A stretch of 64,000 nucleotides of DNA, taken from Protonemura montana (taxonomy: Eukaryota > Arthropoda > Insecta > Plecoptera > Nemouridae). The DNA lies in NCBI GenBank assembly GCA_947568835.1, contig OX387602.1, forward strand, positions 22,061,021 to 22,125,020, given 5' to 3'. Of the stretch, positions 1-64,000 are shown piece by piece. The translations under genes and the position numbers were made by a program. The notes under the pieces were generated by a model that worked only from the letters and a program-made list of their open reading frames with translations, searched no databases and was not told the DNA's origin. The first letter of the stretch is position 1. The number at the start of each line of letters is the position of its first letter.

Positions 1-539
1 ATTGATTCTTTAAAAACCGGTAATTGGTATAATCAATCACCAGCATGTTTCACTTTTCCATCCCAGCTGGTTGTCCATATTGCCACTATCAGTGGACTTT
101 GCCCCAGGGACTGATAGTAGATCTCATGTGTTTTTCACAATGCTCGTTACTAAATGCTGCTTGCAATTGCAGATTGATATCCTGATCTGTTAAATAGAGC
201 CCTCTTTCAGAGACCCCAATTTTTCAATGAGCAAAAACGCTTATGTTATCTTAATGTAGGAAAAAATAACTATGGAATGCATTACGTATAAGAACAATTT
301 GTTGATGCGATTTGTTACGTACCTATCTTTTTTAAATAGCTGCTGAGTAAATTGAGAAATGCGCAGTAAATATTGCTGCACCAGCAATTCTAAAAGTGAA
401 TTTCCTTGCAATTGCAACCATAACTAAAACTTTGTATATTTTATATGAAGGCAAATGGCAACAAATAGACTCACGTAGCAGTTTTTAAATCATTCATTTT
501 AAAAACCACTGATGCTATTTGTTTTTGTTTTTGTTTCAG

Positions 540-3500
540 TTTCTCCTTGATAGCAGTGCAAGAAGTGGTTGACAATTTTGCGCTCATAAAGGTAAGTGTG
601 GTGAAAGAAGTTGCACCTGTTTTACAATTTTTTTTCATATCAGCGACAATCTATTATCTGTTGAGCACAAGTGTAGTTGGAGTCAAGTGCTAGGTGTGTG
701 TCAACCACATCACTGTGCTACATTACATTTCCAAGCTGGCAATGGCAATGAGTTTGTTAATAACTGATTGCTAATTTGTTATCTATTTTGAAGTTGGCTC
801 AAGTTATAAGTGAGAGAAATAGACATAATCTTGCCCATCTTAATCAAATCATGTTACAAAATGTATTTCCAGGAAATTCTTTATCACTAGGGCTTTGCGA
901 ATACAATTAAAGTTGCGTTGTTAGATGAGAGTAGCGATACTTAGGGATGATAAAATGTGAAGCCGATCCAATTTATAGATCAATGCAAAACATCCAAAAT
1001 GCGCAAAATTAACCCGGACATCTGTGAAGTAAAAGAGAAAGAAAATTCACACGGGCTCAAAAACTTCACAACTACTCAGTTTTGATGTATTTCACATCAT
1101 TGTAAATTTGGTGAAACACTTTCTTTTCAATAGTTCAGTGACGTATTTATGAGAGTAAGGAAGGAAATTCCAAAAAGATGTTGCATAAATAAAGACAAGC
1201 ACCAAAATTCAAACTATAGATGCAAATTATAACTGAAATTGGCTGCATACTGACTTTCATTCCGACTTGCAGCTGTGCTCCGAGCTTAACCAACCGCAGC
1301 TACGTCGCGTGGCAGATTGGAAGGACGATGAGTGCGACTGGCGGTACGCTGCTGCGGGATCGGGATCGGTGTCAGAAGGCGCACGGGATGGTCTTGCCTA
1401 CCTCTACGACGCCAGCGCTGAGGTGAAGCTCATCTCAATCGACTCAGTCGTGCTCCCTGGCGCCTCCACCACTGTCGTTTCGCTGGCTCGTTTCCAGGTC
1501 AGTCGCAGTGATTGCTTTATGGTCTTCTCTATACCAGCTTTATGTGGCCACAAATCAAATAGACATTATTAGGTGTTTCTAGTCAACTCAAATCCTTACT
1601 GATGTGTATTTCCGGTAACGATGTCAACGGGAAAAAAAACTGTACCCATGTGCCCAGCCAACAAAACACCCCCCCCCCCCCTTTTCCTCCCTTTATTTTA
1701 TAGATTGCTACTTTTTGCTAAAACAGGCCAATTAGCCACTTGGGTCTATTAGAAGCTATCATTTTCAGAATGTTTTATTTATATTATCTCTTTGAAATAT
1801 CAAAAATTTGCAGCTTTTTGTGGTGTGCAGCAGGTCTATTCTGCATGCTTATTGATTATAATGCCAATTGCATGGTGAATGGGATTATACTCTAATCATT
1901 AGTGACTGGCTGTAATAGTAACCCACAGATTTGCCTGTACACTGGCAGAAAAAAACTCTGCAGATGTTGGCTGTACCTGCCAACATCTGCACACATGAAT
2001 TATCTAACATTAGTAAAACATTGTTATCTGATAGTAAGCAATGAAAGAAATTGTATACGTCTCAGATTTTTTCTTATTTCTCAACATAATATTCTGTAGT
2101 TACCTGTATATACTTGTTAATTTCTTGAGACCTTGTGCCTTACTCATGCAGCTGGAAGACACAACAGTTTGCCTGGCAAACATTCACGCGAGTGGCAGCA
2201 CCGACCTAAACTTCGAAGTCATGCATACTTCGTTACAAGAGCATATTCGGGAACAGGAGCAACTCATCGTGCTTGGGGACTTCTCTGTTATGGACCGGCA
2301 CATTGGTAAGTACTCAGTAGTACATGGCCACTTAATTGTGTCTCCTATTGCCAGACCTGTCCTTAATTGTTCCACACACCACGGATTAGAATTGTAATCA
2401 GGCTTTAAAGATTTAACAAGAATAACTATTGATTAACCACCTCAAATAAAATGTTTCATGGTGCCTAGAAGATGTCAGAATCTAGGGCAAGTACTTTATT
2501 CAGTGGCATATGTCTGCATGATCACTGGAGACTGTAAGGTGTTTAAACTTATCAGTCACCTAAATAATGAAAGTGGCAATCCAGTGTTGTTGTAGGCATG
2601 TTGATCAAATGCTACATGAATTTCTATACTTTCAGCCGAGACAGACTCTGCAGAATTCACAGGACTGGTACCAGAATCAAGCTGCACAAGCAGTTGCCTT
2701 GGCTACCAGGAGGAGCGATACTTCGACAACATATATCTAAGTTCTCGGGTGAAATCTCTTTATACAGGTAAAACTAATTCACATTTATTTAACCTTAATT
2801 AAAGCATCATAGTTACTTATAACCTATTTGCAGAGTTTCTGAGTCCATCGCTTCACCGTTAAGTGTGCAGGTTATAGGTAGGGGCAGAACGTAAATGTTA
2901 AACTTTCTGCGTGAAAAATGGCCGCCAAATGACTACTTTACTGACAAAAATGCAGAGTATCGGAACATCCCGTTAAGTGGAGCCACTGTCGTATGAAATT
3001 TCATTCAGATATTTCTCATAGTCTTCCTTGCTTTTGAGACTTTTCATGCTCTAAAGATCCCCATCAATTTTTACCTCAACCATTGATGTACACGTAACGA
3101 TATTCAAAAGCGAGTAACCTACGAGAAATATCGAAATTAAATTTCATACGACAGTGGCTCTACTCAGCAGGGTATTCCAGTACTCTGCATTTTTGTCGGT
3201 AAGGGAGTCGTTTGGCGGCCATCTTTCACGCAGAATGTTAAACATTAACGTTTTGCCTCTACCTATAACCTGCACACTCAACGGTTTCATGTAGAATTTC
3301 AACTCTTTAATAACAGGGGTGGTACTGTTTGGTTTTGTATGAAAGAAACAGCCGGCACCAAATATTTTAACCTTCTAACACTGAATTATCTCTAGTTGTA
3401 TCCCTTTTTCCAAGTTTTTTTGTACCAGCAGACAATTCGAAAAAGTTAAAGTTATAACTTTATAAGGCTATGATTGTTAAGGTGACTTTGCTATGAAATT

Positions 3501-3763
3501 TAAAGCATATTCATAGCAGTGTTGACCATTTGACCATTTGAGGTTTGTAATTTAAAGATGAATGAATGCATATGCACTTTTCTGCTGTTTCAGGCATGTG
3601 GGGTGTTGTGCGTCAGGGCTTGTCACACTTGGCCATCCCACGCGGGTGGTCCTGGGGCGGCCCAGCCAGTGAACACTGCCCTGTGTGGTGCGAGCTGTAC
3701 ACAGCTCAGCCTGCACTCGCACCTCCGGCAACCGCCCCCAACGGCACTGCCAAGGCAGTTTAG
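540..3763 (+). CDS. EEPD1: EEPD1-like endonuclease/exonuclease/phosphatase domain protein, 3' part (last five exons)
   Basis: Exons read as 540-591, 1273-1497, 2152-2305, 2636-2767 and 3594-3763 (stop TAG 3761-3763), all with GT-AG introns and consistent phases; the 5' exons lie before the window. The visible protein (about 243 aa) is the C-terminal EEP nuclease fold. It contains a metal-binding Glu in an AVQEVVDN motif (first visible exon), an ELNQPQLRRVADWK segment typical of EEPD1, a VLGDFS strand, DNIYLSSRV, and a final GWSWGGPASEHCPVW motif holding the conserved histidine. As in EEPD1 proteins generally, the GDxN motif of typical EEP enzymes reads GDF. EEPD1 is known in vertebrates as a 5' endonuclease acting at stalled replication forks and also as a membrane-associated factor; the N-terminal helix-hairpin-helix region that would help assign the role is not in the window. 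Family assignment is strong; exact function in this animal is inferred. Confidence 0.88.
1960..1990. repeat. Perfect 12-bp inverted repeat (hairpin) in EEPD1 intron 2
   Basis: GCAGATGTTGGC at 1960-1971 is followed after a 7-nt loop by its exact reverse complement at 1979-1990. It could fold as a stem-loop in the pre-mRNA. No function is assigned. Confidence 0.8.
2855..3286. mobile_element. Foldback/MITE-like element in EEPD1 intron 4
   Basis: The two halves are imperfect reverse complements over roughly 200 bp each. The left arm starts near ACCGTTAAGTGTGCAGGTTA (from about 2855) and the right arm ends near TAACCTGCACACTCAACGGT (to about 3286). The arms share further blocks such as a CATACGACAGTGGCTC segment and a TTCTGCGTGAAA segment. 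There is no coding capacity. I could not identify a clear target-site duplication, so the class is open. Confidence 0.7.
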
Positions 3764-6463
3764 TAGCTTGGGGTAGCAGCGTATGCACCAACTATAAGGC
3801 CAAATGTGCGCATCCAATTGGGATTTATTTACCAATTTAACGTAATGCGAGTTGAAAGGTTCATTTTTTGACTGGTATTTGTTCGGACTAAGTGAATTTG
3901 GGATGGATTAAAGAAAGATGGAGTGCAAATTACCGGAAGTTTTGAAGCGGATATCACATTAACAGAATAGTGAATTGGAAGGAATAGTAACGTTAACTTA
4001 AAAAGTAGAAACTTCTGATAATATAATGCTCCCTCTTTCTTAACTCGTTCCTTTTTTATCCATACATTTGACAACCTGACTTACAACATTTGCAAACTCA
4101 GTTTTATAATCAAATGACTAGCACTCCTAGAAATGGAGCCTAGTGATTTGAATTCCATTTCAGTGGAATGAGTTTGTCACAAAATTCCATTAATCTTCCA
4201 ATTTAACCCTGTACCTGCATGCAAATCTTACCATATAACTTTTGTAGGATCATTGTTAAATTTACATTGCCAATTTTAAATATTTTAATACAGCTAGCAA
4301 AAATAATGCTTAAGTATTGATAATGGATAAAAAAGCAACAAAAAACAATCTACATTTGCCAAACTTGGGCTCATTTATGGCCACAAATTTTTCCTTTTGA
4401 CATTGTGAAGCATAGTTTTCTAGCATTTAAAATACAGAGAACTTCAGTTAACTATTTTATAGCCACTTTTGGTCATAAATCAATTTACCTTTTATTTTTA
4501 CTATGCCTATGCATAGGATATAATTTTATTTAGCTTTTCCAGAGTCGTTACATATTTCCATCATTTCTGGAATTGGTAAAAATTAGTGATTTAAAAAATT
4601 GTTTACTTCTCAAAATAGGAATTTTTCTAATGCTGTTAATAATTATTGCAATAGAAAATAGTAATCCTAATTTAGCCTATGCACAATAGATGTGATATAG
4701 TCTGGGACAAATCACTTAGTTTCTAGCCAGTTCAGCACATTTAGATTTTTTAGTAGTTATCTAGATATTTAGTTAATTTATCAAATGATCACTCTTCTCA
4801 GTCTTAGCTCCTCAGTGCCAGATTGTGGGCGTTAACTGACAATCATTACTTTCAATGCCGTTTCTTAGGGAATGGATTCCTCGGTAACTTGTCGTTGCTA
4901 GTTAATTGGTCATGGTGGGATTGTTTTATTTTGCTGCTCGGGTGAAATAACCCCATGCAACAGATTCCATTGGGTTGGATTCATCTTTGGGCACAAATTG
5001 TAAGTAATAGGAAATAGTGCTGGAAAATTGAAGTACTTAATATGGTTTCATATTTTGATTCCGTGCCTTACTAGCTGGTTGAGCAGGGTTTGTTGTCACT
5101 TGATACTCAGCACCTTACCATGACTGCAAATGACCATTTCTTATAAGCCCTTAATTTATTCTCAATTTGAAATAATAAAGAAATAATAGTGCAAACAAAA
5201 GTGTACAGATGGGTTGAACCTATTATTGAATAAATATAGAGAAAGTCAGATATAAAATTGGCTTCCAAGTTTGATGTATAAAATTGTGGTAATCAATATG
5301 ATAGCTACTGTATAGGCACAAGTTGTTTACTATTTGTAAAGCATTAGAAATGCTGCAACTGATGAGTCACATTTGTATTCTGGTTGATAACTGTAGCAGA
5401 CACAAATGTAATATCAATTTAGGGATAGTCTAGCAATAATTGTATCTTAGGTGAGGTGCTTTGGTGAGATCGCAGATGTGATAATTGATTTTGTTTAATT
5501 GAAAAGTCCAACTGTCCTTTGTTAATTTTAATTAATTTAGTTTAAAAAAATTATCGCCGGCAGCAATAGCGGAAGGACTGGTGTGTGATTCCTTTGATGG
5601 ATTGTCCTTGATGGAAAGAAGTTGAAAGTGCATTAATAATAAAACAGAATCAATATTTTTTAAAACGTCTTTGCTAAAATGTAATTTTCGGTATTCCACC
5701 AGTTTCTATTTAGTGCTCCTTGTACATCCAACCTCGGGTGTCTTATTATAATCCTTTGTAGAATTTCTTCATTTCGATTTAGGTCTGTTGTACCAGCTGT
5801 TGGCTGATTTTTAAATAAATACAACGAGAAAAATGTAAATGGCTGGAGGAAGGAGATAACCATGGATAATGGAGTTGATTGGACCATATTTGACCGACGA
5901 CTAATAGTTTCCTTACTATTACAACGAGCTGCAATACAAAGCAATAAGTACAGAAAAGATCACAGTATAATTCTTAGGGAAATGCAAGGAAAGCAAACGT
6001 ATTCTTGGTAGAGGACCTATCATAAAAGTTCAAAATGTATGATTTTTATTACTTTTGTTTAGTACAATTACATTGTACATTTATATTTGGTGCCATGATG
6101 GCACATTTAGCACCTTGACAGATGACAGCTCTTTAAAATCGTTTGTGCAAAAGATCTTTCAATAATTGACAACGAATTGTACTTTAATGTCCTACACAAT
6201 TTAGACATTACTGATGAATTGAATTAATTAGTTTTTGCATTTAGCTGCATTCCTGCTTTCAATTGTGAATTAGGTACAACCAGTACAACCTTTTGGTAAA
6301 TTCTTGCTTGTCATCCTATAACCTGAAATTTGCGCTTCTATCTAGTATGTCTCGAAGTCCAGCCTGTTGTAAGAAGTCAAATCTCTAAGGTCCATTTTTT
6401 TCTTATCTACATCCATTTTCAGAATATCCATAGAGAAAGAGATTTGCATAGTAAAAAGACACC
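3764..6463. other. Intergenic region EEPD1 to ECH1
   Basis: AT-rich DNA without a recognisable gene. The EEPD1 3' UTR must start here; an AATAAA lies at about 5174-5179, but it is 1.4 kb from the stop codon and therefore uncertain. I found no coding exon, RNA gene or clear transposon. Confidence 0.5.
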
Positions 6464-8373
6464 ATGTATTCGGCATTCGCCAAGAGGACGGGAAGGCTTG
6501 CAGTTGATGCTTTAAAACGTAAATATGAAATAGTACTGTTATTTTGTGCATTTGTAATTGAAATGATTAATTCCGATATTTGTTACACCTATTGCTTTAA
6601 CTACAGATAATCGAAGTAGTGGACAAATCGCGTCCCTGTCTACTGCAGCAACCGAAATAAAACCTCGACAATATGAAACACTAGCAGTTTCAGTGCCTAA
6701 GCCTTTTGTTTATCATGTTGAGTTCAACAGACCTCAAAAACTCAACTCATTCAGCAAGAAAATGTGGATGTAGGTACAAATATTCAAAATTGTTTGACAT
6801 AATCTCTATAATACTCTGATATCAATTATTATTTTATGATTTGGGAACTTGTGTTATATTACCTATCTAGGTACCTACTAAATATATCTTCAATGCCTCG
6901 GAAATAACATTTCCGTTTGATTCCCTCAGTGAGATTGGACAGTGCTTCGAGAGCCTAGAGGAAGATTCTGACTGCCGTGTTATTGTTGTTTCTGGTGCTG
7001 GAAAGCTTTTCTGTGCTGGCATCGATTTAGGTGGAATGGCTGAACTTGCGACTGAAATTGGGCAACACGAAGATGTAGCAAGGAAAGCGTTTGTTTTTCG
7101 TACGGCGTGTAAACTTTATCAAGATTCTATATCATCTTTGGAAAAGGTTCAAACCGATCAACAAATTTATTATTCAGCCTTCGTTTAATTTAAAAATAAA
7201 GGTGTCAATCTCATGTATTTTGGTTCCAGTGTCGAAAACCAGTGATCTGCGCTGTCCACAGTGCATGTGTTGGTGCTGGGGTCGATTTTATAACCGCAGC
7301 GGACATTCGAGTTTGTACGGAAGATGCTTGGTTTCAGGTAAACACATTATATGCATCCGATATCTTGACAGCTTACGGTAACTTTTTAGAACAGAGTGCC
7401 AAAATGCTGGAGTTTTTTTTTGGAAAGACATGGTAAGCGGTAAATGCTTCACATTAAAAACAGTTACTTTTACAAATTTTATTGTAAGGCTTTAATTTTT
7501 GCCAACAATGAGTTGGGCAGAGCTTAAGAAAATGACGTACAATTACAAATTTACCACAGTAGCATTTACCGATTACAAGCCGTAATGTCTTCATTTTTAA
7601 TACATGTGGCGACAAGAATTTTAACCAATAAACTCACCATGTAATATAAATGCTAAATGTGCATTTAAATAATGTAGATGTGGTAGATTTGCATTTTACT
7701 CTTCACATTGCTGAGATTAATATGGGAAAGTACATGTGGAAAACTGGTACTACAAACATTGCTTATACCCTCTAGGTAAAGGAGGTTGACATTGGAATGG
7801 CTGCAGATGTTGGCACTCTCCAGCGGCTACCCAAGGTGATCGGAAGTGACAGTCTCGTTCGCGAGCTGTGCTACTCAGCTCGGAAGCTACCGGCAAAAGA
7901 AGCCAAAGACTGTGGGTTGGTCAGCACTGTGTATCCAGACAAGGAGAGGTGAGTTTGTGGCTCATGGCAGATGCCAGCACAAATAAGTTACATTTCCATG
8001 TTTTAGTATTATTGTGCTTGGTTTTATTCAGCATGGTGAAAGCTGCACTAGACTTAGCAGGGCTAATTGCAATGAAGAGCCCTGTAGCTGTGCAAGGTAC
8101 CAAGATGAACCTGATCTACTCTAGGGACCATTCGGCCCAAGAAGGTCTCGACCATATTGTAAGTTGAACACTATTAAAATAACTTTGATGCGGAGAGAGT
8201 CTTGGTGACTCTTCTTGAGCTCCTTAGTCAATCTGTAAAAAAATATGTTAACAAGTTACTATTACATTTCACAGTGTGCATATAATATGACGATGCTGCA
8301 GAGTGAAGACTTCTTAAATGCTGTAATGGCTCAAGCAACCAAACAACCACCACCGACGTTTGCCAAACTCTAA
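6464..8373 (+). CDS. ECH1: Delta(3,5)-delta(2,4)-dienoyl-CoA isomerase (ECH1)
   Basis: Seven exons (6464-6518, 6607-6769, 6930-7146, 7230-7337, 7776-7948, 8032-8158, 8275-8373) give 942 nt and 313 aa in frame, close to the roughly 328 aa of mammalian ECH1. The enzyme belongs to the crotonase fold and isomerises dienoyl-CoA intermediates during beta-oxidation of odd-double-bond fatty acids. Visible marks are the oxyanion-hole loop GKLFCAGIDLGGM, the CVGAGVDFITAADIR motif, and FQVKEVDIGMAADVGTLQRLPK, which contains the catalytic acids (Asp in GVD, Glu and Asp in KEVD) of the ECH1 subfamily. The N-terminus begins MYSAFAKRTGRLAVDALK, basic and without early acidic residues, as in a mitochondrial presequence. 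The C-terminus is AKL, a PTS1-type peroxisomal signal, so dual targeting is plausible as in mammals (SKL). The exon 3 donor (AAG|GTTCAA) is weak. AATAAA at 8421-8426 is the likely polyadenylation signal. Confidence 0.95.
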
Positions 8374-8420
8374 CAAATTAGGTTGCATCTCAAGACACAA
8401 TTTGTCATACCTACCTGATT

Positions 8421-8426
8421 AATAAA
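8421..8426 (+). promoter_or_regulatory. Probable ECH1 polyadenylation signal
   Basis: AATAAA lies 48 bp after the ECH1 stop codon. Confidence 0.6.
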
Positions 8427-8526
8427 ATAAATTCACATATCAGTGGAATGGGTGCAAGGGTTGCAATTCATTATTTTTAAACTTCGTGGATAATTTGTGG
8501 AAAATAAATATGTTTTTAATGATTGT

Positions 8527-8960
8527 TTTTAGACTCATGTCTACTTGATTTAACCTTAGCACTAGTTTCAACAAAAACTATTGGAACTGGGTTTTGAATG
8601 CTAAGTAAAGAACAACTAAATTTCCCAAGGTTTTGTAACCTGTATAGGTTACTTCTTCAAGTAACTTAAAGTAATTTGTTCGGGATTTTTTTCAGAAAAT
8701 AGAAAATGTTTATTAAAATAACATTTAATATATAAAATGTACATTCGTTTTTTAGTTATTGACCCTGATTATTTTATTTAGATGCATTTAGGATGCTTGA
8801 ACTAGGTAATTGTTATAATTTTGTGTGGTTCTTTTATTATCGGAAAATTGTCAGGACTGCTCTTACTCTTGAAGAAGAAACCAGTACAAGTTACGAAACG
8901 TTGAGAAATTTAGTTTTTCTTTACTTAGCATTCAAAACCCAGTTCAAATAGATTTGTTAA
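8527..8960. mobile_element. MITE-like foldback of the TTTTTAGACTCATGTCTACTT family
   Basis: The left end carries TTTTTAGACTCATGTCTACT, ACCTTAGCACTAG and GGGTTTTGAATGCTAAGTAAAG. The right part carries the reverse complement (CTTTACTTAGCATTCAAAACCC). A related, more complete copy lies at 47955-48317, and single ends recur at about 63810 and 63950. The central part includes a TGAAGA...GAAACGTTGAG segment like that found in many retroelement or ribozyme-bearing repeats. The right boundary is approximate. It lies between the convergent ECH1 and DRC8 genes. Confidence 0.65.
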
Positions 8961-9530
8961 ATATGTATACCTACCTAGATATAAAAACCTACTTTTCTCT
9001 GATCCAGACAGATATTTTGGAACTACTTTAAGTTGAGAGAAAAAAGTAGCTTTCCTTCTACTTCCACTCAATACACAAACTTTAAAATTTTCTTAGGAAA
9101 TTGTTCACTTATATTTTACAAGAATTTGGTGTTTTTTACAGAAAATGAGGTTCCAAGGTTTTCTGTCTTACAAAGGACTGAGAGACTAATTTATAATGTT
9201 GGATAGTTATTATCAAATACCGTTATTATAAAATTCTTGAGTCAAGGGCTGCCATTGTTTTGTTTTCTTTAAACCCGCTCTGGACTTGTGTTCCAGAGCA
9301 AAATTAAATTTTGTAACTGGCAATGAATATAACAATATAAGCCATGATGGTACTTGTTGTAGTCGGACAGAAATTTTTTTGGCGGCAGGTAGTTAATTTC
9401 TGGTTTTATAGGAAAGACCAAACTCTCTTTACTTCTTCTGGTGGGGGTGGAGGCACTAAAGACCAAACATCTCCTTCCTTCCTTTCCACCTGGAACCCAG
9501 TGCAAAAACATGGACATGCAACTACGTGCA
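8961..9530. other. Intergenic region between convergent ECH1 and DRC8
   Basis: AT-rich sequence with no recognisable exon. It should contain the DRC8 3' UTR (minus strand). Nothing else was identified. Confidence 0.5.
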
Positions 9531-10197
9531 TCAAGAGCTAATCAAAGTAGAAAAACATTCTGATATATATATTACCATTAGCTGGTTTATGTAATACTCG
9601 TATTGAATGTTGTTTGTCTCTGGATCAATAGCAGCGGCCATCATCTCATCCAGTTCCTCTTGTGTGAACGGCTCTCCCTCAGCTATCATTGCATTTCCAA
9701 GGAGTTCTTTGTCTACAAAGCCCTTTTTTTCTTTATCAAGGGTGAGAAAGGCCTGAAGAAGTTGCTCGGGAGAGGCTGGCTGTAGTCTGTTTTCAATTAT
9801 CAGTTGAGTCATTACAGGCAGGAAATGTGCCAGGTGAACACTTCCTGATGATTCCTGGTCCTCAACTTCAACTAAGATTTCTTGAATTTCAGCTTCACTT
9901 GGACAACATCCTGTCAATTGAAATTGTCGGTGTTTTTAAATAGAATGCTGAATGCTATCTGAAATAGTTCTGGTAGGTATCATGCAATTATTTTTTACCT
10001 AGCGATCGAATAATTGTGCCAATTTCACGAACGTCTACTGTCTTGCTACCAACATGGTCAAATACTTCAAAAGCTTCAATGATTCTCTTCTCAAGATCGG
10101 TCTGCTGATTTTCTACAACGGAAATGTAAACAAGAATTCGGATTTATTCAAAGTCAGTTAACAAGTTATCCAAAATCTTACCTTCTTCCTCCGCCAT
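9531..10197 (-). CDS. DRC8: Dynein regulatory complex protein 8 (EFCAB2-like EF-hand protein)
   Basis: Three minus-strand exons (10197-10182, 10112-9999, 9910-9531) join to 510 nt and 169 aa. The protein starts MAEEEENQQTD and has two EF-hand pairs. The first hand (AFEVFDHVGSKTVDVREIG, about residues 18-36) has a degenerate calcium loop. It is followed by the IIRSLGCCPSEAEIQEIL signature, the HFLPVMTQ segment, and a second lobe with LDKEKKGFVDKELL and AIDPETNNIQYEYYI. These segments match EFCAB2/DRC8, a calmodulin-family subunit of the nexin-dynein regulatory complex in motile cilia and flagella. Expression would be expected in sperm or ciliated sensory cells. The C-terminal tail beyond LMVI differs from vertebrates, and a further downstream exon is possible because ATG|GTAATA at the end could be a splice donor. 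The gene is head-to-head with the hnRNPUL gene. Confidence 0.9.
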
Positions 10198-10560
10198 TTT
10201 TTGAAAACAACTTGTAGGTTCCCATGGAGACGCATGGTTCGCTAGTGATGCACATATCTCGTTTTCGTTCTAAGAAAGGTTTTCATTGGACGAAATAATT
10301 GCAATGCCCTGAATTACTTGGCGCTTATCCAATGAAAATGTGTGTAAGTGCGCTGATTTTCTCGCCGGTGCGATTCATGGAAGAAGCTTTCCGTCAGATA
10401 GACGCGAATGCTGTGTTCTAGGGCAGCGTTGTTGAATTACACTTTCATTCTAAAGTCAAAGTTTTAAGTGCAAGTTTATGCTGTTGGTGGTTGATGCCAA
10501 AAGATAAGCCTCATAAAACGCTACAGCAAATTCTGAGATATTTACGTTCATACAAATATC
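10198..10560. promoter_or_regulatory. Bidirectional promoter region, DRC8 / hnRNPUL
   Basis: Only 363 bp separate the two divergent start codons. The gap holds an 11-bp perfect inverted repeat, TTTTCATTGGA (10280-10290) and TCCAATGAAAA (10328-10338), so that one CCAAT box faces each gene. CCAAT boxes bound by NF-Y are common in head-to-head promoters; the NF-Y role here is inference. The true transcription starts and any non-coding first exons cannot be seen. Confidence 0.6.
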
Positions 10561-13179
10561 ATGGATCCTGCGAAACTGAAAGTTGTGGAGTTGCGGGAGA
10601 GGTTGACGGCACGCGGATTGGATACTAAAGGCGTTAAAGCTGTTCTCGTTGAAAGATTGCGAGCTGCTCTTGAAGAAGAGACTGGCGAAGGTATTTATAC
10701 GCTCATTTACGCTTTACTTGCAAGTTCTTAACAAATTACAAAGGTGGATAGACCAATAAATAACCTAACCTTAACGCAATTCTCTGTGTAGGTAAATAGC
10801 ACCAATAACACCTATCTATTTATGTAACCTACCTACGTTTCCTCCATGTTAACGTTCTAACAATAATGCCTAATTCCTTGTTTATTACCTTAGAACAAGC
10901 CGATACTACCATTCTTGATACGTCCACTGAAGAGAATGAAGTTTCGATGGAGGAACCTGCAGTTCCAAGAGTAGAGGAGCTAGAAAGATCTGAATCTCCA
11001 GAACAGCCAGCTGTCTCCCCATCTCCTTCCCCAGAAGAGGTGTCGTTGGACCAGCCAGAGCCTTCGCCCCTAGTGGTGCCTACTCCGGAGCCATCTCCAG
11101 TGGTTTCTCCTGGCCCAGGCATTATTGAAGAGGAAGACTCGGTTCCCGAACCTGTTGCCGAACCACCTACAGTGGAAGTTAAGGTTGAGAAAGATGAGGA
11201 AATACAAGAAAAATCACTTGACCTGACCAGCTCTCCTGAGTACAAACCAGCAGCCATCAAGACAGAGGTCAAAGAAGAAGAGAATGAGTCCAAAGATGAA
11301 GAGACACTACTGCAAACTGATCAAGCAAAGGGTGATGCAGAGGTAAAGCTGGAGGGTGATGTGAAAGTAGAACAGCCAGAGGTGATAGAACTGAAAGATG
11401 AAGATGAAAAGATGGATACGAGCGGCGATGGACGTGGCGATCACCGAGAGCGCCACCGTGAGCGAGATGACAGGAAACGACGACGATCGCCTAGCCCAAG
11501 AAGACGGTGAGTGGGACAACAGATTCAGACCCTCTAGTGTGGATGACAATTAGCCATGCTTGTAACACTTAATGCCACTGCGTTGACATATTGTATGCCT
11601 CGAACCATAATTATTTTGCATACTTCTCATTATGCTAATAATTTTATTGTAATAAAAGATATTTTCTCACTTGATATTATCATACAGCTATTAGTCAATA
11701 TTTAACAACATTAACAAGCAAAATGCAATACTGGAAATTAAATGTGTCAAACTAATTTAATAATTAATAATTTAATAATAATAAATTAAAGTTACCTTAG
11801 TGTAATCAGATGTTATTAGAAGGAATAATAAAGTTTTGATCTTCTGGTTAGGAGCCCTGCTCGCAAGCCTGAGGATGAGCCGGAATTGGACGAGGCTGCT
11901 GAAGTTTTGAGCTGGTACGACTCTGACTTGAACCTGGTGATTGACAAGACAGGCTTCCTCTCCGCGACGCCTATGCATATCAACGGATTTGGCTATATCT
12001 GGGCCGGTGCTCGAGCCACGTTTGGCTTTGCTGATGGCAAGCTTGCATTCCAAACGAAGATCGAGGAAGACTTAGATGTCTCGCATCTTGGGAAGGAGTC
12101 CTGTCCCAATGTGCTGCGTGTCGGCTGGTCAGTTTCCAGCTCTTCTATGCAACTTGGTGAGTTTATGAATGCTTCTTAGTTTTAGGCACTTATCTTTTAA
12201 CCCCCCAGTTAGTTGCCAGCTTTGTGAGGTAGGTGGCTAAGCTTGGCCACAGCCAGAATCTATAAAGCAGAGGCGATGTATTGCAAAACGATCGCCATGC
12301 TGCCAGGGCAGACTGGGGGGCCCGGGAACAAAACAAAAATATCGTTCTCTTAAAGATGTCGAGCCGTGCCTCGTCGAAACGCCGAGACGTTAGACCCTTT
12401 TTAGGGCCGCAAACCTCTTCAACACAAAGCAAAACCGAAAATCATATCAACAATTGCTGTATTGTCAACTACTACCACACTTTGTAGTTCTAAGTACTGT
12501 TGTATGAATCCGCTAATGGTTATACAAATTGCAGGAGAGGAATCTCTGTCTTACGGCTATGGAGGATCTGCAAAAGCGTCCACTGACTGCAAGTTTAAGG
12601 ACTATGGAGTTCCCTTCAAGGTTGGCGATGTCATCACCTCTTACTTGGTAAGTATTATACCGTACCTATTACCTTGGTGTACTTATTAGAGTAATACCTT
12701 AATGAGTCTTACCGTGTTTTTGGCAAATAAACTGTACACAAATGGATGCGATCAAAGTGAGACCTCTAGGCCACACAGATGCGTTTTTAAATTTTTTATC
12801 TTAATTGAGTGGTAAAGTTACTTTCTACTACTTAAGACTTGCTTAAATTATTTACCATGTTCTTTGCAAATGCTTTCATGTGAGTCATCTTTTGCTTTCC
12901 AGGAGTGGACCGAAGAGGATACTGTGCTAAGCTTTGCAGTGAATGGCGAGACCCAAGGCGAAGCTTACCGAGTGCTTCGCGAAAAGCTGGATGGTCAGCC
13001 ACTCTTCCCGCATATACTTTCCAAGAACCAGCGATTTTCCGTAGACTTTGGCGCTCGTGAAGAGCCGTGGTTCCCTCTAGACGAAGGTTTTGTGTTTGTC
13101 GGCGCTGCGTCGGTGGAGAGCCGTGTGGCCGGCCCGCGCCGCCCTGAGAAGAAGGAGGATTGCGAGGTATGTAATTATC

Positions 13180-13212
<33 letters not shown>

Positions 13213-16200
13213 TTATCATTCACCATAACCTTTTCATTATAGAAAAGCCAGTGTTGTTGAGGAAAAATAACATAAGGGTCATTCCATGTGTAATCACTCA
13301 CCTCAAACTTTGACCGACCCAGATTTTGATGAAAATTGGTATACTTGTTAAGTTTGTTGACTTAGGGGCTATTTTTTTTTTTTTTTTTTTTTGGTCCAAC
13401 CGTTCGGATATTACAAGGGGGGGAAGTTGGGGTCATTTTGCCCCCCGCGCGTGTAGTGACCACCCTTTCTACGCAATATCTAGGGTTCTATGGGAGCTAC
13501 AGAGCTGGGAAAAAAATCATCTGAAAGGTAATTTCATACCCTACCTGAATATGGAAACAAAAATGACGATATGTTAATACGAATTTAATTGTGATTTTAC
13601 ACATCTGCATTTTCCAAAATGACCATATCGCTGATGAGTCATTTTTGATTTGCCTGATTTTTTTTCTATATGTACAGAACATACATATGATCATGTGTTC
13701 CAAAAATCAAGATGGGTGTTCTACTACTTTCCAAGAAAAAAAAATGTTTTCTGCAAATTCATTCATAATATAAATTAATATGAACTGAATTTAAGACAAC
13801 ATTCAAGAAAATGATCATTACTTACAATCATAGCTACTATGAAGTACAAATTTGCATATCTTAAGAGAGATGTAGTTTACCTTATTGAGGTACATATTTT
13901 ATAAGCCCTGCTGTTGCCCTGTTGGTGTCTGTAGCCGACAAAAAGTATGTTCGACCAGTTGCCGTGTTGGGGTCGGCCAGTGTTAAAACATCAGCAAAAG
14001 CTACAATTAGTTTGTCTTGTACACTGGGATAAAAATATGATGGAGCTGGTCCATGAGGGTGTAGAAAGTTGACTTGAAGTTCAAGAGACTGTGATGATTT
14101 TTCAAGAACACACGCTAGCCACCAGTCTTCGTTGTATGCTACAGTGATGAAACTGCCCACGTCTTTGAACTCAAACTCGGGTATTTCTGCTGCTGTTGCT
14201 TCCTCCTCTTCTTCTTCTTCTTCTTCTTCTCCTTCTTCATTTTTCTCAACAATCTTCACAATGTTGATTTCTTCAGAAAGAGAAAAGTGTTTCACATGTA
14301 AGGAAGTTAGCGATTTTGGGTAGAACGCATGAAAGCTTCTTGTGCCTACGATAGTTTTTAATTCTTTGAATCGTTCTTTAAGTTTGATGCCATTTGCTGT
14401 AATCTCTTCATTGGCTACAAACACAAAATTTACAGTCCACACATTTTCTGTTGCCCACCGGTAAAAGTCTATCGGCGTCATTATTTGGTCGGCATATGGT
14501 TTCTGTAAACTTGCCCGTGCTGCATTTCGTTTTACAGTCCCACCAACTCCATCGCATGGTCCTTTACCGTGGGATGTGGCAAAAAAATGCCACTCAGCAG
14601 TTAGTTCGAAGTCAACTTCATGATGGCACAAGTTGGAAAAATTCTTCTTATTCTTATATTGGGCTGCCGCTCCATCAGAAAAGTAAATTAAATGGGATAC
14701 ATCCGAAATGTTTTGTTTCAGGTGTCTTATCAGGTGCTTTTGGAAAGTGTGCACAGTAACGGTGTCATGAGTTAGCGAGTCAGAAATGACAACGTAACTT
14801 AAATGTTGTATGTCTCGATCTTCAGGCTTAAAGTAACACACAAATGGGTGAAGGGTGCATTGGCTGTTATTCCAATGGTAACCTTGTGCAGCATCCTGGA
14901 GCACAAAAGAATAATTCTCAGCGAAGTCGCCCACTACTAAAACTTCCCCTGGTTTAAGGTTGGCTTTCTTCTCCTGCATGAATGCCGCTTGCTGCCGTGC
15001 AATAAAATCATGATTTCTTAATAAAATGCATTTTTCAATAAAACAGTCAACAAACTCATCTGTAGGTTTCGTAATTGTCTCTAGGGTACATCTGTCTGTT
15101 GACAGCCACTGTTTATAAGTCACAGAGTCTATGAAATTTTCACTGAATGAGATTTCTAGCCATTCACGAAGTTCATCGGTTCCCGGACAATTGCCACACT
15201 TTCCTACAAAGCAGTTGAGAAGCGGGGGGTTGCACATGAGGCTGGCAAGGCAGTGTTGGTATGATTTGATGGTACCGTCTGAAAGCAAAGGCAGCTTTGC
15301 TCCCAAAGCCATCAACTTAACGTTTTGGTGTATCGTACAGACACAGACAGAATGTGTCCCAGCTGCTCCTGCCAGAACACAATGTTTGGGTCTGAGCTCT
15401 GCAAACTTCGAGAATCCAACCTTGATGTCAGGATATTTATCTTTGAAGCTGCGATACACTTCACTTAAGTTGCTTAACACTAGTCTCTTCTGGCGGTGAA
15501 CTCGATTGTCACCCACTTTAACCGAGACAAAATCTTTTTTACCCGGCATGACACGGCTTACATCATCATTTTCATAAAACTCTTCAATCAGTTGAATGCA
15601 ATCAGGGGAAAGAGTTTTTCCTGCTTTTTGATTTGCAGATGGCAGTATCCCTTGGGCCTTTACTAGTTGTTTGGTTTTACGTACCAAATGGTTAGATGCA
15701 TTGAACTCTTGCATTATTCTCTTAATGCTCCAACTTTTTGGAAGCACAGATAAAATTGTTATTTTCTCGCTTCTGGTACTCGTCTTAAACTTTTCTTTCA
15801 GTTGTGCTATTATCTCTGACCCATCACGGATGCTGTCCTTGCACTCCTCTGAAGATGTCAAATCTTCTTTGCTGATTTCTTCATTACTGGGAGATACTAG
15901 TTCCAATCTCTTCTTTACACCTTGTGTTATTTCGCTGAACTTTCTTTTCGAATAAAACATAGATTTACCCTTTAGTTTGGTGGTATTAATAGGTGACACA
16001 CCAAATGCAGCTAAAGACTGATTCACGGCATCTGCTTCACAGGGTATGTCCACGAAAGGTAGGTCAAGTTCAGTGGATTTAGTTGGCGTTAGAACAGAAA
16101 CGGTTGTTAGTTCCTTCAGCCTGAGCGAGAGCAGCTTACGGCAAGTTGAGCATAATTTCTTTCCAGGGATGAGGTCGGCAATCTCCAAGTATTTCGTCCT

Positions 16201-19200
16201 GGATGCTGCATTAATTTCTCTTAACCCATTAACTTTCACTATTCCACAGTGAGCCTGAAACGGATCGCAGCATAACTTGTGGTGACAGCTATACAGACGA
16301 AGGAATTTCTTTTCATGTAAATGACACACGGTCTTCACATTATCACACTTAGTACGCAGAGCTAATGATAACTGCTGGTCACTATTGAAACTTTCAATGC
16401 TTTTAATCGCTAGATCTTCGATGGGTCCACATTCTTCTTCAAAGAACAGTCCAATTGAGCACATTATGAATCTCTAAATAAAAGGTGCTTGAGAGCAAAT
16501 TAGCTTCTATCCTCATCAACATGAGGCCAGAGACTGATTGCTTTAGTCCAGACAAGAAATTACCAAACTTTTTACTTGTAACCTGTTACAACTTGATCCA
16601 TGATTCAGGAGCATGACAAACAATCTATAGTTGTATTCTAGGGAATACCATTTTAAGATTCTTGTAGATGCAAGTCCAGACAAGAAATGAACAAACTTTT
16701 GACTTCTATGAACTGTTTCAACTTGATCCATGATTTACAGGAATATGGCAAACAATCGATTTGTATTGTAGAGAATAACATTTCAAGAACATGCAACTGT
16801 GCAAACAAAAATCAACTTTAATATAAAATATATGCCAGTGCTCTGATCACAATAATTGTGATCAAAATGCTGTTCTACTGGCAAAAAGGCACTTTTTTAT
16901 AGAAAAAATTTTTTTTCTTGGAAAGTGGTAAAACACCCATCTTGATTTTTGGAACACATGATCATATGTATGTTCTGTATATATAGAAAAAAAATCAGGC
17001 AAATCAAAAATGACTCATCAGCGATATGGTCATTTTGGAAAATGCAGATGTGTAAAATCACAATTAAATTCGTATTAACATATCGTCATTTTTGTTTCCA
17101 TATTCAGGTAGGGTATGAAATTACCTTTCAGATGATTTTTTTCCCAGCTCTGTAGCTCCCATAGAACCCTAGATATTGCGTAGAAAGGGTGGTCACTACA
17201 CGCCCGGGGGGCAAAATGACCCCAACTTCCCCCCCTTGTAATATCCGAACGGTTGGACCAAAAAAAAAAAAAAAAAAAAATAGCCCCTAAGTCAACAAAC
17301 TTAACAAGTATACCAATTTTCATCAAAATCTGGGTCGGTCAAAGTGAAATTTAATTAAAAGTGAGTGATTACACATGGAATGACCCATAAGCATAATAAT
17401 TTAGGAATAATAATGAGGAGAATGCAGTAAAAAAAGTAGTAATCATTGATACCAGAGAGGCAACTCGTGTGATTCATGCTGCCTGCATGGGCATTCTGTC
17501 GTGTATGTGCAAGCCCAAGCTTCGACACGTCTAACTGCAACTTTCAGATGGTTATGATGTGCGGCCTACCGGGAGCGGGCAAGACCACCTGGGTGAACCA
17601 GTACGTCATAGGTGTGCCAGAGAAAAGGTTCAACGTCCTGGGAACCAACACGCTCATCGACAAGATGCGGGTGGAGGGTCTACCTCGCAAAGGGAACTAC
17701 GAGGGTCGCTGGGAGCAGCTCATCGAGAAGTGCACCCGCTGCTTGCTCAAACTGATGGAGGTGGCCGCAGGCAGGCGTAGAAACTACATCCTGGACCAGG
17801 TAGGACCGACGACCAATTTCCGCTTCTTAGAGGCTGATTTAGAAATGGGAGTGGGTTTCGATGGGAGGTTAGGATTGGCTAGAGAACCTACTGAGATGTA
17901 GATGTAATATCTGGCCCAGATAATAGCTAGAATAGTTCCTAGCGTGGCCGTTTCGGAAAAACTTGTTAGTCAGTTTCTCCGTTGGTTTAACCTGTGGATG
18001 GTGTTGCCTATGGCTGGAATATCCATTTTGGATTGGTAAGTTAGTTCTGGGTAAGTGTTGGTTGGATTAATTGTCAATCTGCTTTAACGAGTTTTCAGGC
18101 TGTTGATCGTTGTAGGGTAAGTTTATTAATGTTGCGCTCAATTGTGAACAGGTTTTGTTTGTGCAGAAATGAGGTACTGTAAAATTCTTTTTTCTAAAGT
18201 ACGTCGGATACAAATGCGTTCTTCAAGAGTAAGGTATTGTTTATGCTAAGTGTCACTCATTAGGCTTGGCTTTGAAGGACCGAGAGAGAAACGAGACTGA
18301 TGAAATTAATTGCTCTATCTACAAGTATGAAAGTGCATTTTGAGAGGAGATTGAGCTTGGAGTCCAGCTGGCCCAAAGTTACTCCTTAATTGCTGCAAGT
18401 GCAGTCGTATATTTACTGACTGCTAGACTATATCTACTTCTCTAAAAGCTACCAAATTGAAGAGATTGTTCAAAACTTTTAATATGGTTGTGAAATTGAT
18501 GGTTTCTAGCTGTTTAAGATTTCAAAAGTGATATGGATATCAGAATAGAGCTTAGGGAGGATAGTTCGTTTGTTTTGCGCCAGACAGGGCTGGCACTTGC
18601 TGCTGTAAAACATGTAATAACATTTCTTTCCGAGACAGGGAGCGCTCCAATTATACCAGGTGAGTCCTGTAGGGCAGGGATGGGACAGAACGTACTAAAA
18701 CTGATGTGTTAAGCATTATCATTCCAGAGACGGTAGATGAAGGCACTGGAAGGCCTGGAAAATAACCTCGTGGGGATGAGGAGGAGGCATGGAATGATAA
18801 TTGATCAACTTAACGTTTATGCCCGAACGCAGACCAATGTGTACCCGTCGGCTCAGAGACGCAAAATGCGAGGGTTTGAGGGGTTCGTGCGCCGCGCGAT
18901 AGTTATTGTGCCGACTGACGAGGAATTCAAGAGCCGCGTGGCCAAACGCGAGGCGCTCGAGGGGAAAGACGTACCGGATGCAGCTGTGCTAGAGATGAAA
19001 GGTAATTATCGTCGCGGGATACGTAGTTACCACTCGAATCTGCCCCGCGGTACCGCCGGTTGTCCAGTTGCCTTGTCAAAGAGGTGGGGCCCTGTCGTGC
19101 CCGCGGTCGCGGTCTTGGGAACGACGGGGTCAGAGTCAAGCGGCGGAACTCGGGCATAGGTTTGTTGTATTCTTTTCTGTCGATCCTTTCTAGCGAAACT

Positions 19201-22200
19201 TCTAGTCCCTCCCAACGCCCATTTCCCCTGAATCTGCACTCCGAAGTTGATTTTACCGTGTTTGTTTTGTTTATAGTTTACTTAACCCTTGTTCACAACT
19301 CTCCTTACCTTGTTTACTTCTCAATCCTTTTTTGTTCCTCCGGGAATCTAACTCTGGCATCTTTCTCCGAGCTTTGTTGCTAAACGCTTCAGAAGAATTA
19401 CAAGTTATCATTCACAGCCCAAAGAAAGTATTTACTCTGCAACCTTGGGAAAATCTTCGGCATCTTCGGCATCTTCGGAAAATCTTCGGGACTCATTTTC
19501 ACACTTTTAAAGTAACGTTCAAGGCTTACTTTTATAAGAGTTTGCTACACACCAACAAAGCCATATGTACAATATTTTGTACAATATTTTCTTAATATCA
19601 TTAGAAAACACATACATGTTCTGGTGACAGTAAGTTTCTTTAAATAAAGGAGAACAATATTTGTTCACTGAATTAGAACATTTCTCAATAGAGTAGTCTT
19701 TTAGACTTGTGGGAACATTTCTCTTGTTAAAGTGTTCGTTAAGTTAAGTTTCTGAAAGTTTTCATGGAGTGATCAAGTTACTGTCAGATTCGTCAAATTC
19801 CTCTGCTGCTTAGCCGTGTCATTTTGACTTTTAGTAACTGGACCTCACCAAAGAACGAAGCACATGTAATGATTGCGATATTTTTTCAACCATATCAATT
19901 CAATTTATAGGTTTTTATTCATTGACAAGTCTTAGAACTAGGAACCAGGAACTAAGGACTTGAACCATTCAGCTAGTTAAATAAATAAATACAGATTTAA
20001 AAAAAATAAAAAAACGCCAATCGCTGTTAAACGCCAAACGGTTTGACGTGGCGGACACTCTGGTTCTCGTGAGATCACCGAAGTATAGCAACACTGGGCT
20101 CAGTTAGGTATTGGGTGGGTAAACATTGTACACATGACCAGTTCTGTTCGAGAGAGAGGTTGGAGGGATGAAAGTAAATGCAGCAACTTCATTGCTTCGC
20201 TTGCGGCTACTGAGCACGGCGTGTGGTGCCAGAGTGATTCCCGTGCAATCATTGACGGCAGCAAACCGTTAAGCTTTCCACATGATTACAGCCAACTTCG
20301 CGCTACCCGAGGAGGGTGACGTGTTCTCCGAGGTGACATTCGTCGAGTTGGAGCGCAAAGAGTCGCAGGTGCTAGTCGAACAGTACAACAAGGAAGGCCG
20401 CACAGCAGGCTACGGCGGCCAGAACAAGCGGCCGCGCCACGACAGCCGCGAGAGTCGTGATCGATCGTCTGGGTCGCACAGTCGTGGAAACCGGACCAGG
20501 GGTGAGTGGCAGGATGGACATGGGTGTTGTTGCTGTAGGGTTAACTTTTGAGTCCTTTAATTTTTTTTCTGTCCTTATGATACCCAGCAGAATTGGTGTA
20601 CTTTAACTGCCAACCTTACAAACTCCCAGCTGGTTTATTTTGTAAGATTTTACCATTTATTATCAATAGAATTTTTTTTGCTTGATGTCTTTTAGTCTGC
20701 CATCTGTTCTTAACCAATATGCGGTTTTTACCAGGCGGACCTGATCTCAGAAATCAACGTTCGGGGGGTGGTGGTTGGCAGCCACGTGGAGGCGGTGGAG
20801 GCGGGGGTGGCTGGCGCGACCGCAACGATGGCTTCCGACGTGGAGGCGGCAACGACCGCGGAAGTTGGCGTGGGAATCCTCGCGGTGGCAGCCGAGGAAA
20901 CGACAGCCGATCGGGTGGTGGTGGTGGCGGCTATGATCGCAACCGATCTAATTCGAACAACCGCAACCAAAACTCGGGTGGCGGGAACAAGGTATGCCAT
21001 TTCTGTTTTGTTTGTACATTTCTTTTAATTACAAATTACAATAAAAAAAAAGGACGAAAAGTATAAATAGAATTTTTGTCCTTGAGATTCTTCAATTGGT
21101 TGTGTGTGAACCCACTTCGTTTGTTTGTAATTCGCTGTCTTAGCAGGCACTATTAGACTAGTTAAATTCAGCACATGGCCTTTTAACAACCTATCTAAAC
21201 TAATGTCCCTTTTATTAAAAAAAAATAACATTTTTCTGTCCTAGTTTAGGGGTCATTCCATGTGTAATCACTCACTTTTAATTAAATTTCACTTTGACCG
21301 ACCCAGATTTTGATGAAAATTGGTATACTTGTTAAGTTTGTTGACTTAGGGGCTATTTTTTTTTTTTTTTTTTTTTGGTCCAACCGTTCGGATATTACAA
21401 GGGGGGGAAGTTGGGGTCATTTTGCCCCCCGGGCGTGTAGTGACCACCCTTTCTACGCAATATCTAGGGTTCTATGGGAGCTACAGAGCTGGGAAAAAAA
21501 TCATCTGAAAGGTAATTTCATACCCTACCTGAATATGGAAACAAAAATGACGATATGTTAATACGAATTTAATTGTGATTTTACACATCTGCATTTTCCA
21601 AAATGACCATATCGCTGATGAGTCATTTTTGATTTGCCTGATTTTTTTTCTATATATACAGAACATACATATGATCATGTGTTCCAAAAATCAAGATGGG
21701 TGTTTTACCACTTTCCAAGAAAAAAAATTTTTTCTATAAAAAAGTGCCTTTTTGCCAGTAGAACAGCATTTTGATCACAATTATTGTGATCAGAGCACTG
21801 GCATATATTTTATATTAAAGTTGATTTTTGTTTGCACAGTTGCATGTTCTTGAAATGTTATTCTCTACAATACAAATCGATTGTTTGCCATATTCCTGTA
21901 AATCATGGATCAAGTTGAAACAGTTCATAGAAGTCAAAAGTTTGTTCATTTCTTGTCTGGACTTGCATCTACAAGAATCTTAAAATGGTATTCCCTAGAA
22001 TACAACTATAGATTGTTTGTCATGCTCCTGAATCATGGATCAAGTTGTAACAGGTTACAAGTAAAAAGTTTGGTAATTTCTTGTCTGGACTAAAGCAATC
22101 AGTCTCTGGCCTCATGTTGATGAGGATAGAAGCTAATTTGCTCTCAAGCACCTTTTATTTAGAGATTCATAATGTGCTCAATTGGACTGTTCTTTGAAGA

Positions 22201-25200
22201 AGAATGTGGACCCATCGAAGATCTAGCGATTAAAAGCATTGAAAGTTTCAATAGTGACCAGCAGTTATCATTAGCTCTGCGTACTAAGTGTGATAATGTG
22301 AAGACCGTGTGTCATTTACATGAAAAGAAATTCCTTCGTCTGTATAGCTGTCACCACAAGTTATGCTGCGATCCGTTTCAGGCTCACTGTGGAATAGTGA
22401 AAGTTAATGGGTTAAGAGAAATTAATGCAGCATCCAGGACGAAATACTTGGAGATTGCCGACCTCATCCCTGGAAAGAAATTATGCTCAACTTGCCGTAA
22501 GCTGCTCTCGCTCAGGCTGAAGGAACTAACAACCGTTTCTGTTCTAACGCCAACTAAATCCACTGAACTTGACCTACCTTTCGTGGACATACCCTGTGAA
22601 GCAGATGCCGTGAATCAGTCTTTAGCTGCATTTGGTGTGTCACCTATTAATACCACCAAACTAAAGGGTAAATCTATGTTTTATTCGAAAAGAAAGTTCA
22701 GCGAAATAACACAAGGTGTAAAGAAGAGATTGGAACTAGTATCTCCCAGTAATGAAGAAATCAGCAAAGAAGATTTGACATCTTCAGAGGAGTGCAAGGA
22801 CAGCATCCGTGATGGGTCAGAGATAATAGCACAACTGAAAGAAAAGTTTAAGACGAGTACCAGAAGCGAGAAAATAACAATTTTATCTGTGCTTCCAAAA
22901 AGTTGGAGCATTAAGAGAATAATGCAAGAGTTCAATGCATCTAACCATTTGGTACGTAAAACCAAACAACTAGTAAAGGCCCAAGGGATACTGCCATCTG
23001 CAAATCAAAAAGCAGGAAAAACTCTTTCCCCTGATTGCATTCAACTGATTGAAGAGTTTTATGAAAATGATGATGTAAGCCGTGTCATGCCGGGTAAAAA
23101 AGATTTTGTCTCGGTTAAAGTGGGTGACAATCGAGTTCACCGCCAGAAGAGACTAGTGTTAAGCAACTTAAGTGAAGTGTATCGCAGCTTCAAAGATAAA
23201 TATCCTGACATCAAGGTTGGATTCTCGAAGTTTGCAGAGCTCAGACCCAAACATTGTGTTCTGGCAGGAGCAGCTGGGACACATTCTGTCTGTGTCTGTA
23301 CGATACACCAAAACGTTAAGTTGATGGCTTTGGGAGCAAAGCTGCCTTTGCTTTCAGACGGTACCATCAAATCATACCAACACTGCCTTGCCAGCCTCAT
23401 GTGCAACCCCCCGCTTCTCAACTGCTTTGTAGGAAAGTGTGGCAATTGTCCGGGAACCGATGAACTTCGTGAATGGCTAGAAATCTCATTCAGTGAAAAT
23501 TTCATAGACTCTGTGACTTATAAACAGTGGCTGTCAACAGACAGATGTACCCTAGAGACAATTACGAAACCTACAGATGAGTTTGTTGACTGTTTTATTG
23601 AAAAATGCATTTTATTAAGAAATCATGATTTTATTGCACGGCAGCAAGCGGCATTCATGCAGGAGAAGAAAGCCAACCTTAAACCAGGGGAAGTTTTAGT
23701 AGTGGGCGACTTCGCTGAGAATTATTCTTTTGTGCTCCAGGATGCTGCACAAGGTTACCATTGGAATAACAGCCAATGCACCCTTCACCCATTTGTGTGT
23801 TACTTTAAGCCTGAAGATCGAGACATACAACATTTAAGTTACGTTGTCATTTCTGACTCGCTAACTCATGACACCGTTACTGTGCACACTTTCCAAAAGC
23901 ACCTGATAAGACACCTGAAACAAAACATTTCGGATGTATCCCATTTAATTTACTTTTCTGATGGAGCGGCAGCCCAATATAAGAATAAGAAGAATTTTTC
24001 CAACTTGTGCCATCATGAAGTTGACTTCGAACTAACTGCTGAGTGGCATTTTTTTGCCACATCCCACGGTAAAGGACCATGCGATGGAGTTGGTGGGACT
24101 GTAAAACGAAATGCAGCACGGGCAAGTTTACAGAAACCATATGCCGACCAAATAATGACGCCGATAGACTTTTACCGGTGGGCAACAGAAAATGTGTGGA
24201 CTGTAAATTTTGTGTTTGTAGCCAATGAAGAGATTACAGCAAATGGCATCAAACTTAAAGAACGATTCAAAGAATTAAAAACTATCGTAGGCACAAGAAG
24301 CTTTCATGCGTTCTACCCAAAATCGCTAACTTCCTTACATGTGAAACACTTTTCTCTTTCTGAAGAAATCAACATTGTGAAGATTGTTGAGAAAAATGAA
24401 GAAGGAGAAGAAGAAGAAGAAGAAGAAGAGGAGGAAGCAACAGCAGCAGAAATACCCGAGTTTGAGTTCAAAGACGTGGGCAGTTTCATCACTGTAGCAT
24501 ACAACGAAGACTGGTGGCTAGCGTGTGTTCTTGAAAAATCATCACAGTCTCTTGAACTTCAAGTCAACTTTCTACACCCTCATGGACCAGCTCCATCATA
24601 TTTTTATCCCAGTGTACAAGACAAACTAATTGTAGCTTTTGCTGATGTTTTAACACTGGCCGACCCCAACACGGCAACTGGTCGAACATACTTTTTGTCG
24701 GCTACAGACACCAACAGGGCAACAGCAGGGCTTATAAAATATGTACCTCAATAAGGTAAACTACATCTCTCTTAAGATATGCAAATTTGTACTTCATAGT
24801 AGCTATGATTGTAAGTAATGATCATTTTCTTGAATGTTGTCTTAAATTCAGTTCATATTAATTTATATTATGAATGAATTTGCAGAAAACATTTTTTTTT
24901 CTTGGAAAGTAGTAGAACACCCATCTTGATTTTTGGAACACATGATCATATGTATGTTCTGTACATATAGAAAAAAAATCAGGCAAATCAAAAATGACTC
25001 ATCAGCGATATGGTCATTTTGGAAAATGCAGATGTGTAAAATCACAATTAAATTCGTATTAACATATCGTCATTTTTGTTTCCATATTCAGGTAGGGTAT
25101 GAAATTACCTTTCAGATGATTTTTTTCCCAGCTCTGTAGCTCCCATAGAACCCTAGATATTGCGTAGAAAGGGTGGTCACTACACGCGCGGGGGGCAAAA

Positions 25201-26649
25201 TGACCCCAACTTCCCCCCCTTGTAATATCCGAACGGTTGGACCAAAAAAAAAAAAATTAAAAAATAGCCCCTAAGTCAACAAACTTAACAAGTATACCAA
25301 TTTTCATCAAAATCTGGGTCGGTCAAAGTTTGAGGTGAGTGATTACACATGGAATGACCCTTAGTCAATGTGCATGGCAATGGTTTGGGATTTGTGAGCA
25401 ATGCTTATCATTTGTAACTCTCTTTTTTTCCTATGATTTTGGCATATTGCTCGTCCACGTCAGCGAGGGGACACTGCTGTGAGCGTCACGGCTACGCCAA
25501 GTTCAGCAAACCCAAGCACTGACGTAATACTGAGATAATGTTTACATCTAGCTTCTAACAACCAAATGCCGAACCATACTTTCTATTATTATCTGGTAGA
25601 TCTGACCAATGCACACTTTCATGTGAAAATGAACACATCGATGGATATTTAATTATAACCGAGTGTTTTAAGCCTCCTTTGTGTGTTTCAATGTGTATAG
25701 TTACTGAGCAACAGCACACTAATGTCATATATCTTTCAAGCAGGTCTCTGGAGAACATACTCTTGCCAACTTTAGTACCTTAAGACCCATGTATTTTTGT
25801 ATCGCCTAAACTTGGTGGTCTATTTCTTTTGAAGTACCGACACAGTGTTGACCGGCAAGGTATCCTGACTGTAATGCACTTGTGGTTTTTCCAGGGCAAC
25901 TGGGGCCAGGGCTACAACCAAGGAGGCAGTGGAAACTGGGGCAATGGCGGGGGCTGGGGCCAAGGCTACAACCAGCAGCAAGGGAGCGGCAATTGGGGGC
26001 AGCAGGGCTGGAAGAATTACAACCAGCAAGGGAGCGGTTACAATCAGGGAGGCTATGGCCAACAGGGAGGCTACAACCAGCAATCCGGCTATGGCCAGCA
26101 GACCGGTTATGGTAACGGGAACTATGGGAACTGGAACACGCAGCAACAGCAGGCATATTACCAACAAGCGTATGGAGCACAAGGCTGGGGACAGGTATGT
26201 TAAAGAAGACTGGCTTCGATAAAATTCACATTTCCGAGGCTTTGACCTTTTATTTTGCTTGCAGAACTATCTACAGTAATGCATGCCATTTGGGGTATTT
26301 TATCATCTTATGTTAATTTTTCAAATTTTGTTAGACAGGTTTGATATAAAATGGTATAGGGTTCAAAGTATCCAATCCATCTATTAAGAGGGGGACTATA
26401 TTACTGTGTATTGTGAATTACTTTATTGCTGAGTCCACGTCCTCTTTCTCGTAGGCCAACGCTGACGGCACGTACAACTACAACTCTACAACGGCGACCA
26501 CAGGCACCACAACGGCAGGTGCAGTGGGTACTGGTGGGCAACAGGGAACCTGGCAGGGCTACGGCCAGAGCTACAACTACGGCAGCCAAACGATGCCTGC
26601 CACCACAACACAGGGCACCGCTTCGGCATACACGTCCACCAAGCAGTAG
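10561..26649 (+). CDS. HNRNPUL1: Heterogeneous nuclear ribonucleoprotein U-like protein (SAP-SPRY-P-loop-RGG)
   Basis: Eleven exons: 10561-10690, 10894-11506, 11852-12156, 12535-12647, 12903-13166, 17548-17799, 18833-19001, 20292-20501, 20735-20991, 25895-26194, 26455-26649. They sum to 2808 nt, in frame, 935 aa. Residues about 3-37 form a SAP domain ([20 protein letters not shown]) for DNA/chromatin binding. Next come an acidic proline-rich stretch and an RS-like [18 protein letters not shown], then a SPRY domain (from [14 protein letters not shown]). An AAA/polynucleotide-kinase-like domain follows, with Walker A GLPGAGKT at 481-488 and [17 protein letters not shown] across an exon junction. 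The C-terminus has RGG/G-rich repeats and a Q/G/Y/N-rich low-complexity tail. This is the hnRNP U/UL1 architecture: nuclear RNA/chromatin binding, splicing and DNA-damage roles in vertebrates. The Q/Y-rich tail favours UL1 over U. Introns 5 and 9 each hold a complete 4.1-kb transposon. Confidence 0.93.
12320..12470 (+). repeat. Interspersed repeat with GACGAG-like stem and GAAAC core (copy 1)
   Basis: In hnRNPUL intron 3, a block GTCGAGCCGTGCCTCGTCGAAA followed by a CCCTTTTTAGGGCCGCAAACC-type hairpin is shared with 54215-54335 in the MROH1 gene. The element is non-coding; the boundaries are approximate. See the finding on a possible hammerhead-like core. Confidence 0.6.
13168..13211. repeat. 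(TATG)n microsatellite
   Basis: About nine imperfect TATG/TGTA units immediately after the donor of hnRNPUL exon 5. Confidence 0.8.
13272..13275. repeat. Target-site duplication ATAA, left (copy 1)
   Basis: ATAA directly precedes the GGGTCATT terminus and is repeated at 17387-17390. Confidence 0.85.
13276..13745. repeat. Left terminal inverted repeat of transposon copy 1
   Basis: About 470 bp that recurs inverted at 16908-17386. It includes a long T run and a G-rich/C-rich GGGGGGGAAGTTGGGGTC block. The outer end differs from its partner: CACCTCAAACTTTGACC here versus CACTTTTAATTAAATTTCACTTTGACC at the other end, a 12-bp gain or loss. Confidence 0.9.
13882..16464 (-). CDS. Transposase, 860 aa, intact (copy 1)
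   Basis: Single uninterrupted exon on the minus strand inside the 4111-bp element. The N-terminal third is Cys/His-rich (Cys and His at about residues 40-108, including CCDPF and [13 protein letters not shown]), probably a zinc-binding DNA-recognition module. A second Cys cluster ([11 protein letters not shown]) lies near 418-427. The catalytic core candidates are Asp513 in [10 protein letters not shown], Asp597 in [12 protein letters not shown], and Asp638 in [15 protein letters not shown] (or Glu624), a DD(D/E) arrangement. A poly-Glu run follows near 750-765. The C-terminus ([20 protein letters not shown]) resembles a small Tudor-like barrel. Its translation appears identical to copy 2, so the insertion pair is young and the enzyme may be active. 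It is not a host gene. Superfamily placement (Sola-like) is an inference. Confidence 0.9.
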   Translation of the reverse strand: MCSIGLFFEEECGPIEDLAIKSIESFNSDQQLSLALRTKCDNVKTVCHLHEKKFLRLYSCHHKLCCDPFQAHCGIVKVNGLREINAASRTKYLEIADLIPGKKLCSTCRKLLSLRLKELTTVSVLTPTKSTELDLPFVDIPCEADAVNQSLAAFGVSPINTTKLKGKSMFYSKRKFSEITQGVKKRLELVSPSNEEISKEDLTSSEECKDSIRDGSEIIAQLKEKFKTSTRSEKITILSVLPKSWSIKRIMQEFNASNHLVRKTKQLVKAQGILPSANQKAGKTLSPDCIQLIEEFYENDDVSRVMPGKKDFVSVKVGDNRVHRQKRLVLSNLSEVYRSFKDKYPDIKVGFSKFAELRPKHCVLAGAAGTHSVCVCTIHQNVKLMALGAKLPLLSDGTIKSYQHCLASLMCNPPLLNCFVGKCGNCPGTDELREWLEISFSENFIDSVTYKQWLSTDRCTLETITKPTDEFVDCFIEKCILLRNHDFIARQQAAFMQEKKANLKPGEVLVVGDFAENYSFVLQDAAQGYHWNNSQCTLHPFVCYFKPEDRDIQHLSYVVISDSLTHDTVTVHTFQKHLIRHLKQNISDVSHLIYFSDGAAAQYKNKKNFSNLCHHEVDFELTAEWHFFATSHGKGPCDGVGGTVKRNAARASLQKPYADQIMTPIDFYRWATENVWTVNFVFVANEEITANGIKLKERFKELKTIVGTRSFHAFYPKSLTSLHVKHFSLSEEINIVKIVEKNEEGEEEEEEEEEEATAAEIPEFEFKDVGSFITVAYNEDWWLACVLEKSSQSLELQVNFLHPHGPAPSYFYPSVQDKLIVAFADVLTLADPNTATGRTYFLSATDTNRATAGLIKYVPQ
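16908..17386. repeat. Right terminal inverted repeat of transposon copy 1
   Basis: Reverse complement of the left end over about 470 bp, ending GGAATGACCC before the ATAA duplication. Confidence 0.9.
20028..20212 (+). mobile_element. 5' truncated piece of 5S-rRNA-derived SINE, in hnRNPUL intron 7
   Basis: Contains the CCAAACGGTTTG head, the 5S-like GATCACCGAAG and GGTATTGGGTGGGT blocks, and the following GACCAGTTCTGTTC body, then ends within the body. It is the same family as 28155-28600, 37627-38072, 43624-44067 and 58114-58551 but lacks the 3' half. Confidence 0.7.
21246..21249. repeat. Target-site duplication TTAG, left (copy 2)
   Basis: TTAG precedes the GGGTCATT end and recurs at 25361-25364. 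Confidence 0.85.
21250..21728. repeat. Left terminal inverted repeat of transposon copy 2
   Basis: Recurs inverted at 24891-25360. This end carries the longer CACTTTTAATTAAATTTC variant next to the terminus, on the transposase-start side. Confidence 0.9.
22172..24754 (+). CDS. Transposase, 860 aa, intact (copy 2)
   Basis: Single open exon in the second 4111-bp element, with the same translation as the copy at 13882-16464 as far as I can read it. It has the same Cys-rich N-terminus, GDFAENYS and [10 protein letters not shown] catalytic-type motifs, poly-Glu run and Tudor-like C-terminus. The ATG is the first in the open frame after the 5' inverted repeat and non-coding leader. Two intact copies sharing one sequence argue for recent mobility. 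Confidence 0.9.
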   Translation: MCSIGLFFEEECGPIEDLAIKSIESFNSDQQLSLALRTKCDNVKTVCHLHEKKFLRLYSCHHKLCCDPFQAHCGIVKVNGLREINAASRTKYLEIADLIPGKKLCSTCRKLLSLRLKELTTVSVLTPTKSTELDLPFVDIPCEADAVNQSLAAFGVSPINTTKLKGKSMFYSKRKFSEITQGVKKRLELVSPSNEEISKEDLTSSEECKDSIRDGSEIIAQLKEKFKTSTRSEKITILSVLPKSWSIKRIMQEFNASNHLVRKTKQLVKAQGILPSANQKAGKTLSPDCIQLIEEFYENDDVSRVMPGKKDFVSVKVGDNRVHRQKRLVLSNLSEVYRSFKDKYPDIKVGFSKFAELRPKHCVLAGAAGTHSVCVCTIHQNVKLMALGAKLPLLSDGTIKSYQHCLASLMCNPPLLNCFVGKCGNCPGTDELREWLEISFSENFIDSVTYKQWLSTDRCTLETITKPTDEFVDCFIEKCILLRNHDFIARQQAAFMQEKKANLKPGEVLVVGDFAENYSFVLQDAAQGYHWNNSQCTLHPFVCYFKPEDRDIQHLSYVVISDSLTHDTVTVHTFQKHLIRHLKQNISDVSHLIYFSDGAAAQYKNKKNFSNLCHHEVDFELTAEWHFFATSHGKGPCDGVGGTVKRNAARASLQKPYADQIMTPIDFYRWATENVWTVNFVFVANEEITANGIKLKERFKELKTIVGTRSFHAFYPKSLTSLHVKHFSLSEEINIVKIVEKNEEGEEEEEEEEEEATAAEIPEFEFKDVGSFITVAYNEDWWLACVLEKSSQSLELQVNFLHPHGPAPSYFYPSVQDKLIVAFADVLTLADPNTATGRTYFLSATDTNRATAGLIKYVPQ
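24891..25360. repeat. Right terminal inverted repeat of transposon copy 2
   Basis: Reverse complement of 21250-21728 over most of its length, on the transposase-stop side, ending GGAATGACCC. Confidence 0.9.
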
Positions 26650-28154
26650 CGCCAACATTCCTGCTGCGGATATTCCGTAGCCGCGTGCGCCGATAGATCA
26701 TAGATTATAGTACAATTCGTGAAAGCAGAGACAAATTTTATTTACAGATATTTACAACATTTAATTTAGATGTGAGCTGTTTGATTGCATGTCAGTTATT
26801 GGGTCATAGACATTTCCCATTTTTAACAGCTTTGCTAGCAGAGTGATTTAGGTGCTGGCGATAAATTTGTATTGATCTGTGTTTCCAGTACGCACCTTGA
26901 TGCGTATCTTAATAGTGTTTGACTGGCTGCAAATATTCTAAACTGATGTACCTTCAATTTTCACATCATCTTTTACTAACTAGTTGTGGATTTTTCACCT
27001 ATCAACAGACATTTTTAGGCAGCCTAGTCTTAGTAACTGAAAGTTGAAAATATTTATATGTAAATACAATATAATTTGGGATCAAAAATTGGTCAGTAAA
27101 AACAAAGTTTTTATTAACTGATAGCGCTGCACCATTTTGTAACTTCCACTGAATTTTTAATTAACTAACACTTTTTCATTATTTTTTTATCAGTTTTAGA
27201 CATTTGTAAAATGTTCATATTTGCAAGACTTCATTCAGCAGTGCTCAGATTAATGTAACTAATTGACACATATTAGGTTTTAAACATTTATCACCATGGT
27301 ACAAGTATTTTCTCAGATTACCAGCTGAATTGTAATAATTTATGTTAATATTATGAATAAAATAAACATTTTGACATAACTATGAAAGTGCTGTGATCTA
27401 TTGGTGGCTGCCAGCTCCAACCTTCTTTGCCCCAACCTAGCAATTGTTCCTGCCGGTGAGTCAGCAGCCAGTGATGGCAGATTGTAAGAGGTTTGGGTAG
27501 GGGCAACAAGCTGTAGAGCAAAGCGTCATGTGGTGTTTTAACGTTCACTGACATTGAATCGGTTTCATTGACTATAAAGTCAGTTAAGTCCAGGGTTCAA
27601 GACTAACCCAGTCATACTGCAAGATGCTGGAAGCATAGAATATCATTATTCTTTACTGGAATATCATTTCTGTATGCTGGCAGGAAGTTGCTGCTGAGTG
27701 GCTGCTGAGCGGACATTCTTGCCTGACTTTGGGGGAACGGGTGCGCTGAAACAGGTGTGTGTGGCCATTTGGTCCATATTGGTACATATTATGAGATCAA
27801 TTTCAAACCGCATGTCAATTCTCGAAAATATTATCATTCTTTTATTACTTGAAGTCTATGATAATTGCGTAAATAGGTTTCAATGCTTTGACCCGCTTTG
27901 ACGTTATGAAGTCCAAACGATGGGAAAATGTGAGCCTGATGTGAGGTTATCCCATGCCTTCACTTTCCACCACAATCACATCGGTAGAACTCATTTATTT
28001 ATTGCAGCGTACCTTGAAGTTACCGAAAATTTGCCCTGAAGTTGCAATAAATATTGCTTCTAATACCTTTGGTGTAGTATAGGATTATCAGATTTGTAAA
28101 TCTAAAACCGAGTGATTTGCAGCAAGGATGCAAATCAACATGTATTTGTTGATT
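26650..28154. other. hnRNPUL 3' UTR and following intergenic DNA
   Basis: AT-rich sequence, polyadenylation signals at about 27356. After these I see no exon or RNA gene. Confidence 0.5.
27356..27366 (+). promoter_or_regulatory. Probable hnRNPUL polyadenylation signals
   Basis: Two overlapping AATAAA hexamers (27356-27361 and 27361-27366) lie about 700 bp after the stop codon, ending an AT-rich 3' UTR-like stretch. Confidence 0.5.
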
Positions 28155-28600
28155 GGTTAGATGTGGGGTTTAAGGAAGCACTATTTTGACAACAGGCCAT
28201 GTGCCGGTGTTCTCATGGCGTCGGTGAATTAGTGGATGATGATTAGGATTAAATAACCTAGCCTAGAAGGGAGGAAGGGAAACCCAGTGCGGGCCTTTAG
28301 TCACTTCTGTCGCAGAGCACCAAGGGGACCCACTGGCTTAACGTCCCATCCAAAGGACAGTACAACTCAAACAACAGGATTCCTCCACATATCCATGCTA
28401 CCGAGAGGTTGATTAATAGGGCGAGTTAAGTTGCTGTACTAACTTTCATCCTTTTCACCTCTCTCCCAAACAACTGGTATTCCTTATTGTATGGGTTTGT
28501 GTAGTTGGTCACCCACTCAATACCCGAATCCAGTGCAATGTTGCTTAACTTCGGTGATTCATAAGAACCAGTGTTTCCAATATGCCTAACTGTTCAGTAG
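28155..28600 (-). mobile_element. 5S-rRNA-derived SINE, full-length, minus strand
   Basis: Read on the minus strand it begins with the head and 5S-like promoter region (GGTTCTTATGAATCACCGAAG, GTATTGAGTGGGTGACC) and runs to a GTTAAACCCCAC-type tail. Imperfect target-site duplications GTATTTGTTGATT (28142-28154) and GTATTTGTTAATT (from 28601) flank it. It is more diverged than the other copies. Confidence 0.75.
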
Positions 28601-28969
28601 GTATTTGTTAATTTAATTTGGACTTTAATGTACACAATACACCTCTTTTAAATGCAACATAATAACCAAACATGTTGTCAAAGTAATTACACCCATAGTT
28701 TTACCATTGTACCTACCATAGAATAAAGATTGATTGTACTGTTGTTGCCATTGTGTAGGAGGATCTTTAACAGTGGTCATTGTCCTTGTTTTCACTTGGT
28801 AATAGTGGATTTATAACATTCTGCATGCCAGTCAGCCTCTTCTGGTTATTTGGAGTTGTGCATACAATGCCTATTGCAAGCTTTTGCAATTTAAATAAGA
28901 TTTCATCTATGCTGCAATAATTTGGGATTTGTACACTGAACAGCTCACACAATCACACAAGCCATTGTA

Positions 28970-29115
28970 ATAGTACAAAGACTAGCAGCAAGACATGTGG
29001 TCTGCAAATACAGCCTGCGTCAAAGTCTGATGGAAATGATGGCAGATTTGGGATGGGAATCTCCACCACAGAGGAGGAAAGAGGCTAAACTTAACGGCTT
29101 CAGCATGGCAGTTGA
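28970..29115 (+). pseudogene. Non-LTR retrotransposon ORF2 C-terminal fragment
   Basis: A plus-strand frame reads QRLAARHVVCKYSLRQSL, then MADLGWESPPQRRKEAKL, followed by a stop. This matches the pattern at the end of LINE reverse transcriptases (A-A-R-x-V ... LGWExLxxRR). No rest of the ORF is nearby, so it is a 5'-truncated remnant. The clade is not determined. Confidence 0.6.
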
Positions 29116-29726
29116 TGGTTAGATAGTCTGGGGAGACATCACTAGTCCTAATACCTGAAAAAGCTCCTGGAAAAGGGCTAAATCTCTAACATAAGAAAGC
29201 ACTTCTTTCTGGCCGAGAAGGCTTGCATGTGAAACCCTCTACAAAGGGAGGAGGTGGCTAAAATGACAGAAATTAAAATTGAAATTGAACACTGATTTTA
29301 GAAATTGTAAAATTGTATTGAAAGCTACGCAACTAAATTGTGAAATAACTTTTTTCTCGTTCTTCGTGTTTGTCTTAATTTTTTGGTTTGCAATGATCAA
29401 AATGTCAGTGTTTTAAAACAAATTACTGCAGCGGTACCCCTAAGCATCAATATGAGCGTTTTGAATGGCGTTGGTGAAATCAGCCATGGGCCATACAAAT
29501 ACACTTAGAGGTGTAATCATGCTAAAAATACAAAATAATTTATTTAAAAAAAATTGAAGTAAAACCCTATCCCTGCTCCTCTTTGTTGCATTCCAAACTC
29601 CCGAATTTGCTGGCTCAACTCATGGCTGAGCTTTAAATACAATCCACCGGACGAATATGGTCGAGTAAATCTCAATTAACATTTTCCTGTGACTGCAGGC
29701 AGGTCTTTGAACCTAACTGGAACTAA
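29116..29726. other. Intergenic DNA
   Basis: May include decayed LINE 3' sequence at the start. I see nothing else that can be named. Confidence 0.4.
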
Positions 29727-29734
29727 CGAAGAAT
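29727..29734. repeat. 8-bp target-site duplication CGAAGAAT (left)
   Basis: Repeated exactly at 30835-30842 on the other side of the hAT-like element. Confidence 0.85.
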
Positions 29735-30834
29735 CAGTGATGTATTGGTCAATGCACGCGGGTGTACGCAGTCCACCCACTATTAATTTTATTTTTGGCC
29801 GTACCCCCACTTTGAATTTTTGAGGGAACGCAGGTGAATGCACGGGAAAGCAGTATTAAATTATGATTATTCGGAATATCCTGCACTTCTTTATTTTCAA
29901 GGCGAAAATATCCCAGTTAAGGGTTTTATTTCTAATAATCCACTTACTTAAAAATAGACCTAGCAAGATTGCCACTGTATGCGAACGTACTAAGAGTAGG
30001 TAGGCTGGAACTATGTCGGCGTCGCGACTTGCAACAAAGGGGTTAGTTAGAACCATATTACTGTTATCACGTAGGGAAGTCGGTAGCCGCTTTTGCGGCG
30101 TCGCACGGCGGTGCAAGCTCTCAGAAGCAAGCCCGCTTCAAATAATAAGAATTCGCAGGAAAGACAAAAATACAAACAATAAACAAATTGCCACATACGA
30201 GCCACACTGGACGAGTTAGTTCAATTCAAGATACAGAAGAGGAAGCAAGTGGATTTGCATTCCCTTCGGGGCCTTGCTCCTCCTAAAAAAACAAAATTTG
30301 GTTTGGGAGAAGTTGAAGACACCACCAACGTCGAATGAAGAAGAGTTCAATGAAAAAGAGTCATTGTGGAAACTGATGTAATCTCCTCAACGCGAAAGTG
30401 AGCGCTTATCTATGGATAGTTTCAACAAAAATTTAAACCAGTATTCGATTAAAGTGATTGACTTTCTTTTACCAGATTCCCGAATCCCCACCAAATTTCA
30501 AGACTGCAACAATGTGGGAAGGTGTAGACATGAGAGGGCGGCATTAATTTAATTTTCTCAAAATCATTACGTAATTAAAAATGCAGTTCTGACCATGTCA
30601 TTCCAAGCCCAATTTCATCGTAAACTCGTAGATTGGCTCCAAAAGAAACCTTAGAATAAAAATTCACTTGGAGCTGCGCCCGAAGCCCCCTATTTTCCAC
30701 TCTTTCGGTGCATTCGCCTTGGGTCTCCTCCTCTCCCCCCCCCCCCCCCCCCCCCCCCCCCGCCACGCCCGCCGACACAAAAAAATTTGTCATTTTTGCG
30801 TACCCCCACTAAAAATTTTACGAATACATCACTG
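29735..30834. mobile_element. hAT-like non-autonomous DNA transposon, 1.1 kb
   Basis: The ends CAGTGATGTATT (29735) and AATACATCACTG (to 30834) are inverted repeats, extended by a CGTACCCCCACT block near both ends. An 8-bp perfect target-site duplication CGAAGAAT flanks it (29727-29734 and 30835-30842). The 8-bp TSD and a CAGTG terminus fit the hAT superfamily. The interior has no transposase but contains coding-like sequence broken by stops (about 30013-30540) and a run of more than 30 C at about 30727-30761. Confidence 0.85.
30727..30761. repeat. Poly(C) tract
   Basis: An uninterrupted C run of about 30 or more bases. Its exact length is likely unreliable in assembly. Confidence 0.8.
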
Positions 30835-31249
30835 CGAAGAATTCACCCAGCAAGACTGTATTGATGAAATTTGTAATTTCAATTAATATTATTAAATAAT
30901 TTTCAATTTATTTGTTGCCTATTTGAGTACTTTGTTCAATAGCTTCCGAGCCAGAAAATAAAATTGACAATAAAATTTGTTCACTGGCCTGTACATACCT
31001 GCTGTAAATTTTACCCCTGACTTTTTCAAATTTTAACTAACTGTGATTTATCTCTTAATTATCTAGGTGCCTAAGAGCAGATGCCTTCATTTTTTAGTTG
31101 GTTTTGTTTAGGGATGTGATATTTACCATATGAAAATAATTGTCTGAACCTTTAGTCTGAACCATCCTTAGCGCAGCTAAACATAGTGTGAAAGAAAATG
31201 GTTTTTTCAGATTTTCAGATTACCATAGAATAAGAACCAATTCTTCAAG

Positions 31250-34200
31250 ATGCCTGGCCATTTTGTGATGTGCAGGCTATGCATGAAGAAGTCCAGTAGA
31301 TCGACCATGATGGAAAATGTTTTCCATGGTGAGGCAGTCACTGTGGAAACTATCAGGATTGTAACACAAATTGAAGTGAGTTAACTTAAATAAAAAAACG
31401 TATAATCATTTAATAATCTCTTTTAATAACAAATCTCCTTTGGCTTCCAAAGGTTGTAGAGGGAGATGGACTTCCACAGCATGTTTGTCTGTTTTGCATC
31501 CTCTCGTTAAACAGTGCCAAGAATTTCATCCAAACGTGCATCGAGTGCAATAAGAAGTTGAAATTGCAAAGCATGGTAAGAAAAGTTTGCCTATCTGCTC
31601 AACTTCCAGTCTCGGCAAATTAATTTCTTGCCAGTCTCTTACTTCGTGACCTGTTGACAATTTATGTTCTCTTTATGCCACTCTTTTTGAACAGTTTAAA
31701 TAAGGAAATTGATTAAACTAGCCCCATATTGATAATTTTTATTGGGTAAGCAGCAATTTCAACACATGCTCAAATTTTTTGCATGAAAAGTGTGTAGGTA
31801 TACATAATATTGTTGTATTGGGAGATTTGATAATTTAATTAGAAACGAAAAATGCTCTATTGTTTCCCCGATTATTCCACATCATTTCAGTTTGCCAGTA
31901 AGAACCAGATCGAGACATATGCATTAATGGATTTTTCAATTCTTTCAGCTGTTTTCTAGTGTCCACACTGGGTCACTCATTTCACCGTGAAAGTTATTGT
32001 AGGAACTTTTGATGCTGTCAAGGCTAGGGAAAATGCTGGTGTCTAGAATTAGAACTTGTTTTTACTAGCGATTTCAAACAGACCTACTGACTTAGCGTTG
32101 CTACTGTCATTAAGTTTCAGTTACTGTACTTGAGTTTCTACCGTTTTGCTTAACAGGTCAGAGCCTCAAAGCTTCGCACATCTGATAAAATTAAGAAAAA
32201 TTTTTCACCGGTAGTTCAGTCAACAGCTAGCTTACTTCGACGACCAAAAACTGAATGTCCTTCCCCAGATATTACGGAATTTGCCGCTCGGAGGCTGGAA
32301 CTTGGGAATGATTTTCAGGTAAATTTTTTTCTTTCCTTATGTGCATAAAGCATTTAATATTTTTCCACTCATTAACATTGCTTACACATTTGTTCAGGAC
32401 AATATGGATCAAGATCTTCTTGAAACAAATATCAAGGAAGAAAATGAGAACTTGGATGAAACTGATTCTGCTGAAATCACCATAGTATGTCATCCTTGTT
32501 TGACCTCATTTTCCTATTTTTTTAATTTAATTTAATTTTTTTAAATTTTAATTGAATTAGTTAATTTATTAATTTTTGCTTGTAGAATAAAACCCTTTTA
32601 TGTTTCACAGCCTGAATTGGAAGTGGAAAACGATGTGAACAAACAGGACGTAAGGAATGCACTTGTGGAATTGACTCAAGCATCTGGCAGCAGTGTTTTG
32701 GTAGGGTCATTCACATATAAAAGGTTGTAAAAAGGTTCCAAAAGTTTTAATGGCTCGGTCAAGCATTACAGTTGGGGTAGAGATTTTTTTAACTGAAGAT
32801 GACTTTAACAGAGGAACTTATAATCAGAGGCTGGGTTTGTTGCTAGTTTAGGACAGCCTAGGGCATTTCAATTTTTGGGCAGTACATTTAGGAAAGGCTG
32901 ACCCCAGTTAATTGAGACTTGTTATTACAGAACACTAAGGAGCACCGAGCATTCCAAGGAAGTAGCCCCAAGCAAGACAACCACAAACGACAACGATCGC
33001 CTAGCACACACAAACAGTGAGTTACAGACTGATAAGTCGAAACGTTTTTTCGAAATGTATATGGGTATATGTCTATAGCAAGCCATCAACAAAAGAACAT
33101 ATTTGTGTTTTTTTGCCAAATGAAGTGTTATTAGTAGAGATAGGATAGTAATGCAAATGCATACAAATGCTAGTATCCCATGCAAAATCGTAAATATATC
33201 CGTTTCATGACATTGGGATTGGAATGACATGTTGATATTACATGTATATTACATGTTATGTATCATAACTGTATCATATCTTTCACCATCATTCACCAAA
33301 ACCATACCATCATTATTATTATTATTTAAACATCATTTATCCTTCACCACTCATCTACATGTATCATATGATCATATAAAATTATTCTATTCTAACCATA
33401 CGCATAATCATAGCATAATCATATCACATAGCATAATCATATCACATAGCATAATCATAATCATAATCATTGACGATACCCATACCATGTACAATGTACT
33501 AGTCAACGGGATAATAAATACAATACAATACAATACAATACAATACAATACAATACATGTTTTGCATATTTCAGCTTTTAGTCCATATTTGGGCTAATAC
33601 TGCATAAAATTGCATATTTCAGCTTGTTTGGCAGTTTTACAGCGCATGTTTCAGGGAATGTTGCATACTCTACGCGTAAATGTATTATTTCCAAATTTTA
33701 TTCTAGAAACTAGAAAACACAAGTAATTCACTTCTGAGAATCGCAGAATCGCAACTTCTGAGAATCAGTATTTTCCTAGAACTTTCCAAGCTAGCAAGTT
33801 GTTAAGGGGTATAGGTAGGGTGAGGAGGACTTTACCCTCAGCCAGTCACAACGAACACAACCTACCTCATAATAGGGGTAGGTGGAGGGAGAGAAGGTGG
33901 TGGACTTAAAACTTAAGAAAAGGGAACCAATGAACACAGGTGTTTCATTAGCTCAACCGCTCAGTTCGCTGATTGTGCAGTAGCTAGTGGGTAAGCTTAT
34001 TTTTTTTATCATGGCGCCTATGAGAGCATCTTTAAGTGTGAAGTTGAAACATGGGTGAAAGAGCACAAATATTTAGCAAGTAATGGAATGGCCATTTACT
34101 GTGAAGGTTATATGCGATACCTATACTATGCGATACCTATACTATGCGATACCTATACTATGCGATACCGCATATTTGGCCATTTTTGCCACATATTTCA

Positions 34201-37200
34201 GTTTTTGATAGCACATATTTTGCGTATTTAAGCTTTTGACTTTGCATATTCTGGCTTTGATACTGCATTACAATCCTATCACTAGTTATTAGTCTACTTG
34301 TTTTGCTATATTCATCTAATACATTAAATATTTCTTCATAATAATTCTATCATCTTGGTGTGTTGGAGTCCTTGCCTAATTCCAGAAGATGAGCCCGAGT
34401 GAGACGAGGATGCTGAGGTTCTGAGCTGGTACAATTCTGACAACATCCACCTATCCACCCATAAGTGGATAGGTGGATGTCGTCTGTTAATAAAAAAAAT
34501 ATATATAGTAAAGAAAAAATAAAGGTCCTATATATATTTTTTTTTAATTACAAATTTTGGTGCCAGGTTGACATCTTGGCTGAGTGACATTTTACTCATT
34601 GAACATGTACTGTTCATTTTAAATTGACTAAGAGATACTAGTGGGCAAGCTAAAATGCAAAAAAAAAAACATCATTTTTTACAAGTTTTGGGCACTTCAC
34701 GATGCAAAGCTAACTTGAAAGTACCATGATCATGAATGCGATATCAATACAGTCATGTGGGTAATAGTAACATACCAATTTAATGCTCAATAAGCAAGGA
34801 ATTGGTCAAAATACAACACTTTTTCATCATCCTCAGCCAAGGCAAGATTACGCAACTGATTGTAAGCAGCTATGTTCTTTGCAACTTTTAAGCCAATCAC
34901 CGATGGTAAGAGCTTCTTTTGCAAGCTTTCAAGACATAAAATACAGTTTTTACAACAACCAGGACATGCTAAATATGTATCTTAAAGATAATTTTGACAA
35001 AAGTAGATTTGGAGTGACAGATTGAGACGACAATTGACAATTATTCTGCATCGACGTTAGATGCTGTAAACATTTTTTGAATTTTCAAAAATGCTGTGAA
35101 TTTGCAACAGGTATTTCTTTAATATGCAATCATGATGCAATTCCAAACTTTTAATTTTCAACTTAAAATTTTTAAATTTTCAACTTTTTATTTGCTTAAA
35201 CCTCCTCCAGCTACAAGCACATGGCATTCTCAATCAAAAATAAAATAAAATAAAAAAATGCACCGTTTTTGGCACGTTTGTTTTGTTTTTGGTGGATGCT
35301 TGCCTTGAATTTGCAACATGTATTTGAAATTGTCTTTGGTTATAAAAATGCAGTTAAAGAAAGAGTGGCTAATTTTCATTATACATCTTGTTTGGCATTA
35401 AATAAATGAGAAATAATGCTCTACAAAGAAAAGAGCTCAAAGGTATAAAAATGTCCGCATAGCCGGCTACCCTGTTGAGGAGCGTAGCAGCGGACGACTG
35501 CTAGTTGAGTCTTCTTCTTTTACTACATTCATCCCAAATATTAAATATTTCTTCATAATAATTCTATCATCTTGGTGTGTAGGAGTCCTGGGCTAATTCC
35601 AGAAGATGAGCCCGAGTTAGACGAGGATGCTGAGGTTCTGAGCTGGTATGATTCTGACTTGAACCTGGTGATAGACAAAGCAAACTTCCTCTCTGCGGCA
35701 CCTGTGCATATCAATGCGTTCGGCTACATGTGGGCTGGTGCTCGAGCTGCATTCGGCTTTGCCGACGGCAAGCTTGCATTCCAAACGAAGATCGAGGAAG
35801 ACTTGGATGTGTCGCATCTTGGGAAAGAGCCCTGTCCCAATGTGGTGCGTGTCGGCTGGTCAGTGTCCAACACTACATTGCAACTTGGTGAGCTAAAGAA
35901 CGTTGCTTGGCAGGTATGAGTGTTATTATTGTGCTCAAAGTCTTTTCTGAGGCACTGATAAAGACTCATGTAACACCTGTTCCGTATAGATTCCTGCATT
36001 TATGTTCTTTAGTACTGGAGTGTAACAACTTTTGACTTAACCCTTTTGTGGCCAGTGGGAATACGTCCTTCCAATATGCAAATGGCTGTGCTACTTTACT
36101 GGGACATGTAATTTCAACTACAGAGAATCGGAGAGAAGCGCATATCCCTCAAGTTGATATGCTCAATAAATACTCAATATAAATAAAATAATTGTATGGA
36201 ACCATTTTTACAATTTAGTAATAGCTTAGAGGTAATAGATTATTTAACTACATAATGGTTCAATACTGTTGGACTAAAAGTAAATTTGACTAAATACCTT
36301 TAATATTAATACTTACTCAGGAAGATGTTTCACATGTTTTCCTAACAGTATTTGGTTTGCTATGACATATGAATAAATGTATCCTCTGCGTATTGTTAAA
36401 ACTTCTATAGGCAAATTGATATACTATACATACTCCTACAAATGTATTATTTTTGTAATGATTTTGTACTTTATCAATTTCTGATTGGTTTTGGTATTCA
36501 CAGGAGAGGGGCCCCGATCGTATGGCTTTTGCGGAACTGGGAAAGCATTTACCGACTGCAAGTTCAAGGACTACGGAGTACCCTTCAAAGTCGGTGACAT
36601 TGTCACATCGTACCTGGTGAGGACTGCACTTATATAAAAAAAAACAACATGTTTCTATTTGCTACCAAGCGTTTACTACCTCTCGATGGTTTTAAGCCGT
36701 TAGTGAGCCTCTTGTAGGACTTGTGACTGTAGTATGACCTTGTGACATACATTAAGATTACAGCATATCACTATGTGTAAATTTTATGCTTGCTCTTTTC
36801 TGTAAATCTTAAAACATTGGCTGTGAAACAGATTTTATTTTATAAATGCTGATTTCCTATTAACTGATTTATCTCTACCATACATATTTTTAGGAATACC
36901 ATGGAAGTGTAAAGGCCCTTCTGTTAGGTTTATTTTTTAAATTGTCACATCAAGCATTTTTCGAAGCTGCTGTTTTTCATTATTAAAAAGCAATTTACAC
37001 AAATATATTTACAAAGTACAAACAGGTTGAGGGGAAGATAATATTCTGTCCTTTCTTTTCCCTGTTGTATGCTATGCTCGTTTCAAATGCTTTCCCGTCA
37101 ATGTCTCATCCCTTGCCATTCCAGGAGTGGACCGAAGAGCACGCTGTACTAACCTTTGCAGTGAACGGCGAGACCCAAGGCGAAGCTTACCGAGTGCTCC

Positions 37201-40200
37201 GCAAAAAACTGGATGGCCAGCCACTCTTCCCACATGTTCTCTCCAAGAACCAGCGATTCTCCGTTGACTTTGGCGCTCGTGAAGAACCGTGGTTCCCTCT
37301 AGACGAAGGTTTTGTGTTTGTCGGCGCTGCGTCGGTAGAGAGCCGTGTGGCCGGCCCGCGCCGCCCTGAGAAGAAGGAGGATTGTGAGGTATGTATGCTT
37401 ATTTCTATTTGGAGATAATTATGCTTTCAGTCAACCAGATTTCCATCCACCCTAACCTATTAATACTAAACTAACCAGTGTTGTTGAGGAATTATCACAA
37501 TAGCATAATAATTTAGAAATTACAATGATGAGAATGTTGTTAAGAATGTAATAATCATTGATACCAGAAACATAACTCATGTATTTCATGCTGCCTGCAT
37601 GGGCTGTCTTGTATTTGCAAGCGCAAACCGAATGGTTTCGCATGTTAAAAACATCGCTTTTCATTAGATCACCGAAGTTAAGCAACACTGCACTGAGTCA
37701 GGTATTGGATGGGTGACCATCATAAACACGACCAGTTCTGTCCGGGAGAGAGGTTAGAGGAATTTTAGTTGGTACTGCAACTTGATTTGCCTTGCCTACC
37801 AACCTCTCGACAGCATGGACATGTGGAGGAATCCTGCTGTTTGAGTTGTACTGTTCTTCGGAATGGACATTAAGCTCCTTAGTGCTCTTCGACAGGAGTA
37901 GGCTACGTGCCGGCACCAGGTTTCCTCTCCTCCCTTCTAGGCTAGGTTAGGTTCATCATCATCCTCATCCTCATCATCATCATCCACTCATCCACCTACG
38001 CCATTAGACCAGTTCCGCATGCCCAGATGTCAAAACAGTGCGTCGTTAAACACCACAATTAAATAAGTAAAATGCAAGCGCAAGCTTTGACACGTTTAGC
38101 TGCAACTTTCAGATAGTAATGATGTGCGGCCTACCGGGAGCGGGTAAGACCACCTGGGTGAACCAGTATGTCGCCGGTGTGCCTGAGAAACAGTACAACG
38201 TCCTGGGAACCAATGCACTCATCGACAAGATGCGAGTAGATGGTCTCCCTCGTAAAGGCAACTGCGAGGGCCGCTGGGAGCATCTCATCGAGAAGTGCAC
38301 GCGCTGCTTGCTCAAGCTGATGGAGGTGGCCGCAGGCAGGCGTAGAAACTACATCCTGGACCAGGTAGGAACAACGGCCTAGATAAAAAGCTAGTATTAG
38401 CGAAAGAATCTACCAAGTGGTAGTAATGATGTGACCACGTCTATGACCCCTTAGGTGAAGTTTGTTTTGAAGGTTGATTAATTGCATCAATGTTCATGCC
38501 CAAACAGACAAATGTTTACCTGGCTGGTCAGCAACGCAAAATGCGTTTATTCGAGGGGTTTGTACGCCGAGCGATTGTCATTGTGCCGACAGACGATGAA
38601 TTCAAACTCCGATTGGCCAAACACGAGGTGGTCAAGGGAAAATTCTCGCCTAACAAGACTATGCTGGAGATGAAAGGTAATTATTGTCTACGAATATGTT
38701 GAAACCAATGAAGTTCTTCCAGTTGTCCAGCCTTGTTTGTTTTATACATATCTTTTCTCTTTGGGCGTTCAATAAGCTCTACTGCTTCAAAACATTATTT
38801 TTGTTTTCAAGCCTATTTACACTTTATTCCCCATCTTATTTATTGGTTCAACAATCAAATTAACCAATTCAAACAATTTAATAGACCCACACGTTTTTGT
38901 ATTTTTTTTGGCTTCATAAGTCACTGTGGTTGTAAAAAGAAATGCCTTCTGTCCTAAATGCCCCACGACTTTTCATTCCTAAAAATAAATTATCCACTCT
39001 GCAACACTGCAACACTGCAACAATGTAAACTTTTATTCTGTCAGAAAACTGACTGCATACAACTGGGCAACATACAAATCATGTAGAGACTAATCTAGGA
39101 GACGATATACCATTTGCTGTGGTAGCTAACCCATATAAGAGACTTGTTACAATTTCTCCACTTGTAGGCTGAACAGCTCACTTCTTAAGGCTAAGATACT
39201 TTGCATATTAAAATCCTTTAACGCGACTCATGGGTATCCCCACTCCGCTGTTAGGAGGACCTCCTGACAGCGCGTCTGAGCGGCTTACTCAGAATCGCTG
39301 TCGGTAGCTACCATACATAATATAGCGCTGCGCACCGACTTAAACGGACTTCAGTTTCATAAAAACTATTTTTCTGATCGAGATAATACGAATATTTTTT
39401 AAATCTTCGTGATTTAGGGTAGAAAATGATATATTATCACTATCAAAACTGTATTTACTAGTGAGACTTTGACGTGGAAACACGGCCGGAGTTTGATACT
39501 CATTTTAACACCATGAAAAACAATAATTTTATTTAGAATTAGATAAGCAAGATGTCTGAAAACTTGTTATTTTCTCAAGATTAGTATTGTAGACATAAAA
39601 CAAAATTGTGAATCTCTAAACTCTATTACTTCTCGGAAAACCGACACTGTATTAGTGACTCAGCAACACTTGAGAAGAAAGCCATGCAGAAAGATTTACT
39701 CTAATGTTGAATTTCAAGTACCTTATGAACCCCCTTAAACCGCAAGAACCATGAAATACCATTGGAAATGAACTCTCAAAAAAACTTTGACCCATCACTC
39801 TGATGGCATACCATACTTTCTTTAGATGAAGCCAAGCACTTGCAACTATTGAGCTTGGTGTGTGGTGCCGGTAAATTTCTTATGCGATCGTCAACAGTGT
39901 CAAAATGTGAAGCTTGTCGTCTGATTGCAGCCAACTTCGCGCTACCCAAGGAGGGCGATGTGTTCTCTGAGGTGATATTCATCGAGTTAGAGCACAAAGA
40001 GACACAGGTGCTAGTCGAACAGTACAACAAGGAAGGTCGTACAGCAGGCTACAGCAGCCAGAACAACAAGAAGCCGCGCAATGCCAGTTCCGGCAGCCAG
40101 GACATTCTAGATGGGTCCTTGCAAGGACGTGAATACCGGGTTAAGAGTAGGTTCTTTTTGGTTCTGTCAACTCTTCTATCAAGCGCTCTTCAAATAGAGG

Positions 40201-41768
40201 CCCTACACGTTCCCAGTAGACTAAACTTCGAATGCTGATTCCTAACAATGCAATATGTTTTCTTTCGGCCTCTCGAGAACAAACGAAAGTGTGTACACCC
40301 ACGGGCACATGCCTTTTATAGCAGTTAAAAGAAAGGAGATTTTTCGCTCAACCGGCAACTTTTTGTTTCCTTCCGTCAGAATATGGCAGAAAGTAACATG
40401 ATTTTCCTTACCTCGAAACCTGCGAGATCTCCTATAACAACAATAATTATTGGCAGGTGGACGAGGTATCTCCAACCAACGTTCGAGGGGTGGTGGCTTG
40501 CAGCAGCGCGGTCGCTCCAGGGGTGGTAGGCGCGGCCTCAGTAATGACCGCCGCATGCGGGGGGATAGCGGCGGAAATTCCAGCGGCGCCAACTATAATC
40601 GTTGGTGCTCCCAAGCTGGCTCTGCTGTAAGTGTCTCTGGTGTTAGGAAGTATTTAACCTACTTTGTGTGAACTGTGTGTGTTGTAATGAAGTTGCGATT
40701 GTCACCACCTAATTGCAGAGCAATGCTTGTCTACGTACATACCAATGTTTGTACAGGCAAACATACAAGTTACAGGCAAGTGGTGTTTGGGTTTACAGCA
40801 AAATTTTGTGAGTTCAGTAAAACCGTTGAGTAAAGACTCGTAACATTCTGTAAAAATGTAAAACGCTTATTCACTGTTACAAGTATCATTGAATAGGTAA
40901 ATGGTGAATGGCTGGCTCAGCGGGCTTAATGTTTAAATTTCTGCCGAGAAAACACGGCAACACATAGTAACAATAGGTGCTACCCGATGGCGCTTGAGGT
41001 TGTCCTTTTTAACAAATCTCCACAATAAAATAATTGACACTCAAAATATCAATACATGTTAATAAATCGTTGAAGTTAGTAATACATATAGAAATAAAAA
41101 TTAATTTAGCATAAACTAGTCCCACATGCAAATAATCTGTAAGAAGTTGCAATAGGAAATGGCTTGACACTAGAAATGACAGTGACCCCACCTAATACTA
41201 TTCTCCATTTTTTTTGGTAAGGTAGAAATGTGGCCGCTATTGATTTGTGTAGACAGTTAAACGTTTATTAAGTACACTAGCAGGGATAACATGTAATTGA
41301 AGAATTAAGCTAATTTAATATTTGCTCTACATTTTTTTTTCAATGTAGAATTGTTATAATTTTAAGAACACGAATTCCTGGGAAAATAATCCTTGAATTA
41401 TTCCCCCCCACCCCTGGCCATTAGTAGACTGAAGATGTCCACATAACTACCTACTTTTTCAGCAAAACACCACTGGCTATCAGGGAGGTGTTGGATACTG
41501 GAACAATGGGGCCTGGAATGCTGGCTACAACCAGCAGCAGCAGCAGCAGCAGCAAGGGGGTGGAGGCCAGCAGGTCTGGGACAACTACTACAGGCAGCAG
41601 GATCAACAGGGTGGCACCTTCAGGCATGCCCAGAACAATTACTACAACCAGCTGGAGGGAGTTTACAGCCAACAAGGAGTCTACGGGCAACAGGGATGGT
41701 GGAACCCCCTATCCAGCAATCTTCAGCAGACCGGCTACTACAATGTGAACTACAACTGGAATAAATAA
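31250..41768 (+). CDS. Chimeric ZAD / hnRNP U-like protein (ZAD-SPRY-P-loop-RGG-Q-rich)
   Basis: Fourteen exons: 31250-31375, 31453-31575, 32157-32318, 32398-32484, 32611-32700, 32931-33016, 35583-35887, 36504-36616, 37125-37388, 38113-38364, 38508-38676, 39931-40146, 40457-40626, 41463-41768. The sum is 2469 nt, in frame, 822 aa. Residues 1-83 are a ZAD domain (C8, C11, C54, C57; MCRLCMKK and GLPQHVCLFC), paralogous to the gene at 43350. From about residue 200 the protein becomes hnRNPUL-like: KRQRSPS, then SPRY ([14 protein letters not shown]), Walker A GLPGAGKT (458-465), an RGG region and a Q-rich tail with a CAG run. The SAP domain is absent. The five core exons have the same lengths as in the parent. 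The VPD motif of the parent kinase end is changed (GKFSPNKT), and the exon 12 donor has moved. ZAD domains dimerise, so this would give a dimeric RNA/chromatin binder (inference). AATAAA at 42193-42198. Confidence 0.85.
33200..33560. repeat. Simple-sequence block: ATAATCAT-type and (AATAC)n
   Basis: In the long intron 6 of the chimera, CATAGCATAATCATATCA-type repeats are followed by about eight AATAC pentamers (about 33518-33558). Confidence 0.8.
34118..34172. repeat. 16-bp tandem repeat (ACTATGCGATACCTAT)n
   Basis: Three to four copies of a 16-bp unit in intron 6 of the chimera, within an AT-rich region with recurring GCATATTTCAG words. Confidence 0.85.
34310..34441 (+). pseudogene. Truncated duplicate of the SPRY exon 5' end
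   Basis: This stretch repeats the acceptor region and first ~60 bp of the exon at 35583 (ATTCCAGAAGATGAGCCCGAG, then GAGGATGCTGAGGTTCTG), plus about 70 bp of the preceding intron. It carries an in-frame TGA (GAG TGA GAC in place of GAG TTA GAC), and the acceptor AG is lost (GTGTTGGAG versus GTGTAGGAG). It ends abruptly at a 16-bp perfect hairpin. It cannot serve as a functional exon. Confidence 0.8.
34443..34480. repeat. Perfect 16-bp hairpin at the duplicate-exon breakpoint
   Basis: ACATCCACCTATCCAC (34443-34458) and its exact reverse complement (34465-34480) are separated by 6 nt, exactly where similarity to the SPRY exon stops. Confidence 0.85.
37627..38072 (+). mobile_element. 5S-rRNA-derived SINE, full-length, plus strand
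   Basis: It begins ACCGAATGGTTTCGC, followed by the 5S internal-promoter-like region (TTAGATCACCGAAGTTAAGC and GGTATTGGATGGGTGACC), a body, and a TTAAACACCACAATTAAATA tail. A perfect 11-bp target-site duplication TGCAAGCGCAA flanks it (37616-37626 and 38073-38083). It lies in intron 9 of the chimera and is absent from the matching hnRNPUL intron. Confidence 0.92.
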
Positions 41769-42192
41769 CAACACCAGTAGTATTAATCATTTTATGGGGC
41801 AGAAAGCTGTGTATTCAATAGCAACTTGCCCTGGTTTTGACAAAAAAAAAGTATCTTTCACATTTTCTAGGTGCGTGCAGATGAATCATTTCAATCGTGT
41901 GTTTATTTCATTATGTTGTGTAAAATACAATTCTTTATTCTTAATGTTATTTAAAACAATTTAGCAATAGCCTTTTGATATAATCCACTTTTGGAGGATA
42001 GAAAAATACTACTGGCTTTGTACAATTAGTGGGTTTTATTACATACATAGTGCAGTGTAAAATGTGTTTTAATTCATTTATTTGTCAATATTTTGTTGCT
42101 TTTGTGTCAACACGATATGTCGTCGCTTTTTCGTATTAACATGTTATTTGTTTCAGAGGTGTCGGTTGAAACTGCTAAAAGTAGCCTCATGT

Positions 42193-42198
42193 AATAAA
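42193..42198 (+). promoter_or_regulatory. Probable polyadenylation signal of the chimeric gene
   Basis: AATAAA about 425 bp after the stop codon. Confidence 0.5.
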
Positions 42199-42687
42199 AT
42201 TCATATTTTCTTCAAATCTTCAGTTTCACGTTTTCAGTTGCACTGATATGTCTTTTCTTCCAGTGAACTTACCTGGATTTTCATTAAAGAGTCTCAGTAC
42301 TCTAATATTTTGAACTCGAATGCTCTAATATTTTGTCACCTTCAAATATCGTTCGACAGTTGTCTTGTTTCTTTATTCTTGCTACTATGTGAAATGAATT
42401 GTATTGTATGTTTTATTGGTTATAGCACCATGGATAATTAAAAATATGCAGTTACCTAGCTACACTAATTTACATTTTCATTTAATTACATTAATTTTAA
42501 TTTTTAACTGTTCGGCTAATTATTATTATTATTATTATGTTATCATTACTATATTATTTTCTACTGGAAGATAAGTTATTTTTTTTTTTAATTATGTTCT
42601 TATTTAAAGTTAATTATCTATAATAAATGTTCCTTTTATACAGCATACACAACTGTTCAGCTCATTTCAAGTCTTGGAAGAATGAAA

Positions 42688-42818
42688 AATGCTTCTCCAA
42701 GTGACTTGATGAAATCGGTTTCTAAAATCATACATAAATTAATGTAAATAGTTCTAAATACAGAGATTTTTGTATGATTTTAAGTGCTGGCTTCATCATG
42801 TCACTTGGAAAAGTATTC
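42688..42818. repeat. Imperfect inverted repeat downstream of the chimera
   Basis: Arms of about 45 bp (left CTTCTCCAAGTGACTTGATG, right its near reverse complement CATCATGTCACTTGG) with an AT-rich loop, so a small foldback element. Confidence 0.65.
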
Positions 42819-43349
42819 GGCAACAAGCGAACTGCCTGGTACTAAAACTCCCGTTCGAAATTTCCCGCATTTTTTAAAAAGGTATCGAAAAGCAATGGTG
42901 CCATATTTTCGCAAAACGGAGTTGTCGTATGTTCACCAGAACAGTTCGGCAATTTACCCCTAGAGAGTCTCATACATCATATCTTAACCCTTTGGGGTTC
43001 GGTCTTGTGCAGCCGACATCGTTTACATTTTATAACCCCTCACCTCATGGCACATGTTGGAGTCATTTACCTGTCTTTAATTTAGCTCATAAAAGAGGTA
43101 GGCACTATCATACATTTGTGTAAATCTCACATTTTTTAATTGCATTCAAATCTGCACATGTGTTTTTGTCATTATAACTGCTTTTTAAAAGTAATTTCAT
43201 TTGTCAATTTTTATGTTTATTCGAATGGGTTGAAGAAATTGAGGTATCTCCTGCATTCCACACACCTCTAGTCCTAATTTACAAATCTTTTTCTGAACAT
43301 AGGTGAAAGTAAATTATTCTCTAGATCTGCTGATCTGCTGGTGTTCGAG

Positions 43350-46300
43350 ATGTCAGGCATTTCGGAGGTGTGCCGGCTATGCATGAAGAAGTCTAGGTTG
43401 CCAGGCCAGATGAAGAATATTTTTTCTGGCGAGGCAGTCACTGTGGAAACTATCAGGACTGTGACACAAATTGAAGTAAGTTGTGTTTCCCATAGAAACA
43501 TTAATTAATCTTTGTTTAGCCCATTGTATATGGTTATTTTAGCGTTAGTTATTGTGCACTAACGACTTTGAGGCGAGTATTTATCTTTTTTTATTAATGA
43601 GTAGGTAGGCCTTTGGTGCTCTTCTTTGTGGTGTTTAACAAAACACTGTTTTGACATCTGGTCATGCGGCACTGGTCTAATGGCGTTGGTGAATGAGTGG
43701 ATGATGATGAGGATAATGAAGAACCTAACCTAGCCTAGAAGGGACGCCTAGAAGGGAGGGGAAACCCGGTTCCGGCACGTAGGCTACTCCTGTCGAAGAG
43801 CACCAAGGGGACCACCAGCTTAACGTCCCTTCCGAATGACGGTACAACTCGAACAGCAGGATTCCTCCACAAATCCATGCTGTCGAGAGGTTGATAAGCA
43901 AGGCAAATGAAGTTGCTGTACTAACTTTCATCCCTCTAATCTCTCTCCCTAACAGAACTGGTCATGTGTATGATGGTCACCCATCCAATACCTGACTCAG
44001 CGCAGTGTTGCTTAACTTCGGTGATCTAATGAGAACCGGTGTTTCCAACACGCCAAACCGTTCGGTTTTTGGTGCTCTTGGAAGGCTTCGTGACTGTACT
44101 TGGTTTATGCTTAACTCTCTTCAATTTAGGCTAGGCTTGTAATAAACCTCGTGGCAACCAAATTATTCATCAAAGGTCTGTTGGCAAGTGTTTCAACGAG
44201 TTACAATCACCTAATTCAGCACCTTCAACCAATGTGATGATGCAAATGAATTTAAAATAGTTATTAATATATAACAACTTGATTGTATCATTGCAGCAAT
44301 GCATTTAATTGTTTACCTGGAATAGAACTTTGTTTCAAATCTAAGAATCTAAGTCTGAAAATACAGATATCATGTTAATTTGTCAGATGAAGACTTACAT
44401 TTTATGTTCCAAAATATGTGAAGACAGCATTTTTTCTATGTGTCCATCCAAAAGCTTGAACTAAATATCTTTGCCCAAATCAATAGCATTAAATAATGAC
44501 AAATATTAGTTTTGTTTAATAGTATATAATTGCAGGCTATAGAATATAACAGTAATATAAATATTTCAAATGGATAAGAATTTTTTCAGAATGTATTAGT
44601 AAATAAATAATAAATAACTCAACTCTCTTGGCTTTCAAAGGTTGTAATGGGAGACGGGCTTCCACCGAACGTCTGTCAATCGTGCATCTCGAAGTTGAAC
44701 AGCGCCAGAAATTTCATCCAGTCATGCATCGAGTGCAATGAAAAGTTAAAATTAGAATTCACGGTGAGATAATTTTGCCTACTGTTCACTTAACCTTACA
44801 CTCTACCTATTTTAGATTTTCTTGTTTTGAGCTGCATTGTAATTTTAATGTGGTTACTAAGGCAATCTTCTCTGAGTTGTCTTTAAGGGAGTTGTATTTA
44901 ATGGATCAACCAGGTGTCAAAGTACATGTGAGAATTGCTGTTTTAGTGCCACCTATTTAAATAATACTATCAATATATGCAATTATATTTGATCAGTGAG
45001 TATGTTGGGAGACAAATATCTGTTTGGTTTCAAAACCATTGACATTGATCTTGTTTGGTTCAAAAGGTCAGTGCCTCAAAATCGACAGCCTCCAACATAA
45101 TCAATTCCTTGTCGCCAACATCTACCCCAGCAGCTGTCTTTCCTGGACAGCTAAAGACTGAGACATCTTTGCCATATTTATCAGAATATCCCAACAGAGT
45201 AACTGCGCATGAAACCGATGATCAGGTAATTTGTGTTCACGTCATTAACAACTAAAGGAAATGGCCTACAAATCCTTTTTCAGGCCATTTCATGACTGTT
45301 CGTTGGAATTCATTTGACTGTTTCCTAGTAGATTTGTTGGAACATTTTTAAATCAGATTAGCTCGGAAAGTTTGTGGAAAAAGTGTCAAGTGACACAGTC
45401 CATAGAAGTGACCAAAGATCGTAACAAAAGACTTGCTGCAAAAGCTCAGGAAATCCTTGAGGGAAGATCTCAAAGCAAAAGCAAAATCTCTTGAGAGAAG
45501 ATAAAATATAGAATTTGCTAAAATTCTCTCCAAATTTGTTTCCAGCTGTAATGTCAAAAGTGGGTCCAGAGGGTTTTGAAATGGTATCTCCTCCCATGGT
45601 ATGGACTATATTGCTACGAAATCTCTTGAGAGAAGATAAAATATCAAATTTGCTCCAATTCTCTTCAAATTTGTCAGCTCTTATGAAAAAAATAGGTCGA
45701 GAGGGTTTTGAAATGGTATCACCTCTCATGGTATGGACAATATTACTTTGTTTCATAAGCTTTCTGACAAGGAGGCATTTATAGACCTGCCAAAAAACTA
45801 GGTGAAAGGTGGAACACGGTGGAACCAGCCACAGCATAAAATTAAATATTAGAAAGGTACACCACAAATGTTGGGAATCACACTTTTAAAGGAAGAATCA
45901 TACCAGAACTAAATTAAAAGTACAAAATTCTTTTAAAAATGACTAATATGATAGAAACCTTAAAAAACTGTTAGTGTATTTCCTAGTCTGATAAACACTA
46001 AACATTATATGTAAAATATTATAATAATATATATAGGAATTCAAATAATATCATTTATGTAAATGATATATTTACCAGGAAGATCAGGCCAAAAACAATA
46101 AAGAGTGATACAGCAAAAAACAAAAAAATATATTTTCGATAGTTTACACAATTCATTTACATTACTAGTAGCAAAGGTCAGCAAAAACACATTTTTTTTT
46201 ACAGAATGTGGATCCACTCACCGTTGAGGAAGATACTGACCAGTTTGATCTTAAATATGAGATGTTCGATGAAACTGATGTTGCTGACATCTGCAGGGTA

Positions 46301-49300
46301 TGTCAACCATAAAAAATAGCTCGACAAGGATAATTTATAAACTTAATTGGCACAGAGCAATAAAGACTCTTTTATTTCCACAGCCTGGATTGGACAATGA
46401 AAATAGTGAGATGGAACCAGTCGTGAAGTCTGACCCCTTGACTGTGACTCAAGAAGCTGGCAGCAGCCTTTTGGTAGGTGCATTCACAAATATTAACTCC
46501 CTAAGGTTTTGGCTCCTGTGGTAAGTTTATGTGGATTCAAATGTGCCCGAAAAGCAATTATTCAATATTTTTATCAGAATGCGATTATCAAATAGGTGGG
46601 AACCTATTTTAAGAAGTGGCCTCCCCCTCCCCACACAAAAAAACAGTAATGGTAATTTTGACTGGCCTGCACCTAGCCTGCACTTGTACGATTACATCAT
46701 ACGCTCCACCGGGCTTGCACTAACTCTACCCGAGAATTTTTCCGATTGCACTCTGATAATCGTCAAGCAACGCTGTGCCAAACGAACACATGGAAGTTTC
46801 TGTGGGGCAGAGGCACATGTCCAGTCAAACAGGCAGATTGCTCCCTAGTGCACACCTGGTGCACACCGAGGCAGCCAGTCGAGTATGCCATAACATTAAT
46901 TTTAGAGCTTCTTGTGGTGTATTGAGTTACTAAGCTAATATCTTATTGCAACATTGCCTACTTGTATTGCAAACCTTTAAATTAACCAAAATAGTACTAA
47001 ACAACTGTGATGTGCAGGTTAAAGGATAAGCATTTATTCTTCAAATTAAAAGCCTGGCACAGATTTCAATTTTGACTTGAGTAATTAGGAAACCCAAAAA
47101 TATGCAAACAAATCGAGACAAACCAAGATACCAGGGTCCTTCTTTAGTCATTCAGAACCAAGATAGTTAAGTTTGCCAAGAGTTTTTTTGCAGCAAGTCA
47201 AAAATAACTGTAACCAAGCTGGAGTTCCCAATATTTGTTTACATTTCAGGTGGAGTTATCTAGAGAAAGTTTTGGTCTGCAAATAAAAAGAGAACAAATA
47301 GCTGTGCACGAAGAATTTGATGACCAGCTACTTTTACCGGTAGGTACTTTATTGATGGTGAAAAAAATGTTAATGTATTCTTCTTAATTGTAATGAAAGT
47401 AATTGTAAGCGTATTTATTTAATTTTTAGACCGAAGCAGAGGAACCCATTATACTCAATTTGCAAGAAAGTGACTACGATGTAACTACAGCCCAAGAAAT
47501 GAATAAAATTGGCTGGGGAGAGGTGGTACCAGCTTTTATGGAGGCAATTCCACCTCTAAATATGGTATCGGCATCCTGCCAGGAACCCAATTCCTCAGAA
47601 AACTCTGCAATACCCGAGCTTCACAACATCAGGAGCACAGAAACTGTTACAGCCAAGATCCATGCAAGGAATACAGTAGAAAACGAGATTGAAAGTCCTA
47701 TTCTAATGCCACGGGTAAATTTATCCACGATTTTATGATATAATTTCACGTACATGCAATTTCACATAATTTAATGTCTCTAGCTTGACAAACCCTGTCT
47801 AACTTGCTTACATCTCATAAGTTACAATTATAAGTGCCTACATCACTGTTTCTCGTGTAATATAATATTTAACAAAAAAAAGGTTTTTAAAACCAAATAA
47901 AGGAACTAATTGGTTCTTCATTTCAGAAAACAAACAAATCAATCCTTATGATGATTTTAGACTCATGCCTACTTGATTTATCCTTAGCACTAGTTTTAAG
48001 AAAAACTATTTGAAATGGGTTTTGAATGAGTAAAGGGCTACTAAATTTCCCATATGCCTGGGATATTCCCATATCCCATATGCCACAAAATATTAGAATG
48101 CATTAAAATGTTTCTTTTTTGTTCAAGTGCCAAAAAACGAAATGTTCTATGAAAATTATGAAGCAGCTTGATAAGAATTCAGATATGATATAGATATGTG
48201 TGGGAAATTTAGTAGCCATTTACTTAGCATTCAAAACCCATTTCAAATAGTTTTTCTTAAAATCAATCCTTTATCTACATATCTAAGGTTCAATCAAGTA
48301 GACATGAGTGTAAAAACAATCATCTACATCGAAATTAATTGCTAATGGTAGTGATTTATTAGGCATTTGGATAATGTTTTACGGCTCTCATTACCCAAAA
48401 AATGTTAGAATTAATCTTTGGCCCTAATTTTTGTTTGGCAGGTGTTACCTAGAGCATCGTCTTCGAGAGTCAGTGCAGGTACAAAAAGCATACTGCTACG
48501 CTTGACTCAACAACGCAAGCGAGGGGTGCAATGCCACAAGTGTTGCCGCATTTTTCCACGGCTCTCCCTTCTGCGACAGCACGCTTGTGATTCAACAGAG
48601 AGCTCCAACGTTTTTGATTTCAGCCGCATGTTTGAATGCAGTCATTGCTTGGCAGGTTTCTCCAGCACCACTAGTCTGGAAATTCATCAAAAGCAACATT
48701 TAGGGAATCGTTTTTGTTACAAAAAACCTGGACCGAACTCACAGGCTAGTGACTTTGACATAAATAGCTCCGATTCTGAAACTAGTGTCTTCGAGTTAAA
48801 CATACCAGATTCTGAAGGCAGCAATCAAGATCTGAAGAGTTCAGATTCAGAAGGTAGCAAAATGGGAGCCCACTTGGATTCAGAGGAACCTGACTTCTTT
48901 CCAAGTTCAGATTCAGATTCCTGCGAAATGGACAAAAGCAGTTTTGAAACAGATGTCAGTGTTTTAAGGTCAAATTCAGATTCCGATGGATCAGACATAG
49001 ACACAAGTTTGGAATCAGAAGGCAGCGGGCTGAGACCAAACTCAGATTCGGAAAGGAGTTGCAGAAACACCAGCACGGAATCGGATGGTAGTGTAATGAA
49101 GTCTCAAGCAGAGGAACCAGAAGCAGATGTAGAAACAACAGGCTGTTCATTTGTTGATTCTGCCCAGGGAACTATGACTTCCTGTCAAAATTCAGAATTT
49201 CAGGTAACTCAACTAACTAAAAACCTCTTCATTTACATAGTTTAGGTGTTGATTTGTAATGTGCCAACGTTTCGGCTGTTGCATTTATCACTAGAGAGAA

Positions 49301-51108
49301 GAGAATGCTAGTGATCTAGTGATAAGGCAACAGCCAAACGTTAACGAATAATCACCTTCTATCGCGGCCTGCCACTCTCGCTCGGAGAGTTCCGTAATCT
49401 CCTTCTACCTTTCCAATCAACACATTCATTAGGCGAAATATGTTGTTATGTGAAAGGTCACTGTGGAAATTCTGAGCTGTTAATTGCAAATTACATATTA
49501 CATGCTACACACAAATTGTAATTGCAGAGTGAATACTAATATATTTCAGCAGTCTCTGGTGGAAGGTGCTAGAATTGGCAATTTTAACTAGGGCTCGGGA
49601 ACGCACTTTAGCGTAGTGAAGGATGAGCATTCTTCAATCCAAAACTGTTTTTTTAAGACATTGATAATTGATAATTATTATTTATTCTCATACTTAGGCA
49701 TGGTACATGTTCTTATGCAAGTTCTTAAAGTAATAGGAAAGTACATTTCTGTTAAATCATGATTGCCAGTTACATCCCCAAGTCTCCAGACAAATAAGAA
49801 AAAACAGGTGGTTATTGTAACCATTACCTTTCCGTGTTGCGTCTACTTTATACAGGACTTACAGAACTAACAAAAGAGAAAACTTAAAGTTCTAAACACA
49901 GCTAAGTTTAAAACTTGACTTGCAAAACTCAATGCTCCTCATTTCCATCTAAGAACATTTTTTATATTTACCAGGTGAGGATGCCAACATCATCCCAAAA
50001 TACTTCTCAACATGAGCTTATCAACAAGGGTGGCCATTTGTTAGGCTCGAGTTCCAGTCCTAGTTTCCTTGCAGAAAAGCCGACCACTGGAAGTGCCAGT
50101 GGGTCAAGTGCTTTGATTGACAATAGTTCAGTCACGGGCAATGAAAGCCGCACCGAGAACCTCGACTCACTCAACCCAGGCGGAGGTAACTCTCCAGCAG
50201 AACGATGCATCAAAAGAGAAGATGATAGATGCCATCAACAAAGGAAGAAGAGTCGTAGGGTCTGGGAGGGCGAATATCTTCCCTCGGCAAAGCGTAGATG
50301 TATTGGATCAAAATCGGAATCGCAGGAGACATCCAAGGGGGTGATGCCTTGTGTGCAACCTGGAGAAATTTGTGGGGTTCTGGCCAGTGTTGGTCCTGTC
50401 TGTAAAAGGACAAGGAGCCAAATTCTACCAGAAAATACATGCAATATCTCCTGCAAAATGGGGCTTAATTCCAGATTAGGCTTTGTGAACATTTCTGCCA
50501 AAAATGATATTTTCAGAAAGAAAAAGATAGGGGATAGTAACAAACTGAGGGAAAAAGTTAAGTCAACGAGTACAAGCCGCAAAGAAAATAGAGTTGACGT
50601 TTTAAATCACAAGGACAGAGAAATGTTGGTAGGAAGTGTTATGGAAAACCAAAAACCTAATTATGTTTCTCTGGACAGTGAAGTGACAAATGAAATGGAG
50701 GAGTTAGGGCATGAGAAGACCAAACACAGAGAGAAAGGGAAATTAAAGCAGAACATTGGATTGGTATTGAAAGGAACAGATATAATTAAGAAGACTGGAG
50801 AACAAAAGACTACTGGTAAAGGAGTGATAGGAAATGTGGCAGTAAAAAGTGTAAAGGAAAGTGGCAAGAATGCAAAAACAGGAGGCATAAAAGAGAATGG
50901 GACATCTTCAAAGATTTCTTTTCATCTATCTCATACAAAGGTCAGGGGGCCCAAAAACTTAGGCAAAGGGAGGAGAAGCATGCACTCTGCCGTCCCTTAT
51001 TCGGCCTTCCAATGTTGGGAATGTGGTAGGGAGTTCAAGATGAGTGCACAGCTCATCATTCATTTCCGTGGACATCTGAGGGCCATGCTCCAGCCGATCA
51101 TGTTTTGA
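43350..51108 (+). CDS. ZAD (zf-AD) C2H2 zinc-finger protein
   Basis: Nine exons: 43350-43475, 44641-44763, 45067-45225, 46205-46297, 46384-46473, 47250-47339, 47430-47714, 48442-49203, 49975-51108. They total 2862 nt, 953 aa, in frame. The ZAD domain occupies 1-83 (VCRLCMKK, GLPPNVCQSC, CIEC). The middle is acidic. Two zinc fingers follow: CHKCCRIF...HAC (about 353-371, C2HC or degenerate) and CSHCLAGF...HQKQH (388-408). Then comes a Ser/Asp/Glu repeat tract (SDSEGS-like units, about 48760-49090), a long basic, disordered region, and one last C2H2 finger (C923, C926, H939, H943) near the C-terminus. ZAD proteins are arthropod transcription or chromatin factors that dimerise through the ZAD and bind DNA through finger arrays. 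With only three well-spaced fingers this one is poor in fingers. Its first exons are paralogous to the chimera's. Confidence 0.88.
43624..44067 (-). mobile_element. 5S-rRNA-derived SINE, full-length, minus strand
   Basis: Same family as 37627-38072. The perfect 12-bp target-site duplication is TTTGGTGCTCTT (43612-43623 and 44068-44079). The 5S-like stretch reads GGTTCTCATTAGATCACCGA on the minus strand. It lies in intron 1 of the ZAD gene. Confidence 0.92.
45483..45750. repeat. Two-copy tandem repeat, about 135-bp unit
   Basis: AAATCTCTTGAGAGAAGATA starts at about 45483 and again at about 45619, each followed by matching AGAGGGTTTTGAAATGGTAT blocks. It lies in intron 3 of the ZAD gene. A minus-strand reading frame through it is repeat-derived and not taken as a gene. 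Confidence 0.75.
47955..48317. mobile_element. MITE-like foldback, same family as 8527-8960
   Basis: Terminal inverted repeats TTTTAGACTCATGCCTACTT and the reverse complement of TTTTACACTCATGTCTACTT, with extended matching arms (CCTTAGCACTAG, ACTATTTGAAATGGGTTTTG, AAATTTCCCA). Length about 363 bp, no coding capacity. Located in intron 7 of the ZAD gene. Confidence 0.8.
49258..49347. repeat. Short foldback (inverted repeat)
   Basis: CCAACGTTTCGGCTGTTGCA and TTTATCACTAG pair with GTGATAAGGCAACAGCCAAACGTT, in intron 8 of the ZAD gene. Confidence 0.7.
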
Positions 51109-52716
51109 AGCACATTCTACATTTCTGGTGATCTGTTGGAGCTGCTTTCTCCTGGCTTGAAAGTCCAGACAATTAATTTAAGTAGGTTTTTTATGGTGAT
51201 CGTACAAACTATATATTTGAAACTTGTACCTTGCAGTATGCTGGTAATATTTAAATAATATTTTGTGTGAATCTGAACTTGGCTACTTTATTTGTATGAT
51301 GTTTACATAGAATTGCTCAATTCTAAAATCAGAACACTTGTGCTGATGGTAATTGATTCGAGTGTGATTATTAGACACGGATATTTGAACACTCAAAAAC
51401 AAAAATTATTTGTTTTCATTTCTAAATGGGAACATTAGCAGTCTTAGATCTTGATCTTTCTTATATTTCTACCCCTACATTGTTAAGTTATAAAATTAAT
51501 TGGTTCAGTTTGGTGTATTTGTAGCTCAAGTTATCTTAAGACAGAGATTTTCAATATGGTATTATTTTGCACTTTGTAATACACTGATGTTTTATCAACT
51601 TGGTACAAAAATGTCTTCTTCTTTTGTTTGTTTGTAAATTTATTTAGCTAGAAGCTCTTAGGTACATTTCAATTTCTTAATTAGCTTTGTTCCATTCTCA
51701 CACATTTTTCTAATTCACTTCTAAATGTGTTAACATTTGTTTCATTCCCTTTCTTCTCAATAATTCTATTATGATTTTTCAAACCTTTCTTAAATATTCT
51801 GTGCTCCTCTCCTTAGCTTATAAATAACTTATCTTTATTTCTCATCCCATACTCATTTTTATTACTAAGGTAACTAGCTGCAGTGAGTGATTAGAGTGAC
51901 CTGATCAATTTCTCACCTATCGAGCATTAAACTGCTATGTTTTTGGTACCTATATGACTGAGTGACGAAGCGCTCATGCTGACGATACTTTAAAGCCGCT
52001 TTCGTGTCAGAAAATGCCCAAGAAATGTGCAAAAATAGATTCGTAACTGTGTTTTCTCGTAATGAATTGAATTTTTAACCATAAAGAAAGTGTCGTATAA
52101 CATTTTACTTTGCCCTCGAGTTATCCTCGCTTACTTTTGAATAAAAATCAACCATTAAACCTTTGCCCAAATTAACACAAATTGGCTAAAAGTATCCTGT
52201 ACGCGTCAAAGTTTTCAACCGACCAACTGACAGACCGACCCATGGGTTACCAAGGGCAACAAAATTACGGTCTTTTTAAAGGTACATTTTCTTTGACAAA
52301 GGAGCTGGCCTATGTCTAGTTTCATTTTGTAAATAAAACAATTTTCATTAATTTTGATACTGACTACTCTAAATTGACAAGTAGTCTAATTTCAAAATTC
52401 AAATTTCAAATCAATCAAGCAAAAATTGTTTCCCTCTGTTTTTATTGTGTCAGGAAGTCTTTGCTCAAGAAAGATAATTACAACCCAAAAATTATATTAT
52501 GGAAGATAACATATGATTGAAGTATCAGCAAAGTAAGATTCAGGAACGACTCATCTATTTCCGTGGTTCAAGTCAAAGAGTTCAAGTAAACGCGCCAAAT
52601 CTGTGGAAAACGTGGTTGACGTAGTGTCAGTGTTATATCATGTTATTAAATTTGTGCTAGTCGGGTTGGTAATGTTAAATATGAGTAATAAGTTGTAACT
52701 ATTAAAAAAATTTATA
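51109..52716. other. ZAD gene 3' UTR and intergenic region to MROH1
   Basis: AT-rich. An AATAAA lies at about 52140. The MROH1 promoter must lie in the last part. No other exon or element recognised. Confidence 0.5.
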
Positions 52717-55700
52717 ATGGAGGCTAGCAAAAGCAAAATGACAGATCATTTATTGGCTTCCAAAGGCGAAGTTATAGGTAATATTATATTAAACCTGTAA
52801 CCCTAACCCCACAACCTGCCACTTAAATGTCAGTCAATAGAAAGTCAATATAATTTCGTACTTATAAGACCTACTTCATTACGCCTGTACTTTCTAGTAG
52901 TGACAAGATCTTTTATCTGTATAGTGGCAATCACATCACTAATAGAAGCGACTGCTGACAAAGACGAAGTTGTCCGTTTGGCTGTCGTAACTTCACTCCG
53001 CAAACTTGCTTATCACCGCCCCAGAGATGTACTGGAAAACATAGTTGCATTTCGGACGCGTAATCGTAAAGTAAGCCAATTTCGATATTCTTCTTTAAGA
53101 AAACATTTGGGACTAATACTTTAATGCAATGTATTTATTTGTTATTTATTTCTAGCTCTCTGTATCCCACTTGACAGCATTATTGCAAACGATGGTTCAG
53201 ATTTGTGAAGAGAAAGAATCGGTTCTTGGCGAAGACACCGTTCTCCTTCTGATTGAGTTCAGTATTGATGAAATGACATTAAACAGGGACTATCTCCCGG
53301 ATTTACAAATGCCGGCATCCAATGTCCTTGTTTCTCTTGGGAAAAAGCATTGTGTGGAGGTATGTCAATTTAATTGATTTAGACCTACCTCGTAACATTA
53401 CTGTTCGAAAGTCAAAAACTCACTGAATACTTGTCATAGATGTTGTATCTAACAGTGTAGTATTCTTACAGGTAATGAGGGGTCTACTAAAACATTTTCA
53501 GCCGGGTGTGCTTCCACACTACGCTATTCTACACACAATGGGTGCTCTTGCATCCGCTAATGTTTTTGGTATTGTGGCGTTTGTAAAGGCCACACTAGGA
53601 GCCATGCTGCCTATGCTTGGCATGCTTCGATCTGAAGCAATGAAACAAGTGTTTGCATTCAGTGAGTACCTGCTGTATGCATATTACCTAGCCAAATACT
53701 TTCAGGGGCTAGAAATTCAAGACTTTTGAAAGTATAGCTAAACTATGATTAGGTGCTAAGTATATTTTTGGCTGTTTGTGGGGAACACCAAAATCAGTTC
53801 AGGCATCTGCCAGGAAATATATTTCCAAATGGAAGAAATCTACATTATATTTCATCTGCCGGTTTAATATCTTACATTACTTTTTTATACTTGCATCTTT
53901 TTAATGAGTGTCGTTGTTGCAGCTGTGGGTGCATTCAGTGAGGCCGTGCTTGAATACTTGGTGAACATTGATCAGGCACCAGACCGATTAGTCAACAAGG
54001 AGGCCTATGAGACAGAGATAAGCATAGCATACGATGTTCTCGCTGGTTCGTGGATCAATACTAAAGACCCCAAGGTATAGTATGGTTAAAATGTACAGTT
54101 TTCCCAATGATATTCTTATGGATTGGTAATGCATTTTTAAGGGGAAATTAAGATGGATATCATTATATCATATCATCATAGAGGGGGGGGGAGGGAGTAG
54201 AAAAAAAAACTCCTTACCACTCTCCTGAAGATGACGAGCCGTGCCTCGTCAAAAGGTCGAGATTTTCGGCCCTGTTTAGGGCCGCAAACCTTAACACAGA
54301 GCAATACCGTAAAAAACATCTCAACAGCATACCGCGGCTCTAAAAATAACTACGTAACCAAAAGATAAAAATGAAAACTATGACAGGGAAGGCAAATTTC
54401 CATCCAGATCCAAGTTCACTACACAATTAATCATATCATGGATTATTTGGATTATATTGAGCTACTGGTAACAATGCCATTTTTAACATTAGGGAGTCAG
54501 CGGGGAGTGCCCGAAGAGAGTGTCTGTTAAAAAGCGGTTGAGCTACTTCCCAGGCAAGCACTGAATGCTAACTGTGAACTAGCTTTGTCCATGTTTCCAA
54601 AGGTGCTGGAAACTGTCCTTGTTGCTCTGGGCCCGACGTTCTCTTTGCTGCCGGCCGCGCGAATTGGCGAGCAGGCCCCGCGGCTAGTGCCTTCGCTCCT
54701 TGGTCTGTACCGTCGCGGTGTCGACCCTCTGCCCGTCACACGCTGCTTAGCAGTCGCACTACCACCCGTGCTCGAGATCAATGCTAATGCTCTGCTGCCA
54801 TCGCTGGATGGACTACTCACTCATCTGCTAGACCAGGTAGATGAGCTTGATTTACGCACAGGCTGACTAGGCCTAGGTGCGTCGCATTCGAGGGAACGCC
54901 AAGATGGCGAGTCTATGGTAAAGAGAACAAAAAAAAAATTGTAAAAAAAAAACACATAGAAGCAATTTATATTCACATTCTATTTTAGCAAATAGCACCA
55001 ACATCACACTGAAAATACGGCACTACTTGTCCGATATGAATTCTTTTAAACATTTTGGACACTGTTTTTATTGCAGTCTGCTTTGAGAAATGTTCCTTAT
55101 TTCGAATGACTCACTTTTTTTGAGTGGGTGTGGTGGGGGGGGGGGGGGGGGGGGGGGGGGGAGAGATAATAGCAGTCTATGGGCACCTAAGGTATAAATT
55201 GGACTCTGCTCGATAAACCTCTTTTTCTGGTGGATATTGCTGACTAGATGCTACTTTTCATTCAAAGCATGTGTGATTTTTTAATGTTTACTTTAATTGT
55301 TTATAAACCTGCTGAGTTATATATTGCATCTTCTCACCTCAGAGTTAAGGTATTTATGTAGGCTTGCGATTGTGTAGCCTGCTATACTAGTTCTACCTGG
55401 TTTTCACAGGTGTGTGTCTCCCCGGACTATGCCCAGCCACTGACTGTCAAGAACCACAACGAGGCCCTACGCTGCTTTGACATCATAGGTGAGCATTATT
55501 TTCACATTGCTCATAATGAGGAAAATTGGTATTTTCTCTTCAGTCCTCACCCAATTTTACAAATAATTATAGAGATTTCTGACTACCTTTGATTTACTGC
55601 TAAGACATTATGTTGCTCAAACTGCACAACGGCATAGAAAATTATTTACTGACAACAGTTGCTTTATTACCATAAATTTACACATTAAATCAATATTGTG

Positions 55701-58700
55701 ACTCATTCTAGACTTACATGATTAGTTACATCAAATTTAGAAGTTTAGGTTAAACATTTGCAAGAGAAGTCTGAAAGTGCTTAACTTTGTTTGGTGTGTG
55801 TGTGTACAGCAACGCATTTTGGCGACCGCGTAGTAGACACAGTGGCAGCACAGCTGCGTTCGAGCAGTGAGCGCGATCGGGTGCGTGCCGTCGTCGTGGC
55901 AACTCAGCTGGTGAATGCCGGCGGCGTTTCTTTGAAGCCGCAGGTGGCACGTCTGGTGACCTCGCTAGGAGCCGCGCTTAACGACACCAGCCCTACTGTG
56001 CGCCGAGCATTGCTCAAGGTTGGTTTTTAACCCGCAGCCCTGTAATCAAATAGTTCTATTCGATTGGATTGTTACAAATTACAAATCGTATGGCATTAAT
56101 TCTCATTACCTCACAGAAAAATTTAAAGACACCTTTGAAATATTTTAATTTTTTTTCCTTTTTTGCAATCGTCACTTATGCATACTCATTCAAGCTAGAT
56201 TTTTTTTATAGGGATTATAAGTTAGCTGTTTTTTCTTCCTTCCCTTTTGTTGTGTGTTCATATTCTTATCAATAGTTTCATGCCTTGAAATACACATTAT
56301 TTATAAACTGATTGATTAAAACATTGAATCTGTAATTATTGAATGGTAGAGGAAATTACTAACACAAAAAACTTTCAACCTCTCGGAGCTTGTTTTCACT
56401 TACAAAATTCAATTACTTAAGCCAGATTAAAATAAGTGAGAAGAAAGTCAATTCTATAGATATCCTTACTGTACAAAAATGAACAATTATAGGGATAACT
56501 GACCCAGCCACAAGTAGTTTTTACTTTTTATCAATATTTATGCCTGGGACTAAAGCCTGGGACAAAATTTTCCATAAGCACATAAAAACTGCAAAAAAAC
56601 AGTCAAGCCCAAAGGTCTAGCTTGTGAGAAAAGATCCCTAGCCATCAACGTCCCCTAGCATTGCTACCAACTCATAAATATAATTTCAGTTATGATTGAA
56701 GTGGTGGAATTTTAAAATACTTATCATTCTGAAAAATAATTCCCAAGATTGTAATCATTGGCTGGAATATTAATTCATTAGCTACAGAAAAAAGGCATCT
56801 TGGCACAGCAAACGAATTAGAGCAAAAGAAAAATGGATTATTTGAGATTATTTGATGTGTTTTTTAAAATGACAGTTGACCCGCATGACACCCCAAAAGG
56901 ACCTCTACTAAAAAAGTACGCTCTCTCTCTAAACACAGTGTATTTAAAAAAAATTAAGAAACTTAAAAACAAAATGGAGAGAGTGGAGATACGAGAGAGA
57001 TGTAATATTCGTAAGTTAAAAAATGGTTTGTAGCTACAATTTTTTTGTTTTGCTTGTGATCACCAAAATGTGTACCTAGAACCTCTCACCCAATCATGGC
57101 TAAAGTGTCCATGCACTAAACTGAGCAAAATACCACGAGCTTCACCAGCATTTCCCTTTGACATACTATTGAATGGGTGTCTAACATTCCAGAAAATAGA
57201 TACATTTACATGCCCACAAGAAGAATTTTCTCTGTAACTAGAGACTTTGAATGGCATCCATGTGTAGGCGGTGGTTGCGCTGGCGTGCCACGGCCACCTG
57301 GACTCTGCTGACGGCGACACATTCGTGGCGTTTGTAGTGCGTGGCTGCCGTGAAGGCCACGACGACGAGGTTAGCGCACTCTGTGGGGAGACGTTGCAGC
57401 TGCTTGCGACGGCTGTGCCAAGCTTTGGCACGGCGCTCTGGCCTCGTCTGCGTACTGCATTCCTCGATGTTGCTAACGCATCCGCTGGAGCTGAGCTAGC
57501 GCGATGTCTGGCGTTACTTGCTGCTGCACGTTTGGATAACCCTAGCGCTGGTGAGTGCTGTGTGTTTGGCTTGAATTCATTCTTTTGCGCCTTGTAAGGC
57601 ACAAAGCCACAAGGCCTTTGTATTATCTTCTTGCTTTACCAATGATTCACGACCAGCTTGACATCTTGTTTCACTTCCTGTGAATGAGGATATACTTGTC
57701 AAATATTGTCTTTGTCAAGTTTTTTTTTTTTTTTTTATGGCAAATTGATAATGTTTTGGTTATCAAGTAGTCTTAGCCACAGTTAGGCCATGTTGTTGGT
57801 TGGAACAAAATCGTGAGGATTTCAAATGACAAAGTTACTGCAATAGATCTTCACAACCAGCCAAATCTAGCCTCAGTAAATTTTAGAATGAAAGAAAATT
57901 AAGTGAGTTTGGACATTTGGTTTTCGATCAGAAGATATCTTTATAGCGATATATTTTAGGCTTAAGAGTTAAAATTTAAGAAACGTTTCCTCATCTTACC
58001 ACAATAGACCAAGCGCCGCACACCATTCACTAAACCATCCAACCCAGAAGACAGTGTATCTTAGAATGACTCGTTAGTCTACACTAGCACCAAATTATCC
58101 TCACTAGTTTAGTTGATGGATTGATTAGTGGGGTTTAACTACGCCCTGTTTGGACAACGGGCTCTACGGCACTGGTCTAATGACGTCGGTGAATGAGTGG
58201 ATGATGATGAACCTAACCTAGCCTAGAAGGGAGGAGGGGAAACCCTGTGCCAGCACGTAGCCTACTCCTATCAAATAGCACCAAGGGGACCACCAGTCTA
58301 AAGTCCCTTCCAAAGGACGGTACATCTCGAACAACAGGATTCCTCCACAAATCCATCCTGTCGAGAGTTTGATAAGCAAGGCAAGTGAAGTTGCTGTACT
58401 ATCTTTCATCCCTCCAACCTCTCTTCCAAACAGAACTGGTCAGGTGTATGATGGCAACCCATCCAATACCTGACCCAGTGCAGTGTTGCACTGGTGATGG
58501 TTTAGGTGATCTTATGAGAACCGGTGTTTCCAACACGACAAACCGTTCGGTACTAGTTTAGTAAAGTAGTTTAGCAGTGTATGCACAAGTAATTAATATC
58601 CAGTGCTAAATCAGCTCTGATTTTTCCATCACTCAGCTGGTTTTGTGAACTTTATTGAGATTATCTCCGTACATTGTGTGACAGATGTAACGGACGATGC

Positions 58701-61700
58701 GAAGATGGGCTTGTCGGTGTTTTGTCGGTGCCTTGCTCTGCTGGGCGATCCGGCAGCGGGTGGTGTTGGTGTTCACGTCCTCGCTCTTCTCGGGGCGTTT
58801 GCACCTGCCGTTAGCACCCTCTTGCGTCCGTTGTGGGCTGAACGCATCCCACTGCTTGTCGGCATGCTCAAGGGTGAGTACAACAATAACATAATATTAG
58901 GATAAAGGTTTTGACAAATTTTATAAGATGGTCATGAAGGATTGGACAAATATGTGACTGATTGTTTTTCTTTTCAATATTATGCCTGCTCATTTTAGTA
59001 TTAAATTTTATTTTTGTAGTTTATTTTTAATTACAATTTATTTTTAATGTGGACTGGTCTACATCTTTTTACACTTTGACTGTTAACCATGTGATAATGG
59101 ACAAATAAAGATAGAAATACAAGACTTGTATTTATAATGTAAAATTGATGAGATCGTGTAAAATCTGTAAAAATTTTAAGACAATTTATTATATATAAAT
59201 TGTCTAATATGTCTTAACTATAAAACAAGATTTTTTTTGTCCATGGTGAGACAATTTATTATATAAATAAAATGATATAATAAAAAAAAATCTTGTGTAC
59301 CTACTGCATTTCAGGAGATACAGTTTTTAAATTTATTGTGAAGCTAGATTAATATCTGAAATTCAAACCTTAACCCAATAAAATCCACTAAAAAATGAAG
59401 ATACAACCTGCCCGCAGATTGTGGTGGCAAGGAGTGGTCGCCGCGTACGTGGGATGACGCAGTGTTGGACTTTGTGGTGGCATCTGTGCGAGAAATTGGC
59501 GAAGAGCAATGGATGCTTGCGCTGGGCTCGGAACTCTCGCGTCAGACAGCTGCAAGCTCCGGCCGGTCCGCCGAACACAATGCGCTGCTCCGAAGCCTGG
59601 CGATGGTCTCCAGTCTCGTGCATGATGCCGCATTTGTGCGCCGCACACTTGACCTTGTTGTGGCTAACCTGCGCAACCACTCGCCCATTGACAGCCTTGT
59701 ACGTTTAGCAATTTTTCTTTCAAAAAGCCAGTGTTAGATAAGAATATTCGTAGCTTATAATTTATTTTCAACCAACCTCTGGAAACTTTACCAGTCTAGG
59801 TTAGAGGTTACAGGTAATTTCAGGGAAAATTGTCCAGCTCCTTCAGATGCTTACTAACCAGCCAATAAACAAAATATTTGATTTATTGATATATAAATAA
59901 ATTTAAAAGAGGAATGTTATCAAAGCAAGTAGTATTACCACAGGTATTACCTACTGTCTTTTAGTAAAGCTATTATCAGGAGAAATTTTCATTAGGTCTT
60001 TTTAAAACAGAGCTTTGTTTTCCTTCAAAATAAAAAAATAAGAAACTTTATTTCATGACATTAGTCTTAACAAAGCCAATAAGTTGTGCTTAGAGCTTTA
60101 ACAGTGAAGTAAAGCTGAGGAACCAAGTCTCGTCATCAGGCAAAGTCCTTACTAGCCCCATGTTCTATGTGAGTAGGGTTGTGCGCGTGCGGTTGGACTC
60201 GTGTCGCGCAGCCACCTAGACGCAGCGCTGCTGACGTTGGAGCATGCTGCTCGCGACGAGCTGCACCGCAAGTCGTCGCGCATGCTGGGCCTGATGAAGG
60301 ACCCAAGACAGGAGGCAGAGACAGAGCGGGCGCGTCTCACGTTGTTGAATGCGCATGCAGAGGTCGCTGCAGAAGCATCATTTGCGCTTCTGCTACCGCA
60401 CACCGAGAACATGTCGGCATTCGTAACGCAGCAGCTGCTCGTGGCCAAGGTGAGGTGTCTTTGGTCTGTCTTTGGACTATCGCCTTCATTATGGTTTTTA
60501 TCAGGGCTGGTCCTTATCAAGTCTTTTAGGATCAATACCAAAAATCTAGGCTAGAGATTTGGGGCAAGAGTTCTTATATAAAAGTGTTAGAATTATTAGA
60601 ATGATCAGTTAATTGCCGACTATACACTCTTCTATCAACATTAAACAAAAAGATCAGAGTTAAAGGCTGATGAGCTGCCTGTTTAACATATTTGAGTGAG
60701 AAAAAACACAGTTAAACATACTATTTCTTTACAAACACTTCAGCAATTGTTTGATGTGAGGAATTCCTGTTGTTATCAGGACGTTCTGGTAAAGGAAGCA
60801 GCACTGAAAGCCCTCGGGAACATCGCAGATGCGTTTCACCCATTACGGAACGAGCAGCAGGCTGGTTTGCATGGCCGTTCCCAGAGCCTGAGCCTCGTTC
60901 TCAGCCAGATGGCTCAGCCGGCACTGGTTCCAACTGCCCTACGAGTGGCTATCAAGTTGATGTATCCTTTACTAAACTTAGGATTTTTGTATAACTACGC
61001 TCTAATGCCAAATGATGGGGCACTTTAAATTATTCTACCAACTAATAATTAATAAGTGGACTAATTTCCTTCATACACAAAATAAAATCACAATGATTCA
61101 ACATTAACTGCATTAACAGTCTGAAAATGTAAATGTTCAGATTTGGAAATTGTGCATGAAATGACCAGAAAATGTTGGGTGATAAAGCGTAACTTACAAG
61201 GCTTGTAATAATTGATTTGGCATTTCCTATATCCAAAATATTTCTGTTGATCTGTTATCGTTGCTAAACTTTAAACAGGATTTAGCACTGGGGTTTTACT
61301 GGCATCCTAAGTAATAACAGTCCATTAATTTGTTATTTGCTTCGCAAGAGACAACCAGAAGAAGTTGTTTTGTTTGGTTACTGTCTGTTCATAACTCATC
61401 TTGAAACTGAAAAACCAGCACTCTGACCAAGAGAGTGAGAGAAAGAGACTGAGAGACTACCAATAAAAACCAAGTGATCACAATGTGACCTTGACATCTG
61501 TGTCAGCACCCTGCCTCCGAGCCTGTCTGTTGATGAACGAACAGCATTTGCGCGGACATGCTTCAGCCACGTGTTTGCACCACCCAATGCTGCTCCCGAC
61601 GCACTAAGGGCACTCAAGGCCGCTCTCAAACAGGTCAGTATTCGCTCAGCTTCTAAAGTTGCCAATCTTGTCCCCTATTAATGTCCAATCCTGCTCAACC

Positions 61701-63516
61701 CAATCCTGTACATCTAATTCTGTATTTGTCAGGGGAAAAATGTATGATCTTACTGTACTAACACAGGGGTTCTTTTCTTTTCTGTTGTCCACTGCTCCTT
61801 TTCCTTGCCATACCGCACTAAATACTAATTTATTGTGAGCAGTTCACTTTCACGACAAACTTTCAAGTACAACTGCTTGAAAGTCAAATGTAAAATCTTT
61901 TTGCCTTGTGCTTGATTTAGCCGCAAGGATTTTCACTCTCGTAACAGTTTACATGAGTCATGGGTGCTTGTCCAGCAGACTGCTGTGAAATATGCTCCCT
62001 TGAACAAGGCCTTGCAAAAGCAAAAATTGGAAATTGTAGAATGTTGTCTTTTATTGTTGTTTGTTTTATAGATCCTTTCTGTGGATGGCATTCCGGCTAC
62101 TCTTGACGAGCTGTTCTCATTGCTGTTGCCGTGGACTCGGAGCTCTGAGCCAGGTCGACGGTTGGCAGCCACCGTTGCCGTGCGCACGCTGCTCAAGTGT
62201 TACCATGACAACCTAACTTTTGGCTTTGAGGTGAGGCTCAGTGTATTTGCTACCATTGGCTTAGGAAATAATTGTGCCACATCAAATTTTGTATTTTGTT
62301 TGAAGCCTTATTCATTCTTAAAACAAAGTTTTGTGGTTGATTTATAGAGTTTATTTTCAAAGCTGGAAAATTCCTTCTAAACACACTCGGAATAGGCACT
62401 GCTATAATTAGACTACGTTTTTATATGCTATTACAGTGTTGTTGTTTACAATTTACTTTCCAATATACCACTCCTTCTGGTGGAGAAGGAGTGGCTTTGG
62501 GGGGGGGGGGGGGGGGGGGTGAAGGTGCAGGGAACTCAAATTTGGCGTAGGTACATATGATTGTTTTGTGCTCGAATCTATCTTTTCGAAGCTGAATAGG
62601 TAATAAACAAGTTGTGAATCCCTTTAAGGAAAGTAACATGTTTTCTCGTGCATCTGATGAAGTGGTTAATAATCAGTTTGTAACTTAATGACATCATAAT
62701 CTGTAATTGAGACCATACCATCTTGCAGAACCCCAGCAAATTTGGACAGAGCGGGGCGATGACAGGGTCACTGGCTGCACGATGCACAGATGGTTGTGTT
62801 GCGGTACGTGGTTGTGCGGTGGATGCCGTAGGACTTGCCTTGGCGTTAGCCGTGCGCTATGAAGGACACGAATTTGACGCAGCTGTGGATCTTGCAGCTA
62901 TTCGCTCAGACATTGCCGCAGACGATCCGGCACAGCTCTATAATTCCACTGCGCGGCTAGCCACGGTAAGGGCAAACAACAGACTTCGCGACCCACTTTT
63001 TAATGCAAACTAGTTCTTTCATAATCATCATTGCATGATCAGTTGCAGATCTATTTGGTTTATCTACCAATGCAAGTTACTGTAGCAAGGCTTGGCTTAG
63101 TTTGTAACTTATTTTGGAACTGCCACAACTTATTAGATAGTGGCTCAAGCGTAAATTTTGCTGTTTTGAACAATTTTGCATCTTTTTAATTGTAAGATGA
63201 AGCATATTTAGAATGAACGTCTTCAGAGCTGGTAATACAACCATGCTGGGATCTCTTTTTTTTATATTAGTTCTCTTTCTGCACAAAATAAGCATTTGTG
63301 GTCAGTAAGCATGACCTTACTCTCTTAACACTTGGTATGGGTTGCAGGTGATGTGCTTGAAGCTGCCTCCATCCCAGCACGTGCAGTTTGCCGAGGCACT
63401 GTTGGAAGGACTGCTGGACTCGGAGGCCACAGCCAGCGCTGGCGTCAGTGTTGTGCTGAAAGTCTTCCTGGAGCAACGCGGTGGGGAGCTCTACCACCAC
63501 GTTGATTCCATCATTG
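52717..63516 (+). CDS. MROH1: Maestro HEAT-like repeat protein MROH1, 5' part (17 exons, runs past the window end)
   Basis: Exons: 52717-52777, 52925-53070, 53156-53359, 53472-53661, 53923-54074, 54603-54836, 55410-55488, 55810-56018, 57268-57550, 58685-58873, 59418-59698, 60177-60449, 60780-60961, 61507-61633, 62072-62230, 62729-62965, 63348-63516 (ends phase 1). About 1058 aa are visible of a family near 1600 aa. The protein starts MEASKSKMTDHLL and consists of helical HEAT repeats throughout (for example TADKDEVVRLAVVTSL, SSERDRVRAVVVATQL, KEAALKALGNIADAF, RCTDGCVAVRGCAVDAVG). Diagnostic MROH1 stretches include ICEEKESVLGEDTVLL, LPHYAILHTMGALASANVFG, and SSRMLGLMKDPRQEAETERA. In vertebrates MROH1 is linked to late endosomes/lysosomes and WASH; a role here is inferred from the family only. 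Coding exons are strongly GC-rich compared with introns. The start ATG is the first in a short plausible first exon. Confidence 0.92.
54215..54335 (+). repeat. Interspersed repeat with CTGAAGA core and GACGAG stem (copy 2)
   Basis: In MROH1 intron 5. CTGAAGA (54225-54231) is followed by GACGAG/CTCGTC arms around a 6-nt loop and then by a perfect GGCCCT-GTTT-AGGGCC hairpin (about 54268-54283). Shared with 12320-12470. Confidence 0.6.
55135..55160. repeat. Poly(G) tract
   Basis: Run of about 24 G in MROH1 intron 6; length probably uncertain in assembly. Confidence 0.8.
58114..58551 (-). mobile_element. 5S-rRNA-derived SINE, full-length, minus strand
   Basis: Perfect 11-bp target-site duplication ACTAGTTTAGT (58103-58113 and 58552-58562). 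Same head (CCGAACGGTTTGTCGTGTTG on the minus strand), 5S-like region with a small internal change, body and tail as the other copies. MROH1 intron 9. Confidence 0.9.
62498..62520. repeat. Poly(G) tract
   Basis: Run of about 20 G in MROH1 intron 15. Confidence 0.75.
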
Positions 63517-63809
63517 GTATGTGCGAGCTATGCAGCGGTGCTTGGTTGCCAGCATAAAATGGATTAATTAAGTGGCTTTTGTGATCTATGATACTGATAA
63601 GTTGAGGACAGGATAGCTGGAGAAAGCAGCTGTGGTGAACAAATACAATCTAAAAAAAAAGGAATCTTTACTTTAAAATATTTTTAAAACAAAGAGGAGG
63701 TTGCTGAGTGTAGTAATCAGTTTTGCTTCTAGCAATATGCTGTATCTCATCTGGTCCTAGCCTGGTGTACATTTTTCACCCCTTAGTTGTTATGTCTATA
63801 TCAATATGA

Positions 63810-64000
63810 TAGTTTTTAGACTCATGTCTACTATATCTTCTTTACTTTATGCCCTGTTTGATTGGGTTAAGTTATATAAGAATGGTAAATCAAATATGCA
63901 ATGCTACGCATTTACACAGATCCTATGATGAACTTTGTTTTGCTGGTTTTTAGACTCATATCTACTTTATCTAACCTTAGCACTAGTCTTGTCAAAAACT
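63810..64000 (+). repeat. Two direct copies of the TTTTTAGACTCATGTCTACT repeat end
   Basis: TAGTTTTTAGACTCATGTCT at about 63810 and GGTTTTTAGACTCATATCTA at about 63950, the second continuing with ACCTTAGCACTAG up to the window edge. These are ends of the MITE family also seen at 8527 and 47955; the element continues outside. Confidence 0.6.

What the first reader, a model, noticed from the sequence alone, without database searches (positions are those of the whole stretch)
31250..41768. A ZAD domain fused in frame to an hnRNP U-like body: a new chimeric gene
Six exons of ZAD-gene type are followed by eight exons of hnRNPUL type. Every intron phase fits, giving an 822-aa frame without stops. 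The ZAD domain is known from transcription factors with C2H2 fingers; the SPRY/P-loop/RGG body belongs to RNA-binding hnRNP U proteins. I know of no ZAD-SPRY-kinase architecture. The retained reading frame over about 2.5 kb of coding sequence, intact ZAD cysteines and intact Walker A argue for function, not decay.
Basis: partly seen in the sequence, partly recalled or inferred. Interest (0 to 1): 0.93.

Follow-up and report, generated by a model that had tools for sequence, protein, structure and literature searches.

The report
ZAD–hnRNPUL fusion gene from tandem duplication
An animal genome carries an old fused gene, made when a stretch of DNA was copied next to itself, that joins the pairing domain of a transcription factor to the body of an RNA-binding protein, and its sequence looks preserved by selection rather than decayed.

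Summary
Fourteen exons at 31250-41768 (+), all introns GT-AG, give an open frame of 822 aa. One correction: five exons, not six, come from the ZAD gene. The 3' part of exon 6 is the tail of the hnRNPUL gene's exon 2.

Both parents lie intact on either side, same strand: hnRNPUL gene A (10561-26649, 935 aa) and ZAD-C2H2 gene B (43350-51108, 953 aa). The order A - chimera - B is what one tandem duplication gives with one break in A exon 2 and the other in B intron 5. The two halves have the same synonymous distance from their parents (0.68, 0.67), as one old event predicts.

Purifying selection is clear in SPRY and dPNK (dN/dS 0.12, 0.24), likely but not proven in the ZAD (0.31), not detected in the linker (0.85). 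Codons before the body's first Met are conserved (0.08) and exon 7 offers no in-frame start, so translation must begin in an upstream exon.

Best reading: a functional gene in which ZAD pairing and nuclear targeting replace SAP on an hnRNPUL core. No transcript, relative or population data were available. The architecture appears undescribed; its route of origin is well known.

The parts
31250..31575 (+). Chimera exons 1-2 (31250-31375, 31453-31575): ZAD domain, residues 1-83, Cys pairs C8/C11 and C54/C57
   Evidence: zf-AD 36.9 bits, cut-off 28; PDB ZADs 7pok 7.9e-7 and 7po9 0.0029; 80% and 76% DNA identity to gene B exons 1-2
32157..32700 (+). Chimera exons 3-5 (32157-32318, 32398-32484, 32611-32700): linker of the ZAD gene, residues 84-196
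   Evidence: collinear matches to gene B exons 3-5 of 60-78% (for exon 4 only part of the exon); dN/dS 0.85
32719..32971 (.). Duplication junction: detectable gene B homology ends at 32719, gene A homology starts at 32971
   Evidence: the stretch between matches neither parent above shuffles
32931..33016 (+). Chimera exon 6: its 3' part is the end of hnRNPUL exon 2 with its donor; needed to keep the frame
   Evidence: score 52, shuffle maximum 34.5; skipping it gives a stop at residue 205
34291..34441 (+). Decayed partial copy of the exon 7 start inside intron 6: acceptor AG lost and an in-frame TGA
   Evidence: 137 of 151 identical to 35508-35658
35583..37388 (+). Chimera exons 7-9: SPRY region
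   Evidence: phmmer to DDX1 SPRY 4xw3 at 2e-14; dN/dS to gene A 0.12
38113..40146 (+). Chimera exons 10-12: dPNK (AAA_33) domain and start of tail; Walker A, Walker B Asp, RNA-pocket Thr and Arg, and the 'dead kinase' Asn all kept
   Evidence: AAA_33 80.7 bits; residues checked against numbering in PMC13066744
40457..41768 (+). Chimera exons 13-14: shortened RGG and Q/G/N-rich tail, stop TAA at 41766-41768
   Evidence: matches gene A exons 9-10 at 63-67%; for gene A's last exon only a 9-residue chance-level hit, E 0.95
10561..26649 (+). Parent gene A: hnRNPUL-like, 11 exons, 935 aa, SAP + SPRY + dPNK + RGG, intact
   Evidence: SAP 42.8 bits, AAA_33 100.9 bits; SAP matches 1zrj, SPRY matches 4xw3
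43350..51108 (+). Parent gene B: ZAD-C2H2 gene, 9 exons, 953 aa, intact
   Evidence: zf-AD 42.5 bits, zf-C2H2 28.3 bits
37065..38379 (+). Exons 9-10 and intron 9: unusually close to gene A, probable gene-conversion tract
   Evidence: dS 0.29 against 0.73 in exons 7, 8, 11, 12; Fisher p 4.5e-8 against the other body exons

Best explanation
It is a real, old, protein-coding chimeric gene. Shown by sequence: the layout is that of a tandem duplication that took in the part from exon 2 of hnRNPUL gene A to intron 5 of the adjacent ZAD-C2H2 gene B. It left both parents whole and made, at the junction, a new gene with the 5' side, ZAD and linker of B and the SPRY-dPNK-RGG body of A. The tail of A's exon 2 became part of exon 6, whose 86 nt bring the two frames into register. 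Supported by selection tests: the body, and probably the ZAD, are maintained as protein. Inferred: it uses B's promoter; the protein dimerises through its ZAD and is carried to the nucleus by it, as shown for other ZADs. It keeps the nucleotide- and RNA-binding dead-kinase core of hnRNPUL proteins but has lost the SAP domain and part of the C-terminal tail. Its most likely action is as a ZAD-dimerised RNP scaffold that assembles with gene A's product through the shared core. It may also pair with gene B's product through the related ZAD, and so link or compete between the two parents' pathways. I give about 0.88 that it is a functional chimeric gene from this route and about 0.35 that the mechanism is as stated; the figure given here is for the statement as a whole, with the mechanism taken as the leading proposal.
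For: Intact 822-aa frame with 13 GT-AG introns. A - chimera - B order on one strand with both parents intact. No tblastn hit at E up to 1 for A residues 1-248 (SAP side) in 26650-43349 or for B residues 198-953 (finger side) in 32701-43349; the control, A 1-248 in its own gene, was found. In the 258-Mb genome the 12 scored hnRNPUL-body matches are 6 of A and 6 of the chimera, 12 of 12 in the window. Outside the chimera itself gene B is the nearest ZAD (2.2e-12 and 1.1e-8, against 4.1e-4 for the best of 11 matches elsewhere). dS is 0.68 [0.48-0.99] for the ZAD half and 0.67 [0.55-0.82] for the body. dN/dS is SPRY 0.12, kinase 0.24, tail 0.29, ZAD domain 0.31. If the chimera were neutral, its own branch alone would give more nonsynonymous changes than both branches show: 124.7 against 35.0 observed (SPRY), 85.5 against 43.5 (kinase), 55.1 against 37.2 (ZAD). 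Neutral simulation (substitutions only) at 0.335 per site gives 15.2 stops in the body (0 of 2000 runs intact) and 4.9 in the ZAD half (1% intact). Residues 226-273, before the first body Met, have w 0.08 [0-0.23] and exon 7 offers no upstream in-frame ATG. The seven pocket residues checked are kept.
Against: No transcript evidence was available. The ZAD domain's strict bound is not significant at 5% (7.6% of bootstraps w>=0.5), and the linker fits neutrality (w 0.85; 97% of bootstraps w>=0.5). At lower divergence the open ZAD half is unremarkable (36% of neutral runs intact at 0.05, 15% at 0.1). There are 117 AG..GT stretches of 10-400 nt between exons 5 and 7, this one included, that would keep the frame open, so the open junction is weak evidence alone. 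The acceptors of exons 7 and 11 score low (2.4, rank 34 of 152; 1.2, below the A/B range of 2.2-16.3). AAA_33 falls from 100.9 bits in A to 80.7 in the chimera and zf-AD from 42.5 in B to 36.9. Intron 6 holds 39 in-phase ATG..GT stretches, 4 of them (sharing 2 donors) with a fair donor, as possible alternative first exons. dN/dS bounds assume that synonymous change splits equally between the copies; bootstrap replicates with saturated dS were counted as low w, which favours constraint in the tail and in residues 226-273. Gene conversion in exons 9-10 blurs part of the comparison; exons 7, 8, 11, 12 without them still give w 0.17. The mechanism rests on other species' proteins.
Confidence: 0.75

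Rival explanations
1. Two separate genes: a ZAD-only protein that ends in intron 5 and a 5'-truncated hnRNPUL gene with its own start in intron 6.
For: AATAAA/ATTAAA motifs exist in introns 5-6 (10 listed, 33513 onward); 4 ATG..GT stretches in intron 6 (sharing 2 donors) with a fair donor could join exon 7 in phase; the linker between the halves shows no constraint.
Against: Residues 226-273 are strongly conserved and exon 7 offers no in-frame start before them, so an unknown first exon is needed. Exon 6 keeps hnRNPUL's own frame and donor and is joined in phase to the ZAD exons.
Confidence: 0.1
2. An unexpressed or decaying duplicate: a pseudogene that happens still to be open.
For: Faster change in linker and tail, lower AAA_33 and zf-AD scores than the parents, weak acceptors at exons 7 and 11.
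Against: dS near 0.7 with no stop in 822 codons; 0 of 2000 neutral runs keep the body open at 0.2 or 0.335 changes per site. dN/dS of SPRY and kinase is far below what a neutral copy allows. A small neighbouring copy of the exon 7 start, only 9% diverged, has already lost its acceptor and gained a stop.
Confidence: 0.07
3. Functional, but as a dominant-negative or decoy of one parent (for example a ZAD that titrates gene B, or a SAP-less hnRNPUL that poisons gene A assemblies) rather than a scaffold. This shares the gene reading with the best explanation and rivals only its mechanism.
For: SAP, fingers and part of the tail are lost while the ZAD and the SPRY-dPNK core are kept.
Against: Conservation of the nucleotide/RNA pocket and of SPRY suggests that the core does its own work; nothing here separates this from the scaffold model.
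Confidence: 0.25
4. Assembly artefact joining unrelated copies.
For: The region is repetitive: tandem copies, a 4.1-kb element in two near-identical inverted copies.
Against: The chimera differs from A and B by about 0.3 (exons 9-10) to 0.7 or more synonymous changes per site in every part, so it is not a mis-join of parental reads; the window lies 22 Mb into contig C1 of a 34-contig, 258-Mb assembly.
Confidence: 0.02

Closest known systems
hnRNPU / hnRNPUL family (SAF-A, hnRNPUL1)
   Same: SPRY followed by a dead-PNK/AAA domain and an RGG tail; Walker A Gly-Lys-Thr, Walker B Asp, RNA-pocket Thr and Arg, and the Asn that makes the kinase dead are kept at the spacing given for hnRNPUL1 in PMC13066744 (passages seen; checked)
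   Different: No SAP domain; ZAD and a ZAD-gene linker at the N-terminus; shorter C-terminal tail; the residue before the RNA-pocket Arg is Gln, where gene A has Arg
ZAD-C2H2 transcription factors of arthropods
   Same: N-terminal ZAD with two Cys pairs and a variable, fast-evolving linker, as described for ZAD-ZNF proteins in PMC7655104 and PMC5509000 (passages seen)
   Different: No C2H2 fingers follow; an RNA-binding body takes their place
Chimeric genes from tandem duplications that ignore gene borders (Drosophila yakuba; PMC5460883, passages seen)
   Same: Parts of two neighbouring genes joined by a tandem duplication
   Different: This one is old and under purifying selection, whereas those surveyed there are polymorphic and thought very young
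MEF2D-HNRNPUL1 fusion of leukaemia (only a reference title seen)
   Same: Joins a transcription factor to hnRNPUL1 (which ends are joined is recalled, not seen)
   Different: A cancer rearrangement, not an inherited gene; no ZAD (recalled)

Membership tests
Tandem-duplication chimeric gene | Intact parents adjacent, same strand, in the order 3'-donor gene, chimera, 5'-donor gene | tested here: met
   Gene A 10561-26649, chimera 31250-41768, gene B 43350-51108, all + and open
Tandem-duplication chimeric gene | Both halves equally old | tested here: met
   dS 0.68 and 0.67 with overlapping intervals; exons 9-10 lower, 0.29
Tandem-duplication chimeric gene | Expressed as one transcript | not testable with these tools
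   no RNA data; indirect support
ZAD-C2H2 family | N-terminal ZAD with two zinc-binding Cys pairs | tested here: met
   zf-AD above cut-off; C8, C11, C54, C57
ZAD-C2H2 family | C-terminal C2H2 finger cluster | tested here: not met
   no C2H2 match in the chimera; gene B residues 198-953 give no tblastn hit in 32701-43349
hnRNPU/UL family | N-terminal SAP domain | tested here: not met
   no SAP in the chimera; gene A residues 1-248 give no tblastn hit in 26650-43349 (the short exon 6 remnant is below that search's reach)
hnRNPU/UL family | SPRY domain | tested here: met
   phmmer to 4xw3 at 2e-14; the Pfam SPRY model did not report it in A or the chimera
hnRNPU/UL family | Dead polynucleotide kinase domain with Walker motifs and Asn at the catalytic place | tested here: met
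   AAA_33; equivalents of G433, K434, T435, N456, D505, T507, R516 kept, placed by residue number from PMC13066744
hnRNPU/UL family | RGG-rich C-terminal tail | tested here: inconclusive
   2 RGG in the chimera tail against 4 in gene A (counted by eye in the sequences)
hnRNPU/UL family | RNA- and ATP-dependent oligomerisation | not testable with these tools
   known for SAF-A from PMC5473940 (passages seen)

The most novel reading that the evidence does not exclude
The fusion makes a physical bridge between a sequence-specific ZAD-ZNF factor and the RNP mesh. The chimera pairs with gene B's product through the related ZAD (67.5% identical) and with gene A's product through the SPRY-dPNK/RGG core. 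It thus targets hnRNPUL-RNA assemblies to gene B's DNA sites, a sequence-guided version of the scaffold that SAP guides (that SAP has little sequence preference is recalled, not tested).
Probability: 0.15. Interest if true: 0.78.

Novelty: new variant of a known kind. Interest (0 to 1): 0.55.

Why it matters
Chimeric genes from tandem duplications arise often, and loss is reported as their prevailing fate (PMC5460883, passages). Here both parents, the junction and a long history of selection can be read at one locus. The product would put a transcription-factor dimerisation and nuclear-import domain on an hnRNP core in place of its DNA-binding SAP. It is a natural experiment on what SAP does in SAF-A-type proteins and on whether ZADs work outside zinc-finger proteins.

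Tried and rejected
Relatives: a viral-contig scan for gene A's body gave 1 pattern match and no confirmed relative. I used a bound instead.

Intron flanks as a neutral clock: global alignments of 100-nt flanks lie around the value for random 100-mers (mean 0.69, sd 0.06); they are largely saturated and show nothing beyond age.

Breakpoint to the base: not resolved; 32720-32971 matches neither parent above shuffles.

Out-of-order DNA matches (36173-36314 to 11626-11772 at 65%; 37628-37787 to 20034-20193 at 73%, a repeat) were not counted as gene matches.

Alternative polarity (A and B split from an ancestral fusion): rejected, because SAP-SPRY-AAA/dPNK-RGG is the human layout and ZAD-C2H2 the usual arthropod layout in the passages seen, and exon 6 is partly a remnant of A's exon 2.

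NCBIfam: only weak matches far below cut-off, best PNK-3'Pase 0.0057.

Structure prediction: not run. The tool takes proteins that the DNA gives letter for letter, and these are spliced.

Organism: not identified; a ZAD set of this kind points to arthropods (PMC5509000 passages).

Literature: ZAD with hnRNP, 0 papers; zf-AD with SPRY and fusion, 0 papers; hnRNP U chimeric-gene search, 1 irrelevant paper; ZAD domain-combination searches, 20 of 198 listed and 2 of 2, none describing such a fusion in the titles, abstract starts and passages that I saw. The library is open-access only.

First exon guesses were off by one or more bases and were corrected before use (superseded by 19).
Full report
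What is there. The 822-aa frame was rebuilt exon by exon. It has 14 exons at 31250-41768, 13 GT-AG introns, matching phases and no internal stop; the other two frames of the joined sequence hold 34 and 43 stops. Pfam finds zf-AD at residues 7-79 (36.9 bits, cut-off 28) and AAA_33 at 454-598 (80.7 bits, cut-off 27), no SAP and no C2H2 finger. Pfam's SPRY model reports neither this protein nor gene A at E up to 1, but both match the DDX1 SPRY chain 4xw3 by phmmer (2e-14 and 2.3e-15). The ZAD matches solved ZADs (7pok 7.9e-7, 7po9 0.0029; Grauzone 1pzw only 0.06).

The parents. Two intact genes flank it on the same strand. Gene A (10561-26649, 11 exons, 935 aa) carries SAP (42.8 bits) and AAA_33 (100.9 bits); its SAP matches 1zrj at 6.1e-7, the entry that PMC13066744 gives as hnRNPUL1's SAP. 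Gene B (43350-51108, 9 exons, 953 aa) carries zf-AD (42.5 bits) and C2H2 fingers (28.3 bits). Chimera exons 1-5 match B exons 1-5 in order and exons 7-14 match A exons 3-10 in order; two further, out-of-order matches are a dispersed repeat and a 65% intron stretch. In the 258-Mb assembly the 12 scored hnRNPUL-body matches are A (6) and the chimera (6) (the tool scores only its best candidates). Of 18 ZAD-half matches at E up to 0.1, 5 are the chimera itself, 2 are gene B (2.2e-12, 1.1e-8), and 11 are elsewhere with 4.1e-4 as the best.

The junction. Similarity to B runs to 32719, 19 bases into B's intron 5; similarity to A starts at 32971. The last part of exon 6 and its donor match the end of A's exon 2: 52 bases, 75%, score 52 against a maximum of 34.5 in 300 shuffles. 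The stretch 32720-32971 matches neither parent above shuffles. It is needed: skipping it shifts the frame to a stop at residue 205. The frame being open is weak evidence by itself, since 117 AG..GT stretches of 10-400 nt in the region, this one included, would keep it open.

How it arose. A duplication of [A exon 2 ... B intron 5] in tandem gives A whole, then B's 5' part joined to A's 3' part, then B whole. That is the order seen. One event predicts equal age for both halves. Synonymous distances are 0.68 [0.48-0.99] for the ZAD half and 0.67 [0.55-0.82] for the body. Neither the SAP/acidic part of A nor the finger part of B gives a tblastn hit in the chimera region, while the positive control was found at full identity. 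Exons 9-10 are an exception, with dS 0.29 against 0.73 in exons 7, 8, 11 and 12 (Fisher p 4.5e-8 for exons 9-10 against the other body exons). Part of intron 9 is still about 80% alike. The simplest reading is later gene conversion between A and the chimera.

Is it kept? Pairwise dN/dS is SPRY 0.12, kinase 0.24, tail 0.29, ZAD domain 0.31, linker 0.85. Because the parent shares the comparison, I asked whether the chimera could be neutral while its parent never changed. This requires a pairwise value of at least 0.5 if synonymous change is split evenly. Among 4000 bootstraps none reach it for SPRY or kinase, 2.4% for the tail (saturated replicates counted as low), 7.6% for the ZAD domain and 97% for the linker. 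So constraint on the chimera's own branch is shown for the core, likely for the ZAD, and not seen in the linker. In a substitution-only neutral simulation at 0.335 changes per site the body gains 15.2 stops on average (0 of 2000 runs intact) and the ZAD half 4.9 (1% intact); at 0.1 the figures are 0.1% and 15% intact. A small natural control lies beside it: a copy of the exon 7 start at 34291-34441, only 14 of 151 bases different, has lost its acceptor and has an in-frame TGA.

One gene or two? The first Met in the hnRNPUL-derived part is residue 274, inside the SPRY exons. The 48 codons before it (226-273) have dN/dS 0.08 [0-0.23]. Reading upstream of exon 7 in frame meets a stop at 35542 without an ATG. 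These codons must therefore be translated from an exon upstream. The ZAD exons supply starts; an unrecognised first exon in intron 6 cannot be excluded (39 ATG..GT stretches in phase, 4 of them, sharing 2 donors, with a fair donor). The splice sites are not uniformly strong: the acceptors of exons 7 and 11 score 2.4 and 1.2 against 2.2-16.3 for A and B.

How it most likely works. From passages of PMC13066744, hnRNPUL1 has a SPRY-dPNK core that binds nucleotides and uncapped RNA; its kinase is dead because Asn456 stands where PNKP has Asp. The equivalents of G433, K434, T435, N456, D505, T507 and R516 fall at the same spacing and are kept in A and in the chimera; the residue before R516 is Gln in the chimera and Arg in A. 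The match is by residue number from the paper; no call showed the human sequence. From passages of PMC5473940, SAF-A oligomerises with RNA through its AAA and RGG parts, and SAP has DNA-binding activity. From passages of PMC5081699, PMC5509000, PMC7828040 and PMC7655104, ZADs dimerise, mostly with themselves, serve nuclear localisation, and sit before a variable linker. The chimera would thus trade SAP's DNA binding for ZAD pairing and nuclear import on a nucleotide- and RNA-binding core. Pairing with gene B's product is possible (ZAD domains 67.5% identical), but the reported preference for homodimers speaks against taking it for granted.

What it is and is not. It contains a ZAD but is not a ZAD-C2H2 protein (no fingers). 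It has an hnRNPUL core but not the family's SAP. It may work like an hnRNPUL RNP protein without being a full member. The route of origin is known: PMC5460883 (passages) reports 76 chimeric genes from tandem duplications in Drosophila yakuba, polymorphic and thought very young. I found no paper that joins ZAD with hnRNP or zf-AD with SPRY (also 29, 56, 57; 5.39 million open-access papers). No protein database could be searched for the architecture.

Limits. No RNA, no relative, no population data. The organism was not identified. Interest is moderate to good: a clean, old, selected chimera with a new domain pairing, by a well-known route.

Noticed in passing
13273-17390 and 21246-25363: Two oppositely oriented copies (4118 nt, 100% complementary) of a mobile element with 443-base inverted ends sit in introns of gene A. 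The first holds an 863-aa stop-to-stop frame with no Pfam match above cut-off (best 0.052). Read by eye, the flanks suggest 4-base target duplications. Probably recently active.
   Followed up: partly
28160-28600, 37625-38060, 43625-44070, 58120-58550, 20029-20193: Related dispersed repeats with a 5S rRNA-like part; Rfam calls 5S rRNA at 43947-44065 (-) and 37628-37746 (+). They look like 5S-derived SINEs.
   Followed up: partly
37065-38379 against 12848-13272 and 17377-17814: Exons 9-10 and part of intron 9 of the chimera are much closer to gene A than the rest: probable ectopic gene conversion, or an unusually conserved intron segment.
   Followed up: partly
34291-34441 and 35508-35658: Young internal duplication of the exon 7 start, 91% identical, with the copy already decayed.
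   Followed up: yes
45484-45747: Two-copy tandem repeat of about 130 bases in intron 3 of gene B.
   Followed up: no
6871-7188 (+), 9531-9935 (-), 52720 onward (+): Neighbouring genes: an enoyl-CoA hydratase/isomerase exon and an EF-hand gene divergent from gene A (Pfam); downstream of gene B a long gene that looks HEAT-repeat-like (this last name is recalled, not tested).
   Followed up: partly
12346-12416 and 54221-54291: A 71-base segment shared (85%) between an intron of gene A and the region downstream of gene B; likely another dispersed repeat.
   Followed up: no
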